Below, one piece after another: positions 1-64,000 of a stretch of 64,000 bases of DNA (the first letter of the stretch is position 1; each line of letters begins with the position of its first letter). The translations under genes and the position numbers were made by a program. The notes beneath the pieces are model-generated. The model was not told where the DNA came from and ran no database searches. It saw only the letters and a list, made by a program, of their open reading frames with translations. This DNA comes from Agarophyton chilense (lineage: Eukaryota; Rhodophyta; Florideophyceae; Gracilariales; Gracilariaceae), in the NCBI GenBank assembly GCA_030374765.1, contig JARGXX010000092.1, positions 1,951,001 to 2,015,000 on the forward strand, read 5' to 3'.

Positions 1-484
1 TTGGCTTCAAGCGTGGTGAACACGTTCGCATTGCCTAAGCTGTCTATACACTCGTCCATGCCAGGCAGTGGATAGGTATTACGTATCTTAACTGCGTTGA
101 GTTTCCGGTATTCGACACAGAATCGTAAAGAACTATCAGGTGGGGACTAACACCACAGGTGAAACCCAAACAGATTGTGCTGCTTCTATTTCTCCTGCTT
201 CCATTCCTATTAGCGTCTCGGATATCCGGCAACGGACCGTAAAGAATTCGTTCCTGATTGGTGGGTTCGGATATCCGAATAAAGTTCGGTCCGGCGTCTC
301 TGTCAAGAACTGTCAGGCGGCGGGTCAATAAATCTTTGTCAAAGCCGATGGCGGCATAAACATTATAGTTGCTCTTCTGCATTATCATAATAAAGTTCTC
401 CCGTTTCGATGGACAAGTATAACGTCTCCAAGGACGATTGAGTTCACAGTCAAAGAGTACTCGCTTTCCAACGAACGGATTCAA
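1..484 (-). pseudogene. pol: X pol fragment: protease joined to reverse transcriptase
   Basis: Reading leftward from 484, the frame starts with the pre-protease segment (VGKRVLFDCELNRPW), then the protease region. There the usual active-site DTGA reads DRDAG, so the catalytic motif is broken. After DIRDANRN (near 210) the sequence jumps to the start of reverse transcriptase (EAAQSVWVSPVVLV, then FCVEYRKLNAV in a shifted frame near 115, and the YPLPGMDECIDSLG segment near 60). In element E about 0.9 kb separates these points, so X has an internal deletion. The gene continues beyond the window. Confidence 0.85.
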
Positions 485-869
485 TACGCTCTACGGAATA
501 TGATGAGTCCTCATCAGACCTTTGGGTTTCCAAGCGCCGTAACAAGGAGGCGAGTACTCTCTGGTCGGCTCTACGCGATGGAATAGGTCCAACCACCTAG
601 GGGTTCCCTCACTTAGTTTTCCGACTAGGGCGGGTGGTCCGCCCTTTGGGCGTTGCTTCCAACTTGCGGATTATCCTGTGGTGCTTCGGTGTCCTGAATT
701 ACTGGAGCTCCAGATTGATGTCGAGGATGGCAGCTAAGCCATGCTTTCAATTACCAGTAGGTACCAGCCGGCACTCGGGTTCTTTCCTCCACTGATAGTT
801 TTTCGTAATTCGTGAGGACGCCAACTAAATCCTTTGCAGGAAGGGTACCTTCTGAAGAGATATGATGAC

Positions 870-2616
870 GGCCATAGCACAGATAGCATATTAACGCTTC
901 ACGGCGTGCTGCCTACCTCGGTTGTGATCGAGATGCTATTCGCTGGTCCACCCATCCAGTTTTTTCGTTCTTGAATCCTCCTTCCGGGGGTTTCATGTAT
1001 GCACGGGCTCCTGGGCGTGGGCCCTCCGTAGCCATCAGAGCTTCTTCCTCTTGGGATTCTGGGTGACGTAGATCCTCTGTGGGCACCGATGAGTTTCAAT
1101 AATCCATAAGTCGAATAGCATCGTGTTGCGATTGGATGTCGTGTCTAGCGAACGACGACTCTCGAGAGTCAACTGGAGATTCCAGGTAGAACAACTTTCG
1201 AGTGAACTTCGCGGCTTGTTTGTGTCCTTCCTCTGATTTGGATGCGCTAAGCGTTGTGGTGTTCCGCGTAACTCCGCGAGCTCTTACCGCGTCATTTTCA
1301 GCTTGCGCGAACTGAACCAACTCCAGAAATGGGGTTCTTTCATGCTTTTCTCGAAACCGAGCCACCAGATATTTGATGTTGGGATCAAGTCCATCAATGA
1401 ACAAGTTAATCATGTCCTCCGCTTGGAGAAAGTTTCTACAGCGCGTGGCCATTCGGTTAAGCCTCGAGCTGTACTCTTCTTCTCCCTCACTAGGTTTCTG
1501 GGTCACATCACGAAGATCCAGGATAGCCTGTCGGATTGCGTTCGATGTCGCATGGCTGCGTAGTAAGTACTGTAATGCCTCCGGCCGGGATGTCACACCT
1601 CCTTCGTCAGCGGTCAGGGATCAGCAAACGGAACGATATTGCTCGGACGCAAAACCCGTCAAGAAATATGGTAATGAAACCCAAGCTTGAGGTTCACTCA
1701 TTTCCAAGGTGTCCGCCTCTGCAACAAAACGAGTAAGGAACTCGATAACGAGAATGGGTGTTTTTCCATCAAAGACTAGATCATTCGGTCCAATTTTCAA
1801 CCGCCTAATGTGGTCGTCAACATTTGCGATTTAGCGACCCGATCGCTTCTTTCCTCCTTTCTTTAGGCAATAATACCTGTAGTCCAGGACTTTCCGATAC
1901 AAAGGATTCGTACAAGGAAGTGACCTGAGTCGCTTGTACTTAGGACCTTTCTTCCTTAATAGCCAAGAAAACTTGTTCCTCTTCTTAGAGCGGGAACTAC
2001 GATGACCATCATCACTGACATGTTCAGTGGACGTGGTCGACAATTCAGATTCATCCGAACTGGAGTCGTCATCCTCCGATCCTGATGAATCATCCCACGT
2101 GTCCGACTTGGACCTTCGCTTCTTGCGGCGTCTTGACTTAGATCTCCTCGATCGCTCTTCCCTCAAGGGGAATTCATTTTCGTCTTTCACGACTTGGGTA
2201 GCAGTAGTGTGTGCATTTACTACTGCCTCCAGGCGTTCCAGACGAGGGTTAACTCGAGTGAGGATTTCCTCCACGTCAACGGTCCGGCCCGGTAAAGCCT
2301 CCGGAGCATTACCATGCCTTTCCATTACTTGGTTCAAATCCTCTCGCAGGGTTGTCACAACGGCGGGCATCGGGTCCCTCTCTTCTCGACGAGCGAGTAC
2401 GACTTGTTTTCGGCCCAAGCGCTCGACTTCTTCGGTAATGTTCGCCATCTGCGATTCCAATCCAATGATTCGCTCACGATAGGCGTTTGACTCAAAGTTG
2501 AGACCAAGCACCTGAGCGCGTAAATCATTTTCTCCAAAAGGGGTTACGACCTGTGGGTCTTTAGGTTCATTATAGGAACCATTTGCATCCGTGGCTGGTT
2601 CGATAGCCAACTCCAC
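870..2616 (-). pseudogene. gag: X gag, broken
   Basis: The gag (nucleocapsid/capsid) gene of element X runs in three pieces: 2616-1831, 1596-1096 and 1099-870. The first piece has a coiled-coil-like N-terminal region, then a basic/serine-acidic stretch (KSRRRKKRRSKS followed by D/S/E runs), then the YRYYCLKKG segment seen in all gags here. The second piece is the capsid C-terminal part (VTQKPSEGEEEYSSRLNRMA, CRNFLQAEDMINLFIDGLDP). A CCHC zinc-knuckle remnant (CYLCYGRHH) lies near 880. Frameshifts separate the pieces. The frame at 2616 opens on a non-ATG codon, so the true start is upstream and uncertain. Confidence 0.88.
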
Positions 2617-2983
2617 GGGCGTCAGTGTATCCGAGAGATCTCGTTGTCGGTTACCGAACGATAGCGCGTCATCGCCTGACGGTATAGTCGCTCTCTGGCT
2701 TCTGTAGATGAGGCGGACCTCGGTCGTGTACGTGGGTCTGAAGGACCCGAGGCAACAGTACTAGAATGGGTCTTATTTTTCGGCATTCCGAACAAATCCA
2801 ATGTTCGGCGAGGAAATAATTGAGGTCTTCAATTCAATACGACAGCGTAATTAACTACGGATCTCTGTAATAGCTGGACGTGGTCTGAAACCGCTCCCGA
2901 GATCGTATTCCATTCGAATTAAAGATCGGTATCGATTCCACGTTCCAGGTGCAAAATATTTCGAGTAGCCAACCACAGTGTTT

Positions 2984-2999
2984 CGAAGTCGGGAGACCA
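2984..2999 (-). promoter_or_regulatory. X primer-binding site
   Basis: On the minus strand, two bases after the LTR end, the sequence reads TGGTCTCCCGACTTCG. It differs by one base from the PBS of the other elements in this window. Confidence 0.8.
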
Positions 3000-3001
3000 C
3001 T

Positions 3002-3618
3002 TGTAGTATCCGCTCTGCGGAGAGAGCAGACACCTTCGAAAGTGTTCGGGACTGCCGAATGAGAGCTTGCGGCTGAGGGGAAGGTCTGGTAGAGCACAAC
3101 ACTAGCGAGCTAGGATGGGGGTTGTAAGGCCCCACTCGCCAATAAGGGTGGTTGGTACTCTTGAACGGACAACTACTTGTTGTAGCTTGTCCGGATCTCC
3201 GGTTAAGGAATCCTGAAGAAGGAACAAGTGAGTAGTGAACACGTTTGTTGTCTCCTTTACTTTGAAGTCGGCGCTCCCTTCTGTGCCTTAAGTACAGTGC
3301 ACAGAGGTGAGCGCCGCACATAATAATATCTAGATATAAGCTTTGTTAGCCGATTAACCCCTCTACAGTACGGGATAATGCTTGCCACGGGGCTACTCAC
3401 TACAGTATATGCGCCGTTGCCAATCCGGTATTTCCCTACAAAGGGTCGAATCGGATGCGCCGTGGCAAACCGATGATCCACGTGTAACATACCACCTCAC
3501 GAACGATCTGCAGTATGCCGCTTCATAACTTCATCTCAGCCGTTGTACTCACTTATGAGTATCATCCTACTTAGCCCCAAAAATCTCCATCGGCATTCCG
3601 ACAGTGCAGAATACTACA
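3002..3618 (-). repeat. 5' LTR of element X
   Basis: On the minus strand this 617-bp repeat runs from TGTAGTATT to CTACA. It matches both LTRs of element E (43272-43922 and 61187-61797) along its length, including the start, the GATACTCATAAG block and the TCCGCAGAGCGGAT end. Like E's 5' LTR it has the longer version of the segment that is shortened by about 40 bp in E's 3' LTR. Confidence 0.88.
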
Positions 3619-3639
3619 ATATACACTGCAGAACGGCCC

Positions 3640-4880
3640 TAAACCAGAAAAAAATGGTCCTTGGAGCTGCTTTTATTCAAACCATGGAGCAATTCGCTAT
3701 TTTCTCGGCCTTTTTTCGCGATTTTTACCAGCATACTGACCCAGTATTCGTGACTAAAGAGCCCCGCTTCGACAGCTCATTGAAACGCAACTGCCGCGCA
3801 GAAATATTAAGAGATAACCTTTACGGAACCCCCCCCAGCAACTCACATATACTTCAAAGAATTGACAAATATTATCCTTTCAAATGGTTACGCACAAGCA
3901 CAAATCGAGCCATTCATCTTCTTTTGATTCCCCCGTAGGACCAATTCTCATTACTATAACAATTGACTTCTTCGTGGCATCGTCACAAACGTCCGTTATC
4001 GACCATATCTACGAGGAACTCAAAACCCGTTACAAAATAAGGCGACTAGAAGAACAAAAGCTCCTACTGAATTGGAAAATCCAAATATAGAAAGATGGAG
4101 CCCTACACATCTCAGAGCCGCACACCATCCAAACCATTTTGAAAAAAAACAACCTTCTGGACTTCAAACCTAAACCCACACCATACTTCTATAGCAAAAC
4201 CTCCGTAAGCCCCGCTAAATCTAACGAAGTTCCTTCCGAGAAAGCTCACACCTTCCGCCAGACAGTCGGAGAGCTCAGATATTTTGCAGACTCCACCCGT
4301 CCAGGCATCGCTCATAGCGTCAGTCGACTTGCCGGCGACATGAAAAATACAAATCACACTAACTGTGGACAACTACGGTAACTACTCAAAAACCTTAAAA
4401 GTACAACATCTCACAGCATTCTCTACAAGCACATTCCCACCTCTGAACTCATCCTACATGCATATTACACCTTCAAAACCACCCCAGACCGCAAATTATA
4501 CACTGAAATTGTTTATTTACCTGCCGCCAGTCCCGTCATGTGGCAGTCATCGAAACAAAAAACTGTTGTATTGTCCCCCTTTGAAGCCAAATATATCTCT
4601 TCATCTGCCGACGTGCAAAAAACTCTGTGGCTTCGCCGTCCTCTCCGCGATATAGTTCAGACGCCCAACGTTTCAATACCCATGAGGGTGGGCAAATAAA
4701 GCGGCAATTCTTATCGCTAATCAAACAGCACCCAGGTAAAGACGAAAGTTTATCTATCTACGCTATGAATTCCTTCAAAATCTGGTGACGGCGAAGCGAA
4801 TGACCCTTGAACACATCGCAAGGTGTCAACATGCTGGCAGATAAACTCACCAAAACGTTGGAAAACCAGCCATTTATCTG
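3640..4880 (+). pseudogene. pol: Ty1/Copia pol remnant (RT to RNase H)
   Basis: This is a decayed Copia-type pol. Recognisable pieces in order are NLYGTPPSNSHILQRIDKYY (near 3820), the RT palm strand IDFFVASS (3961-3984, where the second catalytic Asp of the family's DD box is Phe), DHIYEELKTRYKIRRL (near 4000-4050), GELRYFADSTRPGIA (4268-4312) and the C-terminal GVNMLADKLTKTLEN (near 4820-4865). The pieces sit in different frames with stops between them. The upstream gag, protease and integrase are missing; element X appears to have replaced or cut the left side. Function is long gone. Confidence 0.82.
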
Positions 4881-4941
4881 ACTCTGCCGCGCACTAATCA
4901 TTGTACCACGCCTATTAGACTACCATCAGCGTGCCGGGGAG

Positions 4942-5120
4942 TGTCAGATCGCACAGATTCCCCACGCTGATAGCAGTCCTATCCTGTCTGAGACTGAACA
5001 CACACGAAGCACGCGTGCGCCCGAAGTACATATATAGTACTAGCCGCCGTCTCATCCACAATTAAAAGAACCGGACGAGCTCTTCCTCGTCACACCATTG
5101 AACACACTCTTAGTCTTCCA
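4942..5120 (+). repeat. Putative 3' LTR of the Copia remnant
   Basis: The stretch begins TGTCAGATCG directly after a purine-rich tract (CCGGGGAG, 4934-4941), as expected downstream of a Copia RNase H gene. It contains a TATATA at about 5030. The end, at CTTCCA near 5120, is a guess because no second LTR copy is present to define it. Confidence 0.45.
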
Positions 5121-6274
5121 TAGTTTTAAACCTGCAGAAGCATTTTCCGGAAGGCAGCGGTCTAGCTGAAGATATGAGATCACGGGTACACGCTTATCAA
5201 GTCCAATCATTGACAGAAAGTTAAAGAAACAGCGGTCGATCCTCGGATAGTTGAAAGCTATGGTGACAAAAAATCTTTAATGTATGATATTTTGCTGAAC
5301 ATAGACGAGAAAGAGGAGCAAAAGCCAGAAAAAAACATAAATACACTTCGCAGGAGGACATTATACTTGATGCATGGGCAGTTATCCGTTGGTGCTTGAT
5401 TTTGTGCGTCTCAACATAAGTCACTGAGTAAACTATTGAGATGGTCAATTCTTCTGGGAAGAATAGCGTCACATTGAACGCAGCGAACCGCATCGGGGCC
5501 AAAAACGAGACGCCATGCTCAAAATGTTGACTTCAAGGATGATGATCCCCAATAAATTGGAGCAGATCTGGTCATGAGACGAAAATCAATTCAAGTCCTT
5601 CTCTGCGTTGAGCGTGAGCATCTGGTATTAGTAAAGCAAGCTGCCGTGAACACAAAGTGCCTCCTTGATCTTGATAAGAAGTATTCAGCTTTGTAAGTAG
5701 AGAAGAGAACGATAACTATAGAGAAGGGCAAACAGATGATGATCGTGCTTTCTTCCCTTGCAAAGAATCTTTCTTGGTGACATGCTGCTTGTGGTATGTC
5801 CGCTACGTGAGATGTCTGCATCGCAATTTCCTTCCTCGTGGTGCACTTTAAATGCAGAGCTGCTACGTGGGGCTGCGCTAAAGACTTTCACACAGACTCT
5901 CGCATGCTGCAATAAAGCATAGCATGCTTGAATTGTCAGGCAGTGTTATTTTGAAGGTGGATTGTATTTAAAGGAAAACTTCGTGTGACCTTTGTGGCCA
6001 CGACATTCCTTGAAGTGCCAAAGTAAACAAAATCGTATTTACTGAAGCCGACCAGCGACTTGAGAAAGTGCACAATGCGGCGGAAATCTCATGAAAAGAA
6101 CGCTCATTTGACGTCTTCATAAGTCCATTTGACCATCTCTCTTAACGCGCTTATCTTTTTGTTGACAAACGCTATCCAATGACTTTATCGACTCCAACGT
6201 ACGCTGTCTGTATCAACGGCTGCATCACATACTTCTAACCGCACTACACGCAGAATTGTTTCTCTTCAATAACC
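5121..6274. other. No recognised gene (left flank of element A)
   Basis: This 1.15-kb stretch contains only short, stop-ridden frames on both strands and nothing I recognise. Together with 17393-18584 it was one continuous locus before element A inserted. It may be old transposon or host intergenic DNA. Confidence 0.5.
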
Positions 6275-6279
6275 AGATC
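6275..6279. other. Target-site duplication of A, left copy
   Basis: AGATC immediately precedes the 5' LTR and is repeated exactly at 17388-17392. Confidence 0.9.
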
Positions 6280-7168
6280 TGAAGGGCAATGCCGTTCAAG
6301 GGGGTTTGTTCCCAGGACTTAGAGATTTCGCTCGCTTGAGGACTAGCTTGGTCTTTGACAAGCTATACCGCTATTGCGTGCCTACGGCCAGTTAGGACCG
6401 GAGGTGCAAACTAGTGGAACACGTGGACTGCACGGATGCCGACGCTCGAGTGCGAGGCGTGCCACATGTGGCCCGGATTCTACCTAATGGTTAGTATTAT
6501 TTAGTAATTTTCAGTATTTATTTAGCTACGCTATCGCTATTTAGTGTCTATTTTTCGGGCGCCCGCCCACTGTCAGGGATCGCGCGCCACACTACTTAGG
6601 AGGTTGAGCACTGCTCCCCAGTAAATACCGTCTTGGGAGATCCCAAGGAGGGAGTCTTGGCTCTGAACTCTTCGCCTTCGGCGTGTCTTCACCGCATACT
6701 GCGTGAGCGCCCGTCGCACGTTAGTTCATCCACTCGTCTGTCGACCAGAGTGCTTCCACCACCGTGGGTTCATATTTAAATCGCTTACACTTGTCGTAGT
6801 CTCGCCCGTGTATAGGGTTTCGCCCCCGTTTTCCTCTTGTTCTCCTTTTTAGCTCTCGTGAGTGGCTGCCCCACTCACCCCGCTCGTCCACCTCGTACGA
6901 TTGTTTCCTCGCTCCTTTTCCGACAATCGCCGTGGTACCGCTCCGCCTAGAATTGGTCGCACCCCGGACTGTGCCGTGCTCACCTAAACACTCTATGTAT
7001 ATCTCGCCGGATTGGCCTCGGTCCTACACCAGACTCCGTCGTGCCTTTCCAGAGTGGCTCTGTTGCTGTGCTCCGCTGGGACGCGCCTCCTCCGCCTGAG
7101 GCGTGTCCCTCAAGAGAGGAAGATCCTGAACATCTTCGTGGTGTCTCCGCTCCAAGCATTGTCCTACA
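6280..7168 (+). repeat. 5' LTR of element A
   Basis: It starts TGAAGGGCAAT and ends CCTACA, the same as 16499-17387 and of exactly equal length. An A/T-rich block (about 6490-6545) and TTCATATTTAAATCG (about 6770) are candidate promoter elements. Confidence 0.95.
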
Positions 7169-7171
7169 AAC

Positions 7172-7187
7172 TGGTCTCCCGACTTAG
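7172..7187 (+). promoter_or_regulatory. Primer-binding site of A
   Basis: TGGTCTCCCGACTTAG starts three bases after the LTR. The leading TGG pairs with a tRNA 3' CCA. The implied primer ends CTAAGTCGGGAGACCA. This is not the common initiator-Met PBS (TGGTATCAGAGC). The same 16 bases recur in C, D and E. Confidence 0.88.
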
Positions 7188-7339
7188 AAGTTTGAGTCGG
7201 GCACACTCAGTCACGATTAATCGGAAACAGGACTCACAAATCGAGGTTGATATCAGTTGTCCTCTTTGAAGAAGTTTCTTGGCCCCACTAGCCGATCGGG
7301 TTTGGATTTGGATATTCACGTGTCACTGATTCTGATGTC

Positions 7340-9436
7340 ATGTCTTCCAAAGACCGTACAAGGACGCGGAGTCAAACCGGTGCACCGGAACCATCGCAAC
7401 CAACCCGTATTTTGGTCCGTTCACGGTCTCATACCGGTGGATCGACTGGCGTGCCAGGTGGAAGGAACTCGAGACCTCCTGTCTCTGATTCCACACCCCC
7501 AGCAAGTGGAGCAGGACAGGCGTCTGCCGCCGCCCAGATGCTCTCCCTTGCTATGGATGTCACTCTCCATCCCAGCTTTGCAGCTGTAGAAGAGCAACTC
7601 CGCTTTATGCAGGAAGCTCAAGTCATCCTTGCAGAGGAGTTCGATTCCCTTCGAAAGAAGGTGGGTGACACTGGTACGCAGGATTTTTCTGAGGACCTCC
7701 GTGTCCCCCTTGCGGATGTGAACTCGATTCTAGAGTCCCTTGGTGGACACTCGGCCTTTGTCAAGGACGTCGCGGACAAGTTCTCGCGCGTCCGAAGCCG
7801 TCTCGAGACGTTGGAGCAAACCCTAATGTCGGGGGATGATCCGGCCGAGCCGGTTGCAGTATCCCACAAGGGAAATAAAGAAGAGAACCGCCAGGCTCGA
7901 AAGAATCGAAGAAACACGGATGCCGAACCGTCAGACTCCTCATCCTCGGAGTCCCACTCTTCCGATTCATCGGTGGAAGTAGATCACCGTGAGCGTTTCT
8001 CACGCTCTAAGCGGTCAACAGCCACCCTTAGTGTGATCCGCGCCCGCACGAAGGGAACGAAGCACATAGGTTTGAAGAAGCTGAAACCGACCAATTCGCT
8101 CTTTCAGAAGCTCTTATCATACCGGTACTACCGTTTGGAGGACTCCTCTTTGGATCGTACACCCCGTGGTACGGGAAGAGTGAAGGAGTGCATTAAGCGA
8201 ATGCAGCTCTCACTTCGCAACCAGTTGCTTTCTGGAGAAGACCCAACATTGGTGTTGGATTTCTTGGCACGGCTGGTCGCGGAAGCTGACATCCTTGGAA
8301 TGAACGAGGGACAGGCCTACATTGCCTTACGGTACTTCTCACGTAGGCTTGCAGAAGACCAGTGTCACCCTATCAGAGCTTCATCACGCGCCTCCGAAGG
8401 AGGGGTCACTTGCTGGCCTGAAGCAGTTCAATACCTCCTGAGGTCGTATGGTACTAACCTCGCCATTCAGCAGGCTATAGTAGCCCTGCGGAACACTCGC
8501 CAACGTCCAGGCGAGTCGGAAACCGATTATTCGTCGCGCCTTAACAAGGCCTTTCACCGCTGTGGTAATGTTTACCCCGCTGAAGAGCGTTTCACCATGT
8601 TTGTCGATGGTTTGGACCCTGCGATCCGGACTCTTGTTGCTCGACGTCAAGAAGGTAGACCTAAAGCCACGTATTTGGAACTAGTACAGTCCGCTCGCGC
8701 AGAAGGTGGAGCACTGCGCGCACGCACTCCTGGCTCCAGGCTTAGGTCCGCAAAAGCGTTGATGTTACAACCGGGTACCCCGTCAGCTTCGATGATCGAC
8801 GAACAGGCCTCTCGAAGGGATTATGATAACGTGCAGCTAGCCCATAGCGACGTTCATTCCATCCCGACAACGGAGTTACCCTCAACCTTGAACGAGTCAC
8901 AATACGTGATTGGGGATGACACGCTACTCTATGCAGATAATGGTCGCGTCCGTGCGCCACGCGTCTCACACAAGAGTGGTAATGTCCGCTTTTCGCGTCC
9001 TGGTTGGAGAGATACCCGCCCCGCTGTCAAGTTCACCGAGCTTCGCCATCCAACAGTGGCTTCTGGTCTGATTTGTCATCTCTGCTACAAACCAGGCAAT
9101 ACTTCTCCACAATGTGTGTTGTCTCTCCGAGAATGGGCACCAGTCGTAGTCAATTACGAGGACCTATCCCCGGAGGACAAAGCAGCTGTTCCGATTGCAT
9201 CTTATATCCGTGCTCGAACGGATGTTCCACTTCACGTGTCGCTTCCCCGAGCTCGGGGCGTACCTGCACCAGAATCCCGTGTTACCGACCTGGTCGGTCA
9301 CCCCACCGCTTCTGCGGTACCTTCTGGACCTGATGCCCCGGCGTTGCCTGCTCAACGTCCTGAGCAGCCGCCTCCGGCGGAGCAGGCCCAGAAAAACAAA
9401 ATGTGGGAGTCTCCTCTCAAGGAGGTGCGCCCTTAG
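7340..9436 (+). CDS. gag: Gag polyprotein of element A
   Basis: This intact 698-codon frame encodes the structural protein that packages the element's RNA into cytoplasmic particles. The ATG lies 153 bp after the PBS. Residues about 20-170 are low-complexity and probably helical. An acidic/serine run (SDSSSSESHSSDSS) and a basic patch follow. The segment SLFQKLLSYRYYRLED marks the capsid start, and the capsid core contains PEAVQYLLRSYGTNLAIQQA and RLNKAFHRCGNVYPAEERF. A zinc knuckle follows at CHLCYKPGNTSPQC, in which the expected His is Asn, so metal binding is probably impaired. Pol lies in the -1 frame relative to gag and begins a few codons after the gag stop. Confidence 0.92.
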   Translation: MSSKDRTRTRSQTGAPEPSQPTRILVRSRSHTGGSTGVPGGRNSRPPVSDSTPPASGAGQASAAAQMLSLAMDVTLHPSFAAVEEQLRFMQEAQVILAEEFDSLRKKVGDTGTQDFSEDLRVPLADVNSILESLGGHSAFVKDVADKFSRVRSRLETLEQTLMSGDDPAEPVAVSHKGNKEENRQARKNRRNTDAEPSDSSSSESHSSDSSVEVDHRERFSRSKRSTATLSVIRARTKGTKHIGLKKLKPTNSLFQKLLSYRYYRLEDSSLDRTPRGTGRVKECIKRMQLSLRNQLLSGEDPTLVLDFLARLVAEADILGMNEGQAYIALRYFSRRLAEDQCHPIRASSRASEGGVTCWPEAVQYLLRSYGTNLAIQQAIVALRNTRQRPGESETDYSSRLNKAFHRCGNVYPAEERFTMFVDGLDPAIRTLVARRQEGRPKATYLELVQSARAEGGALRARTPGSRLRSAKALMLQPGTPSASMIDEQASRRDYDNVQLAHSDVHSIPTTELPSTLNESQYVIGDDTLLYADNGRVRAPRVSHKSGNVRFSRPGWRDTRPAVKFTELRHPTVASGLICHLCYKPGNTSPQCVLSLREWAPVVVNYEDLSPEDKAAVPIASYIRARTDVPLHVSLPRARGVPAPESRVTDLVGHPTASAVPSGPDAPALPAQRPEQPPPAEQAQKNKMWESPLKEVRP

Positions 9437-9447
9437 AGTCGAGGTAG

Positions 9448-12400
9448 ACGGCGCCCGAGGCATCCAAGCCTTGCTCCACGGTCAAAATCCTTTCAAGGAA
9501 AGAGGCCGTCAGTGAGGTGAACTCGGAACACTTTAGTGTTCTGCGTCGTCCGTGGAAACCTGTTTCCCATAACCGGTTCCCGGATAAAGTTCTGGTGATG
9601 GCCAAGAGAAACTACAAGGTCTATGCTTACCTTGGCCTTTCACCCCAGTTTATGGTGCGACACCTTACCGTCTTAGACACCGGTGCCGGTCCGAACTTTA
9701 TCGTGGAGGAAGTGTTACCGCCTGCTTTGCAGTCTCCGATTCGGCCCTACCACGTCCCGGGGGTCGCTGACGCGAACAACAAACCGTTAGATACGGTGGG
9801 TTTCATAGAACTGGTAGTCCGCGTTGGCACTCGCGTGGTGAAACTCGACTTCGTCGTATCTCGGAAATTAGCCGCCCCAGTCATCTTGGGTTGCGACTTT
9901 TGCGACCGCTTCGTCGAAGCAATCTTCCCCCGTCAACGGCATGTCGAGATGGAGGATGGATCGTCCACTCCGATCGTTCGTCGTCCGCTTAGGCGTGCCA
10001 CGAAAAAGCATGTCCCGCTACCGGCAGCACAGGAACCTGGACCGGATAGCCGTGAATATAATAACCTCTGCGTCGCAGTGTCGTTGTGCGTCCCGCCTGA
10101 GTCCCAAATGATGGTGAAAGAAACCTCCCGTCAACACGGAGTCCGGGTCTTGCAACCATTGTCGTCACTGTTTGACAGGCACAGCCTCGCAATTGCGAAT
10201 GGAATCGTCCATGTGGAGCCAAACTAACCGCTTCACGTGCTGATCGCCAATCTAGGGACTGTACTATAGTATCTGGTGAAGAACCAAGTGATAGGGTCCG
10301 TCATGCCGCAACCCATCGCTATAGTGCCGACAAAGCTGTCCGAAGCTGACGTTCTCGGACTCGTTCACTCTAAGGAGGGGGAAAGCGTGGAACCCGTTTC
10401 ATCTCCGGTACCCGGAGTTCAACCTGTAACATCAGGGACGAAGCCCGTTTCAACGAGTGGTGACCGCCCCGATCCAGTCCAAGAACTCGAGGACCTAGAT
10501 CTCAGCCACGTCCCAGAGTCATACCGCCATCGATTGCGAGAACGTTTTAGGGAATTCACCACTATGGGGGACGGCTCCCTTGGTGAGATTGACACTACGG
10601 AACACCGGATGGATTTGCTACCGGACACCCGACCCATCTCTCAGCACCCATACCGTGCCGGACCCGCCGCACGCGCGGAGGAAAAGGCACAAGTGGATAA
10701 AATGCTTCGAGCAGGACTCATTGAACCGGTCCAGTCGCCGTGAGCTTCTCCAGTAGTACTGGCTCCAAAGCAGGATGGTTCCTGGAGGTTTTGCGTCGAC
10801 TGCCGTCGGATGAATACCGTCACCGTCAAGGACGTGTATCCAATCACAAGAATGGACGAGTACATTGACTCGCTGGGAATCGCCACCGTCTTTACAACCC
10901 TAAACGCCAATCGGGGATACTGGCAAGTTCCGGTAAGGAAGCAAGACCAGGATAAAACCGCTTTCGCGTGTCACTCCGATCTCTACCGTTTCAAACGGAT
11001 GCCTTTTGGTCTTACCAACGCCCCCGCTACTTTCCAGCGAGCCATCGACATCCTTTTGGCCCGCTTCAAATGGCGTACCTGCCTGGAATACCTCGATGAC
11101 ACAATCGTCTTCTCAGATAATCTGGACAAACATCTCAGTCATGTGAGGGATATCATGACCACGCTTCGAGATGAGGGTGTCACTCTTAAGTTGAGGAAAT
11201 GTGACTTCTTCACGGACACCGTGAAGTATCTCGCCCATGTTATCCGTGCAGGAGGTGTAACAATCGAGGAGACTCGTGTTATGTCACTCAAAGAGGCTAA
11301 AGAACCGCGGACGTAAACCGAGCTTCGTTCCTTTCTGAGACTCGCAAACGTCTACCGACGATTCATCCCGCACTTTGCGGACAAAGGTGCACCGTTAAAC
11401 GCGCTTTTGCGGAAAGGCCAACCACCAAAACTGGACCCCTTAAGCCCCGTTCAAACGGAATCTTTCAACTTTCTTAAGGATTCTGTCGTCTCTGCCCCGA
11501 TCCTCTCGTTACCCAAGCCTGGAAGGCCCTTCACCGTAGATACGGACGCCAGCGACTACCAAGTAGGTTGTGCACTGTTTCAAACTGCACCCAATGGGGA
11601 AAGACGCTCCGTAGGGTACTGGTACCGATCGCTAAACGTCCACGAGAAGAATTACTCCGTCTCGGAGAAGGAATGCCTTGCCGTAGTGTGGGCATTACAA
11701 ACGTTGCGCCCCTATCTCATGGGTAATCATTTCACCGTTTTTACGGACCACGCATCACTTCGATGGCTACTCTCCATCTCGGAGCCTTCAGGCCGCTTGA
11801 TGCGTTGGCGTCTCCGTCTAGCAGAATTTGACTTCGACGTGCAGTACCGAAAAGGATCGTGCAACACCTAAGCCGATGCTCTCTCCCGCCTGGTCACTAC
11901 TGGCGAACCACTACCCGTCAAAGACGATGAGATACCCTGCTTTGCAGTGATTGGCGACGACGCTACCATCGAGGACGAGGAACGAGACACGGACTCTTCA
12001 GATTCCGGTTCCGAATTGGACGACTTTCTTCTCTCGGAAGATTCCGAGAAACCCTTACCAGGGAACTTCGTGCCTATTACTCCAGAGGAGATGATACGGG
12101 AGCAATTCGCTGACCCTTCTGCGCGAAGGTCCGCGCTCAACTCAATGGAGGAGGTACTCTCCCCTTTCAGGTGAATGACGCCGGATACCTTGTACGGACC
12201 GTCGGATCGCACCCACAAATCGTGGCACTACATAATCTCCAGTCAAGAGTCTTGCGGTTGTCGCACTACTCCAAACTGAGTGGCCACTTCGGGGGACGGA
12301 AAAGTTACCTCACCCTACGCCGGAACTTCTATTGGCCTGCCACGGCAGTGGACTGCTACGCAACGGCGCGGTTTTGTATCGCTTGCGCTCGGAAACGTGT

Positions 12401-14383
12401 CAAGCTCCGCCGTCACGCGACGAGCTTGAAGCTGTTTCCAGCTCACGCTCCATTGGAGTTTGTGGCCATCGATATACTCGGTCCCTTCCTTACCACTAAG
12501 CGGAATTACAAGTTCTTTCTCGTAATTACGGATCGCTTCTCAAAGCTGGTCCGGACTATACCGTTACGGAAGATCTCCTCTATGAGCATGGCTCAAGCCT
12601 TCGTCCTACACTGGGTCTTCGTCTACGGTCCACCGGTCAACCTCCTCTTCGATAACGGGAGACAGTTCGCCTCTCGTTTCTTCGAGGATGTATGTGGCAT
12701 CTTGGACATTAAGCACCTGTTCACGACCACTCACCACCCCCAAACTAATGGCCAGGTCGAACAGTTCAACCGGACATTACTTGCGACACTCCGTTCATAC
12801 GTTGCAGACCACCCCAAAGATTGGGACTTGTTCACTGATGCGCTCACCTTTGCATACAATATGCAGGTGCACAGGACAACTGGATCAACTCCCTTCGAGT
12901 TGGTACTGTCCCGTACCCCACCGCCCGTGGCGCTGGAACCACAGCCCACGCTGGGTACCTTTCCTTCACCAACTGCTTTCCGCGAAGCGTGGAATACTTG
13001 GCTCACGAAGCTCTTTCCCGCCGCAGGGCGTTCAATGGGCCGAGCCCAGGCCGCTTACAAGCGTGACTTTGATACCAAAGCTCCTCGCTCGCCGCCACGT
13101 CTCGCCCCAGACGGTTATGTATTCATCCGCAAGGAGTATTGGAACCCAGAGAAGGAGAAACGCCACAAGCTGTCACCCGTTGCCGACGGCAACTTTCGGG
13201 TTATTTCGGTGGCTCCCGACACTGTCGTTGTTGACCTCGCTGGTAATCACGAACGCATCTCCCGCGATCGCGTGGTATCGGCTCCTCCGCCGTTAACCCC
13301 CCAACCTACTCGTGTTACTGCTCCCGTCGAAACGGATTCCTCGACCCCCTTACCCCATGTCCACCCGCGTCCCTACGCCTTACCACACCCATCTCGGGTT
13401 TTGTCTGACCTTCCGCTACCCGCGGCGCCCAACCCGCAAGGAATCGTGTCGCGCATTCGTCGCTCCCCCCCGGTCCACCTGACAGACAACAAACCCGGTG
13501 CATCGTCTAAGGAGGGGGAGGCGCCCGACAGCCGTCGTAATCCGGTCGATACCGTCGCTGGAAACGCTGCACCGTCGCGTGTCATTCTTCGCCCATCAGG
13601 GGTGCCTGACACCGACGTCCTGCACGACTCGACGCAGCTGCTGATAACGCCACCAACACTCGCCGAGGTGTCACCACACGTGCAACACGGAATGCAAATG
13701 CGCTCGACGCACCGCAGCCTGATACAGTACGAGTGGACGACGCACCGCCAAATACCCCGCACAGGGAGGCGGATACATCTACGGCGCCGACGCCGGACAG
13801 CCAGCCATTGGAACCCTCACGTGACTACACGGAACCTCTCCGTGGGACAGAGAGGTGCGACAATGCGCCACCGCCCCAGCGAATCTCACCGCCGAAGCGA
13901 GCTTCACCACGCCGATTAGCAGAACGACCACCCGGGTTACCCGCCGGTGTGGGCCGTCCAACCGGAGTGGGAAACGCCGAAGCAAACCAGGTACTTGGGG
14001 AAGATGAACCGCCGAAGTCGGGTAGACATTCCACTCAACCGAGGACTGCCTTGCGCGTTACACGGTCCGACCGGAGCGAAGCCGCCCAACGCGTGATCAC
14101 TCCGGTACTCCCAGGCTCAGGACGGGTACCACCCGGAAATAGCGACACCGTCATACGGGATGGCCGGGAAGTGTACCGACAAGAGTTCGTGGTCGGACGG
14201 ATTTTGGAGCAATCCTACCACCCAAAGGGGTATATCCAATACTTGGTCCGTTGGTAAGAGTACGGCCCCGAATGGGATTGAGACGAACCGATAGAGCACC
14301 TACCTCGGTCAAAGGTGGTACAGTATCATCGTCGTACTGTCACGGCTTTGCCGGCTACCACAGACCGAGCCCAAGTGGGATAA
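9448..14383 (+). pseudogene. pol: Pol polyprotein of element A, broken
   Basis: Pol supplies the replication enzymes. Protease has an intact VLDTGAGPN (near 9670). RT has ITRMDEYIDSLG, FKRMPFGLTNAPATF and the YLDD active site (near 11090). RNase H has DTDASDYQVGCA, the EKE glutamate and TDHASLRWLL. Integrase (12171-13300) is open, with a complete His2Cys2 site (SHYSKLSGHFGG with CIACARKR) and the D, D, E core residues (VAIDILGPF, FDNGRQF, TNGQVEQFN). A GPY-like module is at KLSPVADGNFRVI. A chromodomain lies at about 14183-14337 (EFVVGRILEQ, YLVRW, GPEWD, DEPIEHLP). Lesions: stops at 10225, 10267, 10741, 11314, 11869, 14255 and 14279, and frameshifts near 12165 and 13700. Several stops replace Gln or Trp conserved in relatives. 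Confidence 0.93.
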
Positions 14384-14595
14384 GAAGAAACCCGATGGGG
14401 ATCAAGGAACAGAAGATCTGGATAAGGATCCTTGGAAGAAGGAGAAGATGCACAGAAGATCTGGAGAAGGACACTCAGAAGAAGTGGAAAAGAAGAAAGA
14501 AAACAAATACGTCATAGACGGAAGCAGTTTACTATTTTCGAAGTTGCTGTACACACTACCGCACAGCGGGATATACTAACCAAGATCCCAAGGGA
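14384..14595. other. Purine-rich tract between pol and the antisense gene of A
   Basis: The short gap between the two convergent genes is strongly A/G-rich on the plus strand (14385-14525). It holds two copies of CAGAAGATCTGGA (near 14411 and 14453). Similar A/G-rich stretches sit at the same junction in E (about 59236-59335) and C (about 37640-37790). It could be a second polypurine primer site or a terminator region; the sequence alone does not decide. Confidence 0.55.
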
Positions 14596-16259
14596 TCAGT
14601 TGGAAGAACCCGGATTACCGTGCGCACCAGCCGAATCGCTAGCGGAGTTACTCCCGCCGGCCAGGCGTGCCACGAGGGCGTCTCTCGTCTTATCGATGTA
14701 GCCACTAGCCTCTTGCGCGTTCAGTCCGACACCCTGAAAGAACTGGGATATCACGGCCGCCTCTGGGCGTACGGGAACCTCGATAACTTCCGGTTCGTCC
14801 GGCAACGCCGCCGCCGCTGGATCGACCACTGCACCTGCTTGAGTCGCTCCCTGCGCCAGCTGCGCCGTAGTATCGGCACCATCGGGGTCTCCCACGTCTT
14901 CCATGACCTCATCGCCACGGCATTCGCCCTCCTCCTCCGGGAGATCATCACCGCCATAGGCGTAGTAGAAGTCATCCGAGTTGGCAAACCCCACGGGGTG
15001 CCCGTATGGTATGCCTCGCGGAGCCATCCGGAGTGCCAACGCCTCCCCCTTGGAGATCTCTTGCTGCTCCCATGGGTTAAAAAAGATGAAATCTCCCGCC
15101 AACTGTGTGCGACGCCCCGGAGACCGACCAGCCACACTGGCTTTTTGACCACGGTCGCTCTGCGGGACAGGCACGACAGCCCAGTCGACACGCCCAACGA
15201 TGTCGATGAGCTTCTGAGCTTCATCAGCGTTATTGACACATCCAAGAGGGAGTTGAAGGTCCAGCTGCCGGATGTAACCACGCAAACGCGGAGGAAGATA
15301 CCACAGTCGATACTGGTCGTAGGGTTCCCACAAGATGTACGACGCGGCGCGGACTCCCCATTTTGTTAGGACCACGGACCATAAGCCGGAGTGCGGATCC
15401 TCGATGAGGTACGAGCCCATATAGTAGACGACTGGAGGTAACTCCACATAACATCCCCGGCACACCTCGACGGAGGACCACCACCCAGGCAGGGGAACGT
15501 ACCGCCCAAACTGATAGAAGGGACTAATCCGGTTTATCTCCGTGTTCTGATAAGGGAAAAAGAACCCAAAGCGGGATCTGCCCCGACGCTCCTCGCGGAT
15601 GAAGTTCTGTAACCACCGATATCGGTACTCACGACGAAGGTGGCGGAACTCGACACGAATGATCGGACGGACCCAGCAGATCGCTTCTTGACGCGCTCGC
15701 GGTTGACCGCGCCATGCGTAAGTTTCCAACGCCGCAAGGCGGTCACAATAGCCGATCTCACCCTGAGTCCGGTACATGCGTAGGTCTAAGTCGAATTCGT
15801 TGGGGATGGGGTATTGAAAGTTTGCCAGGTTGATCTGTGAATAGCCGATGCGGACGAATACGCAATGCGCCCCCTCCGCCGACTCGCGCCTCCGCCGCAG
15901 AATCGCGTAAACGGGAACCGCCACCCGGCGTCGCCAATCCCACGAGGTGGTGATCAAAGCTGGCAGCTCGCCTGGGAGACGTGCATTGCCATCAGCATAC
16001 GACGCCACGAGTTCTTCGTCGAAGACCGCTGTCGGAGGGAACCACGGAGCTCTCCGGAGAATTGCCGCATGTTGACGCGGGTTCAACCCGACGAGTTCGT
16101 CGTAAGTGGGCCAGGTGTCCTCCGCAGGAGTGATGTGGCTTGAAGCTTCAACGGGACCCAGGGATCGGCCCGGCGTGGTTGACGAGGCACTCCCCTGCGG
16201 AAGGGGAGCCGAATTAAACCGGAGAAGTAACCCCGGCGGGGATTGTTACCACCATTCAT
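14596..16259 (-). CDS. Antisense accessory protein of element A (conserved, unknown function)
   Basis: A reading frame on the opposite strand to gag-pol, open without a stop from 16245 to 14596 (about 550 codons). The likely ATG is at 16259 (MNGGNNPRRG), joined by one frameshift near 16230. The homologous frames in E and B share many blocks: RAPWFPP; YYMGSYLIEDPHSGLWSVV; AASYILWEPYDQYR; YIRQLDLQL; VGRVDWAVVPV; PGRRTQLAGDFIFFNPWE. An acidic stretch (DDLPEEEGECRGDEVMED) and a short helical tail (FFQGVGLNAQEASGYI) end the protein. It is rich in Trp, Tyr and Arg, with no signal peptide or membrane segment seen. I do not recognise the family. Antisense frames at this position are known in some plant Gypsy elements (for example Grande and RIRE2), also without established function. 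Confidence 0.8.
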
Positions 16260-16485
16260 TAAGAATACTGGTCGCCGAGGTATCGGAATGTGTTCGCTGG
16301 AAGTTGGTATACGATGCAGAAAAACGCTCGAAGTTCGAGGAGTGGTTACCGCGTTGGTGCATTTGTCGTTCGGTTGTGCAGCTCTGCCTTCGACAGTCGA
16401 GTGGTCGCTGGACACGTTACGCGGCTCGCTTTTATTCTGGCTGGACCGTTGCCTCCCCGCCATGTCGACGGCATGTTCGTCACCT

Positions 16486-16498
16486 AAGGATGGGGATA
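16486..16498 (+). promoter_or_regulatory. Polypurine tract of A
   Basis: AAGGATGGGGATA directly precedes the 3' LTR, where plus-strand DNA synthesis is normally primed. Confidence 0.7.
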
Positions 16499-17387
16499 TG
16501 AAGGGCAATACCGTTCAAGGGGGTTTCTTCCCAGGACTTAGAGATTTCGCTCGCTTGAGGACTAGCTTGGTCTATGACAAGCTATACCACTATTGCGTGC
16601 CGACGGCCGGTTAGGACCGGAGGTGCACACTGGTGGAATACGTGGACTGCACGGATGCCGACGCTCGAGTGCGAGGCGTGCCACACGTGGCCCAGATTCA
16701 ACCTAACGGTTAGTATTATTTAGTAATTTTCAGTATTTATTTAGCTACGCTATCGCTATTTAGTGTCTATTTTTCGGGCGCCCGCCCACTGTCAGGGGCC
16801 GCGCGCCACACTACTTAGGAGGTTGAGCACTGCTCCCCAGTAAACACCGTCTTGGGAGATCCCAAGGAGGGAGTCTTGGCTCTGAAGTCTTCGCCTTTGG
16901 CGTGTCTTCACCGCATACTGCGTGAGCGCCCGTCGCACGTTAGTTCATCCACCCTTCTGTCGACCAGAGTGCTTCCACCACCGTGGGTTCATATTTAAAT
17001 CGCCAACACTTCTCGTAGTCTGGCCCGTGTATAGGGTTTCGCCCCCGTTTTCCTCTTGTTCTCCTTTTTGGCTCTCGTGAGTGGCCGCCCCACTCACCCC
17101 GCTCTTCCACCTCGTACGAGTGTTTCCTCGCTCCTTTTCCGACAATCGCCGTGGTACCGCTCCGCCTAGGATTGGTCACACCCCGGACTGTGCCGTGCTC
17201 ACCTAAACACTCTAGATATATCCCGCCAGATTGGCCTTGATCTTACACCCGACTCCGTCGTGCCTTTCCAGAGTGGCTCTGTTGCTGTGCTCTGATGGGA
17301 CGCGTCTCCTCCGCCTGAGGCGTTTCTCTCAAGAGAGAAAGATCCCGGACATCTTTATGGTGTTTCCGCTCCAAGCGTTGTCCTACA
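16499..17387 (+). repeat. 3' LTR of element A
   Basis: It is 889 bp, the same length as the 5' LTR, with about 50 substitutions. The exact duplication AGATC follows at 17388-17392. Confidence 0.95.
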
Positions 17388-17392
17388 AGATC

Positions 17393-18584
17393 CACTTGCA
17401 ACCGCTCGGACGAATAACTACTCCACAACCAATTGTTTCGTGTCTTTGAGAATTCTATGGTCTTTAAAGTTTTCAATTCAGTCTAATGGGGGTCATAAAG
17501 CTTGTGTTTTAATGCTCTGATATATGAAGCTCCACACAGATGCTCGTTATTTTCCTTTCACGAGGGGAACCAAGATGGAAAGCCATTTCAAGAACTACAC
17601 AACCGAGTCGGGTGTAAGACACAGATCAGCTTTTCAGTTCTCTCACAACAAGGTAGGGTAGATGGGCTGTCAGTAAAAAGTTGTGTATTTGACCTTCAAA
17701 GACGCGGTAAATCGAGGGTACTGAAAAACGCGGCGATGCTGGTGCGAGTAACCAGTGCCAGAAGACCACTCTGAGAGAAATGGGAAAAGAAATAGTGTCT
17801 ACGACGGTAGAGAAAATAGTAAAAACCGGGAGAAGTCTTTATTAAAGTCGAAACCACATTAATTGGTAATTCACTTCCAATATTGGTACTCATTGAATGT
17901 GCAGGGTGACTAGAGCACTCGTAGGCAACTCACTATTTCTCCAAGAAAGAGTAGAATAGTCGGTGAAGGCGTTGAGGAATAATGCCAAAAACCCTGGTTG
18001 GGTGAGCTAAACTGGGCGCAACTGCAAAGTTGCCGGTGCTTTAAGTATAATCGCTCTCCAAAAATAATTATCATGTTTTATTTTAATGTAATTCATAATA
18101 AATTGCCAACCTCCAACATTTTTTCCGTGTCCCCATGTGTCCAATTGAACTCGGTGATCATCAACACTACTCATATATCGTCTGCAAGACCAAACATTTC
18201 CGAAAATGACTTGAGTATAAAAATCCCCTCAAGAGGGTGTAGGACTTCATATCTTCATTCTTAGGCGAGTGCCTTTGCTCAAAATTGGAGAAGCGATGAC
18301 GGAAAATGAGCTCAAGATCATGCTTTCATCCGGCTATTCGGAAAATTCCTCTACGCCATAAGAATCACTTCCTGACTTTATAGCGACTCAACTTCCTGCG
18401 AGGGAAAACTGTCAGAGAAGCCGTTTTCTTCTCGACATACCTTCCCTATCAAGACCAATCCGAATGAGATTTCCAAGCAACCGGAACACCCCGCACACGG
18501 GTTCTCAACCAGAATTTTGTTGGTACTGCTCCCGCCAAGCGAGAAAAATCGACCTAGGGCGCCTGTCCAGGGGAAAATCTTATA
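17393..18584. other. No recognised gene (right flank of element A)
   Basis: Short frames only, A/T-richer than element A. It continues the locus seen at 5121-6274. Nothing here could be assigned to a known family. Confidence 0.5.
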
Positions 18585-19080
18585 GCATCTGCTCTTTTGG
18601 AAGGAGCAGACAACATCGAAAGAATTCGGACTTCCGATGTGTTGCGTTCGGCTAAGAAAAGAGAAGTGGCAAAGCTACAACACCAGCGGTCACGAAGTGG
18701 GTTGGAAGGCCACGACTCGCCAGGGAGGTTGAACAGTACACTGTATATTGCGGAGGGAACGTGGTATACGAGGTGGCCCGAGAAGCTGCTATAGGCTGTT
18801 TTTCTACTATAGCTCTTCCGAATCTCCGGTTGAAAAGTTCTAAGCGAAAAACAGAAGACTCATGATACCTATGTTGTATCCTTAATTATGAAGTCGAAAC
18901 ACACCTTTGTTAACTTCTATACTGTGTACCAGAGGGAGGTCCCAAATAGTACGTAAATAATACCCAGTGGTCAGCCACTTCGGAGAAAAACTGTACGGGT
19001 ATTGCCCCTAATAAACGCTAGCTATAAAGGGTGGTAAAGCCTGACACCTGACATCGATCGCAGGACACGTGCTGGATATG
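18585..19080 (-). repeat. Decayed LTR of the X/E family, minus orientation
   Basis: Blocks line up with the plus-strand copy of X's LTR in the same order. These include GGAGCAGACAACATCGAAAG, the GGCCACGACTCGCC block, CTTCCGAATCTCCGGTTGAA and the TTATGAAGTCGAAACACACC block, which match X positions about 3025-3290. Identity is low (perhaps 60-65% by eye). It sits, in opposite orientation, just before the truncated pol of B. Confidence 0.6.
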
Positions 19081-19149
19081 TGCGACAACCGCGTTAGCTT
19101 ATTTCATGCTGCCTCCTGGCATCCCGTGCGAGATTCGGCTTCATATCAA

Positions 19150-21640
19150 AGTGCCGACTATACCACTCATTAATGAAATCTCCACGCAACTTTGCGACTT
19201 AAAAACAAGCGGAATGCCTAAATAGAAGAATGATAAATAGAAATATAATGACTCCATTGCGTGATACTGGTGGCATAACTCTCAAATTGAAGAACTGCGA
19301 TTTCTTCAAAGATACTGTCAACTATGCGAGCCATATAGTTCGTCAAAGACTTGTACCTATTCAGGCAGCTCGAGTTATGGTGCTTAGACAAGCGAAGAAG
19401 CCCCCTACTGAAACATAGATTCGCTCCCTCGTCGGTTTGGTCAATTTCAAGCAACGATTTGCTTCTTACTTCGCTGACACGGCTAAAATTTCAAAAGTAT
19501 TATTGCGCAAAGGTCAACCAGAAACGCTAGAATACTTTACGCCCGCTCATACAGATTCTTTCAACTCTATCAAGAATATGATCACCTCGGCATCGATTTT
19601 TTGATTACCGATATCCGGATTACCGTTCTCCGTGGACACGGACTCTAGCGAATACCTAGTAAGATGTGGTCTGCTAAAGACAAGCACCCATCAAGAACGG
19701 ACACCTACTGGTTACTGGTCGCATTTGCTCAACTTTTACAAATGGAACTAATTCGCATCGGAGAGAGAGTGCCTAGTTGTTCTATGGACAGTAGGAACTC
19801 TTTGCCCGTACCTCATGTGAATGAAATTGACCGTTTACACGTATCATTCCTCATTAAGATGTACTATGAGAATCTCGGAACAGTCAGGTCGCTTCATGCG
19901 TTGGAAATTGCGCCTGGCGAAATATGACTTCGAAATGATCAAAAAGAAGGGCACTTAGAACGCACAAGCGGACCCAATGTCCCGTTTCCAGGGAAAGCTT
20001 TGATCGTGGATGAAAAGGAGATCCCGTGCTTCTCCACAAATGATCAAACATCGGAAAAACCGGACTCAAACGATGAGTTGCTCGTAACAAACGAAGTTGA
20101 CAAACCCTTACTAATTATTATTTCACATGTAACTCTAGAGGAGATAATCAGAGAACAGAAAGTTAGCCGCTTCCGTACGAAAATACGAAATCGTCCGAAC
20201 GGTGGAGCGAAGCGACATCTTGAGATAATCGACAATTGTTACCTCGTAGGAACGGTCAAATGCCTCCCACAACTTGTGGTACCGCATGCTTTTCAGTATA
20301 TAGTTTTGTATCAATCGCAGTACGCTAAGCTCAGTTGACAATCTAGGTAGCGAAAGCTTAACCTTAACTTGAGAAGGAACTGTTATTGGGCAGCCATAGC
20401 GGCGGACTGCTACGAGACCGTGCAGATTAAACCCAATCTCGGGAAGAACTGGGTAAAGCTACGCCCTCATTCAACAAAATTGAAGCTTTTTCCGCCATGA
20501 ATTCCGCTTGAATTCTTCGCAATTGAAATACTCGAACCGCTTCTAACAACCAAACGTGGACACAAGTTCTTACTTTTGTTCACGCATGCTTTCTTTAAAA
20601 GGTTTAAATCGTGTCTTTGTGGCAGATATCCACTTTTAATGTAACGCAAGCGTTCGTAGTCTATAGGGTATTTGTCTAAGGTCCATCGGATACAGTTTTC
20701 TTCGATAACGAGAAACAATTCGCAGTGCGACTCCTCCAGGAAGTGTGTCGCATTCATGACGTCAAGAATCATTTCGAAATAACCTACCACCCCCAATGTA
20801 ATGAGCAAGCTGAGTTGTTCAAACGAACACTGCTCGCTTTTCTCAGTTCAGGCGTTGCAGATCACCCAAAAGATGGAACTTGTGTAAAGACGCTTTGAAG
20901 TTCGCGTAAAACACATAGGTAAATAGAACTATTGGTTTAAATCCAACTGAATTGGGTTTATCGCGTAATCCAACATTTATGGCATTGGAAACCCAGCTTA
21001 CGATGGATTCTTCTTCTTCTGTGAAAGGCAACCTCCATTAATGAAAATCTTAGCTCGTGGCACTATTGCTCATAGCCTGCACGTTCGTGCTTTTGGCAAA
21101 AGCTTGATTTGGACGTTCGCACTCCTGATAAAATACCTCCAATCAAGATGGGCGATCATGTATAAAAAAAGCAAAGTACTGGAACTTGGGCGAGAAGAAG
21201 AGCCCAAAGCTTTCACCCTTGGCGGATGGACCCTATACAGCTATCTCAGTCAAAGACGACATAATCGTTTTGGAAAGAAGCCAGCGCCTACGAGCGGATC
21301 TTCTACGACCACGTAGTCTTCGTACCACCGCCCTCTACCGAGCTACTCAATATGAGAAAAACCCCATTTTAGCAGAAAGCGGGGCATTGGGCACAACTAT
21401 AATGCAAAGACTCTCTGATATACCACAATATACTCGGAAATTGTCTGATTTACCGATGTTATCTGGTGCTGACCAGGGGTTTTTTTTCTTCGCTCACGCC
21501 ACTGGGCGGTTTCTAACCCCGCCGGTGGAGCATTTCGACTACTTCCCATGAGGCTCCGTCCAGGGAAAGAGAGGAGATTTCTAGCTCTCGTCGAGAGATT
21601 GCTACCGACTCGTCGCGTCAAGGTCACCCTAGGTTAGGAT
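19150..21640 (+). pseudogene. pol: B pol: RT, RNase H, integrase remnants
   Basis: RT/connection is recognisable at GGITLKLKNCDFFKDTVNYA (near 19270), followed by a stop and RSLVGLVNF. RNase H fragments follow (a DTDSSEYLV-like run near 19635, and the CLVVLWTVGTLCPYLM-like region near 19775). A pol spacer with TLEEIIREQ lies near 20130. Integrase fragments occur at 20380-20900 and the post-integrase KLSPLADGPYTAISV at about 21200-21250. The order and spacing match A (11140-13330). Stops and frameshifts occur every 50-150 bp, so this is an old dead copy. Confidence 0.8.
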
Positions 21641-22247
21641 CTCTAGACACACCGAAATGGGTAGTAGTAGAACAGAGGTACTTTATACAGAGATTACGCA
21701 CCCAACCTTGCTCGTTACATCTCAAGATGAGTACTTTTGAAAACTTTCTACAGCATTTGCGACAGATGGCACTCTCCACTGAGGTTTTAGCTATGTCTAA
21801 TAACCACTTAGTGAGAAATCTCTCGCCGAAGAGAAAAAGTTACAAAACAACGTTCTAACGTTCGACTTAGTACCTGCAAAGACGCTGGATGTTGACTTGC
21901 ACTTCGGGGATTAAGCGTCGCCGCCAATAGCTACGCTGGATGCTGAAGAGAAGACCGTCGCGGACCGCTTTCGGCCAACCACGTCGAAAGTATCGCCTGG
22001 TACTGTTGCGAGATCATCAGATTTCAGCGCCATGATGTATCTACTACGCGGAAGAGTCTCGGCACAAGCCGGAAGATCACCGTATTCAGGTCGCTTTATT
22101 CTCTTCCTAGCTCCCTCCTCCTCCTCCTCGGGTTATCTCTCGTCCCTCGTTCTTTTCTCCTTTTATACTCATGGTCTGTCCTCTCTATTACCCCTGTCCT
22201 TTCGATCCCTATTCTATGCATTCGACTTCCGTCGTATTGTTGCATAC

Positions 22248-22340
22248 TTCTAATGCTAATGCCGCGTCCAGTCCTGTTGCATTGTTCTAATTCTAATGCC
22301 GCGTCCAGTCCTGTTGCATTGTTCTAATGCTAACGCCGCC
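22248..22340. repeat. 37-bp tandem repeat
   Basis: Two and a half units starting TTCTAATGCTAATGCCGCG, at 22248-22284, 22285-22321 and a partial 22322-22340. The first two differ at one position. Confidence 0.85.
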
Positions 22341-22699
22341 TACACGTTCTTATCTCCATCTGTCCTGCTGCCCTCCGTGTCCACACTCTCGTTGTGTGGC
22401 CCCTCCCGTTCCGGGTGTTCCTTCATCAGTGAGCATTCTGCTCTCGTACTCTTGCACTAAACCTCAATCGTCTTGCCGCCCGTCCGCGGACTACTTCGCC
22501 GTGCTCGTTTCTGCAGTTGCATTCACTCGTTAGGCAGTCCCCTCTCTTTCGTGCCCCTCGCTCTTCGGTGCTGCGTTTTGCACTCAGTATAGTATTCGAT
22601 TGTAACCTTTTCCTTGCACCTGCATTAGGTCTTGTCAATGTGTCATATACGATGACATCGCGGCGCAATTGCTACAAGTCTTCAATGCAGATTCAAACA

Positions 22700-23021
22700 T
22701 GTCACAACTGTACAGAAAGACATACCGGTTACACCTGGCAAGCAAACCGTGTCGCAAGAGAAAGAAAAGACCCGTGATGAGTTTTATACAGTACGGAAGG
22801 ACATAATGTCACCAGTAAATCACACTATGTCGCACAAGAAATCAAAAACAAATGATAACTCTCGTGCAATAGAGAAAGACATACTGGTTAAACCGGGCAA
22901 GCAAACCGTGTCGCACGACCGGTACCAAACCAGAAACGGTACTACTTGTTTGGATGAATCGCGCATTTTCGAATGCAAACAGAGTGTCCCAGTAGATACC
23001 AACAACCTCGTTGAAGACTAG
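22700..23021 (+). CDS. Small frame with three internal repeats
   Basis: An open frame of about 100 codons with three imperfect repeats of roughly 28-36 residues. The repeats begin KDIPVTPGKQTVSQ, KDIMSPVNHTMSH and KDILVKPGKQTVSH, each followed by a charged segment containing T/R. It is rich in Lys, Thr, Ser and Asp. It is not recognised. It may be a fragment of a repeat-containing protein or of the pol linker region of a related element. No promoter or intron signals could be judged. Confidence 0.3.
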
Positions 23022-23596
23022 CTGATCACCTCGAAAGACCCGCACGCCGAAGAAGGTACTAGTTCGTTGTAAAATTCCTTATCTGTGTTCTCAAAATACC
23101 AGTTTAGGGTGTTAGATACAATTTTTGGAGCGCAAACTACTGAAAGTTTTAGTAAAAGTGTAGTACAGGCTAGTTCACGTCTGTCCATGCCAGTGGCACT
23201 CTTAACAAATTCAATATTTCAATATGCTGTGTCACTCGCCTCAGAACTGGGAATGCTAGTCGGAGTCCAATGCTAGTTGAATGCTTCATTTCCGCTCTAG
23301 TTACACACTCACAAACTTCACCTGCAGCACAGCTGAGAAACTAAGTTCATCAATAGAAATTTACTCCTGGAATTTCCTTCCCACAAACCGGAATCCATAA
23401 CTCATTCAACACCCATCCATTGCGTCTCCGAATTAGCAATCGCATAAAAGTCCAGAGGCACACTGCGTGATCTCTCCCGTCGCTCGCTTCGGTTCACTGA
23501 GCCCTCTTCACCTGCACAGAAATTCTTTCCATACCTTAAACGCCCCAGCACCCCTGCTTACCCCAATTCCCTGAAAACACTCTTCGAATCTCTCTC

Positions 23597-23908
23597 TCAT
23601 TTCATATCGCAAATTATCTTCCGTCCCACTCTCTGGCCTACATCCATTGCAGTTATCACCCACTTTTCTTCAAACTTCCCAACATTCCACCCAATTTCCT
23701 TCAACCCCTTACTCTTTGCCTCCCAAACAAAAGCCCCATACACACTTTTCTCTTCTCGTTCCACACCTTCCACGCCCTCTCCTTGGTTTTCTTCTCCACT
23801 TTCGAACCCGTTTCTACTGTAATCGCTCTTCACCTCTTTAAGCTTTACATAAAACTCATTCCTAGTGTTCTTCTCCTCAGTTCTCTTTCTCAAACTTTTC
23901 TCGACCAT
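23597..23908 (-). CDS. Hypothetical Lys/Glu/Gly-rich frame
   Basis: A 103-codon frame in the purine-rich strand of a 1.1-kb C/T-rich plus-strand region. Its product is very polar (EKSLRKRTEEKNTRN, EGVEGVEREEK) and ends with a less charged part (KWVITAMDVGQRVGRK). A second K/R/E-rich frame (MKKTKDVFKRKRDLEGRD) lies just upstream on the same strand at about 23990, separated by a stop. The composition alone could produce such frames, so coding is uncertain. Confidence 0.25.
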   Translation of the reverse strand: MVEKSLRKRTEEKNTRNEFYVKLKEVKSDYSRNGFESGEENQGEGVEGVEREEKSVYGAFVWEAKSKGLKEIGWNVGKFEEKWVITAMDVGQRVGRKIICDMK

Positions 23909-25639
23909 CTGCGGTTACTTCAAAGCTCGCTCCAGCTGCGAATCACGTCCCTCCAAGTCGCGCTTTCTCTTAAACACGTCCTTGGTTTTTTTCATTAAAC
24001 GATCCTTCCGTTTCTGTCCTCTCTCCCTCACCAATTTTAACTCTCACAAAACACTTTAAAACAGCTTTTTATCACGTTCTTTCATTGCCTTTATCTATAT
24101 TACAAATCGTTCGCTCAGCTTCTGCTAGCGCCCCCTCACCACCCTCAACTGTTTCGTATCGCTCTTCCCCACATCATGCTTTCGCTCCTTTACCATTTTC
24201 ATAACTATTCGCGCAAACACCTTCGCAACCCGCCAAATTTCTTCTCTTACAGTCTTTCCCTACTCCTCCTTAACAACCGACATCTCCCCTTCCCCCTAAT
24301 TCCTAGTGCTTGTCATCCACCTTTCCGCCGCACTTCCTTCCCCATTACAACCAAGTCCAACGTCGGAGTTGCGCCCACTAATTCCGCCCTCTAACTTAGT
24401 TCCCCCAAAAATAGCAAACGAAATGACGCGCACCGATCCCAAAGGCATCTCCACGCCGCCACACCTTTTTTTTATGGGCACCACCCCCCATTTTTTCATT
24501 ATTTTCTAAAAACCCTTTCAGGATCCTACTCCAAAACAGTACTATACCACAAAGAACCACTTAATGCTAGCACAACGGATGAAGGAATGGTTGTGATCCG
24601 TGCTTTTGCACCCATGACTCCCCGCGACTTGTATTTGATTTAATTATGGCGCTTGCCTCCATGCAGAGTACGGCGTTCACACTGCCTTTCAACTGATTCT
24701 AGGTTTCCAGAACTGTCTTTGCGTCTTTTCTCCTCGCATGTGTCTTCCGTGGATTTTGCAGTATTTTGCCAAGTTGTTGAGGCGACATTGCATGTTGTGA
24801 ATTTCACGGCGTGCGCTATGTTCTGGAGCGTCCATGGCTTTTCCCCAATTGTACAGGAGTCCTGGTGGACGCAGTGCGAGGTACGTGTGACCGTGTTGTG
24901 CGACTTTGTGTGGGAAAATGTCTGTGAGGTGGCATTTCTCTTGTTTCTGCGTGAGGTGCGATATGAACGATGGGCGGTGGGAGCAATGCGCGCTGTGAGC
25001 TGTGCGCTTTGTGCTTTGCGTAGTATGGGCGCAGACTGTGTAGGTTGTGCGCGTTATACAATGAAAGCGATGCTTGGTGAGCGCCATGGGTGGTGCGTAT
25101 GAACCGCAATGAGAGCCGAGCATGGTGCGAGCAGCGCATAATACGGGCAGCAGAGCAATATGCATTTTGAATGTGCACTGCTCTGTTGCCGTTTTGCGAG
25201 GTGTCGCAGAGGCTGTGGTGTGCGTTGTGAGCGCTGTGTGGCGGTGTGCAATGTCGGCGATATGAGGGGCGTATATTGTGTACGGTGTATATTGCGGCTG
25301 CACGGGGTGCGATTAGAGCAACGTGCGATGCGAGCGAGAAGCGATGCGGGCAAGGCTTGATTTGTTTGATCCATGGTCCGGGCGTTGCGCTGTCCGAAAA
25401 GTGTGTCGTGCGGACAGAGGTAAAATAGGCATCTAGGGTGAGCAAACGTCGTGCTGCCAGTTTTAGGCTCGTCTTAATACGGGTGGTGGGCGTTACGATC
25501 GTCTCGCGCAATGTTCAATGCGAGCGAAACGCGATGAGAGCTCTGCGCGATGCGTGCGATGCGGGCGAGCTTTACGAGATCACAGACGCACGAAAGGAGG
25601 CGGAGCATGCCACGGCGCGGAGTGCTTCTAACCATCGAT

Positions 25640-26345
25640 GGGAAATTATGCGTGTTGACACGGTAAATGGCTCTAAAGATGCACCAATCAACGCACAAGG
25701 CGGCCAATGCAACAATACATGGCACGCCAATGCGCGACAGACTTCGACGTTAAGTTCACCAACGTCAAGACGGAAAATCCTACGCAAGCTCGCAGAGCGT
25801 GACTCAGAAACCAATCTTGGAGATAAGTCAGCGCTCCTTCGAGCGGTGACTAACACAAGAGACAAGTCGGAATTTAATTCAAGCCCGGTGTTCGAAAGAT
25901 CGCGCATCGGGAAGTCCCTGGGGCACACCGTCAAAAACGACGAGATTGTGAACAGCGCGACGCGGGAAGTAATGCGTGCAGAGGTTGGAACGTCGCAGAA
26001 ACCTATTAATATCTCTCTTTAAACCAAGGATAGCCAGTACCGAGATGTAGACTCTTTAGGAGATGGAGACAACGAGCAAAATGCAGTTTTGGAAACTACT
26101 CCACAGGGTGCTGTGATACGAACAAAGCATGGTCGGGAGTCTACGTACAGAAACCGGTGGCGACCACATCGTGGAGCATTACTGCCGTCCGCATCGATAC
26201 ATTCAATACCTCGTCCAAATTGTAAAAGTTTGGTCCCGAGAACGACTCAGAGAAACCGTTGGAACATCTCCCACGTTCTAAAGCTGTGCAATATCACTCC
26301 AAAACGCAAGCAGTCATCCCAGCAAAGATTACGAAGTACCAAGTA
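25640..26345 (+). pseudogene. pol: B pol C-terminus with chromodomain remnant
   Basis: The pre-chromodomain linker (SRRKILRKLAERDSET) parallels A's (PKRASPRRLAERPPG). The chromodomain region reads RYIQYLVQ, then in a neighbouring frame SEKPLEHLPRSKAVQYHS, matching A's YIQYLVRW and DEPIEHLPRSKVVQYHRR. Frameshifts break it. The chromodomain is thought to direct integration to particular chromatin in this group. Confidence 0.75.
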
Positions 26346-26350
26346 AAATA

Positions 26351-26430
26351 GCTGAACGACAGTAGTGGGGGTCAAACCACAGTAGTGAGGCTTCAACCAC
26401 AGTAGTGAGGCTTCAACCACAGTAGTTGGT
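26351..26430. repeat. 20-bp tandem repeat, four units
   Basis: Units of CTTCAACCACAGTAGTGAGG end at 26370, 26390, 26410 and 26430 with a few changes. The array lies between the chromodomain and the antisense remnant of B. Confidence 0.9.
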
Positions 26431-26576
26431 CATAAATCACATAGATCGATAAAAAATGAAGCAAAATAGCTCTGAAACACATCAGCATCAGATTATTTTG
26501 CAAAAGTTAAGCTCGATTTTTATTCGTTTTGATCGATATACTGTAACACCAAGACGTCGGAAACTACATTATGTCA

Positions 26577-28190
26577 TTAACTCAAGCTACCCTTAGTACG
26601 GGTCTTCAATTTTCGCGAAGGGTTGTTGTTGTCCCGCATCATGAGACTTTCACCTTGAAGGTAGGCTATCAGCGCCGCTATTATTGCAGCGACATCACCC
26701 TTTTGGACGTTGCTGCCCAGTCCAACCCGGCCGAAGAACTTGGAGGTCACTGCTGCCTTACCTGAAGGCACAGGGAGTTCACCGCCAGCAGCGGATACTC
26801 TCTTACTTGGGGTTATAATCGATGAAACTGGACTGCTACTGCTCGCCGCAGCCGCAGGCACGAACCCCACCCGAGTAGGGTTAGCCAAATATTAGAATGG
26901 AACGTTTAAAACTTCCGGAGTAGTTGGTGCTCCCCCAGTGGATCCATTAACACCCTCTATGGTCTTTTTCATCCACTAATAAGGCACTTTATCCACCATG
27001 AGATCTCCACCGTCGTACACGTTGTAATAATCGTCTTCGTCGACAAAACGGATCGTATGTCTTACAGAAAGATACATCTGCACAAGCTAGCAGTCGTTTG
27101 TTTCTTCAAAAGAGGCTTTTTACCCTTCCTAGGGGTTGAAGTACACAAAGTCTCCCGTATGCGGGGTTCACCGTCAGGGTTAAGGGTTCTGTGTCCGGTC
27201 TCCGTCAGTCCTACCGCTTTGCTTGAATGGCACCGCACGCCAGTCGACCTCCTGGTCGATATATTCGAAAAGTTGGTCCATCTCCTCGGCGACAGATTCT
27301 TCACGAAATAGGATGCTCAGGTCCAGCGCTTGGATCGCGTGGTGAATCCGCAACGGGAGGAACCACATTCGATACTAGTTTTGAGCCTCATATATTATGA
27401 TAGCCGCAGTGCGAACAGCCGATTAATTCACGACCATAGACCAAAGCCCAGACTGAGGCTCCTAAAAGATGTAAGAACCGTAATTTGTGACGATTAGAGA
27501 AAGCTCGATATAAAAGCCTTTCCAGGTTTCGAGGTGCGATCACCAAATGGGATAGGAACGTACCGACCACGTTGGTTGCCCACGCGGATGCGTTCGAACT
27601 CAACACTTCGGTAAGGTACAATATACCCGAGTGGGGATCGTGAGCGCCGTTCGAAACGAATCCTCATCAAGAACTTGTCTCGTGTAAGACGCCGCGTAGA
27701 GCGGAATCCTGCCTGATTGATTCGTCAACTTCAGCACATTGCCTTCTTGCGTGCAATTGGATTACGCCTCTATTCAACGGTTTCAAAACCTGCAAGGCGG
27801 TCTAAATAACGCATTTCATCTTGCGTTCATTACAAGCTGATGACGAATCCGAGACCATCTGAGATCAGAAACTCAAAAGAAGCTCGGCGAAGAAGTTAAT
27901 GACCGAGAAAGGCGGAAGCCGCATTGGCTGAAGCAGGCGATTCGACAAAGCCACGAACCGCATGATGCATCTGCATCGTTACGCGGCGAGGCCAATCCAA
28001 CCAAGTGGTGGCAATATACCTAGCGTCACCGGGAAACAGAACCTTCTCATCGGGGTAGATAGCCATCAATACAACATCAAACATCGCGATCGGGTGGATC
28101 CACGGCACAAGAAGAAGGGAACGCACCCCGGTCGACTCTTGAAACCCCACAGTAAGCGGGCCACTTCTGAGAATGATTCGCCATTCTAGT
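26577..28190 (-). pseudogene. Antisense accessory gene remnant of B
   Basis: This is the same family as the antisense protein of A, in the same place relative to pol. Matches from the N-terminus are VPWIHPIAMFD and TTWLDWPRRV (28100-28000) against A's APWFPPTAVFD and TSWDWRRRV, MWFLPLRIHHAIQALDLSI and EYIDQEVDWRAVPF (27368-27200), GDFVYFNP (near 27160), and the helical tail GRVGLGSNVQKGDVAAII near 26700. Several frameshifts and stops are present. The weak match between 27400 and 27900 shows deletions or heavy decay. Confidence 0.75.
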
Positions 28191-28330
28191 CAAACCACTT
28201 GCGTTCGCGATCAAGACATGCGGTGTAGGCGCACAACCGCTTTTCGGAAGCGGCATGGAGTGAAACCCGGAAATGAACCCCGAAGTGTTAGGACTCTTGA
28301 AATTAGTTGTCGTTCCTCGCCGGAGGCGGT

Positions 28331-28929
28331 TGAACAGACCGATTAAATGAAAGAAGACGCCTGTATTTTCGAAGGCTTGACCGAAAAATCGGAGAAAAGG
28401 ATTTTAGGGGCTCGTGTTTGTTTGAGCTCGATTGTTCGCTCTTTGGAGATCAAACCGCGAAGTCGTGGATTGACCTGAAGACGAGGAAGAAAACAGTATC
28501 TTGGAAAGATTTCAAGCCCATTCTCTGGCGTCGGGACAACACAACGGTGATGGATTGGTGCCTCGGGAGGAGGATATGAAGTGACAGCACCAGGGGGATG
28601 GTTTGTTAAGACTTCTGTATTTTTCGTATATGTGCAAGTTACGATAAACATTGCCATAAGCGGGATGTCATTGCCCATTCATACGGACTGCACATCTTTG
28701 AAAACTAGTTACTGTAGAATTGAAAAGCTCTCGGTCTAAAACTGCCCTGTCAGCACAAGCAGAGCTGGTGGTGAGCGCGTGCAGTAGTTTGATTCACCTC
28801 ATTTAGCTATACTAGTCAAGCAAAGGGATACATTTTGTTTTCTTGGTCTGGCTTTTCTTTTTCTTGGGCATCAACAAACGGCCATCACAGTCCTATAAAA
28901 GTTTGATTGCCCCGGAGTCGCTCTTTGCA
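28331..28929. other. No recognised gene
   Basis: Between the end of B and repeat T there are only short frames. One minus frame (28343-28678) has no recognisable domain. No LTR matching A's could be located here. Confidence 0.45.
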
Positions 28930-30362
28930 ACCGCAACCGCTGGTCCCTCTACGAAATGCATGGGGATCTTTGGGTGACTAACAACAAGGGCGTTGGCACG
29001 CGCGCGACAAATACTTTCTTTGAGTTGCGAAATTCATGGAGTATTCTGCAATCGCTGAAACAAACGTATAATAAGTGCCAGCACGGTCTGCACTTTCTAT
29101 ACCATCGCTTGAGTCGAAAGCCATAATGGCGCTTTAGCGAAAATAATCATAGATTTCATAGTTGATTGGTAAGTGTTTTGCTTTAAAAAAAATGCGATCA
29201 TCATCTAGAGTAAACTAGAAGCAAAAATTAATACCTATCGAGTAGTGAGTTTCAGCCCAGTTTGGAGTGGTAAGATCTCGATAAATGGAGATTTGATGCC
29301 TCTGAGTTCTCTCTCCGACGACCATAACCAACAGTACATTTTAAAATATCACTTTCCTTTGGCTTTGAGGCCTTCAACATTATTGAAATGTGAGTTGTCT
29401 GTCTTCTGCATTATATCGAAGCGATTGCCGCTTGAGCAGCAAAACCATACGTATAAATAATCTGTTGGGCGTTTGGCGTAGTACAGAGAACTAGGTAAGC
29501 GATATTCTCTTAACAAGCACTGCTTTTCATATCAATGTATCGTTTGGAGTACCCTTGGCATAGAAGAAAGACAAATTGTATGTATCAATGCTGATTGATC
29601 TATCTAGAGAGCTCACACAAATCAAATATTTTTCAACGGTCGTAAAGGCTTGTTGATGAGCTAGACTCCAGCACTGAACGGAAAAAGTTTAGAAGTGGTT
29701 TAATGCAGGGTTTTCGTTGCAAAAGCCTATCTTTAGATAGAAAGGAAAAAAAATTGATGTAACGTTTTTCGAGAAGAACCGAAAGGATTTTAAACGCCTG
29801 TTTCGGGTTGAAGCAGAAACTCAAAAGCTGAATAAGTCGTTCCACATCCAGAGTGACTCAGTGGAAGCAACCGAGTCTGAACCTTATAAAATATTGACAT
29901 AAGGCTTTTGTTATGCGCTATTTCAAAAAGATTTAGAAAAAACGAAGTTTTATGGAATAATTGTATCAGAATCATCTATTATTGTTTTCGAAGTTGCGGA
30001 GAAGATTTATTTTTGACGATATGTTTTTTCAAATTTTCTCTACTACCAGTGTACGAAAATCAATTACGACCACGTCACATTCTTCACAAAACACCACTCT
30101 TCCGGGGGTACCAATGTACGATCTTACCGCCATCTATTCATTCTTGAAATATTAGCACAGTCCCGGCATCGATTTTAAAATTGAACCCACTACTCAACAG
30201 TTTTGTAAAAAACTGTTTCATGATCTTTATGATGACCGGTAAAAATTAATTACAGTACTAACCGAAAAACCCGCACAATTTTCGACCTAAACAAATTAAA
30301 CAGAAATCATTATTCGGAAAACAGTTTTTCATTCTTTCTACCATGTCCTAGAGTCCATAATT
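28930..30362 (+). repeat. Unidentified repeat T, copy 1
   Basis: Long stretches match T copy 2 at roughly 60-70% by eye: 29050-29460 with 42770-43200 (both contain TCTGCACT, AAGCCATAATG or AAACCATAATG, and CTATCGAGTAGT), and 29540-29930 with 61805-62190 (both contain GATTTTAAA, CTGTTT and TTGACATAA). A coding-like segment (RKDFKRLFRVEAETQKL, about 29775-29830) parallels RDFKCLFSVNAEVEML in copy 2. It is probably a transposon, type unknown. Element C is inserted at its right end. Confidence 0.55.
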
Positions 30363-30996
30363 TGTCGTATAGTGGCAGAAGGTCTGACCTTTGAGGTTGT
30401 CAATGTACTACAATGACCCTGTAGGTGATGGGTGCGAGGGATCATCGGCCATGCAGCTCCGGGCGAGCTACCATCTAGGTGTTGTCAGCCACGTGTAGTG
30501 TTGACATGTACCTTCTGGTTGAGTAATTTTTAGTACTTGTAATTGTAATTATATTCATTTTAGTACAGTAGTGGAGTGGCCACCTGGCACTGTAGCCAGT
30601 GCTGGCCAGGTCTCTGACACTAGGTCAGAGACTGTGCCTTGCTGGCACCTCCCGGGTGATCTGGAGAGTGCAGTACACTGCATATAGGGAACTGCACCTC
30701 CCCCATCCTAATCTGATAAAGACAGGCACCACTTGGGTCACGACTATACCTTTTGGTTCATCGTCTCTCAACTACCACACAGGCTTTCCCGCGCGTCGAC
30801 GCCTACTATCGTTCACCGACACGGTATAGGCTAGTTGCCCCGCCGTTTGTCCCTTCGGGTTTTCACGGTGCCCTGTTACCATCGAGGTTTACTACGTCCA
30901 CCTTCTAAGGTTGAGCGTCAACACGCTCCCTACGGTTGAGCGTCACTACGCTCCCGAGACAAGACAGTAGCATACCCCAGAGGTGATTGTACAACA
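30363..30996 (+). repeat. 5' LTR of element C
   Basis: TGTCGTATAG to ACAACA, matching 40922-41556. It includes an internal inverted repeat around TCTCTGACACTAGGTCAGAGA (about 30609-30629) and a short direct repeat (GGTTGAGCGTCA, twice near 30910 and 30933). Confidence 0.95.
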
Positions 30997-30999
30997 TTT

Positions 31000-31015
31000 T
31001 GGTCTCCCGACTTAG
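31000..31015 (+). promoter_or_regulatory. Primer-binding site of C
   Basis: TGGTCTCCCGACTTAG, three bases after the LTR and identical to A's. Confidence 0.88.
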
Positions 31016-31143
31016 AAAGTATTTTTAGGTTTCGTCGTACCTTCACGGTTCACACGAGATACCGAGAAGGATTGGAAGCTCGTACACCTACTTGGTTTCA
31101 GGAAATCCCGCAAAGCAATACAGGATACCACTATTGGTCACAA

Positions 31144-33354
31144 ATGGAACGACCTAAAAGGAATACGCGTGGTGCGAGCGCCCCGCAAAGCCATAAAGGT
31201 CCTAAAGTAGCCCCATCGGCTCAACCGATTCTTAAGAACCCCGAGGAGCTGCTCTGGAAACCTCGGGACAAAACCGTAAAGGTACATGGTCCGACGCCTA
31301 CGGCAACGGAACCTCAAAGGGAATTACCAATTGAGGTTGCAGCGGAGGAGCTATGGCCTCTGCTCGAAGAGCGAGCGAAAGCGCTCGTCACCCTCGCGGT
31401 CGAGGATGCATTAACCTTTAAGGAGAAGTCGGATACTTGGATGGTTCCGCCCTCAATGGACGTCGATGCATTTACCCGTATTGTGGTTGACCGAGCAGCT
31501 CAAGAGCTATCGGAAAGGATACCTGAAATGGTGAAACAGTATCTCTTTACAGATGCTAGAGAGCATGTTTACCGCGCTGTGCAGGCCCTTTGGGTTTCCG
31601 AGGGATTCGCAGAATCCCAACCTACACAGGTGAACATCGCAAAGCGCATACCACAAGGGTCCCAAATAGGTCATTCCACCCATTCCAAACACTTACCTAC
31701 TGATAGTGAGTACCTACAAGGTCCAAGACAGAGTCAAGAGGTCCAGGGGAAGGTAGATCCTCAAGATATTTATCTGCCACCAATTACTGGTTTCGTTCAA
31801 AAGGATACCCATGGAGGTGGTCCCAAGGACGATTCGTCTGACTCGTTGGATGAACGACGAAGAAACCGAAAAGGGAATAAGCGGAGGACGAAGAGGGGAA
31901 AGAATCGAGAAGATGATTCAGACCCCTACTCGTCAGACTCCAGTTCCGATACAAGTTCATCTTCGGATGATGACCGTAAAGGTAAGAAGAAGAAGAAACC
32001 GAACAGATCGACAAAGAAGTCGTCGAAAAAGACCCGAAAGGGTAAAAAGCGATACAATGAGTAGCCCGACTTTGAGTCGGACACCGAAATGGACCTGGAG
32101 GTGCACCAACCGTTGAACGATATGTTCACCAAAGCGGTCGATTACAGGACTTATCGGTTGATCAACAAGTCTTCTGAATGCACCCAAGAGATCGCTCAGA
32201 AGATTACTAAGCACCACAAGAAGCTCAGCTTCCAAATGGGTGACACAGCCTTCACAGGTACGGATCCTAATGCGGTGATTGATTTTCTATCGAAGTTCAA
32301 GATTGCATGTGACCAAAATGGTTTTTCCGAGGGCGCTGCTATGTGGCTATTTCAGTTTTACCTGAAATGACAAGCATACTACTTGCTGCAGGGTAGGCTG
32401 CGCGGCAATACCTTAGCGATGGATGAGGATGGCACAGAGATGTTGGAGTCATGCCCAGAAGTTGTCAATTTCCTTTTGGAAACATACGCCACCGATGAGG
32501 CTATCCAAGAGGCTTATTCGGAAGTCCTCGCCTACCATCAAATGTCTGGGCAAACCGAATCGGAGTTATCGCTCGCGCTGTGGAATCTGGCAACCCGTTG
32601 TGGTAGTGTGTTCAATACCTCTAGGTTAAAGTCGCTATTTGCCGACAATGTCGACAAAGCGATCCGTTCCCAGGTACTCAACTACCTGGCCACTAACCGA
32701 AAGGTAGACTACAATGGGCTGGCTCGATATTCCCAGGGCCTTTGGGATACCTTTCGGATGAGAAAGAGACCAGCCGTGCCTCCAACCTCGAAGGATAAAC
32801 CGAAAAGGTCGGTCTTGGAAATTGAAGACACAACAACCTCAGAGGGTAGCTCGCACATTGAAGTTCCTACAGGAACCGCTATCTACTTGGTAGCGACCCA
32901 GGGGCGGTTCTCGAAACCTTCGATGGTATGAAATTGGTCGTCAACGAGTACACCAAACTCGGTACCATCGCCGCCAAGTGCGATGAGCTCGCAGAGGATG
33001 CAGGGAGCGAGCTCCCATAACTCGCCACCCACATCCTACGCCACTGCTCCTACCAACCAGGTTTCGAAGTCCCCCTCAATGGTAACGCGAGACCCCCAAA
33101 CCGGAGGACTCGTTTGCTGGTTCTGTCTCGCGACAGACCATTTGGCAAACAATTGCGCTAACTTACCTCCAGGGATGAGAGACCAGTTGATTCAGGCTCG
33201 CACTCAGAATCACCAACGCCTATATAAGTCTACAACGCAAACACCAAATAGGTTCCAACCCCGTACACCGGTACAGGTCAATACCATCGAGGAAACACCA
33301 AACTTGGACTCAACCCCTCCGGTACAGGAGGAAAACACCGAACGGTTGGCGTAA
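31144..33354 (+). pseudogene. gag: Gag of element C, three internal stops
   Basis: The first ATG (MERPKRNTRGASAP) is at 31144; the frame opens further upstream with a non-ATG codon. An N-terminal helical part, a strongly acidic/basic region (DPYSSDSSSDTSSSSDDD then a Lys/Arg run) and the capsid core (VIDFLSKFKIACDQNGFSEG) follow, matching D's gag (VLRFLSLFRTACDQNGVHEG). A canonical CCHC zinc knuckle, CWFCLATDHLANNC, lies near 33115. In-frame stops occur at 32062 (TAG), 32368 (TGA) and 32929 (TGA), with no frameshift. The gag stop overlaps the pol start in TAATG (33352-33356). Confidence 0.88.
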
Positions 33355-36300
33355 TGGCCAAACCCAACCTGCAATGGGAAGGCCAATCGTTACCCAGAAC
33401 CTTGAAGGTGGAAGAGAACACTCCGGTTTGTCATATGAAGGACAATAACTATGAAGTACGTGCTTCAATGTGTTTCTCCGATCGCCTTGCGGTTCCAGTC
33501 ACCTGCGTGTTGGAAACGGGGGCCGGCCCAAACGTCCTGAACTCCCGCGTCATACCTAAGGCGGTACTTCGGAACTTGAGCCGACCTCCCGACAACAACC
33601 CGCAGGTGGATGCAAATGAGCGCCCATTAAACCTTCGAGGTATGCTCACCACTGTGGTGCAGCTCGGACACCTCAAGGTAAGACTACAATTCTTTGTTGT
33701 CGACCGTTTACCAACAGACTGCCTACTAGGTACGAACTTCATTGACAGACATGTCAAATCAATCCTTCCTGGTTCCCGTACCGTCGCCCTACGTCAGGGG
33801 GGACGAATTGCCATTTTAGGTAATACGGAAAGCAAACGGGGATGGTTCGTCAAACCGAAGAAGACGATATCCACCGAAACGGTCTCCAACAAAGTGCGTA
33901 TAACCAAACAGATTATTATCCCGCCAATGCACCAAATATCGGTACCGGTGTCGTGTCCGACCCCAGGGCTAGTCATACTACAAAACCATCCGAGGTTGGC
34001 ACACCGACATCTCACTTTGATGGCCAACGGGATTGTCGACAACATCCCAAATCAACCCTTTAAGGTGTTTCTAAGCAACTTCAGCAGTCATGACGTGAAG
34101 TTGCTGAAAAATACCAATGTTGGCATAGCACTACGGGCACCGCAAGGGGTCTTCACCGTAGCTCACACTGATCTCGGCGAGGTTGCCTTCGATAAGGAAG
34201 GGGGTTGCGCAAATGAGTCCACAACCACAAAGGTATCGATAAATACCAACTTGGAATCAAAGCTAACCGATAAGGCATCGGTAGAAAAAGAAGAGGAACC
34301 TCACCCTGAGAGACAATGGAAAGATACAGTCCATATCGGTGAAGATAACGGCGAACTGCGGGGTCGTATTATCGACCTTCTGGAGGAGTTCGAAACCATG
34401 TGGTCAGGCCATCTGGGCCAAATTAAGGCCACACAGCATCGCATCGAGCTCCTCCCTGACTCAAAGCCTATTTATCAGCAACCATATCGTGCAGGTCCGA
34501 AGTCGAGAGAGGTAAAACCCAAAGAAGTGGAGCGAATGCTCCAAGAAGGTGTAATTGAACCAGCCAACTCAGATTGGGCTAGTCCCGTGGTTCTGGTTCA
34601 GAAGAAAGGGGATAAACGTATGAGGTTCTGTGTGGACTACAAAAGGCTCAATAGCGTGATCATCAGGGATTCGTACCCGATAACTAGAATGGATGAGTGC
34701 ATCGACTCCTTGGGAGATGCGCAGATATTCACCACGTTGGATTCCAATTGTGGTTATTGGCAGGTACCCGTAGGTGAGGAAGATCGAGACAAAACGACCT
34801 TCACGTGCCCTGCAGGTTTTTTTCGCTTCATGCGGATGCCTTTCGGGTTGCGCAATGCTCCAGCCATCTTTCAAAGGGCGCTGGACATCATCCTTTCGAA
34901 GGTTAAATGGACAACCGCCTTGGTATACATCGATGATGTAAGCATCTACTCCCGATTGGTAGAAGAGCATTTTGCTCATGTGCGCACCGTACTAACCCTC
35001 CTAGCTAAGGCGGGGTGACGCTGAAGCTACGCATATGCGTCTTCTTTACCAGAAAGGTTGAATACTTGGACCACATCATAGACCCTGGTACCTTAGAGGT
35101 TGCGCTGAGCAACATTAGAGCCGTACAGGAGGTCAAGTTGCCACGATCCCAGACAGACGTACGATCCTTTATAGGTTTATGTAACGTCTATCGTCGCTTC
35201 GTGAAGGGATTCGCAAAAATAGCGGTTCCTCTCAGCAAGAAGCTCCAGAAAGGTGAACCTGAACGGTTTGAGAATCTATCGAACGAAGAAATGGATACCT
35301 TTGAGGAATTGAAACGAGCGCTGTTGTCGCCGCCAATCTTAGCGTTACCGAAAACAGGTCTACCGCACACGCTGGATACAGATGCATCCCATGCCCAAAA
35401 TGGTTGTTCTCTCATGCAGGAGCAGCAAAACGGAGACAAATTACCTATAGGATACTGGAGCCGCGCTATGAATGAGGTGGAGCAGAACCAGAAAGAATGT
35501 CTAGCAGTAGTGTGGAGCATGTTGATTCTCCGTCCATACCTGTATGGTGAGCGCTTTACGTTGCGCACAGACCACGACGCCTTAAGGTGGATCCTCAGAC
35601 TCGGAGATGCGTCTGGCAGACTTCCCCGTTGGAGGTTGAGACTGTCGGAGTTTTAATACGACGTACGGTACCGTCCAGGTATCAAGCACAACATAGCTGA
35701 CGCTCTGTCACGCTTAAACACCTCAGGGTTAGAGACAGAACCGGTGGGCGATGATATCCCTTGCTTTTTGGTGTCATCAAACCAAAATGGTACCGGCGAA
35801 CACCAAGAAGGATGTTGGGACTTACCTCAAGAAGGTGCCTTGCAGAACACTGACATGGAAACGCAGATACTGACCCTAGAGGAAGCGAAGGTCATGGCCG
35901 TAACCCGAGAGGAATTTATACGAGAACAGGCCCAGGATGTGTACTGCAGAACGCTGGCTGACCAAAAATGGTTTCAAAGGATCACCATTCGATGTGGACC
36001 ACAATTGGTACATCGTGAGAAGGTCAACCTTGGATGGTAGCCTTCAAAAGGTGGTTCCGAAGGCACTGCGCCGTAGAGTCTAGTTTCTCGCGCACTACCC
36101 GCGACTATCGGGACACCCCAGAGCCACTAGGATGAATTACACCTAGAGGCAACGGTTGTATTGGCCTCATATGGCCCATGATGTCTATACCTTTGTAGTT
36201 CAATGCGAATCTTGTGTTCGTACCCGCAGTGGTATTCGAAAGCAACCAAAATACCTCAAGATGTTTCTAGCAGCGGGTCCGCTGGAGATGGTTGCGATAG

Positions 36301-37619
36301 ACCTTATAGGACCACTTCCCATGACCAATAACGGGTATCAGCACATTCTAGTGATCACCGACAGGTTCTCGAAGCTCACGAGAGCGATACATTTAAAGGA
36401 GACGAAGTCAACCACGCTGGCGATCGCGTCCCTCAACAATTGGGTCTACCCGAATGGTGCACCAATGTACCTACATACCGATAAAGGTTCAAACTTGGCA
36501 TCGAAGTTCTTCGAAGCAGTCTGTACCCTCTTGGGTACCAAGCACTATTTCAATACTGCCTACCACCCGCAGACGAACGGACAGGTCGAGCGCTTTAACC
36601 ACACATTGGTATCAAGGCTACGATACTATATGGAAGAGCACCAAACTGGGTGGGATAAGCTGGTGCAACCGCTCACCTACTCCTATAGACTTCAGTTACA
36701 CCGGTCAACGCAGACCACTCCCTTTGATTTGGTTCTTTCGCGACACCCCCCAGGTATTGTAGTGCAGGGAGATCATACCACCAGCACTGCAGCTGGCGCA
36801 CTGACCCCTGCCCAGGTCAAGCGGAATACCCTTTTGATGTTGAGGAGGGCTCTCAAACATGCAGAGAGCCGCCTCACTGCAGCCCAGAAGCGGTACAAGG
36901 CCGACTACGACCGTAGGGTAACCAAAGTGGTCTCTGTATCTTAGGGACAATATGTCTACATAGACAACCCACCTTCAGGTAAAAGACCACGACCGGGTGA
37001 TGAAGCAGACGATGAAGCTATTGGCAGAGATGTCAATTCGAAGCTTCTACCCAAGTCAGTGGGACCTCATAAGGTATTGAACGCATCAGACCACACCGTT
37101 ACGGTTGACCAAGATGGAATACCGATTACGATATCAAATGACCGTATTATGGTAGCACCTGAAACGGGTCAAAATCGCATTGAGGTAGGCGCCGCAGCCC
37201 GAGAGCCCAGAGCGGTACCTCTGCGCACTCGACCCTCGGAGGACCCCACCCCAATTGAGGTGAATGATGAACTACAACGGGATGATCCGGATTACAACCC
37301 TCTAACAGGGACGGAAATGGAACCTCACACGTTAACCGTGGGAGCTTCCGACCCGGCTTCCACAAACGAAGCCCCCAACTCTGAACATACGAACCCTGGA
37401 GGTGGCGTTCTTCCGAAAGATCAGGACCAAACCTCAGAGGAATTCCCCGTTGACCGTCTGGTGGGCCACACGCGAACCTACAATGGTCTGAAGTACACCG
37501 TCAGGTGATACGGCTTGGGCCCAGAAGGGGACATCCTCGAACCCTCAGCCGCAATAGCCCCACACTTCCGTATCAGGTATTAGCGCCGTCGCAATGAGCC
37601 GATGTCTGCAGACGGCTAG
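33354..37619 (+). pseudogene. pol: Pol of element C, broken
   Basis: Translation could begin at the ATG overlapping the gag stop. Protease reads VLETGAGPN, so the catalytic Asp is Glu and activity is doubtful. RT follows with CVDYKRLNSV, FTTLDSNCGYWQV, FMRMPFGLRNAPAIFQ and the YIDD active site (near 34930). RNase H has DTDASHAQNGCS and TDHDALRWIL. Integrase (36060-36940) keeps CESC, VAIDLIGPLP, TDKGSN and TNGQVERFN. A GPY-like GPHKV and a chromodomain (about 37440-37585: FPVDRLVGH, YTVR, then GLGPEGDILEP) end it. Lesions: a one-base loss in a G run near 35010, stops at 35654, 36942, 37506 and about 37581, and disruption at 36030-36150. The stop at 37506 replaces the chromodomain Trp. Confidence 0.92.
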
Positions 37620-37779
37620 CCTTAGAACCTCGTGGTACTCAGGCCTAAGGAAGGGGGAGAAAAGACGTCGTTTTCCGCAGAAGGCGGACGCATACGCGTG
37701 TCAGACTACCTACAAGGGAGGACACGAAAGAACAACCAAATGTAACAGTAGGGGATACAAGAAAAGACAACAAATTACT

Positions 37780-39778
37780 TTAAGAAGGACTTGTCGGTTT
37801 AGGAGCAATGGAATCTGGAGGACCCGTGTTAGTGACTACCCACGGAGGAAAACCTACGGAAATGCTAGGAGCCATCAACCTAAGAGGTAGCGAAGGAGCG
37901 GTAGCCCCGCCACTGTGGAGAGGAGTCGAAACCAAAAGAGGATGAACGAAAGGAACCGCCGGAGCAGGTTGCAAAACCGCAGGGTTCAAGTTTGCACCTA
38001 GAAGGGGATCTGTCAAAGGATCAGATGGCGCAGTAGCAGAGACGCTTGCCAGATTGGCAACCTGACGGGTGGCCAGTTGGTACATGTCCAACTGCAACTG
38101 ATTCCGGAACTCACCAAGTTGGTTCAGCGCCTTCATGTATTGCGCATAGTGCGGCAGCAAACCTTCAAGGAGCGTTAATGCAGCAACCACGGAGGTAGGC
38201 CCAGCCCTCTGAAAGTTGGTGACGCAAGACTGGCGAATTCGAGCCAGCAAACCGACCACGGCCGGAGAATCCATCATAGGTTGAGGCGGAGGCAGAGCAA
38301 TACCCGTCGACAGAGGTCGAACCGGACCAGCAACCCGCGAGGAGCTCGGTTGAGTAGGAGTCACACCCGTAAGAATAGGCGGCTTACGACCATGAGGTAA
38401 CTGCTCGGACGGGAAGGGACCAGCATAACGACCAACTGGTGTCTCCACAGTACCGTGATAAGATTCGGGGCTCGTGGGAGCTCCATAAACAGGAGGCTCC
38501 CCGGGATAGTATTGGGCGTGGCAAGGCACAATCTCCCAAATTGCGGGATCGAAAGCCTCCCAACCTTGATGGGAATCCCAGTGGTATTTCTTGCTCTGCT
38601 CGAGATACGAGTCCAAATCCTTCACGGTATAATCGGTCCGCTCCACGATGTTCTCGTAACCAAATCGGGAAATACTGGGCAACCCTCGGAGGTGTGAAGA
38701 AGATGCGAGCTACAGGTTGAACACCATCTCGGTATATGTCTGAATCGGGATTGCGACAATCCCAATCGATACCGTAACGGGCGGCCTCCAGAGGCCGGAT
38801 GGCAACCAACACGGTCCACTCCGAGAGAGCAATCGACCAAATAAGGTAATACCGCTCTAGGTTTCGAGAAATCGGACTCCCGATGTACGCCAAAACCGGC
38901 AGAGTGGGCACGCTCAGCGACAACGGAACCTCATAGGACTCCCACCAATCTGGTCGAAGAACTTACCAATCGCGTCTGTCCTTCGTAGGTTGTGAGAAGT
39001 ACTCGACGTTATGAAACGTATGCATAACGCGAGTGTAAGAGTTGCGAGTGCGAACGGGACTCTCCGTCGCTGCATCCTCGCCCCACCTACTACGGTCAGC
39101 CCAATTGATAGTGTTGAAAGCCCAATTCAGGGAAACCAAGTCAGAGGAAACCGGAAGGTAAGTTTCCGGAATAGACGGGTACTGGCACACTTGAACCACC
39201 AATCGACGGTAATAATCCAGCTCCAGTTCGATGCACACATACGGAAAGTCGCACGGATATATCGGCGGGATGAAATACCTCAAAGGTGTATGAGGCTGCC
39301 GACTCTGGTAACATTCCAGTCGACCCTGAAAAGGTTTAGAATCTTAGTCCCGTTTCTTCAAAAGTAATGGAACGGAGCGAAGGCGCTCGCAGTCCCAACG
39401 GGACAAACCCAAGTAGGTATCCAATTGTGGTCTTGTAAGAGCTGCCGGCAGTGACGAATTCCTCACCGCCACAAGCCAATCGTGCTTCAACAGGTCATTG
39501 TTTGTCACCTGGTCGAAGGTAATACAAAAAGGTCCATACTGACTCGTCGTCCGGTTTGCCGCACCGAACGCGAGATTGTGAGCCCAAATGGTTTGAATCG
39601 TCGAAGGAAGTCCACCGTTGCGTTAATACAGGTCAGCCGGAGTCCTAGAGGAGAACTGAGTGGCAGGGACAGGCATGCTGCGAAACCCAATGTTGGTAGG
39701 CGTTCGCGAAGTCGAGCGAGTCACCCTCTTGGTAATACCACCGCGTCCACGGCCACGAAATGGGCCACTACCTGACAT
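37780..39778 (-). pseudogene. Antisense accessory gene of element C
   Basis: This convergent frame sits at the position of A's antisense gene. The probable start at 39778 gives an RGG-like N-terminus (GPFRGRGRGG), which suggests nucleic-acid binding. The middle part (39283-38963 and 38923-38640) has DYYRRLVVQVCQYPSIPETY and then PVLAYIGSPISRNLERYYL and LSEWTVLVAIRPLEAARYG, comparable with A's YYMGSYLI... and D's VVAYHSSQLM.... The C-terminal third (38682-37780) is Pro-rich, then helical (LLEGLLPHYAQYMKALNQL). Stops near 39626, 39345 and 38963 and a frame change near 38640 break it. The product is unknown. A frame at 40226-39972 may be an N-terminal extension. Confidence 0.65.
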
Positions 39779-40907
39779 GGTTGGGAAGGCCGTAGCTCGA
39801 CCCGACGAACGAGGTGATGACACGACCTCAACCGCCGCAGTGAACACCAGCGGGTATTCATCCTTCTGAAGTAAAGCCTCCTTGGTCCGTTCTGAGGAGA
39901 CGGCCAACGGATCCAACCCTTCCGGTAGGCCCGACACTGACCTTTCGGGTACAACAGTGGCTGGCGTGCGGTCACCAGAGGGTCATGGAACGGGACCAAT
40001 CCGACCTTAAAGGCATAACTGCAGGGGTATCAATTCCCTCGGAATCTCCGACTTCTTCAACCTCAATGGTAACCGGCATCTCACCTCTCTCGAGCGCTGG
40101 TGCTGCTTGTGGGGACGACCCAACACTTCGAGGTATATGTGACGAATCCACGATGCGGCGCGAGGTGCACCGACGTGGTAACGAATGGGTTCGAACGCGT
40201 GCGCGGAGGCGGCGCGATCCTGTCATGCCCTTAAGGGTAACCCGGAATGCAAAACCGGAAAAAGGTCGCGTAATTACCGACGGGGCCGCTCAACACCAAT
40301 AAGGTCTCACAACTGGAAGCTTCCACCACGGACCCAGGCCAACATCTCAATGGTTGTATCGACACAGGCTCAGGCCCCACCGGCGCCACGAGTCAATCTT
40401 TACAAGGTAGACGAAACCTAAAAGGTCGAGAAGCCAGGAAACCTTCAGGGAAAAGCCCGACAAACGGTTACGGTCGCGACGCCGCCAGTCAAGGGCAGCA
40501 CTACCTGAAGGGTTGTCGAGCCGTGGGAACGACCAGGCGGGACGGCGCTGCGCAGGGACCTAGGAGGGAACTGAAATTTGAGTAACCGGGAAAAGGTGAG
40601 ACACAAACTTGGTTAGACAGGGAGGCTATGCGCAAGCAGAATCGCAAGCAAGCAGGGCCACTACCGAAACGGTGTCCGCGAGCGCGCTAGTTACACTGCA
40701 TCGCCCTCATAACAGTCCCTACCTGAATGGTTGTCACTCAATTCGTGCGCCGACATCTCCGCGCGCCCTCCACAACGGATACTGGCGCCGAGTTCTGAGC
40801 CTCAAGAGATCGCGCGCCGCGCGCAGACACCACTCCGATGCCTGCGCCGCTGTCGCTCGCTACACCTCTACGGGTTGATGGAAGGAGACACGGGGCGTGC
40901 CTCACGA
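39779..40907. other. Long 3' untranslated region of C
   Basis: This 1.1-kb stretch lies between the antisense start and the polypurine tract. It is CpG-rich with no frame I recognise. The 5' control region of the antisense gene should lie here. Confidence 0.5.
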
Positions 40908-40920
40908 GTAGGAAGAGGGT
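40908..40920 (+). promoter_or_regulatory. Polypurine tract of C
   Basis: GTAGGAAGAGGGT, one base before the 3' LTR. Confidence 0.65.
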
Positions 40921-40921
40921 C

Positions 40922-41556
40922 TGTCGTATAGCGGCAGAAGGCCTGACCTTTGAGGTTGTCAATGTACTACAATGACCCTGTAGGTGATGGGTGCGAGGGA
41001 TCATCGGCCATGCAGCTCCGGGCGAGCTACCATCTAGGTGTTGTCAGCCACGTGTAGTGTTGACATGTACCTTCTGGTTGAGTAATTTTTAGTACTTGTA
41101 ATTGTAATTATATTCATTTTAGTACAGTAGTGGAGTGGCCACCTGGCACTGTAGCCAGTGCTGGCCAGGTCTCTGACACTAGGTCAGAGACTGTGCCTTG
41201 CTGGCACCTCCCGAGTGATCTGGAGAGTGCAGTACACTGCATATAGGGAACTGCACCTCCCCCATCCTAATCTGATGAAGACAGGCACCACTTGGGTCAC
41301 GAATATACCTTTTGGTTTATTGTCTCTCAACTACCACACAGGCTTTCCCGCGCATCGACGCCTACCATCGTTCACTTACACGGTATAGGCTAGTTTCCCC
41401 GCCGTTTGCCCCTGCGGGTTTTTCCCGGTGCCCTGTTACCATCGAGGTTTACTACGTCCACCTTCTAAGGTTGAGCGTCAACACGCTCCCTACGGTTGAG
41501 CGTCACTACGCTCCCGAGACAAGACAGTAGCATACCCCAGAGGTGATTGTACGACA
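40922..41556 (+). repeat. 3' LTR of element C
   Basis: It matches the 5' LTR with about 16 substitutions and one extra T near 41421. Confidence 0.95.
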
Positions 41557-41581
41557 TAACTATCAGTCCCAAGCAGCAAAA

Positions 41582-42480
41582 ATGGGTCGAAGACCTGCTT
41601 TTACGAATAATGAAAAAGGCCAAACTTTTGCCCACCATAGTGAGTTTGTACCACTCAGGACCATATCAAACAAAATAGAAAGATGCATCAGTGCTGCGCA
41701 CAACTTTAGCAAGCGTCGAAAAACTCCAACGTTACAAAAGAAGAACAAAGGAAATCGTGCACTATTTTAAACAAAGAAACGTGCCTTAATTCGAAAAGCT
41801 TATTTAGGTGAAGAGACAGCCAGAGAAAGTCCATCTACTTCGAAATTTCTTGTCGAAATTCGAAGAGTTCTGCAATTTCTAATGGCTAAGCCACTTTTGA
41901 AGTACAAAAAATGGCGACAAATTCTTTTATGACTGTAAAATATCAGAAAAAAAGGGTGTTATGGTGGTGCCGTTATACCAGTCGAGAATAAAGGTTTTTG
42001 AAAACCGTGATTTTCAGAGAGGACAAAAACTTTAGTCTTGACGGTTCAGATGGATTCGATTGCTATCAGGATGATCTGAGAGGTAACCTGAGTATTTTTC
42101 AAGCGTCAAAATGGTGGTAAATCTGTTATGATCTGGGAAGCTTTATCTCTTTATGGAGTTTTCTTTGTTGATTTGCATCGCTTAATCAAACAATGCGAAC
42201 CGTTGTACTGAAGTCTTGCAGTAGAGTTTGTTTCCATTTGCATCCGAAACATTTGGAGAAAGTTTTCATTGGAAGTTTCAGCGTGATTAAACTTCTATTC
42301 ATTCTGCTGATTTTACCAAGCATTAGCTCGTTTCAAAGAAAGATAAGAAATTAGAGTAGCCAGAAAAATACGAACATCAATATTATTGAGAGTATAGGTT
42401 TTATGGAGAGAAGTGTATTTGCACGAGGCAGACATTTCAAAATTCTTACAAAATTTTAAGAATCTATTTGATACGTTACA
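41582..42480 (+). pseudogene. Tc1/mariner-type transposase, broken
   Basis: Starts MGRRPAFTNNEKGQ, a helix-turn-helix-type N-terminus. The catalytic region is recognisable in pieces: FSERTKTLVLTVQMDS (near 42015; the family has FSDEKKF..DGPD), FKRQNGGKSVMIWEALSLYG (42100-42160), FQRD and SIHSADFTKH (42270-42310, the family's second-Asp region FQQDN..IH), and a C-terminal EYRFYGEKCI (near 42395, the family's ENLWG..). The catalytic acidic residues are partly lost, and stops and frameshifts are frequent. Element C lies 25 bp before the ATG. Terminal inverted repeats were not found. Confidence 0.75.
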
Positions 42481-42699
42481 GGTACTATCGATGGACAGTT
42501 GTAGATAAAGCTTTACGAAAGCTTTTCTGGTTGCATGTTGGCGGTTGTAAATGTTCCTGGACGCGCTACAACGTATATGGTAAAGGTACGTTTGTGTTTT
42601 GCACTGTAAAGTATTTTGAAGTGCTTCATAAAGAATATCAACAGTTACTTTACTGATTATTAATAAGCTCAACTTTAAAATCGATGCTAGTAATGTGCT

Positions 42700-43271
42700 T
42701 AGCATGCAACAGAAAAGGGGCAGTGGAAGTATCATATTTGTGGGTCCTGTAATGCGTACAGTGTTCCAACATTGCTGGAACACACGTTTTTGGAATGCCA
42801 CTAGGGTCTGCACTCTGTATTTCATCGCTGGCTTCGAAAACCATAATGTCCCATTAGGAAAATTTATCTAAATATCATATTTTCATTGGTTAGTGTGATG
42901 CTTTAAACGCTGTTAGCAGCGATTGGGGTAACCTAAAAGCACACAGTAGTAACTATCGAGTAGTATTACGCTTCACCTCCATTTTGAAGGTTCTAGATCT
43001 CTATAAAAAGGGCTTTAATGTCTCGAAATTTTTTCTTGAACGACGTCAATGAACAGTTGAAACCGAAAGACATTATTTTTCTTTAGCTTCTAGCCCTTCA
43101 ACTCTATCAAAAGGTGAAGCGTTTTTCGCTCGGTGTCCAGTGAGGGGACTGGTATTGGTAGAGCATCCCCATACATTATAAAAAATATTTGAGGCGTTTG
43201 CTGCATTACAGGGGTTCATTGAAGCGTTATCCGCCAGATGGAGCACCCCATTTCAGCCCATTGTACCAGTT
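42700..43271 (+). repeat. Unidentified repeat T, copy 2, left part
   Basis: Matches T copy 1 (about 29000-29520). It is interrupted by element E at 43271 and continues at 61798. Coding-like pieces (KGEAFFARCPVRGLVLVEHP) are present but broken. Confidence 0.55.
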
Positions 43272-43922
43272 TGTATTATTCTGCACGGTCAGAATGCCGA
43301 TGGAAGATTTTTTAGCTAAGTATAATGATACTCATAAGTGAGTGCAACGGCTAGGATGAAGTTATGAAGCGGCACCCCACAGATGGTCCGTGAAATGGTA
43401 TGTTACAAGTGGAATCTCGATCGGCCACGGCGCTTCCGATTCCACCCTTTGCAGGGAAATACCGGATTGGCAACGGTGCATATAGGGGGGTAGCCACGTG
43501 GCATTCAGGCCTGCCCCTCGTTGGCGGACGCCCATTTAGAGCTAGTTATCCCGTACCGTAGATGGGTTGAGCGGCTAACCAAGTTCATATCTAGATCTTA
43601 TTATGTGCGGCGCTCACCCCTGTGCATAGTACTCAAGGCACAGAAGAAAGCGCCGACTCCAAAGTAAAGGAGATAACAAACAGGTTCACAACTCCATTGT
43701 TCCTTGTTCAGGATTCCTTAACCGAAGATCTGGAAAAGCTACAACAAGTAGTTGTCCGTTCCATAGTACCAACCACCCTCATTGGCGAGTGGGGCCTTAC
43801 AACCCCCATCCTAGCTCGCGAGTGTTGTGATTTACCATTCCTTCCCCTTACCTGAAAGCACCGATTAGGCAGTCCCAAACACTGTCGCAGGTGTCTGCTC
43901 GCTCCGCAGAGCGGATACTACA
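43272..43922 (+). repeat. 5' LTR of element E
   Basis: 651 bp, TGTATTATTCTGC to ATACTACA. It is 40 bp longer than the 3' LTR; X has the long form too, so the 3' LTR has a deletion. Confidence 0.92.
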
Positions 43923-43924
43923 AG

Positions 43925-43940
43925 TGGTCTCCCGACTTAG
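43925..43940 (+). promoter_or_regulatory. Primer-binding site of E
   Basis: TGGTCTCCCGACTTAG two bases after the LTR, the same as A, C and D. Confidence 0.88.
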
Positions 43941-44134
43941 AAACACTGTGGTTGGCTACTCCAAATATTTCGCACCTGGAACGTGGAATCGATACCGATG
44001 TTTAATTCGAATGGAATACGATCTCGGGAGCGGTTTCAGACCACGTCCAGCTATTACGGAGATCCATTGTTAATTACGCTGTCGTATTGAATTGAAGACC
44101 TCAATTATTTCGTCGCCGAACATTGGATTTGTTA

Positions 44135-46100
44135 GGAATGCCGAAAAATAACACCCATTCTAGTACTGGTGCCTCGGGTCCTTCAGACCCACGTACACGA
44201 CCAAGGTTCGCCTCATCTACAGAAGCCGGAGAGCGACTATACCGTCAGCCGATGACGCGCTCTCGTTTGGTAACCGACAACGAGATCTTTCGGATATACC
44301 GACGCTCGTGGAGTTGGCTATCGAACCAGCCACGAATGCAAATGGTTCCCATAATGAACCTATAGACCCACAGGTCGTAACCCCTGTTGGAGAAAATGAT
44401 TTACGCGCTCAGGTGCTTGGTCTCAACTTTGAGTCAAACGCCTATCGTGAGCGAATCATTGGATTGGAATCGCAGATGGCGATCATTACCGAAGAATTCG
44501 AGTGCTTGAGCCGAAAACAAGGCGTACTCGCTCGTCGGGAAGAAAGGGAACCGATGCCCGCGGTTGTGAGAACCCTGCGGGAGGATTTGAACCAAGTAAT
44601 GGAAAAACATGGTAATGCTCTGGAGGCTTTACCAGGCCCGACCGTTGACGTGGAGGAAATCCTCACTCGAGTTAGTCCTCGTCTGGAATGCCTGGTGGCA
44701 GTAGTGAACGCGCAGACTACTGCTACCCAAGTCGTGAAAGACGAAAATGAAGTCCCCTTGAGGGAAGAGCGATTGAAGAGATCGAAGTCAAGACCCCGCA
44801 AGAAGCGAAGGTCCAAGTCGGACACGTTTGATGATTCATCAGAATCGGAGGATGAGGACTCTAGTGCTGAGGAGTCTGACTCGTCGAATACGTCCACTGA
44901 CAGTGCCAGTGATGATGATCAGCGTAGTTCCCGTTCTAGGAAGAGGAACAAGTCTTCTTGGCTATTAAGGAAGAAGGGTCATAAGTACAAGCGTCCCTGG
45001 CCAATTCCTTGTACGAATCCGTTGTATCGGAAAGTTCTGGAATACAGGTATTATCGCTTGAAGAGAGGATGAAAGAAGCGATTGGGTCGCGAAACCGCAA
45101 AGGTTAAGGACCAAATTAGGCGGTTGAAGATTGGACTGCATGATCTAGTCTTTGATGGAAAAACGCCCATTGTCGCTATCGAATTCCAAACTCGTTTCGC
45201 TGCCGAGGCGGACCCCTTAGAAATGGGTGAACTTCAAGCTTGGGTTTCATTTCCACATTTCTTGACGGGTTTTGCGTCCGAGCAATATCGCTCAGTTTGC
45301 GGATCTCTAACAGCTGACGAATGATTTGTAACATCTTGTGGGGAGGCAGTGCAGTACTTAAAGCGAAGTTATGTGACATCGAACGCAATCCGACAGGCTA
45401 TCCTGGATCTTCGTGATGTGACCCAGAAACCTGGTGAGGGAGAAGCAGGGTACATGTCGAGGCTTAACAAAATGGCCACGCGCTGTGGAAATGTTCACTC
45501 AACGGAGTACAGGATTATCTTGTCCATTGATGCGCTCGATCCCAATATCGAATCTCTAGTGGCTCGATTTCGAGAGAAGCATGAAAGAATCCCATTTCTG
45601 GAGTTGGTTCAGTTTGCGCAAGCTGAACTTGACGCGATAAGAGCTCGCGGAGTTACGCGGAACACCATAGCGCTTGGTGCATCCAAAGCAGAGGAAGGAC
45701 GCAAACAAGCCGCGAAACCGACTCGAAAGGTGTTCCACCTGGGATCTCCAGTAGACTCTCGAGAGTCGTCGTTTGTTAGACACAATAAGCAATTGCAACG
45801 CGATGCTATTCACCTTATGGATTATGGGCCCTCATCGGTGCCCACAGAGGATCTACTTCACTCAGAATCCAAGGAGGAAGAAGCTCTAATGGCTATGGAG
45901 GGCAGACGCCCAGTATCCCCTGCATACAAGAGTCCACGGAGAAAGGATTCAAGAATAAAAAACCTGGATGGGCGGACACGCGAATATCGTATCGATCACA
46001 ACCGCTGTCGGCAGCACGCCGCGAAGCGTTAATATGCTATCTGTGCTATGGCCGTCATCATCTGTCTTCATAATGTACCCTTCCTGCAAAGGATTTAGTT
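44135..46100 (+). pseudogene. gag: Gag of element E, broken
   Basis: Close to X's gag. A first frame (from the ATG at about 44138, MPKNNTHSS) overlaps the main frame that carries VELAIEPATNANGS (44308), so the start is uncertain. Coiled-coil-like residues, a basic RSRKRNKSSW patch, YRYYRLKRG, and the capsid core (RLNKMATRCGNVHSTEYRI, FLELVQFAQAELDAIRARG) follow in one frame to 46032. Stops at 45070 and 45322 each stand where X has Gly codons. A zinc-knuckle remnant (CYLCYGRHH in one frame) lies near 46035-46070. Element D interrupts shortly after, at 46151. Confidence 0.88.
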
Positions 46101-46145
46101 CACGTCCTCACGAATTACGAGACGCTCTCAGTGGAGGAAAGAACC

Positions 46146-46150
46146 CGAAT
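46146..46150. other. Target duplication of D, left copy (shifted)
   Basis: CGAAT here pairs with CGAGT at 56188-56192. Each copy is separated from the LTR by one extra base (C at 46151, T at 56187). The uninterrupted site in X reads CCCGAGTGCCGG (plus-strand complement near 770), which supports this reading. Confidence 0.6.
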
Positions 46151-46151
46151 C

Positions 46152-46595
46152 TGAAGGAGCAACGATAACGGTTGAGCCCTGTAAGCCGCCGGGCCCCGAG
46201 GGAGCTGACAGATGCCACGTGGACTGGCCGACCTCAGCTGGACTGATTTAGATTATTAATTTATTTTAATTAGTGCAAAAAATTAGCCCAACAGTGCCAG
46301 GGAGATCCCAGCGCCTCGCCAGTACTATTTGCTTGGCTCGAGTGACGCTTCTCCCTTAGAGTAAAGTAGGCACCGTTAGGACACTAAATAAACATTTTTG
46401 GTATATTAGTTCGACCAATTGGTCTTCAAGCCATCGTTTCCGTAGCTCCAACCTGTAGGACTACGCAGTAAACGCCAGCACATTGCACCAAGTACTCTGG
46501 CAGTGCCGCCGTCAAGGATTCGAACCTTAGGACGCGCTCTACCAGGCTACCACCGGTCGAGACCCGTACGCTGACCCACCCGTCATTGCGTTACA
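46152..46595 (+). repeat. 5' LTR of element D
   Basis: TGAAGGAGCAACG to GTTACA, 444 bp, the same as 55743-56186. It contains a tRNA-like sequence on the minus strand (see 46500-46560). Confidence 0.95.
46277..46560 (-). ncRNA. Possible antisense Pol III transcript in D's 5' LTR
   Basis: On the minus strand an A-box-like TAGCCTGGTAGAGC (46549-46536) is followed by a consensus B box GGTTCGAATCC (46526-46516). The T arm pairs (TAAGG with CCTTG around TTCGAAT). The spacing is too short for an anticodon arm, so this is a tRNA-like remnant, not a tRNA. A run of six T on the minus strand (46282-46277) could terminate Pol III, giving an RNA of about 280 bases. Transcription is inferred only. Confidence 0.4.
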
Positions 46596-46598
46596 TTT

Positions 46599-46614
46599 TG
46601 GTCTCCCGACTTAG
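46599..46614 (+). promoter_or_regulatory. Primer-binding site of D
   Basis: TGGTCTCCCGACTTAG three bases after the LTR. Confidence 0.88.
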
Positions 46615-46784
46615 AAACCTTTGGAATAATTGAACGGACCACTGGAAGGATTCTAAACTTTGTTTTAATTCCCCAACAGACCAGATGTACAGAAGCAACC
46701 GCCATTATGGATGCAAGAAACACTCCCAACTGACCAGACCATAGGACCCCTACGGCAGGACGAAGTGCGGCTACAACGCCGGCG

Positions 46785-48600
46785 ATGTGGACTGAGCCTC
46801 AGGTTGATACCGCCAGCGACCGCAGGAGCACGAGGAACCATTCGCAAGAAGTACTGACCCCCCTGGATAGCCCTGAAAGGATTCGCCGAGCACCCACGGT
46901 GGCAGGGCGTTTACGAGAACGCCTCACCAGGGCCATCTCTCGGCCAGAGACCCTTCAAGAAGAAACCCGCCAGACCGAAGGAATGGGAGAAAACATACCG
47001 GCAGGGCTTGCCGACCTTCTCTGGCCCCGTCTCCGTGAGCTCTGCTCAGCCCATGTGGATTCCATTATAGACGTGCAACTCGCTACGGTGATCGCTGACC
47101 ATACGGATTACCTCATCACGCGAATCCTCCCGAAGGTAATGGAGTCTGACTTATTCAAAGACTCCCTCCTACAGGCCGTTCAAGGAGCAGTCACCCGCCA
47201 GCAGGCAATTTGGTGCCTAGGACCACTCCAACACAAATTAACCATCCGGTCTCTTTATGGAAACCCCCTACCGAACCCCCAGAAGCGGCGAGGTTATCCA
47301 CCCCTCGTCGGGAATACCATCAGGAAAACTCCATGGTGGGACAATCTAAAAGCAGAAGAGAAGCTTCGCGTCTAGATGAGAGACAGGTTGCCCATCAGTA
47401 GAATCCAAGGGAGGGACAAGCGAGGAGCAGAAGAGAAGCTCCGCGTCTAGAAGAGAGACCGCTGGCCCCACCCGACGGATTGTATGAGGTACAGCAACCT
47501 CAGAGCTCCATCGGATCTGATAGAGAGATCGATCCTTTAGGTCCCTATTCCGATGGAAAGAAAAGTAGCAACTGCAAAAGAAAGAAAAGACCTTTCGGAC
47601 ACGAATGATTCCGAATCGGCCTCGACAGAAACGACCTAGACTATCAGAATTTCCGTCTTGCCGACAGGTCCGCGAAATATTCTGGTTCGGTGGCTCGCAG
47701 AATCGCCAAATGGGCCAAACGGATGCCACTAACCATTACGTACAAGTTGTCGGGTTCCGATCCCATTGCTGTCCTTAGGTTTCTCAGTTTGTTTCGTACG
47801 GCCTGCGATCAGAACGGTGTCCACGAGGGCGCCGCTCTGTACCTTTTCCAATTCTTCCTTACAGGACAGGCGCGTGCCCGAATAGTTTCGAAGATATATA
47901 GCACAACTGACCTCGTGGATGCTCAAGACCGTGAGCTCCGCAGGTCATACCTTCAGGTTCTTCATTACCTCTAGGAAACTTACGCCACGGATGACCTTAT
48001 AATGGATGCCCACCAGGAAGTAATCTCCTTTAGGCAGAGCTTCAACATGACCGATTCGGCTTTCGCAGACGACCTATGGAAGAAGTCTTACCAATGTGGA
48101 AATGTATTCTCCGAAGGACGGCTCAAGCATCACTTCATTACGGTATTACTCCCTGCCATTCGGACATATGTCCGAAATTACCACACGGAAAACCCACAAT
48201 ACTCCTTCCGAAGGTTCGTTACTTATGCCAAAGGTTATGGAAAAAGCTACAGGACCTCCAGGCGCAACGCTGATATAACCAGAGGACACGCAACTCCATT
48301 GCGTAAACCCAACCAAGACCATTTGGTTAGCTCCACGGAATCGGACATGGATGCATCACTCCATTACCCAGATTCGGAAGATGTCCTCCCAGTTAATTTC
48401 AGTGCTCCTCCGTCTGGGCCCCCATCATACACTTCCCAGGGAACTACAGCGACCACTGGACCACCCACGCCCAAGTATTCTCCATTTCCGTCCCGCAAGG
48501 ACGTTTTTGTTTCTGCCCCAACGGCTTGCTTCCTCTGCCTTTCCATGGCCCCTCCCTCGTGACTGCTCGACGAATCTACTTGAAGACGCATGAAAAATCC
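46785..48600 (+). pseudogene. gag: Gag of element D, broken
   Basis: Starts at ATG 46785 (MWTEPQVDTASD) and is open to 47375: an N-terminal helical part similar in layout to C's (LADLLWPRLRELCSAHVDSI against C's AEELWPLLEERAKALVTLAV). After a frameshift region (47376-47690) the capsid core continues to 48562 (ITYKLSGSDPIAVLRFLSLF; SYQCGNVFSEGRLKHHF), with a stop at 47972. A zinc-knuckle start (CFLC) lies near 48530 and is shifted out of frame. A short 12-bp-rich repeat around GCAGAAGAGAAGCT(T/C)CGCGTCTAGA occurs at 47351 and 47428. Confidence 0.85.
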
Positions 48601-48874
48601 TCCAAGCCCTCAGGGAAGAGAATTACTGGGTGCCGAGATCCGAAGAAATGTTTAACAGTGCACAGCAACGACCCACAGGGAACCGTAGAAGCTCACGCTA
48701 TGCCACGCCTCCGGACACTCCGATCAAAGCCCCACAGGTCCGCGCCATTGTAGATCCTACAAAAGACCCCAAAGAAGAATCCTATCCTCAAGAACAAACG
48801 GAAACCCCATCGGAAAACTCTTAGAGGGTCGATGCGAGGCAAATCCTCCCTCTTTAAGCCCCTGCCTCAACCAA

Positions 48875-51800
48875 TTGGACGGTCCTGAGCCAAAGAGCTC
48901 TTCATCTTCCAATACCAACCACCCAGAATGGACCACTCAGGTTGAACCACAATTGGAACACGGCAACGACCCGGTCGGTATCCTCAGGAAAGAGAATGAC
49001 AAAGTTGGAGAAACTGTGAGACTTCGTTTCAACAACTCTCGAGTGACCACAGCCGTATTGGACACAGGAGCTGGTCCCAACTTGGTCCATCCGAAGCTAC
49101 TCCCAGTGGGTTGGCAAGATTTCATTCAGGCAAGAAAGACCCTAAGGATTATCGATGCGTCACGTAGACCAATGGACATTAAAGGGATAGTACCACTTTA
49201 TCTCTAGTTTGGACCATTGAAAGTTCGCACGTGGTTCCATGTATGCCCTAACTTGGGCGCTGAGGCAATCCTAGGGACCTCCTATATCGATCGATACATC
49301 AAGGTTATTTATCCAGGCCTTAGGAAAGTCGCGTTCTTCCGCGCACCCTACATCTCCATAACTGATTCCGCTCCAGGGCCAGAAGCCAACCGCAAACGAG
49401 CGGTTGTCTCCGAAAACACGAAGTTCAATAAGGTTCGCCTTTCAAAGGCCATAACGATACCGCCGATGACCCAAATCGCTGTATCGGTCCATTCCCAGTC
49501 CTCAGGTCTCGTAACGATTCAGAACCACCCAAAAACGGTTCTGAAGCACCTTACCTTGATGGCCATTGTAGTAATGGACATCCAACCCAAAAGGCCCTTC
49601 TTGGTCATAATCAGCAACTTCAGATATAATCCCGTACGGTTACCTAAAGGTACAGTGATTGGAATCACTCTACTCGCGCCCGTGGCCATCATGGAGGCCC
49701 AAATGGAGAACCTTACAAGGACAACTCCCGACGACGACGTCGAATCTTGAGAGGCAACAGTCGCTATCGGCGCAGAATTAGAATCCTATAGGACCCAGGT
49801 ACTTGATCTCCTCAGGAAATACCGGGCCATATGGTCAGGTAGATTGGGATGAATCAGAGCCACTACACACCACATTGTCCTTCAGGACGACGGTAAACCA
49901 CAGTTCCAGCACCCATACCGTACAGGCCTTAAGGGTAGGTAAGTTGTCGCCGACCAGAGGGATAAGATGCGCAAAGCGCAAGTCATAGAGCCGGCGCCTC
50001 CGAACCAATCCGAATGTGTAAACCTCCTTGTCCTCGTGGCGAAGAAAGATGGCTCCGTCAGGTTCGGTGTCGACTATAGGAAGCTGAACGCAGTAACCAA
50101 GTGGGACTCATACCCTATACCCCGCATGGACGAATGTCTGGATTCCTTAGGCGAATCTGTCGTATTTACCGCACTGGACGCTAACTATGGATACTGGCCA
50201 TTCCCTTTGGCCGAAGAAGCGAGAGCGCTGACAGCCATTACCACCCATGAAGGTCTGTTCAGATTTACTCGCATGCCCTTTGGTTTGAAGAAGGCACCAG
50301 CCACTTTCCAACGAGTACTGGACATTGTACTGTCCAGAGTTAAATAATAGTTCGCCCTGGTCTATTTCGATGACGGTATAATCTTCTCATGGACCGTATA
50401 AAATCACCTTCACCACATGAGGAAGGTGCTAAGAATCCTACAGGACGCTGGAGAAACACTGAAACTCCGCCAATGCCCTATCTTCCAGGCCTCAGTGGAC
50501 TATCTCGGTCACGTCGTCCTCCCAGGAAAGCTAAAGGTCGCTACACGGACCTCAAATGCGATTCGCAAGGCTAAACCTCCTAGGAACCACACGGAACTAC
50601 GTTCCTTCGTGGGTTCGTGCAACATTTACCGACGGTTCGTCCATGGGTTTTCCAAGATTAAGGCCTCTCTCAACGCAATGCTGAAGAAAGGAACACTTTC
50701 GGAGTTCGAAGCCCTCACTGACGACCAGTACGAGGCATTTCTGACCCTAAAGGACAAATTGCTGAACCCACCTATATTGGCTTTACCAAAACCCAATGAG
50801 CCCTTTGTCCTGGATACAGACACCTCTGATGACCAAGTGGGATGTGCACTGCTACAGGAACAGGAGTCACCGAAGGACTATCGACCAGTTGGATACTGGA
50901 GCAGAACGCTCACCAGCGCGGAGCGAAACTACAGTACTACCGAAAAGGAATGTCTAGGCATCGTATGGTCCGTATTGAAACTCCGTTCGTACCTAGAGGG
51001 AACTAGGTTCACCATTAGGACAGACCACAATTCACTCCGCTGGCTACTCAATATGACCGATGCATCAAGTCGCCTCGCTCGATGGCGCCTCAGGCTGTCC
51101 GAATATGACTACAAGATAACCTATAGGCCAGTCATCAATCACCAGGCAGGAGATGCCCTGTCGCTTATCATTACCGACGGAACTGACGACACCCCATTGG
51201 AGGACCTAATTATTACCCCCTTTACAGACGATGGACCTCAGGACTATACGGAAATGGATGACCTTCTGAGTAAAGTGCATTCAGAGGATCCTAAGATAAA
51301 GGAGAAAAAAGTATAACTATTGGACTGAGAGACCGTACCGCTCAATTTGAAACCACCTCAGGTTAATGCGAGAGGCCCGGAGGAAAAAGAGCTCCTCCCT
51401 CTGACTATTGAGGAACTCCTACAGGCGCAGGTCGAGGACGAGTACTGTAAGGAAACAGCCCAATTGGTAGGAACCCCTGGATGCCTATTCGACTATGACC
51501 GATCTGGACTATTATGTCGCCGCTCACCGCTGGATGGCTCACTCCAATGGGTACTACCAACTTCGCTAAAGGCTCGATTCCTATACCTCACCCAATTCCT
51601 TCGCTTGGCTGATTACCCTGGAGGCCGGCGAATGTACCAGACCCTAAGGAAGTTCTTCTACCGGCCACTAATGGCGCAGGACCTATGGAAAACCGCACGG
51701 AAATGTGCATCGTGCGCACAGATCCAAGGGTCTCCCGCCAACCATAAGGCCGAATTGAAGCTCTTCCCCGCCGCAGGTCCGATGGAATTAGTCGCAATGG

Positions 51801-53104
51801 ATGTACTTGGGCCTTCGCCTAAGTCGTCCCATGGAAAACGATTTGTCTTGGTCATAATCGATAGGTTTGCCAAGCTTACCCGAGCCCTACCCTTAGGGAG
51901 CACAACAGCCAAGGATTTCGCCTCGGCCTTCTTGTCCCAGTGGGTATATCCATATGGCATGCCACTCTACCTCCTTACGGATAACGGCAGCCAGTTTGTA
52001 TCCCAATTCTTCTCACATGTTTGTGCTACCTTAGGTATCAAAGATGGGACCACCACGGTGTACCACCCACAAACCAATAGCCAAGCCGAACGCTTCAACC
52101 GCAGCCTTCTGGCACGATTGGTGCACTACATCTCGGAGCACCAATTTGACTGGAACGATTACGTTGAGCCACTAGTTTATGCATACAACACGTAGGTGCA
52201 CGCTTCAACGGGGACAACGCCTTTCGACTTAACGCTAACGAGATCGCCTCCGCCGATAGCTGTTGACCTCCAGGAGTCCATCATACCCCAGGACATAACC
52301 GAAGGGATGACCCCGACACAGGCGAAGCGCTACTCGCGCCGACGCATCGACCGCATTATCCAATTGGCCAGAGCTGTACTAACCAAAGCCCAACAGCACT
52401 ACAAAGTCAATTTCGACAAGGTGGTTTGGAACAAATCGACATTTGGGAATGAAGAACTCGTTTACCTGGACCAGCCAGCGAAAGACCGTGAGAACCTCAA
52501 GGACACTACGCGAAAGCTCTTACCCCGCTCTACGGGACCATACAAAGTCCTTAAGGCCAATCAACACACCATTACGTTACTAATTGACGGCCTGCAGGAC
52601 ACCGTATCGATTGATCGGGTGACCCGAGCTCCCAGCTCCCCCGAATCACCAAAGTCTCAATCCCCTGGCCCGAGAAAACCACTACGGCCTCAGGTCGACG
52701 CTCAAGTCTCCACACCCCCTAAGGCAGTTCCCGCGGACTCGATTAGCCTCATGAACCCGATGGTTAATGCCAATGAAGCCGACCCATCTCTCCAAACCGA
52801 CTCCGATGGATTTGCCCCCCCGGACCACACTCTCCTTTCGGAGAATGAACACCACCCAGAATATGTATTTGAGCGCATCATCTCCGCCGGTCGGGGAAAA
52901 GATGGAACTATGCGCTATTGCGTACCATTGGTTCGAACAATCCCAAAACTCCTCCCAAACCGTCTCCCTACACGACGGTTCGCCGGAGCACGACGGTTCG
53001 TCGTAGTTTCCGCATTAGGGAACAAGGACAGTCCATCGGCGACACCTGAGGAAGACCTGAGACGCTCTCAAGGTTGGGCGACGTCCCGGGGCACGCACGT
53101 TTGA
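48875..53104 (+). pseudogene. pol: Pol of element D, one frame with multiple stops
   Basis: Protease is intact at VLDTGAGPNLVHP. RT shows FGVDYRKLNAV, FTALDANYGYW, RMPFGLKKAPATFQ and YFDD (near 50365). RNase H (50417-51316) has DTDTSDDQVGCA, EKECLGIVW and TDHNSLRWLL. Integrase has lost both zinc His residues (TQFLRLADYPGG, where A has SHYSKLSGHFGG) but keeps CASC, VAMDVLGP, TDNGSQF and the Glu of SQAERFN. GPYKV and a worn chromodomain (YVFERIISAGRG, near 52860) follow. Stops lie at 49205, 49748, about 49850, about 49940, 50346-50351, about 50400, 51314 and 52193. The last replaces a conserved Gln. Confidence 0.92.
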
Positions 53105-53366
53105 GGTACAGGAACGACCTTGGGAAAGAACAAGCATTAATTTATTCGACTAACTAACAGAGTTATAACAGCCCTCACCATGATCTCAATGTTGGCAGAA
53201 GCACTCGTAACACCAACAGAGCTCACTGGGGCAGCGCAGGAGTAACTCAGTCGTCCTCATTGGAAGCCGTAGGAGCGGAACAGGGACTACGGTTACCCGA
53301 GGAGCCAACTGGACCACTAGGACTGGCCCCAGCGACCCGAGCACGCTTCTTCGGCGGAGATTCACC
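53105..53366. other. Junction between pol and antisense gene of D
   Basis: A 260-bp gap between the convergent genes with no frame. Unlike A, C and E it is not clearly purine-rich. Confidence 0.5.
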
Positions 53367-55190
53367 TCAAAAACTATTCTCACCTTCGGAAGCCTCCCGG
53401 GCACTCAAATTTAGACAATACCGGGCATCCAAGTCGGCAGTAATCCTCTGGGACATCACTTGGTAATTCTGCTGCAGGAGATTGACCAAAGCGGTCTTTA
53501 GATGCTGACCCTGTTTGAAAACCGCGGCGTAGCGCACTGAGCGACTCGCCCAAGAGCAAGCTTCCCTCAGGATTGTCGCAATGTCCATCGAGGCTGCAAC
53601 ACCAACGGTACGGCTGACATGGCGGAGATCCAAAGCCGCAGCCGTGACCGAAGCGGGAAAGTGTGGAAACCGAATGTACGAAGCGATGGCGACGCCCCCA
53701 GTGGACGTTTGATCCAACGCATCACCTACAGGACTTCCGGACTCGACAGTAACCTCACCAGGAGGGATGTCCACCTGGGCGACAGGCGGCTCATAAGAAA
53801 GCTCATCCTGAAAAGCAGATCCCGGAGGAGCTGGAGGAGGGGAAGCGGTCGGCAACAACACAGCGGACTCGACCGGAGGATTGACGCCCTGTACGTGTAG
53901 GACGAAGGGATCTTCACCGAAGGTTTCTCCATCGGACATACCAGAAGGACTCAACGGCGTGGCTTCCACATCATGCCCAATGCACAGGGGAGCGAAACCA
54001 ATGGCCTTCGGATAATAGTCGGGCACATGGCGCCTCGGGATGTCCGATGGTTGATTCCTCAAAGGCTTGGCGGGATAGGCACGAGCGTCGTCCCGACACT
54101 GCGGATGTAGCGGAATCGGCGTGAATGAGTCGGTATCCAGGTCATAACAAAGAAACCCGGGAGTTTTGCCCCACTCTACGTGTAGGACATGATACAAAAG
54201 GTCCTCGGTCTCCTCGACGTCAAACTGGGTCCGTCGGAAGATATTCTGGATGTCCAGGTTCCTTAGGAAACGGATCATGATGTCCGGAAGCGGGATTAGT
54301 CGACCTCGAGGACCGGGTATGTTCTCATCGTACCACACCCTCCAATCCTCCGAACGGACATTACCACAGATTCCGTACTTTGCGATATACAGGAAGGCCA
54401 TAAGGGACATCACGCCGAACTCGACGAAGTGTACCTGCCAGGACAGCCACGACCTTCGGTCATTGTCATCGCCCATGAGTTGGGACGAGTGGTACGCCAC
54501 CACGGATGGCGTGGGAACCAAAAAGAGCGGCGAGACACGCCAATACATGGCCCATTTGTTCTCATGCTCGTGCGGAAGCGAAAGATATAAAGGAACACGT
54601 TTGTCTGCGCTCATGTCGTGATACTCCACCTGGTGCCAACAAAAGAAGAACCCCAGGGATTAACGCAAACAACCATCGGGCTCGTGCATCTCGTTCCAAG
54701 AGACCCAGTTGTACATCCAAAACAAGCGTTCATACGGGGGCCGGAAGCACAAAAAAGCCAAGAGATTGTGACCCGCGGGAGGGAATCGCACATGAGGCGA
54801 GATGAAATCCGTGTATAGGTCCGAAAGGAGTTTGTTCACCCTAAACTGGAATTCGGCTTCCTCCTCGCAGCCGACGTACGGCATGTCAGCTTCGATGAGG
54901 GTGCCACATCGCGTCGCCGAACGCGGATCTACAGGACAATGAAACCATCGGTTATACCACGAGACCCTGCGCGCGTTCTTGCCGCCCCTCCGGAAATCGG
55001 GTATCTTAGCAAACCTTCGGGCGTCGAGATACATATGACAGAACCTTTGGCATTCTTTCACAGAAGACAGAAGAATGGCATGACGCACTGCGGGCGGATT
55101 CCGTCCGATGGTATGGTCATAGCGGTCCCCGGGACGTTCGTAAGCCATTTGGTATCCCGAGGAGCTCCCCGCTTGGTTGTTCGAAGCCAT
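53367..55190 (-). pseudogene. Antisense accessory gene of element D, single stop
   Basis: The likely ATG at 55190 (MASNNQAGSSSG) leads a frame of about 608 codons broken only by one TAA (54658-54660). It is otherwise open, while pol of the same copy has about nine stops. The N-terminal half is rich in aromatic and Arg residues (RFPPAGHNLLAFLCFRPPYE, PTPSVVAYHSSQLMGD, WLSWQVHFVEFGVMSLMAFL). A Pro-rich middle and a helical C-terminus (SWASRSVRYAAVFKQGQHLK, QQNYQVMSQRITADLDARY) follow. The AY..S.L block and the W...L.E block parallel C and, more weakly, A and E. No known domain is recognised. Confidence 0.7.
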
Positions 55191-55727
55191 GGTGCCGCTG
55201 CCCACAGGCTGGCCCGCTGGAAAGGAAATAGGACGACCGACAGAAGCGACAAATTACGGAGGGAGAACGGTATTTCCGACGGGCTTATAAGGCGAGTTCG
55301 GCATCGCGCGCGACCAATGGAAAAGTACCACGATGGGAAGACGAGGTGATGGAATTAACCCGAACGGACTGACAGGAGTGAACCACGGTGGACGAAGCGC
55401 GGAGTGTCGCCAAAGGAAGAACGGAGACTAAGGAAGGCCCCAATTACCGTCACAAGAGAAGAAGCCAATAGACCATCTCGGCGACGCGACGCGAGGATTA
55501 CGCCGGCGATGCACCTATGGCCAGCGCTTATGGCGCGTGGGAGTTTCAGTCCTTAGGCAAATTAATTGCTCTTCAGCGCCAATGGTCAGCTCACGATTCC
55601 CCGCATCTCCGCAGGCGATGACGACGCAACGTCCCGTCGCGCCCAATGGTACTGGGAGCAACGAAGTGCCAGCGTCCCCTGGGTTAATCGTGAGGCCATC
55701 TGGACTTCGCCATGACGGCCGAATCCT
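55191..55727. other. 3' leader of D's antisense gene
   Basis: A 540-bp CpG-rich stretch between the antisense start and the polypurine tract. No frame or motif was recognised. Confidence 0.5.
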
Positions 55728-55740
55728 AAGGAGGGAGATA
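55728..55740 (+). promoter_or_regulatory. Polypurine tract of D
   Basis: AAGGAGGGAGATA, two bases before the 3' LTR and very similar to A's. Confidence 0.7.
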
Positions 55741-55742
55741 TG

Positions 55743-56186
55743 TGAAGGAGCAACGATAACGGTTGAGCCTTGTAAGCCGCCGGGACGCGAGGGAACTGAC
55801 AGATGCCGCGTGGACTGGCCGACCTCAGCTGGACTGATTTAGATCATTCACTTATTTTAGTTAGTGTAAAAAACTAGCATTAAAGTGCCAGGGAGATCCC
55901 AGCGCCTCTCCAGTACTATTTACTTGGCTCGAGTGACGCTTCTCCCTTAGAGTAATGTAAGCACCGTTAGGACACTAAATAACCCTCTTTGGTATATTAG
56001 TTCGACCAATTGGTCTTCAAGCCATCGTTTCCGTAGCTCCAACCTGTAGAACTACGCAGTAAACGCCAGCACATTGCACCAAGTACTCTGGGAGTGCCGC
56101 CATCAAGGATTCGAACCTTAGGACCCGCTCTACCAGGCTACCACCGGTCGAGACCCGTACGCTGACCCAACCGTCATAGCGTTACA
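55743..56186 (+). repeat. 3' LTR of element D
   Basis: 444 bp, about 28 substitutions from the 5' LTR. The minus-strand tRNA-like A and B boxes are preserved (56140-56127 and 56117-56107), and so is the T6 tract (55873-55868). Confidence 0.95.
55868..56151 (-). ncRNA. Possible antisense Pol III transcript in D's 3' LTR
   Basis: The same tRNA-like promoter as in the 5' LTR, with unchanged A box and B box. Transcription would run leftward, toward D's antisense gene, and should stop at the T6 run. Expression is inferred only. Confidence 0.4.
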
Positions 56187-56447
56187 TCGAGTGACGGCTG
56201 GTACCTACTAGAAGGTGAAAGCATGGCTTAGCTACCATCCTGGACGTCAATCTGGAGCTCCGGTAATTCAGAACATTGAAGCACCACAAGCTAATTCGCA
56301 AGTTGGAAGCAACGCCTCAAGGGCGAACGACCCGCCTCAGTCGGGAAACTAAGTGAGGGAACCCCAAGGATGTCGGCCCTATTCCATCGCGTAGAGCCGA
56401 CCAGGAAGTACTTGCCTCCTTGTTCCCGCGCTTAAAGACCCAAGGTC

Positions 56448-59160
56448 TTGATGAAAACTCATCATCTTCCGTCAAGCGGATTGCATCCGTCCGTTGGAAA
56501 GCGAGTACAGTTTGACTCTGAACTCAAACGTCTTTGGAGACATTTTACTTGTCCTTCGAAACAAAGAATCTTTATAATGATAATGAAGAAGAGGAACTAT
56601 AAAGTTTATGCCAACATCGGCTCGGACAAGGATGTATTGACCCGCCGCCTGACAGTTCTTGATACAGGTACCGGACCGAACTTTATTCGGATATCCGAAC
56701 TGGGATCCACGGATCAGGAACGAATTCGTTGCGGTCCGTTGCCGGATATCCGAGATGCTAATAGGAATGCAGTGACAACCCTTGAAATAGTGAAGTTGCT
56801 TATTCAACTCGGACACTTTTTAGTAAAGGCGACGTTTATTGTCTGCAAGTTACTGGCCGCACCAGTTGTTCTGGGGTGTGATTATTGTGACAGATTTGTC
56901 GAAGCAATCCGCCCTCGGGAGTCGACTAGTCACGTTAGACAATGGCTCGACAGTACCTATAGTGAAAAGACCACTACGAAGAGTCCCTAAAGCTGCTTCA
57001 CTTCCACCCTCAATGTAATACGAGTGGGCTCGTGGTCGTACATCACCAAAGGTTCCTGTGTCGAAACCTAGAGTGTTAAAGGCTCCATCCCAAACCTGGG
57101 TACAAGTGATAACACAACGACACGGTCTCGTGGTAATCCAGCCTAATGCAGCTATGTAAGAGCATCCAGGACTTCTCGCAGCGAATGGAATTGTCCAAGT
57201 TGAAGCGGACAAACCCTTCCGAATACTCATCAGAAACGTTACCGATAACGATTATCGTTTACCAAAGAATCAGATCGTTGCAGCTGCTCTGCCGCACCCA
57301 ATAGCAGTGGTTCGGACTCATGTCTCTACCGCATAAGTGCTAGGGATTGCTGATATGTCAGACGAATCAACCGGTGCACATGAAGGTCACAGACAGCAGT
57401 CGCAAACGACAGAAGAAAAGAAGGACCCAGACAAGCTGGTCGAAGAACAAGCTCTCGAGAATGTTCCTGAAGGATATAAGGAAAGAATCAAATAAATGGT
57501 GGAAAAGTATGCCTCTATGTGGAGTGGAAGACTAGGAGAGATCTCCGCCACAGAACATCATATTGATGTTATTCCGGGATCTCGTCCCATTTCTCAGCCC
57601 CCTTACAGAGCAGGACCGCGAACTCGTCAGATCGAGGAGGACAATGTTGCCAAGATGCTCGGAGCGGGAGCTATAGAAGCAGCACAATCTGCTTGGGCTT
57701 TTTCTATGGTGTTAGACCCAAAACCTGATGGTTCTTTACGATTCTGTGTCGACTACCGGAAACTCAACGCAGTTACGATACGAGATACATATCCACTGCC
57801 TCGCATGGAGGAGTTATAGACAGCTTAGGCATTGCGAACGTGTTCACTACGCTTGAAGCCAACACTGGCTATTGGCAGGTTCCTGTAGCCGAAAAAGATC
57901 AGGATACGACTGCATTTGTTTCACACGCTGGACTATACCGTTTCAAGCGGAAGCCCTTTGGACTTACCAATGCTTCAGCAACTTTCCAGCGCACCCTGGA
58001 CATATTAATTTCGAAGTATAAATGGAAAACATGTCTAGTCTATTCGGACGATGTCATTATCTTCTCTCAAGATATGGAAAGTCATATGCGACATGTAGAG
58101 GAGATCCTCAAAGCGTTGCAGACAGCAGGTATAACCTTGAAGTTCAAGAAATGCGAATGGTTCGCAAAAACTGTGAAGTATTTGGGCCACATAATTAGGC
58201 CTGGTCAGCTTGCAATTCATGAAGCGCAGACAGCGGCAGTCCGCGAATCGCAACCACCGTCCACATATACCCAATTACAATCCTTCCTTGGATTATGTAA
58301 CGTCTAAAGACGATTCATACCGTGCTACTCGCATATTGCAGCTCCATTGAACGCATTGTTGCGCAAAGGACAGCCTGTTAAGCTCGAGGAATTCGAACCC
58401 GCCGAACACGAAGCTTTCAAAACTTTAAAGACAAAACTCGTCACAGCACCAATCTTGGCCTTGCCCAAACCCAACCTACCGTATTATTTGGATACCGACT
58501 CCAGTGAGTATCAGGTAGGGTGCGCCGCTTTTCAGACCCATCCGGACGGTCAGAGGAAACCAATCAGCTACTCGTCACGAACGCTAAACGCTGCAGAGAA
58601 GAATTAATCCGTATCAGAAAAGGAATGCCTTGCGGTAGTGTGGGCGCTGACTACTTTACGACCCTATCTCCAGGGAGAAACTTTTATCATCCATACGGAT
58701 CATTTGTCCCTACGATGGTTGTTATCAATAACAGACCCCTCCGGGAGAGTAACACGTTGGCGCTTACGACTATCTGAATTCGATTTCGAAGTAAAATATA
58801 AAAAGGGACTGGCTAACATACAAGCCGACGCTTTATCGCGATTGGAAACTTGAGGGGAAACCCAAGTAGAAATCGATGACGATTTACCGTGTTTCTAAAT
58901 GGAGATGAACAAAGATGAAACGAAAATTGAAGATCAAGAAGACGAAGGGGATTACTCCCAAATGGACCCTCTTATGGCAACCCATGGAACTGAACCTCCT
59001 GATCAACTCGAGCGTATCTCGATCACTGAGCTCTGCAATTGGCAACTCACAGATTTATTGTATCCGTTGGTACGGTTTTCCTCCGGAAGCGGATACGTGG
59101 GATCCTATAACTCATATCCCGCGCTCGCAGGTTGTGAGTTATCATCGTCTTATTCGACTA
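56448..59160 (+). pseudogene. pol: Pol of element E: no integrase, chromodomain kept
   Basis: After D the E pol resumes. Protease is open (56448-56990; VLDTGTGPN, Ala of DTGA replaced by Thr). The linker (to 57490) has several lesions. RT runs from 57496 with PPYRAGPRTRQIEEDN, FCVDYRKLNAVTIRD, FKRKPFGLTNASATFQ and YSDD (near 58045). RNase H covers 58440-58850 (DTDSSEYQVGCA, TDHLSLRWLL). The frame then passes from the post-RNase H spacer (SITELC, near 59030) straight into a chromodomain (YCIRWYGFPPEADTWDP, 59060-59110). About 1.5-2 kb holding the whole integrase in A, C and D is absent. Frame changes occur near 57820, 58310 and 58605. Confidence 0.9.
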
Positions 59161-59235
59161 CCACTTCCTGCAGAGATCGACACCGCGATGATGGGCTTTT
59201 TAGACGCGATTTCGCGGAACGACTGATAATCCCAT

Positions 59236-59335
59236 TTCCCTTCCGAGGAAGGATATGAGAGAAGAAGACCAGAAGACTCGAGAAGAAGAAAAAGTAATTA
59301 GAGAAACGTGAATTTACGGAGACAGAAGAATTTGG
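59236..59335. other. Purine-rich tract between pol and antisense gene of E
   Basis: A/G-rich plus strand (AGAGAAGAAGACCAGAAGAC and onward) at the same junction as in A. Confidence 0.55.
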
Positions 59336-59381
59336 TTTATGTAATCGCCTCAAGGTTGACGACATCTAACGGTCAACGTAC

Positions 59382-61063
59382 TTACCCGCGGGTATGATTA
59401 TTCAGCATGGCGGTAAGATCAGCACGATCGCCTTGCAGCTTTGTTTCGGGGAAACCCGCGTCTAGGAGGAGTTGTCTCAACGGTGCCAAAAAGGGATCCT
59501 CCGTATCGCTCAGTTGTTGGGCGAACATATGATGGTATCCCATTGACGGGTTGACGTCCGATGTAGTGGCCGTTGGTGGCGAAGCAGCAGTCACAGGAGC
59601 AGTACCGGATAGTTCGGGTTCATCCTCGAAATCGAGTTCTGCATCAGCACCTGAAGCTTCTTCATACTCCTGATCTGCAAACTCAGAAGGTGTGGACTCG
59701 TACACATATCCAGTACGCTGATTTGAAGGGCACTCCCTAGGATTCGCACGAAGGCCACGAGCCTGATCAAACGTGATTACATGGCTGGTCCAGGGATTGT
59801 ACCATACAAAATCTCCAGCATTAGCTGTGCGTCCCGGCGAATGATCTCGATGAAACAACCTTGTGCCTCTAGCTGATTGCTCCCATGGAACCCCGTGCCA
59901 GTCGATACTGTCGATTAAGTCTACCAAGAGTAGGAATTCTTCATAATTGGCACGGGACACAACACAAGGGAAAGATCGAGTTGTCTCGCATATTTCCGCG
60001 CTGTTGGCGACATGTAACAAGCCCGATAGTTATCGTATGCATCCCTGAGGATATACGCTGCCGTCATGGAAATGAACTCGGAGAACACGACCGTCCAGTA
60101 TTCCGAGAACGGGTCGTTGATCAACGCGGAACCGATATAGGTTATGGCTGACGAAAGCTCCACCGGACATCCACGAGGGCTCTCGATCTCCGCCCAGTGT
60201 TCTGGAATTGCGACATACCGTCCCACGCGAGCATTCCGCCTAATTCGATCAATCTCGATCATTTCGTTTGGGTCCAGGTATCCCAAGCGGGATCTCGTAC
60301 GTCGTTCCCAACGAGGATAATCCCAGTATGGGATGTCTCTCTTATGGAGGAAGCGGAAGTCCGCACGGAGCAAGGGCCGGCCAAAGCGGAGTGCCGCGTT
60401 GCGTACATCGCGTAAGCCGCGCCATTCGTCGACGTCGACTTCGTATAAGGTTTCAATGTACGAGTATCCTTCGCCATTCGTGCGAGCCATCCAGGGATCC
60501 AGATTCCAATCTCCAGTGAGAACGACCATGCTAATAAACCGGTGCAGACGCTGGTATATCAGCTTGGTGAACCGAGTTCGGGCTTCGTACATACTTTCAT
60601 TGGTATACCGGGGAATCGCGTAATCTGGCAAAGCACAGTGAGTAAGCCAATCGTGGCTGCGAATAGTCGCATACGGAAGGCCATCGGGGAGGTAACTGCT
60701 GAAGACGTATCGGTTGATAAACGCGTCATCGCGAAGAGCGACTGGGTCAAACCAAGGAGCCTACGCGAAGAGGTCAGCATCGTCGAGAGGGTCCCGTCCC
60801 ACTAAGTCCGCGGGATGTGGATAGCTGCGTTGAGCCCGACGAGACGGCGCTCGAATGATCCTAGCGGAGGATACATAAGCCGCATTTGACATCACACCTG
60901 AAGCCGAAGGCTGTAAGGACAAGGAGTGGAAACCCACGCAAGAAGACCGCATTGATCGGAAGGCTGAAGGCGCCGCAGATTGCGAATCGAAGCCACTGCT
61001 GGCGGAAGGACCCTCCGACGGTACGTCTCCATTGTTGGAGTTGTGCGGCGCGTATGGATTCAT
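59382..61063 (-). pseudogene. Antisense accessory gene of element E, two lesions
   Basis: ATG at 61063 (MNPYAPHNSNNGD). About 560 codons end at 59382, broken by a TAG at 60759-60761 and a frameshift near 59960. It aligns with A over most of its length: APWFDP; DFRFLHKRDIPYWD; VGRYVAIPEHWAEIESPRG; TYIGSALINDPFSEYWTVV; AAYILRDAYDNYRACYMSP; YARQLDLSL; IDSIDWHGVPWEQS; PGRTANAGDFVWYNPWTS. A Glu/Asp-rich stretch (ELDFEDEPELSG) and a short helical tail follow, as in A. The start is only about 110 bp from the polypurine tract, so its promoter probably lies in or next to the 3' LTR. Confidence 0.8.
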
Positions 61064-61173
61064 CGCTGATCAAGTCGAAACAGATGGTACTTTCGTGGAG
61101 ATGAGGAAATTTCGGAATGCCGATGCATGCTACGGTATATAAAGATGTCTTGCGTCGCCAGTGCTTCGCGCTT

Positions 61174-61186
61174 AATGGGAGGAATG
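61174..61186 (+). promoter_or_regulatory. Polypurine tract of E
   Basis: AATGGGAGGAATG directly before the 3' LTR. Confidence 0.65.
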
Positions 61187-61797
61187 TGTAGTATTATGCA
61201 CTGTCGGAATTCCGATGGGAGATTTTTTGGCTAAGTATAATGATACTCATAAGTCGGTGCAACGGCTAGGATGGAGCTATGAAGCGGCACCCCGCAGATG
61301 GTCCATGAAACGGTATATTACAAGTGGGATCTCGGTCTGCCACGCCGCATCCGACTCGACCATTTGCAGGGAAATACCGGATTGGCAACGGCGCCTATAG
61401 AAGGGTAGCCACCGGGCATTCAAGGATACCCTTCGTAGGCGGACGACCATTTATAGCTAGTAATCCCGTACTGTAGAGGAATTAAGTGGCTAACCAAGTT
61501 TATATCTAGATATTATTATGTGCAGCGCTCAAACCTGGGCGCAGTACTTAAGACACAGGGAAAGCACCGACTCAAAAGTACAAGAGACAAAAAACAGGTT
61601 CAAAACTCACTTGGTACTTGTTCAGGATTCTTTAACCAGAAATCCGGACAAGCTACAACAAGTAGTGGTCCGTTCTATAGTTTCAACCACCCTCATTGAG
61701 GGGTTGGGCCTTACAATTTTCGTTAGCCGTACTCACCCATTCGGCAGTCTCGAACACTGTTGCAGGTGTATTTTCTCTCCACAGAGCGGATAATACA
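61187..61797 (+). repeat. 3' LTR of element E
   Basis: 611 bp, TGTAGTATTATGC to AATACA, followed by the exact duplication CAGTT. It lacks about 40 bp present in the 5' LTR and in X's LTR. Confidence 0.92.
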
Positions 61798-62250
61798 CAG
61801 TTACAGTGTCTTTGGAGTTGAAAAAAGACGATCTGTGTGTACTAACGTTTTTTTGTCTCTCTAGAAAGATTTTAAGGAGTCAAAAGTCTGTTACAGTCGT
61901 AACAATGTGATGAAAATTTGAAATCTAGTTCTGAAAGAACAGGTGCTGCAAGTTTTGCTCCAGTATTTTTCACGAAAAACACCAGCTTCGGTTATAGACT
62001 GAAAACATTTCTTTTTTTTATTCTCCTTGAAAAGCTTTTTAGAGATTTTAAATGTCTGTTTTCGGTTAACGCAGAAGTAGAAATGCTGGGAAAAGGGTTA
62101 CGCATGCAAAGTGTCTGTATAAAAACCAGAAAGTTTGATTCCTTTGATTCTTAGTGACTGTTGACATAAATGTTTGGTTTGGTTTGTTTGAAAAGATCAA
62201 AAAGAAAAGTTTATATCGGTATATTTATATCTCATTCTATGTATTTGGGC
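61798..62250 (+). repeat. Unidentified repeat T, copy 2, right part
   Basis: Continues 42700-43271 across element E and matches T copy 1 at about 29540-29950. Coding-like pieces such as LELKKDDLCVLTFFCLSRK and RDFKCLFSVNAEVEML are present, with stops between them. Confidence 0.55.
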
Positions 62251-62290
62251 TATTGAAGAAGGCGACAGGCTTATTATAGCCGAAGTTTAC

Positions 62291-62418
62291 TGTAAAGTGT
62301 GGCCCACAGCGTCACACGCAAAGATGGCGCGCACAATATTGCCGATGCTTTGAAATGAAATGATGGTGTCTGACGACGGTGGGCGTGTGTTGGTAAGATT
62401 TTTTTCACACACTTTACA
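62291..62418. repeat. Short inverted repeat, possible small element
   Basis: TGTAAAGTGTG (62291-62301) and its exact complement CACACTTTACA (62408-62418) enclose 106 bp. No flanking duplication is obvious. Confidence 0.3.
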
Positions 62419-62855
62419 TCACATTATATAGATGGCGCCTGCACTTGCCAAGACTACTCTCAATAGGTTGGTAAGTAAAGCAAGCAATGGAGTTGGCGTG
62501 CGCCAAGTACTGCGAGTGGCTTAAAAATGCAACTGTAAATGAGCTCATGTTGGGGAAAGTGTAGGATTTGTAGGTTGGACGCCGTTTACAGTAGGGGTAT
62601 CTGTTAAGTTAGTTGTGTTTTGGGTTTTTCGTTGTGGTGTATTTTTAGCATGCAAAATTGGTGAGTGAGTTTGGGACGTTTTTCGTGCACGTGGGCAACG
62701 TGTTTGATGTATTGAGGAGGGGTAACCGTGAGGTTTGAAAGCACAAAGTGTTTTGAAAACAAGAACGTTGCACGTGTGTACGTGTAATGGGAAGAGAAAC
62801 GATTTTGTGCTTGTGGTTGTGATGAACGAAAAGTGGGAGACAGGCGGTTTGGCAA

Positions 62856-62878
62856 GTTGTTGTTGTTGTTGTTGTTGT
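62856..62878. repeat. (GTT)n microsatellite
   Basis: About seven and a half perfect units. Confidence 0.95.
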
Positions 62879-63305
62879 CATATGAGGCGAATTATGGTTG
62901 AGAAAAAAGGGTTGCTGGTAAAGCAGAGGTTGGCAAGGGGTGTGTTTTGGCGTTATTGTTTTGGTTTAGGTTTGGGTGTGAACGATTGACAAGGGTGATG
63001 GATTTTGGAAATGTGTTTTGTGTGCCAAAGTGACTGTAGCGTGGAGGAGAAGGGATGCGGCTGGGAGGTTGCGATGAGTTGCATGTTGAGAGGGTGTATG
63101 CAAAAACGGTGGACGTATGAAGTAAGCGCATGGAACACGGGGGGACGTGGAAAAGCAACGTGAAGCAGGGCGGCGGCGTGAGTGCGCGCGCGTGGAATGG
63201 GTGACGACGACGCGTGCGTGTGATTGATTTGAGAGCGGCGGCGGCGAAAATTTGGGGCAAAACTCGGGGCAACAACATGCGACGCGACGACTAAGAGAGT
63301 TTTTC

Positions 63306-63319
63306 TTTTTTTTTTTTTT
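63306..63319. repeat. T14 homopolymer
   Basis: Fourteen T in a row. A G11 run follows at 63363-63373. Confidence 0.95.
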
Positions 63320-63720
63320 GTGTGGTGATGGAAAACAGTGGCCAACGCGGGGGTGGGTGGAAGGGGGGGGGGGCCGATGAGTGTGACGGGAGCGCACTTG
63401 CAAGCGGACGTTCGATACACACGGGGGGTGGCGGCACGTCGGGTGCGTGCGATGTGTACAGACGACGATATGATAAGCCGCGTATCGGCACACAGTAGTG
63501 TGGCGGCGGTGGCGGTGGTAGCAGCGGGGTGGATTGCGGTGATGGCGTCGGGTAGTGTAAGAGTCGAAGAAGAAGAACAGACACGAGCGGCGCAATGACG
63601 TAACTCAGCAGCAAACCGTCTCGCGACCGAGACTGGGAGGTGCGGCGCGCGCGTGAATTGCGCAATCTCAACGCAACGTAGCACGCCGCCCGCCACTGAA
63701 GAAAAACGTTTTTTGTACGC

Positions 63721-63738
63721 GACGACGACGACGACGAC
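63721..63738. repeat. (GAC)6 microsatellite
   Basis: Six perfect units. Confidence 0.95.
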
Positions 63739-63792
63739 GCACACAAACAAACACAACAACAGACGCGAGACGCGGCGACAGGCGCGCACGCA

Positions 63793-63818
63793 TGTGTGTG
63801 TGTGTGTGTGTGTGTGTG
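63793..63818. repeat. (TG)13 microsatellite
   Basis: Thirteen perfect units. Confidence 0.95.
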
Positions 63819-63865
63819 CAATACACCCAATCTGACGTCATGACGGCGCCACACGCGCCGGTGGA

Positions 63866-63884
63866 AGAGAGAGAGAGAGAGAGA
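63866..63884. repeat. (AG)n microsatellite
   Basis: About nine units. Confidence 0.95.
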
Positions 63885-64000
63885 CAGCGACAGACGTGGT
63901 GGACACATGAAAACGAAAACAACACAAAAATAAGACGTGCAAAAAACGCGCAGAGAAAAATGTTACTGTATCAAAAAGCTAAACGCGCGCGTGGGCGCGG

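What the first reader, a model, noticed from the sequence alone, without database searches (positions are those of the whole stretch)
14596..16259. Antisense accessory gene conserved between chromoviruses A, B and E
Each copy has, between the chromodomain end of pol and the 3' LTR, an oppositely oriented frame of about 550 codons. The proteins align block by block (PWF/PWI near the N-terminus, Y.GS.LI.DP....W.VV, RQLDL, VDW..VP, AGDF..(F/Y)NP), although the elements are clearly diverged. B shows the same blocks despite heavy decay. Chance shadow frames would not keep these residues across families, so this looks like a real gene of this lineage. Antisense frames at this position are known in a few plant Gypsy elements, but I do not recognise this protein.
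Basis: partly seen in the sequence, partly recalled or inferred. Interest (0 to 1): 0.88.

Follow-up and report, generated by a model that had tools for sequence, protein, structure and literature searches.

The report
Antisense gene in red-algal retrotransposons
Four different jumping elements in a red seaweed each carry an extra gene written backwards next to their right-hand end, and natural selection has kept its protein sequence, so it is a real accessory gene of unknown function rather than a chance reading frame.

Summary
Confirmed. The window comes from Agarophyton chilense (Gracilaria chilensis), a red alga. A/O proteins are 38% identical (E=1e-50); A/B, B/N and A/N match by profile (0 of 100 shuffles reach any real score). 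Their DNA shows no similarity; A/O third codon positions agree at chance level. Variants shared between copies are constrained in this frame (pN/pS 0.25-0.53), copy-private ones nearly neutral (0.78-0.87). The gene is longer than reported: 622 codons in an open copy, starting 35 nt from A's 3' LTR; the window's A copy has a frameshift. Relatives occur in Gracilariopsis chorda and in a transcriptome entry. No Pfam or PDB match; AlphaFold failed. It resembles the antisense accessory genes of plant Retand/Grande elements in layout, but no kinship is shown. Role inferred: regulator or helper of the element's own cycle.

The parts
6276..7169 (+). 5' LTR of element A (TG start at 6280)
   Evidence: 94.3% identical to 16495-17388 over 894 nt; sequence read
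7340..9436 (+). gag of element A
   Evidence: 698-aa ORF; Pfam Retrotrans_gag E=0.00018, below its cut-off
10660..11829 (+). RT and RNase H of element A
   Evidence: tblastn with B RT (54%) and B RNase H (50%)
12171..13919 (+). integrase of element A
   Evidence: Pfam rve 1.2e-11, Integrase_H2C2 9.6e-10
14596..16463 (-). antisense accessory gene of element A: 549-codon frame 14596-16245, and the start (ATG 16463-16461) in another frame; frameshift somewhere in 16083-16245
   Evidence: pN/pS; ATG kept in 17 of 19 aligned copies
16495..17388 (+). 3' LTR of element A (TG start at 16499); an antisense promoter for the gene would probably lie here (inferred)
37780..40289 (-). antisense accessory gene of element B, decayed (in-frame stops and frameshifts); possible start near 40226
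   Evidence: profile match of B-family copies to A 3e-9 and to N 1.8e-8; open copies; pN/pS shared 0.53
53367..55190 (-). antisense accessory gene of nested element N; one in-frame stop at 54660; likely ATG at 55190
   Evidence: homologous to A (BLASTP 3e-5; hhalign 5.3e-5); pN/pS shared 0.25 (there labelled E)
   Evidence: 38% identical to A over 273 aa, E=1e-50, and 39% over 82 aa, E=3e-15; pN/pS shared 0.31
43272..61716 (+). outer element O; LTRs 43272-43802 and 61187-61716, 84.7% identical; split by nested N
   Evidence: RVT_1 domain
46149..56187 (+). nested element N; LTRs 93.5% identical
   Evidence: RNase H and rve domains
30363..41557 (+). element B; LTRs 97.3% identical
   Evidence: RVT_1, RNase H and rve domains

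Best explanation
This is a protein-coding accessory gene carried on the minus strand, between pol and the 3' LTR, by a lineage of Ty3/Gypsy elements (chromoviruses, at least A and N) of gracilariacean red algae. SHOWN: it is protein-coding and was under purifying selection while the elements were copying; it is homologous in four diverged element families; relatives exist in another genus; it runs towards pol, and in A it starts 35 nt from the 3' LTR. INFERRED: it is transcribed from its own antisense promoter in or beside the 3' LTR, separately from gag-pol; its product (by eye a low-complexity N-terminus, a conserved core of about 300 residues, a low-complexity linker and a short conserved C-terminal segment; no strong membrane anchor in A) acts in the nucleus as a regulator or helper of the element's own transcription or integration. 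The parts differ in certainty: real selected gene 0.97; ancestral to the four families 0.9; regulator or helper of its own element 0.6; specifically a nuclear regulator 0.35. The confidence below is for the whole statement with the role read broadly.
For: pN/pS by frame; shared and private variants differ by Fisher test: A p=5e-6, N 2e-14, B 1e-3, O 3e-6. The integrase of the same A elements behaves alike (shared 0.48, private 1.0; 15 of 20 copies). Homology: with controls. Codon-position test. Constraint on shared variants is absent just upstream of the ATG (1.36; 4 silent, 16 replacement). Relatives: P0001, and P0002 (Gracilariopsis chorda BWQ96_03215), 49-51%; P0018, named as a TRINITY transcript ORF, 62% identical to a B-type protein over 262 aa. 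Nuclear hint: a PPKKRARL-like basic motif near the C-terminus of 4 of the 8 N-type proteins of alignment A2 (P0011, P0012, P0004, P0005) and a basic RGRGRGGITKRVTRS stretch in 3 of 3 open B copies; reading these as nuclear signals is recalled knowledge, no predictor was run. Precedent: the Grande antisense protein is nuclear and has its own promoter (PMC7264820, parts 1 and 2 of 3 read).
Against: No function-bearing domain: 0 Pfam families at E<=10 for 11 members, 0 PDB matches at E<=1 for A, AlphaFold pLDDT 38 and 46. The basic motifs are not shared by A and O. Constraint is uneven along A: shared pN/pS 0.56 in the first 255 nt and 0.60 and 0.77 in two of the six later windows; private variants upstream of the ATG give 0.40, not 1, so the boundary is noisy. 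The A/N profile match has a probability of only 67%, and direct searches did not link O with B or N, nor A with N. A hydrophobic helix in B (KD19 up to 2.47) leaves a membrane role open for that family.
Confidence: 0.6

Rival explanations
1. The protein shields the element from host silencing: convergent sense and antisense transcripts would make double-stranded RNA, and the antisense-encoded protein counters the resulting silencing.
For: The gene is antisense to the genomic RNA and converges with pol, so expression of both strands would give complementary RNA; it is kept in all four families of the window.
Against: No domain, RNA or small-RNA evidence was obtained; the cost of double-stranded RNA exists for any antisense gene and does not by itself point to a suppressor.
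Confidence: 0.2
2. An envelope-like or particle-associated structural protein that happens to be encoded antisense.
For: Its position between pol and the 3' LTR is that of env; one conserved helix is hydrophobic in B (KD19 1.75-2.47) and less so in N (1.36-1.82).
Against: In A-type proteins the same stretch reaches only 1.19-1.45 and carries charges; env-like ORFs in the review read are sense-oriented. No signal-peptide predictor was run.
Confidence: 0.12
3. A captured host gene, or a piece of another mobile element, that hitch-hikes and serves the host or nothing.
For: The relatives found are few and, where named, red-algal, which leaves the origin open; P0018 is a short complete ORF that could be a domesticated copy.
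Against: Present in four families and constrained at a strength like integrase; the genome matches are multi-copy. A single-copy host relative was not searched for exhaustively, as the tool scores only the best candidates.
Confidence: 0.1
4. The antisense RNA, not a protein, is what matters.
For: Antisense non-coding transcripts occur in other elements (review).
Against: Constraint is codon-structured and strongest in one frame in four families; DNA similarity between families is undetectable by blastn.
Confidence: 0.02
5. Chance shadow frame.
For: GC near 0.57 lengthens open frames.
Against: 0 of 5000 simulations reach 549 codons; homology and selection as above.
Confidence: 0.01

Closest known systems
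Antisense TRP28 (PF04195, Transposase_28) ORFs of plant Retand elements
   Same: Antisense, between pol and 3' LTR, kept across species, function unknown (PMC11963269, abstract and passages)
   Different: Retand is a non-chromovirus lineage of flowering plants; no PF04195 match in 11 of our proteins. A PF04195 search of the own genome found nothing but was silent in its 14 control genomes too, so it says nothing
Maize Grande gene23 / rice RIRE2 antisense ORF
   Same: Same position and orientation; conservation like that of other retrotransposon proteins (PMC7264820)
   Different: No sequence comparison was made here; host and element lineage differ
Boty antisense ORF (Botrytis, Sclerotinia)
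   Different: Fungal; protein not compared here
HBZ of HTLV-1 (antisense gene; HTLV has an antisense promoter in its 3' LTR)
   Same: Gene layout: antisense gene at the 3' LTR end (PMC7264820 part 2; PMC11963269 passages)
   Different: A retrovirus gene with no claimed sequence relation; an antisense promoter in our LTR is inferred only

Membership tests
[quoted passage not shown]
   4 of 4 elements with a detected LTR pair in the window
Antisense accessory ORF of LTR retrotransposons (aORF-3R) | Present in most copies, conserved like other element proteins | tested here: inconclusive
   Conservation part met: constraint comparable to integrase in A. Many copies have it: 79 (A), 98 (N), 151 (B, by a 126-aa piece) and 139 (O) matches listed, lower bounds. 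How many copies lack it was not counted
Antisense accessory ORF of LTR retrotransposons (aORF-3R) | Own antisense transcript | tested here: inconclusive
   Transcriptome-derived relative P0018; strand and species unknown
Retand TRP28 proteins | PF04195 domain | tested here: not met
   0 Pfam families at E<=10 for 11 members
Retand TRP28 proteins | Carried by the non-chromovirus Retand lineage | tested here: not met
   Pfam Chromo domain at the end of pol, above cut-off in L004 (A) and L015 (N)
Chromovirus (Ty3/Gypsy with chromodomain) | Chromodomain after integrase | tested here: met
   A and N only: L004 25.4 and L015 28.7 bits, cut-off 25.1; below it L017 (N) 23.0, window O 19.3, L006 (A) 18.8; none in window A 13610-14254 or B 36945-37505, frames broken
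Env-like proteins | Sense orientation, membrane anchor | tested here: not met
   Antisense in all four; no strongly hydrophobic 19-residue stretch in A-type proteins, though one exists in B. Signal peptide not tested

The most novel reading that the evidence does not exclude
An ancient antisense accessory gene that is a fixed part of a whole chromovirus lineage in red algae, older than the split of the A, B, N and O families. Because the G. chorda copy is closest to A by identity (49-51%, against 38% for A/O), it would also be older than the Gracilariopsis-Gracilaria split if inherited vertically. It would be a separate origin, beside those in land plants, fungi and retroviruses, of a regulatory gene read backwards from the 3' LTR.
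Probability: 0.4. Interest if true: 0.72.

Novelty: new variant of a known kind. Interest (0 to 1): 0.57.

Why it matters
Antisense accessory genes of LTR elements are described in flowering plants, a few fungi and retroviruses, and what they do in plants is open. A protein family with no Pfam match, in red-algal elements, with clear codon-structured selection, would show that such genes are kept in a distant lineage as well. One 80-Mb genome offers hundreds of natural copies for comparative tests. It also warns that red-algal gene sets list these frames as hypothetical or unnamed proteins.

Tried and rejected
Structure: two AlphaFold jobs (A protein with a 10-row alignment, pLDDT 38.4; P0018 with a 10-row alignment, pLDDT 45.9) were too poor, so no fold search was run. 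Pfam, PDB sequences (A only) and two scans of viral contigs gave nothing. PF04195 in the own genome: no match, but its control genomes were silent too, so not used as evidence. Env-like and RNA-only readings were rejected as above. Literature: 10 searches; judged by the titles and abstract starts listed, none is on antisense ORFs in red-algal elements. That library holds open-licence PMC papers only. My first lettering called nested N 'E'; outputs and notes labelled E refer to N.

Limits: the copies analysed are the top-ranked matches to the window proteins, the window copy included (A 20 of 79 listed, N 12 of 98, B 12 of 151, O 14 of 139), so they favour well-kept copies. Integrase aligned in 15 of those 20 A copies; the extended A analysis kept 19 of 20. 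Variants are counted per column, not on a tree, so recombination between copies could affect the counts. Private variants give 0.78-0.87 rather than 1 in the gene's frame.

Full report
WHAT AND WHERE. A protein that NCBI lists for Agarophyton chilense (P0003) occurs with 100% identity over all 418 aa in the window's own genome, so the window almost certainly comes from that red alga (= Gracilaria chilensis), an assembly of 79.8 Mb. Four LTR elements with a detected LTR pair lie in the window: A (LTRs 6276-7169 and 16495-17388, 94.3% identical), B (30363-30997 and 40922-41557, 97.3%), and N (46149-46596 and 55740-56187, 93.5%) nested inside O (43272-43802 and 61187-61716, 84.7%). Pfam and tblastn place RT and RNase H in all four and integrase in A, B and N; tblastn with the A, B and N integrases found none in O's 56188-61187. 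A chromodomain after integrase exceeds Pfam's cut-off in 1 of 2 A copies and 1 of 2 N copies, is below it in O, and was not found in the broken frames of A and B in the window.

THE OBSERVATION. On the minus strand between pol and the 3' LTR, A has a 549-codon open frame ending at 14596. Sequences simulated from the region's own base-to-base transitions never reach this (0 of 5000, maximum 412). Open copies elsewhere in the genome show the full gene: 622 codons in L006, starting MAGRQR, which resembles the start MANEQR of the G. chorda protein. The ATG is present in 17 of 19 aligned copies. In the window copy it lies at 16463, with 35 nt between it and the LTR edge at 16499, in a different frame from the rest, so this copy carries a frameshift within 16083-16245. 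Thus 4 of 4 elements carry it. In all four it converges with the last pol frame seen on the plus strand, about 20-300 nt apart; the exact pol ends are uncertain because those frames are broken.

HOMOLOGY. A and O proteins are 38% identical over 273 residues (E=1e-50) and 39% over a further 82 (E=3e-15). A and N match by BLASTP at 3e-5; A against the upstream N piece gave nothing. BLASTP of A or N against the B piece 37783-38709 found nothing; tblastn finds weak links of A to B (35% over 51 aa, E=0.002) and of N to B (28% over 116 aa, E=5e-4), but none of O with B or N, and none of A with N (E<=0.01). Profiles of the families do match: A/B 3e-9 (probability 96%), B/N 1.8e-8 (95%), A/N 5.3e-5 (67%). 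Control: 100 column shuffles and one reversal of the second profile per pair; the best shuffle scored 28 and the reversals 15-20, against real scores of 45-79. O was not profiled; it is tied to B and N through A. The DNA of the four genes shows no blastn match between families (7-base words, E<=1). Over 277 aligned A/O codons, identity is 0.52, 0.59 and 0.27 at positions 1, 2 and 3; chance at position 3 is 0.27, and fourfold-degenerate sites agree in 14 of 54 cases. Synonymous sites are saturated while the protein is conserved.

SELECTION AMONG COPIES. For 20 A copies pooled pN/pS is 0.54 in the gene's frame, 1.02 and 1.05 in the other minus frames, and 0.72 for integrase in its frame (15 of the 20 copies). 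One plus frame is also low (pooled 0.64 in A; shared variants 0.49 A, 0.41 N, 0.67 B, 0.45 O): its third positions coincide with the gene's, it is always higher than the gene's frame, and in A it has 26 stops per copy, so it is an echo. Splitting variants into those shared by at least two copies and those private to one: A 0.35 versus 0.78, integrase 0.48 versus 1.0, N 0.25 versus 0.87 (12 copies), B 0.53 versus 0.83 (12 copies), O 0.31 versus 0.87 (14 copies). Shared variants should come mostly from the time when the elements were still copying, private ones mostly from after insertion. This is the pattern of a gene needed by the element and left to decay in dead copies. Along A, shared pN/pS is 0.74 in the window that straddles the ATG, 0.56 in the first 255 coding nt, then 0.35, 0.22, 0.27, 0.60, 0.31 and 0.77 in successive 300-nt windows; the 150 nt upstream of the ATG give 1.36 for shared (20 variants) but 0.40 for private variants (59).

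RELATIVES AND EXPRESSION. Protein searches found P0001 (source 'lgn', unnamed) and P0002 (Gracilariopsis chorda hypothetical protein BWQ96_03215) for A at 49-51%, six A. chilense proteins for N, and for the joint alignment two more A. chilense proteins and P0018, a EukProt entry named as a TRINITY ORF, 62% identical to a B-type protein over 262 aa. P0018 suggests transcription in some species but not the strand. Two scans of viral contigs found none. By identity the G. chorda protein is closest to A (49-51%, against 38% for A/O), so the split of A and O would predate the split of the two genera unless elements moved horizontally; no tree was built. One paper puts the speciation of the Gracilaria species it studied at about 162-126 million years ago (PMC12502185, passages only).

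FUNCTION. Known domains: none found. AlphaFold models are unusable. Sequence features, by eye: low-complexity N-terminus, conserved core, low-complexity linker (acidic in A), a conserved C-terminal segment; a PPKKRARL-type basic motif in 4 of 8 N-type proteins; a hydrophobic stretch strong only in B-type proteins. By analogy with antisense genes of Grande and Retand and of retroviruses, for which reviews suggest regulatory roles (PMC7264820, parts 1 and 2 of 3 read; PMC11963269, abstract and passages), a regulator or helper of the element's own cycle is the likeliest role, with anti-silencing and env-like roles as rivals. The position of the start next to the LTR implies an antisense promoter in the 3' LTR for A; this is inferred.

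VERDICT. The kind (antisense accessory ORF between pol and 3' LTR) is known; the protein family and the host lineage appear to be new within the searches made.

Noticed in passing
G000 matches (O family): A subfamily about 70% identical to O with 611-codon frames; by my reading 11 of the 139 rows have that length and no stop, four of them with equal scores, which suggests recent activity. Two of those four lie near contig ends (C114, C115) and may be duplicates of one locus.
   Followed up: no
19928-21551: Plus-strand frames with remnants that look by eye like another Gypsy-type pol end.
   Followed up: no
265-3619: An inverted fragment of an O-type element (85-89% to parts of 43271-46148 and 56188-56700).
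   Followed up: no
P0008 (A. chilense gene model): A public gene model whose N-terminal part does not align with the other proteins, apparently from another frame joined to the antisense gene.
   Followed up: no
22001-24000 and 62001-64000: Strong GC-skew blocks (-0.29 and +0.34), the second with long low-complexity frames.
   Followed up: no
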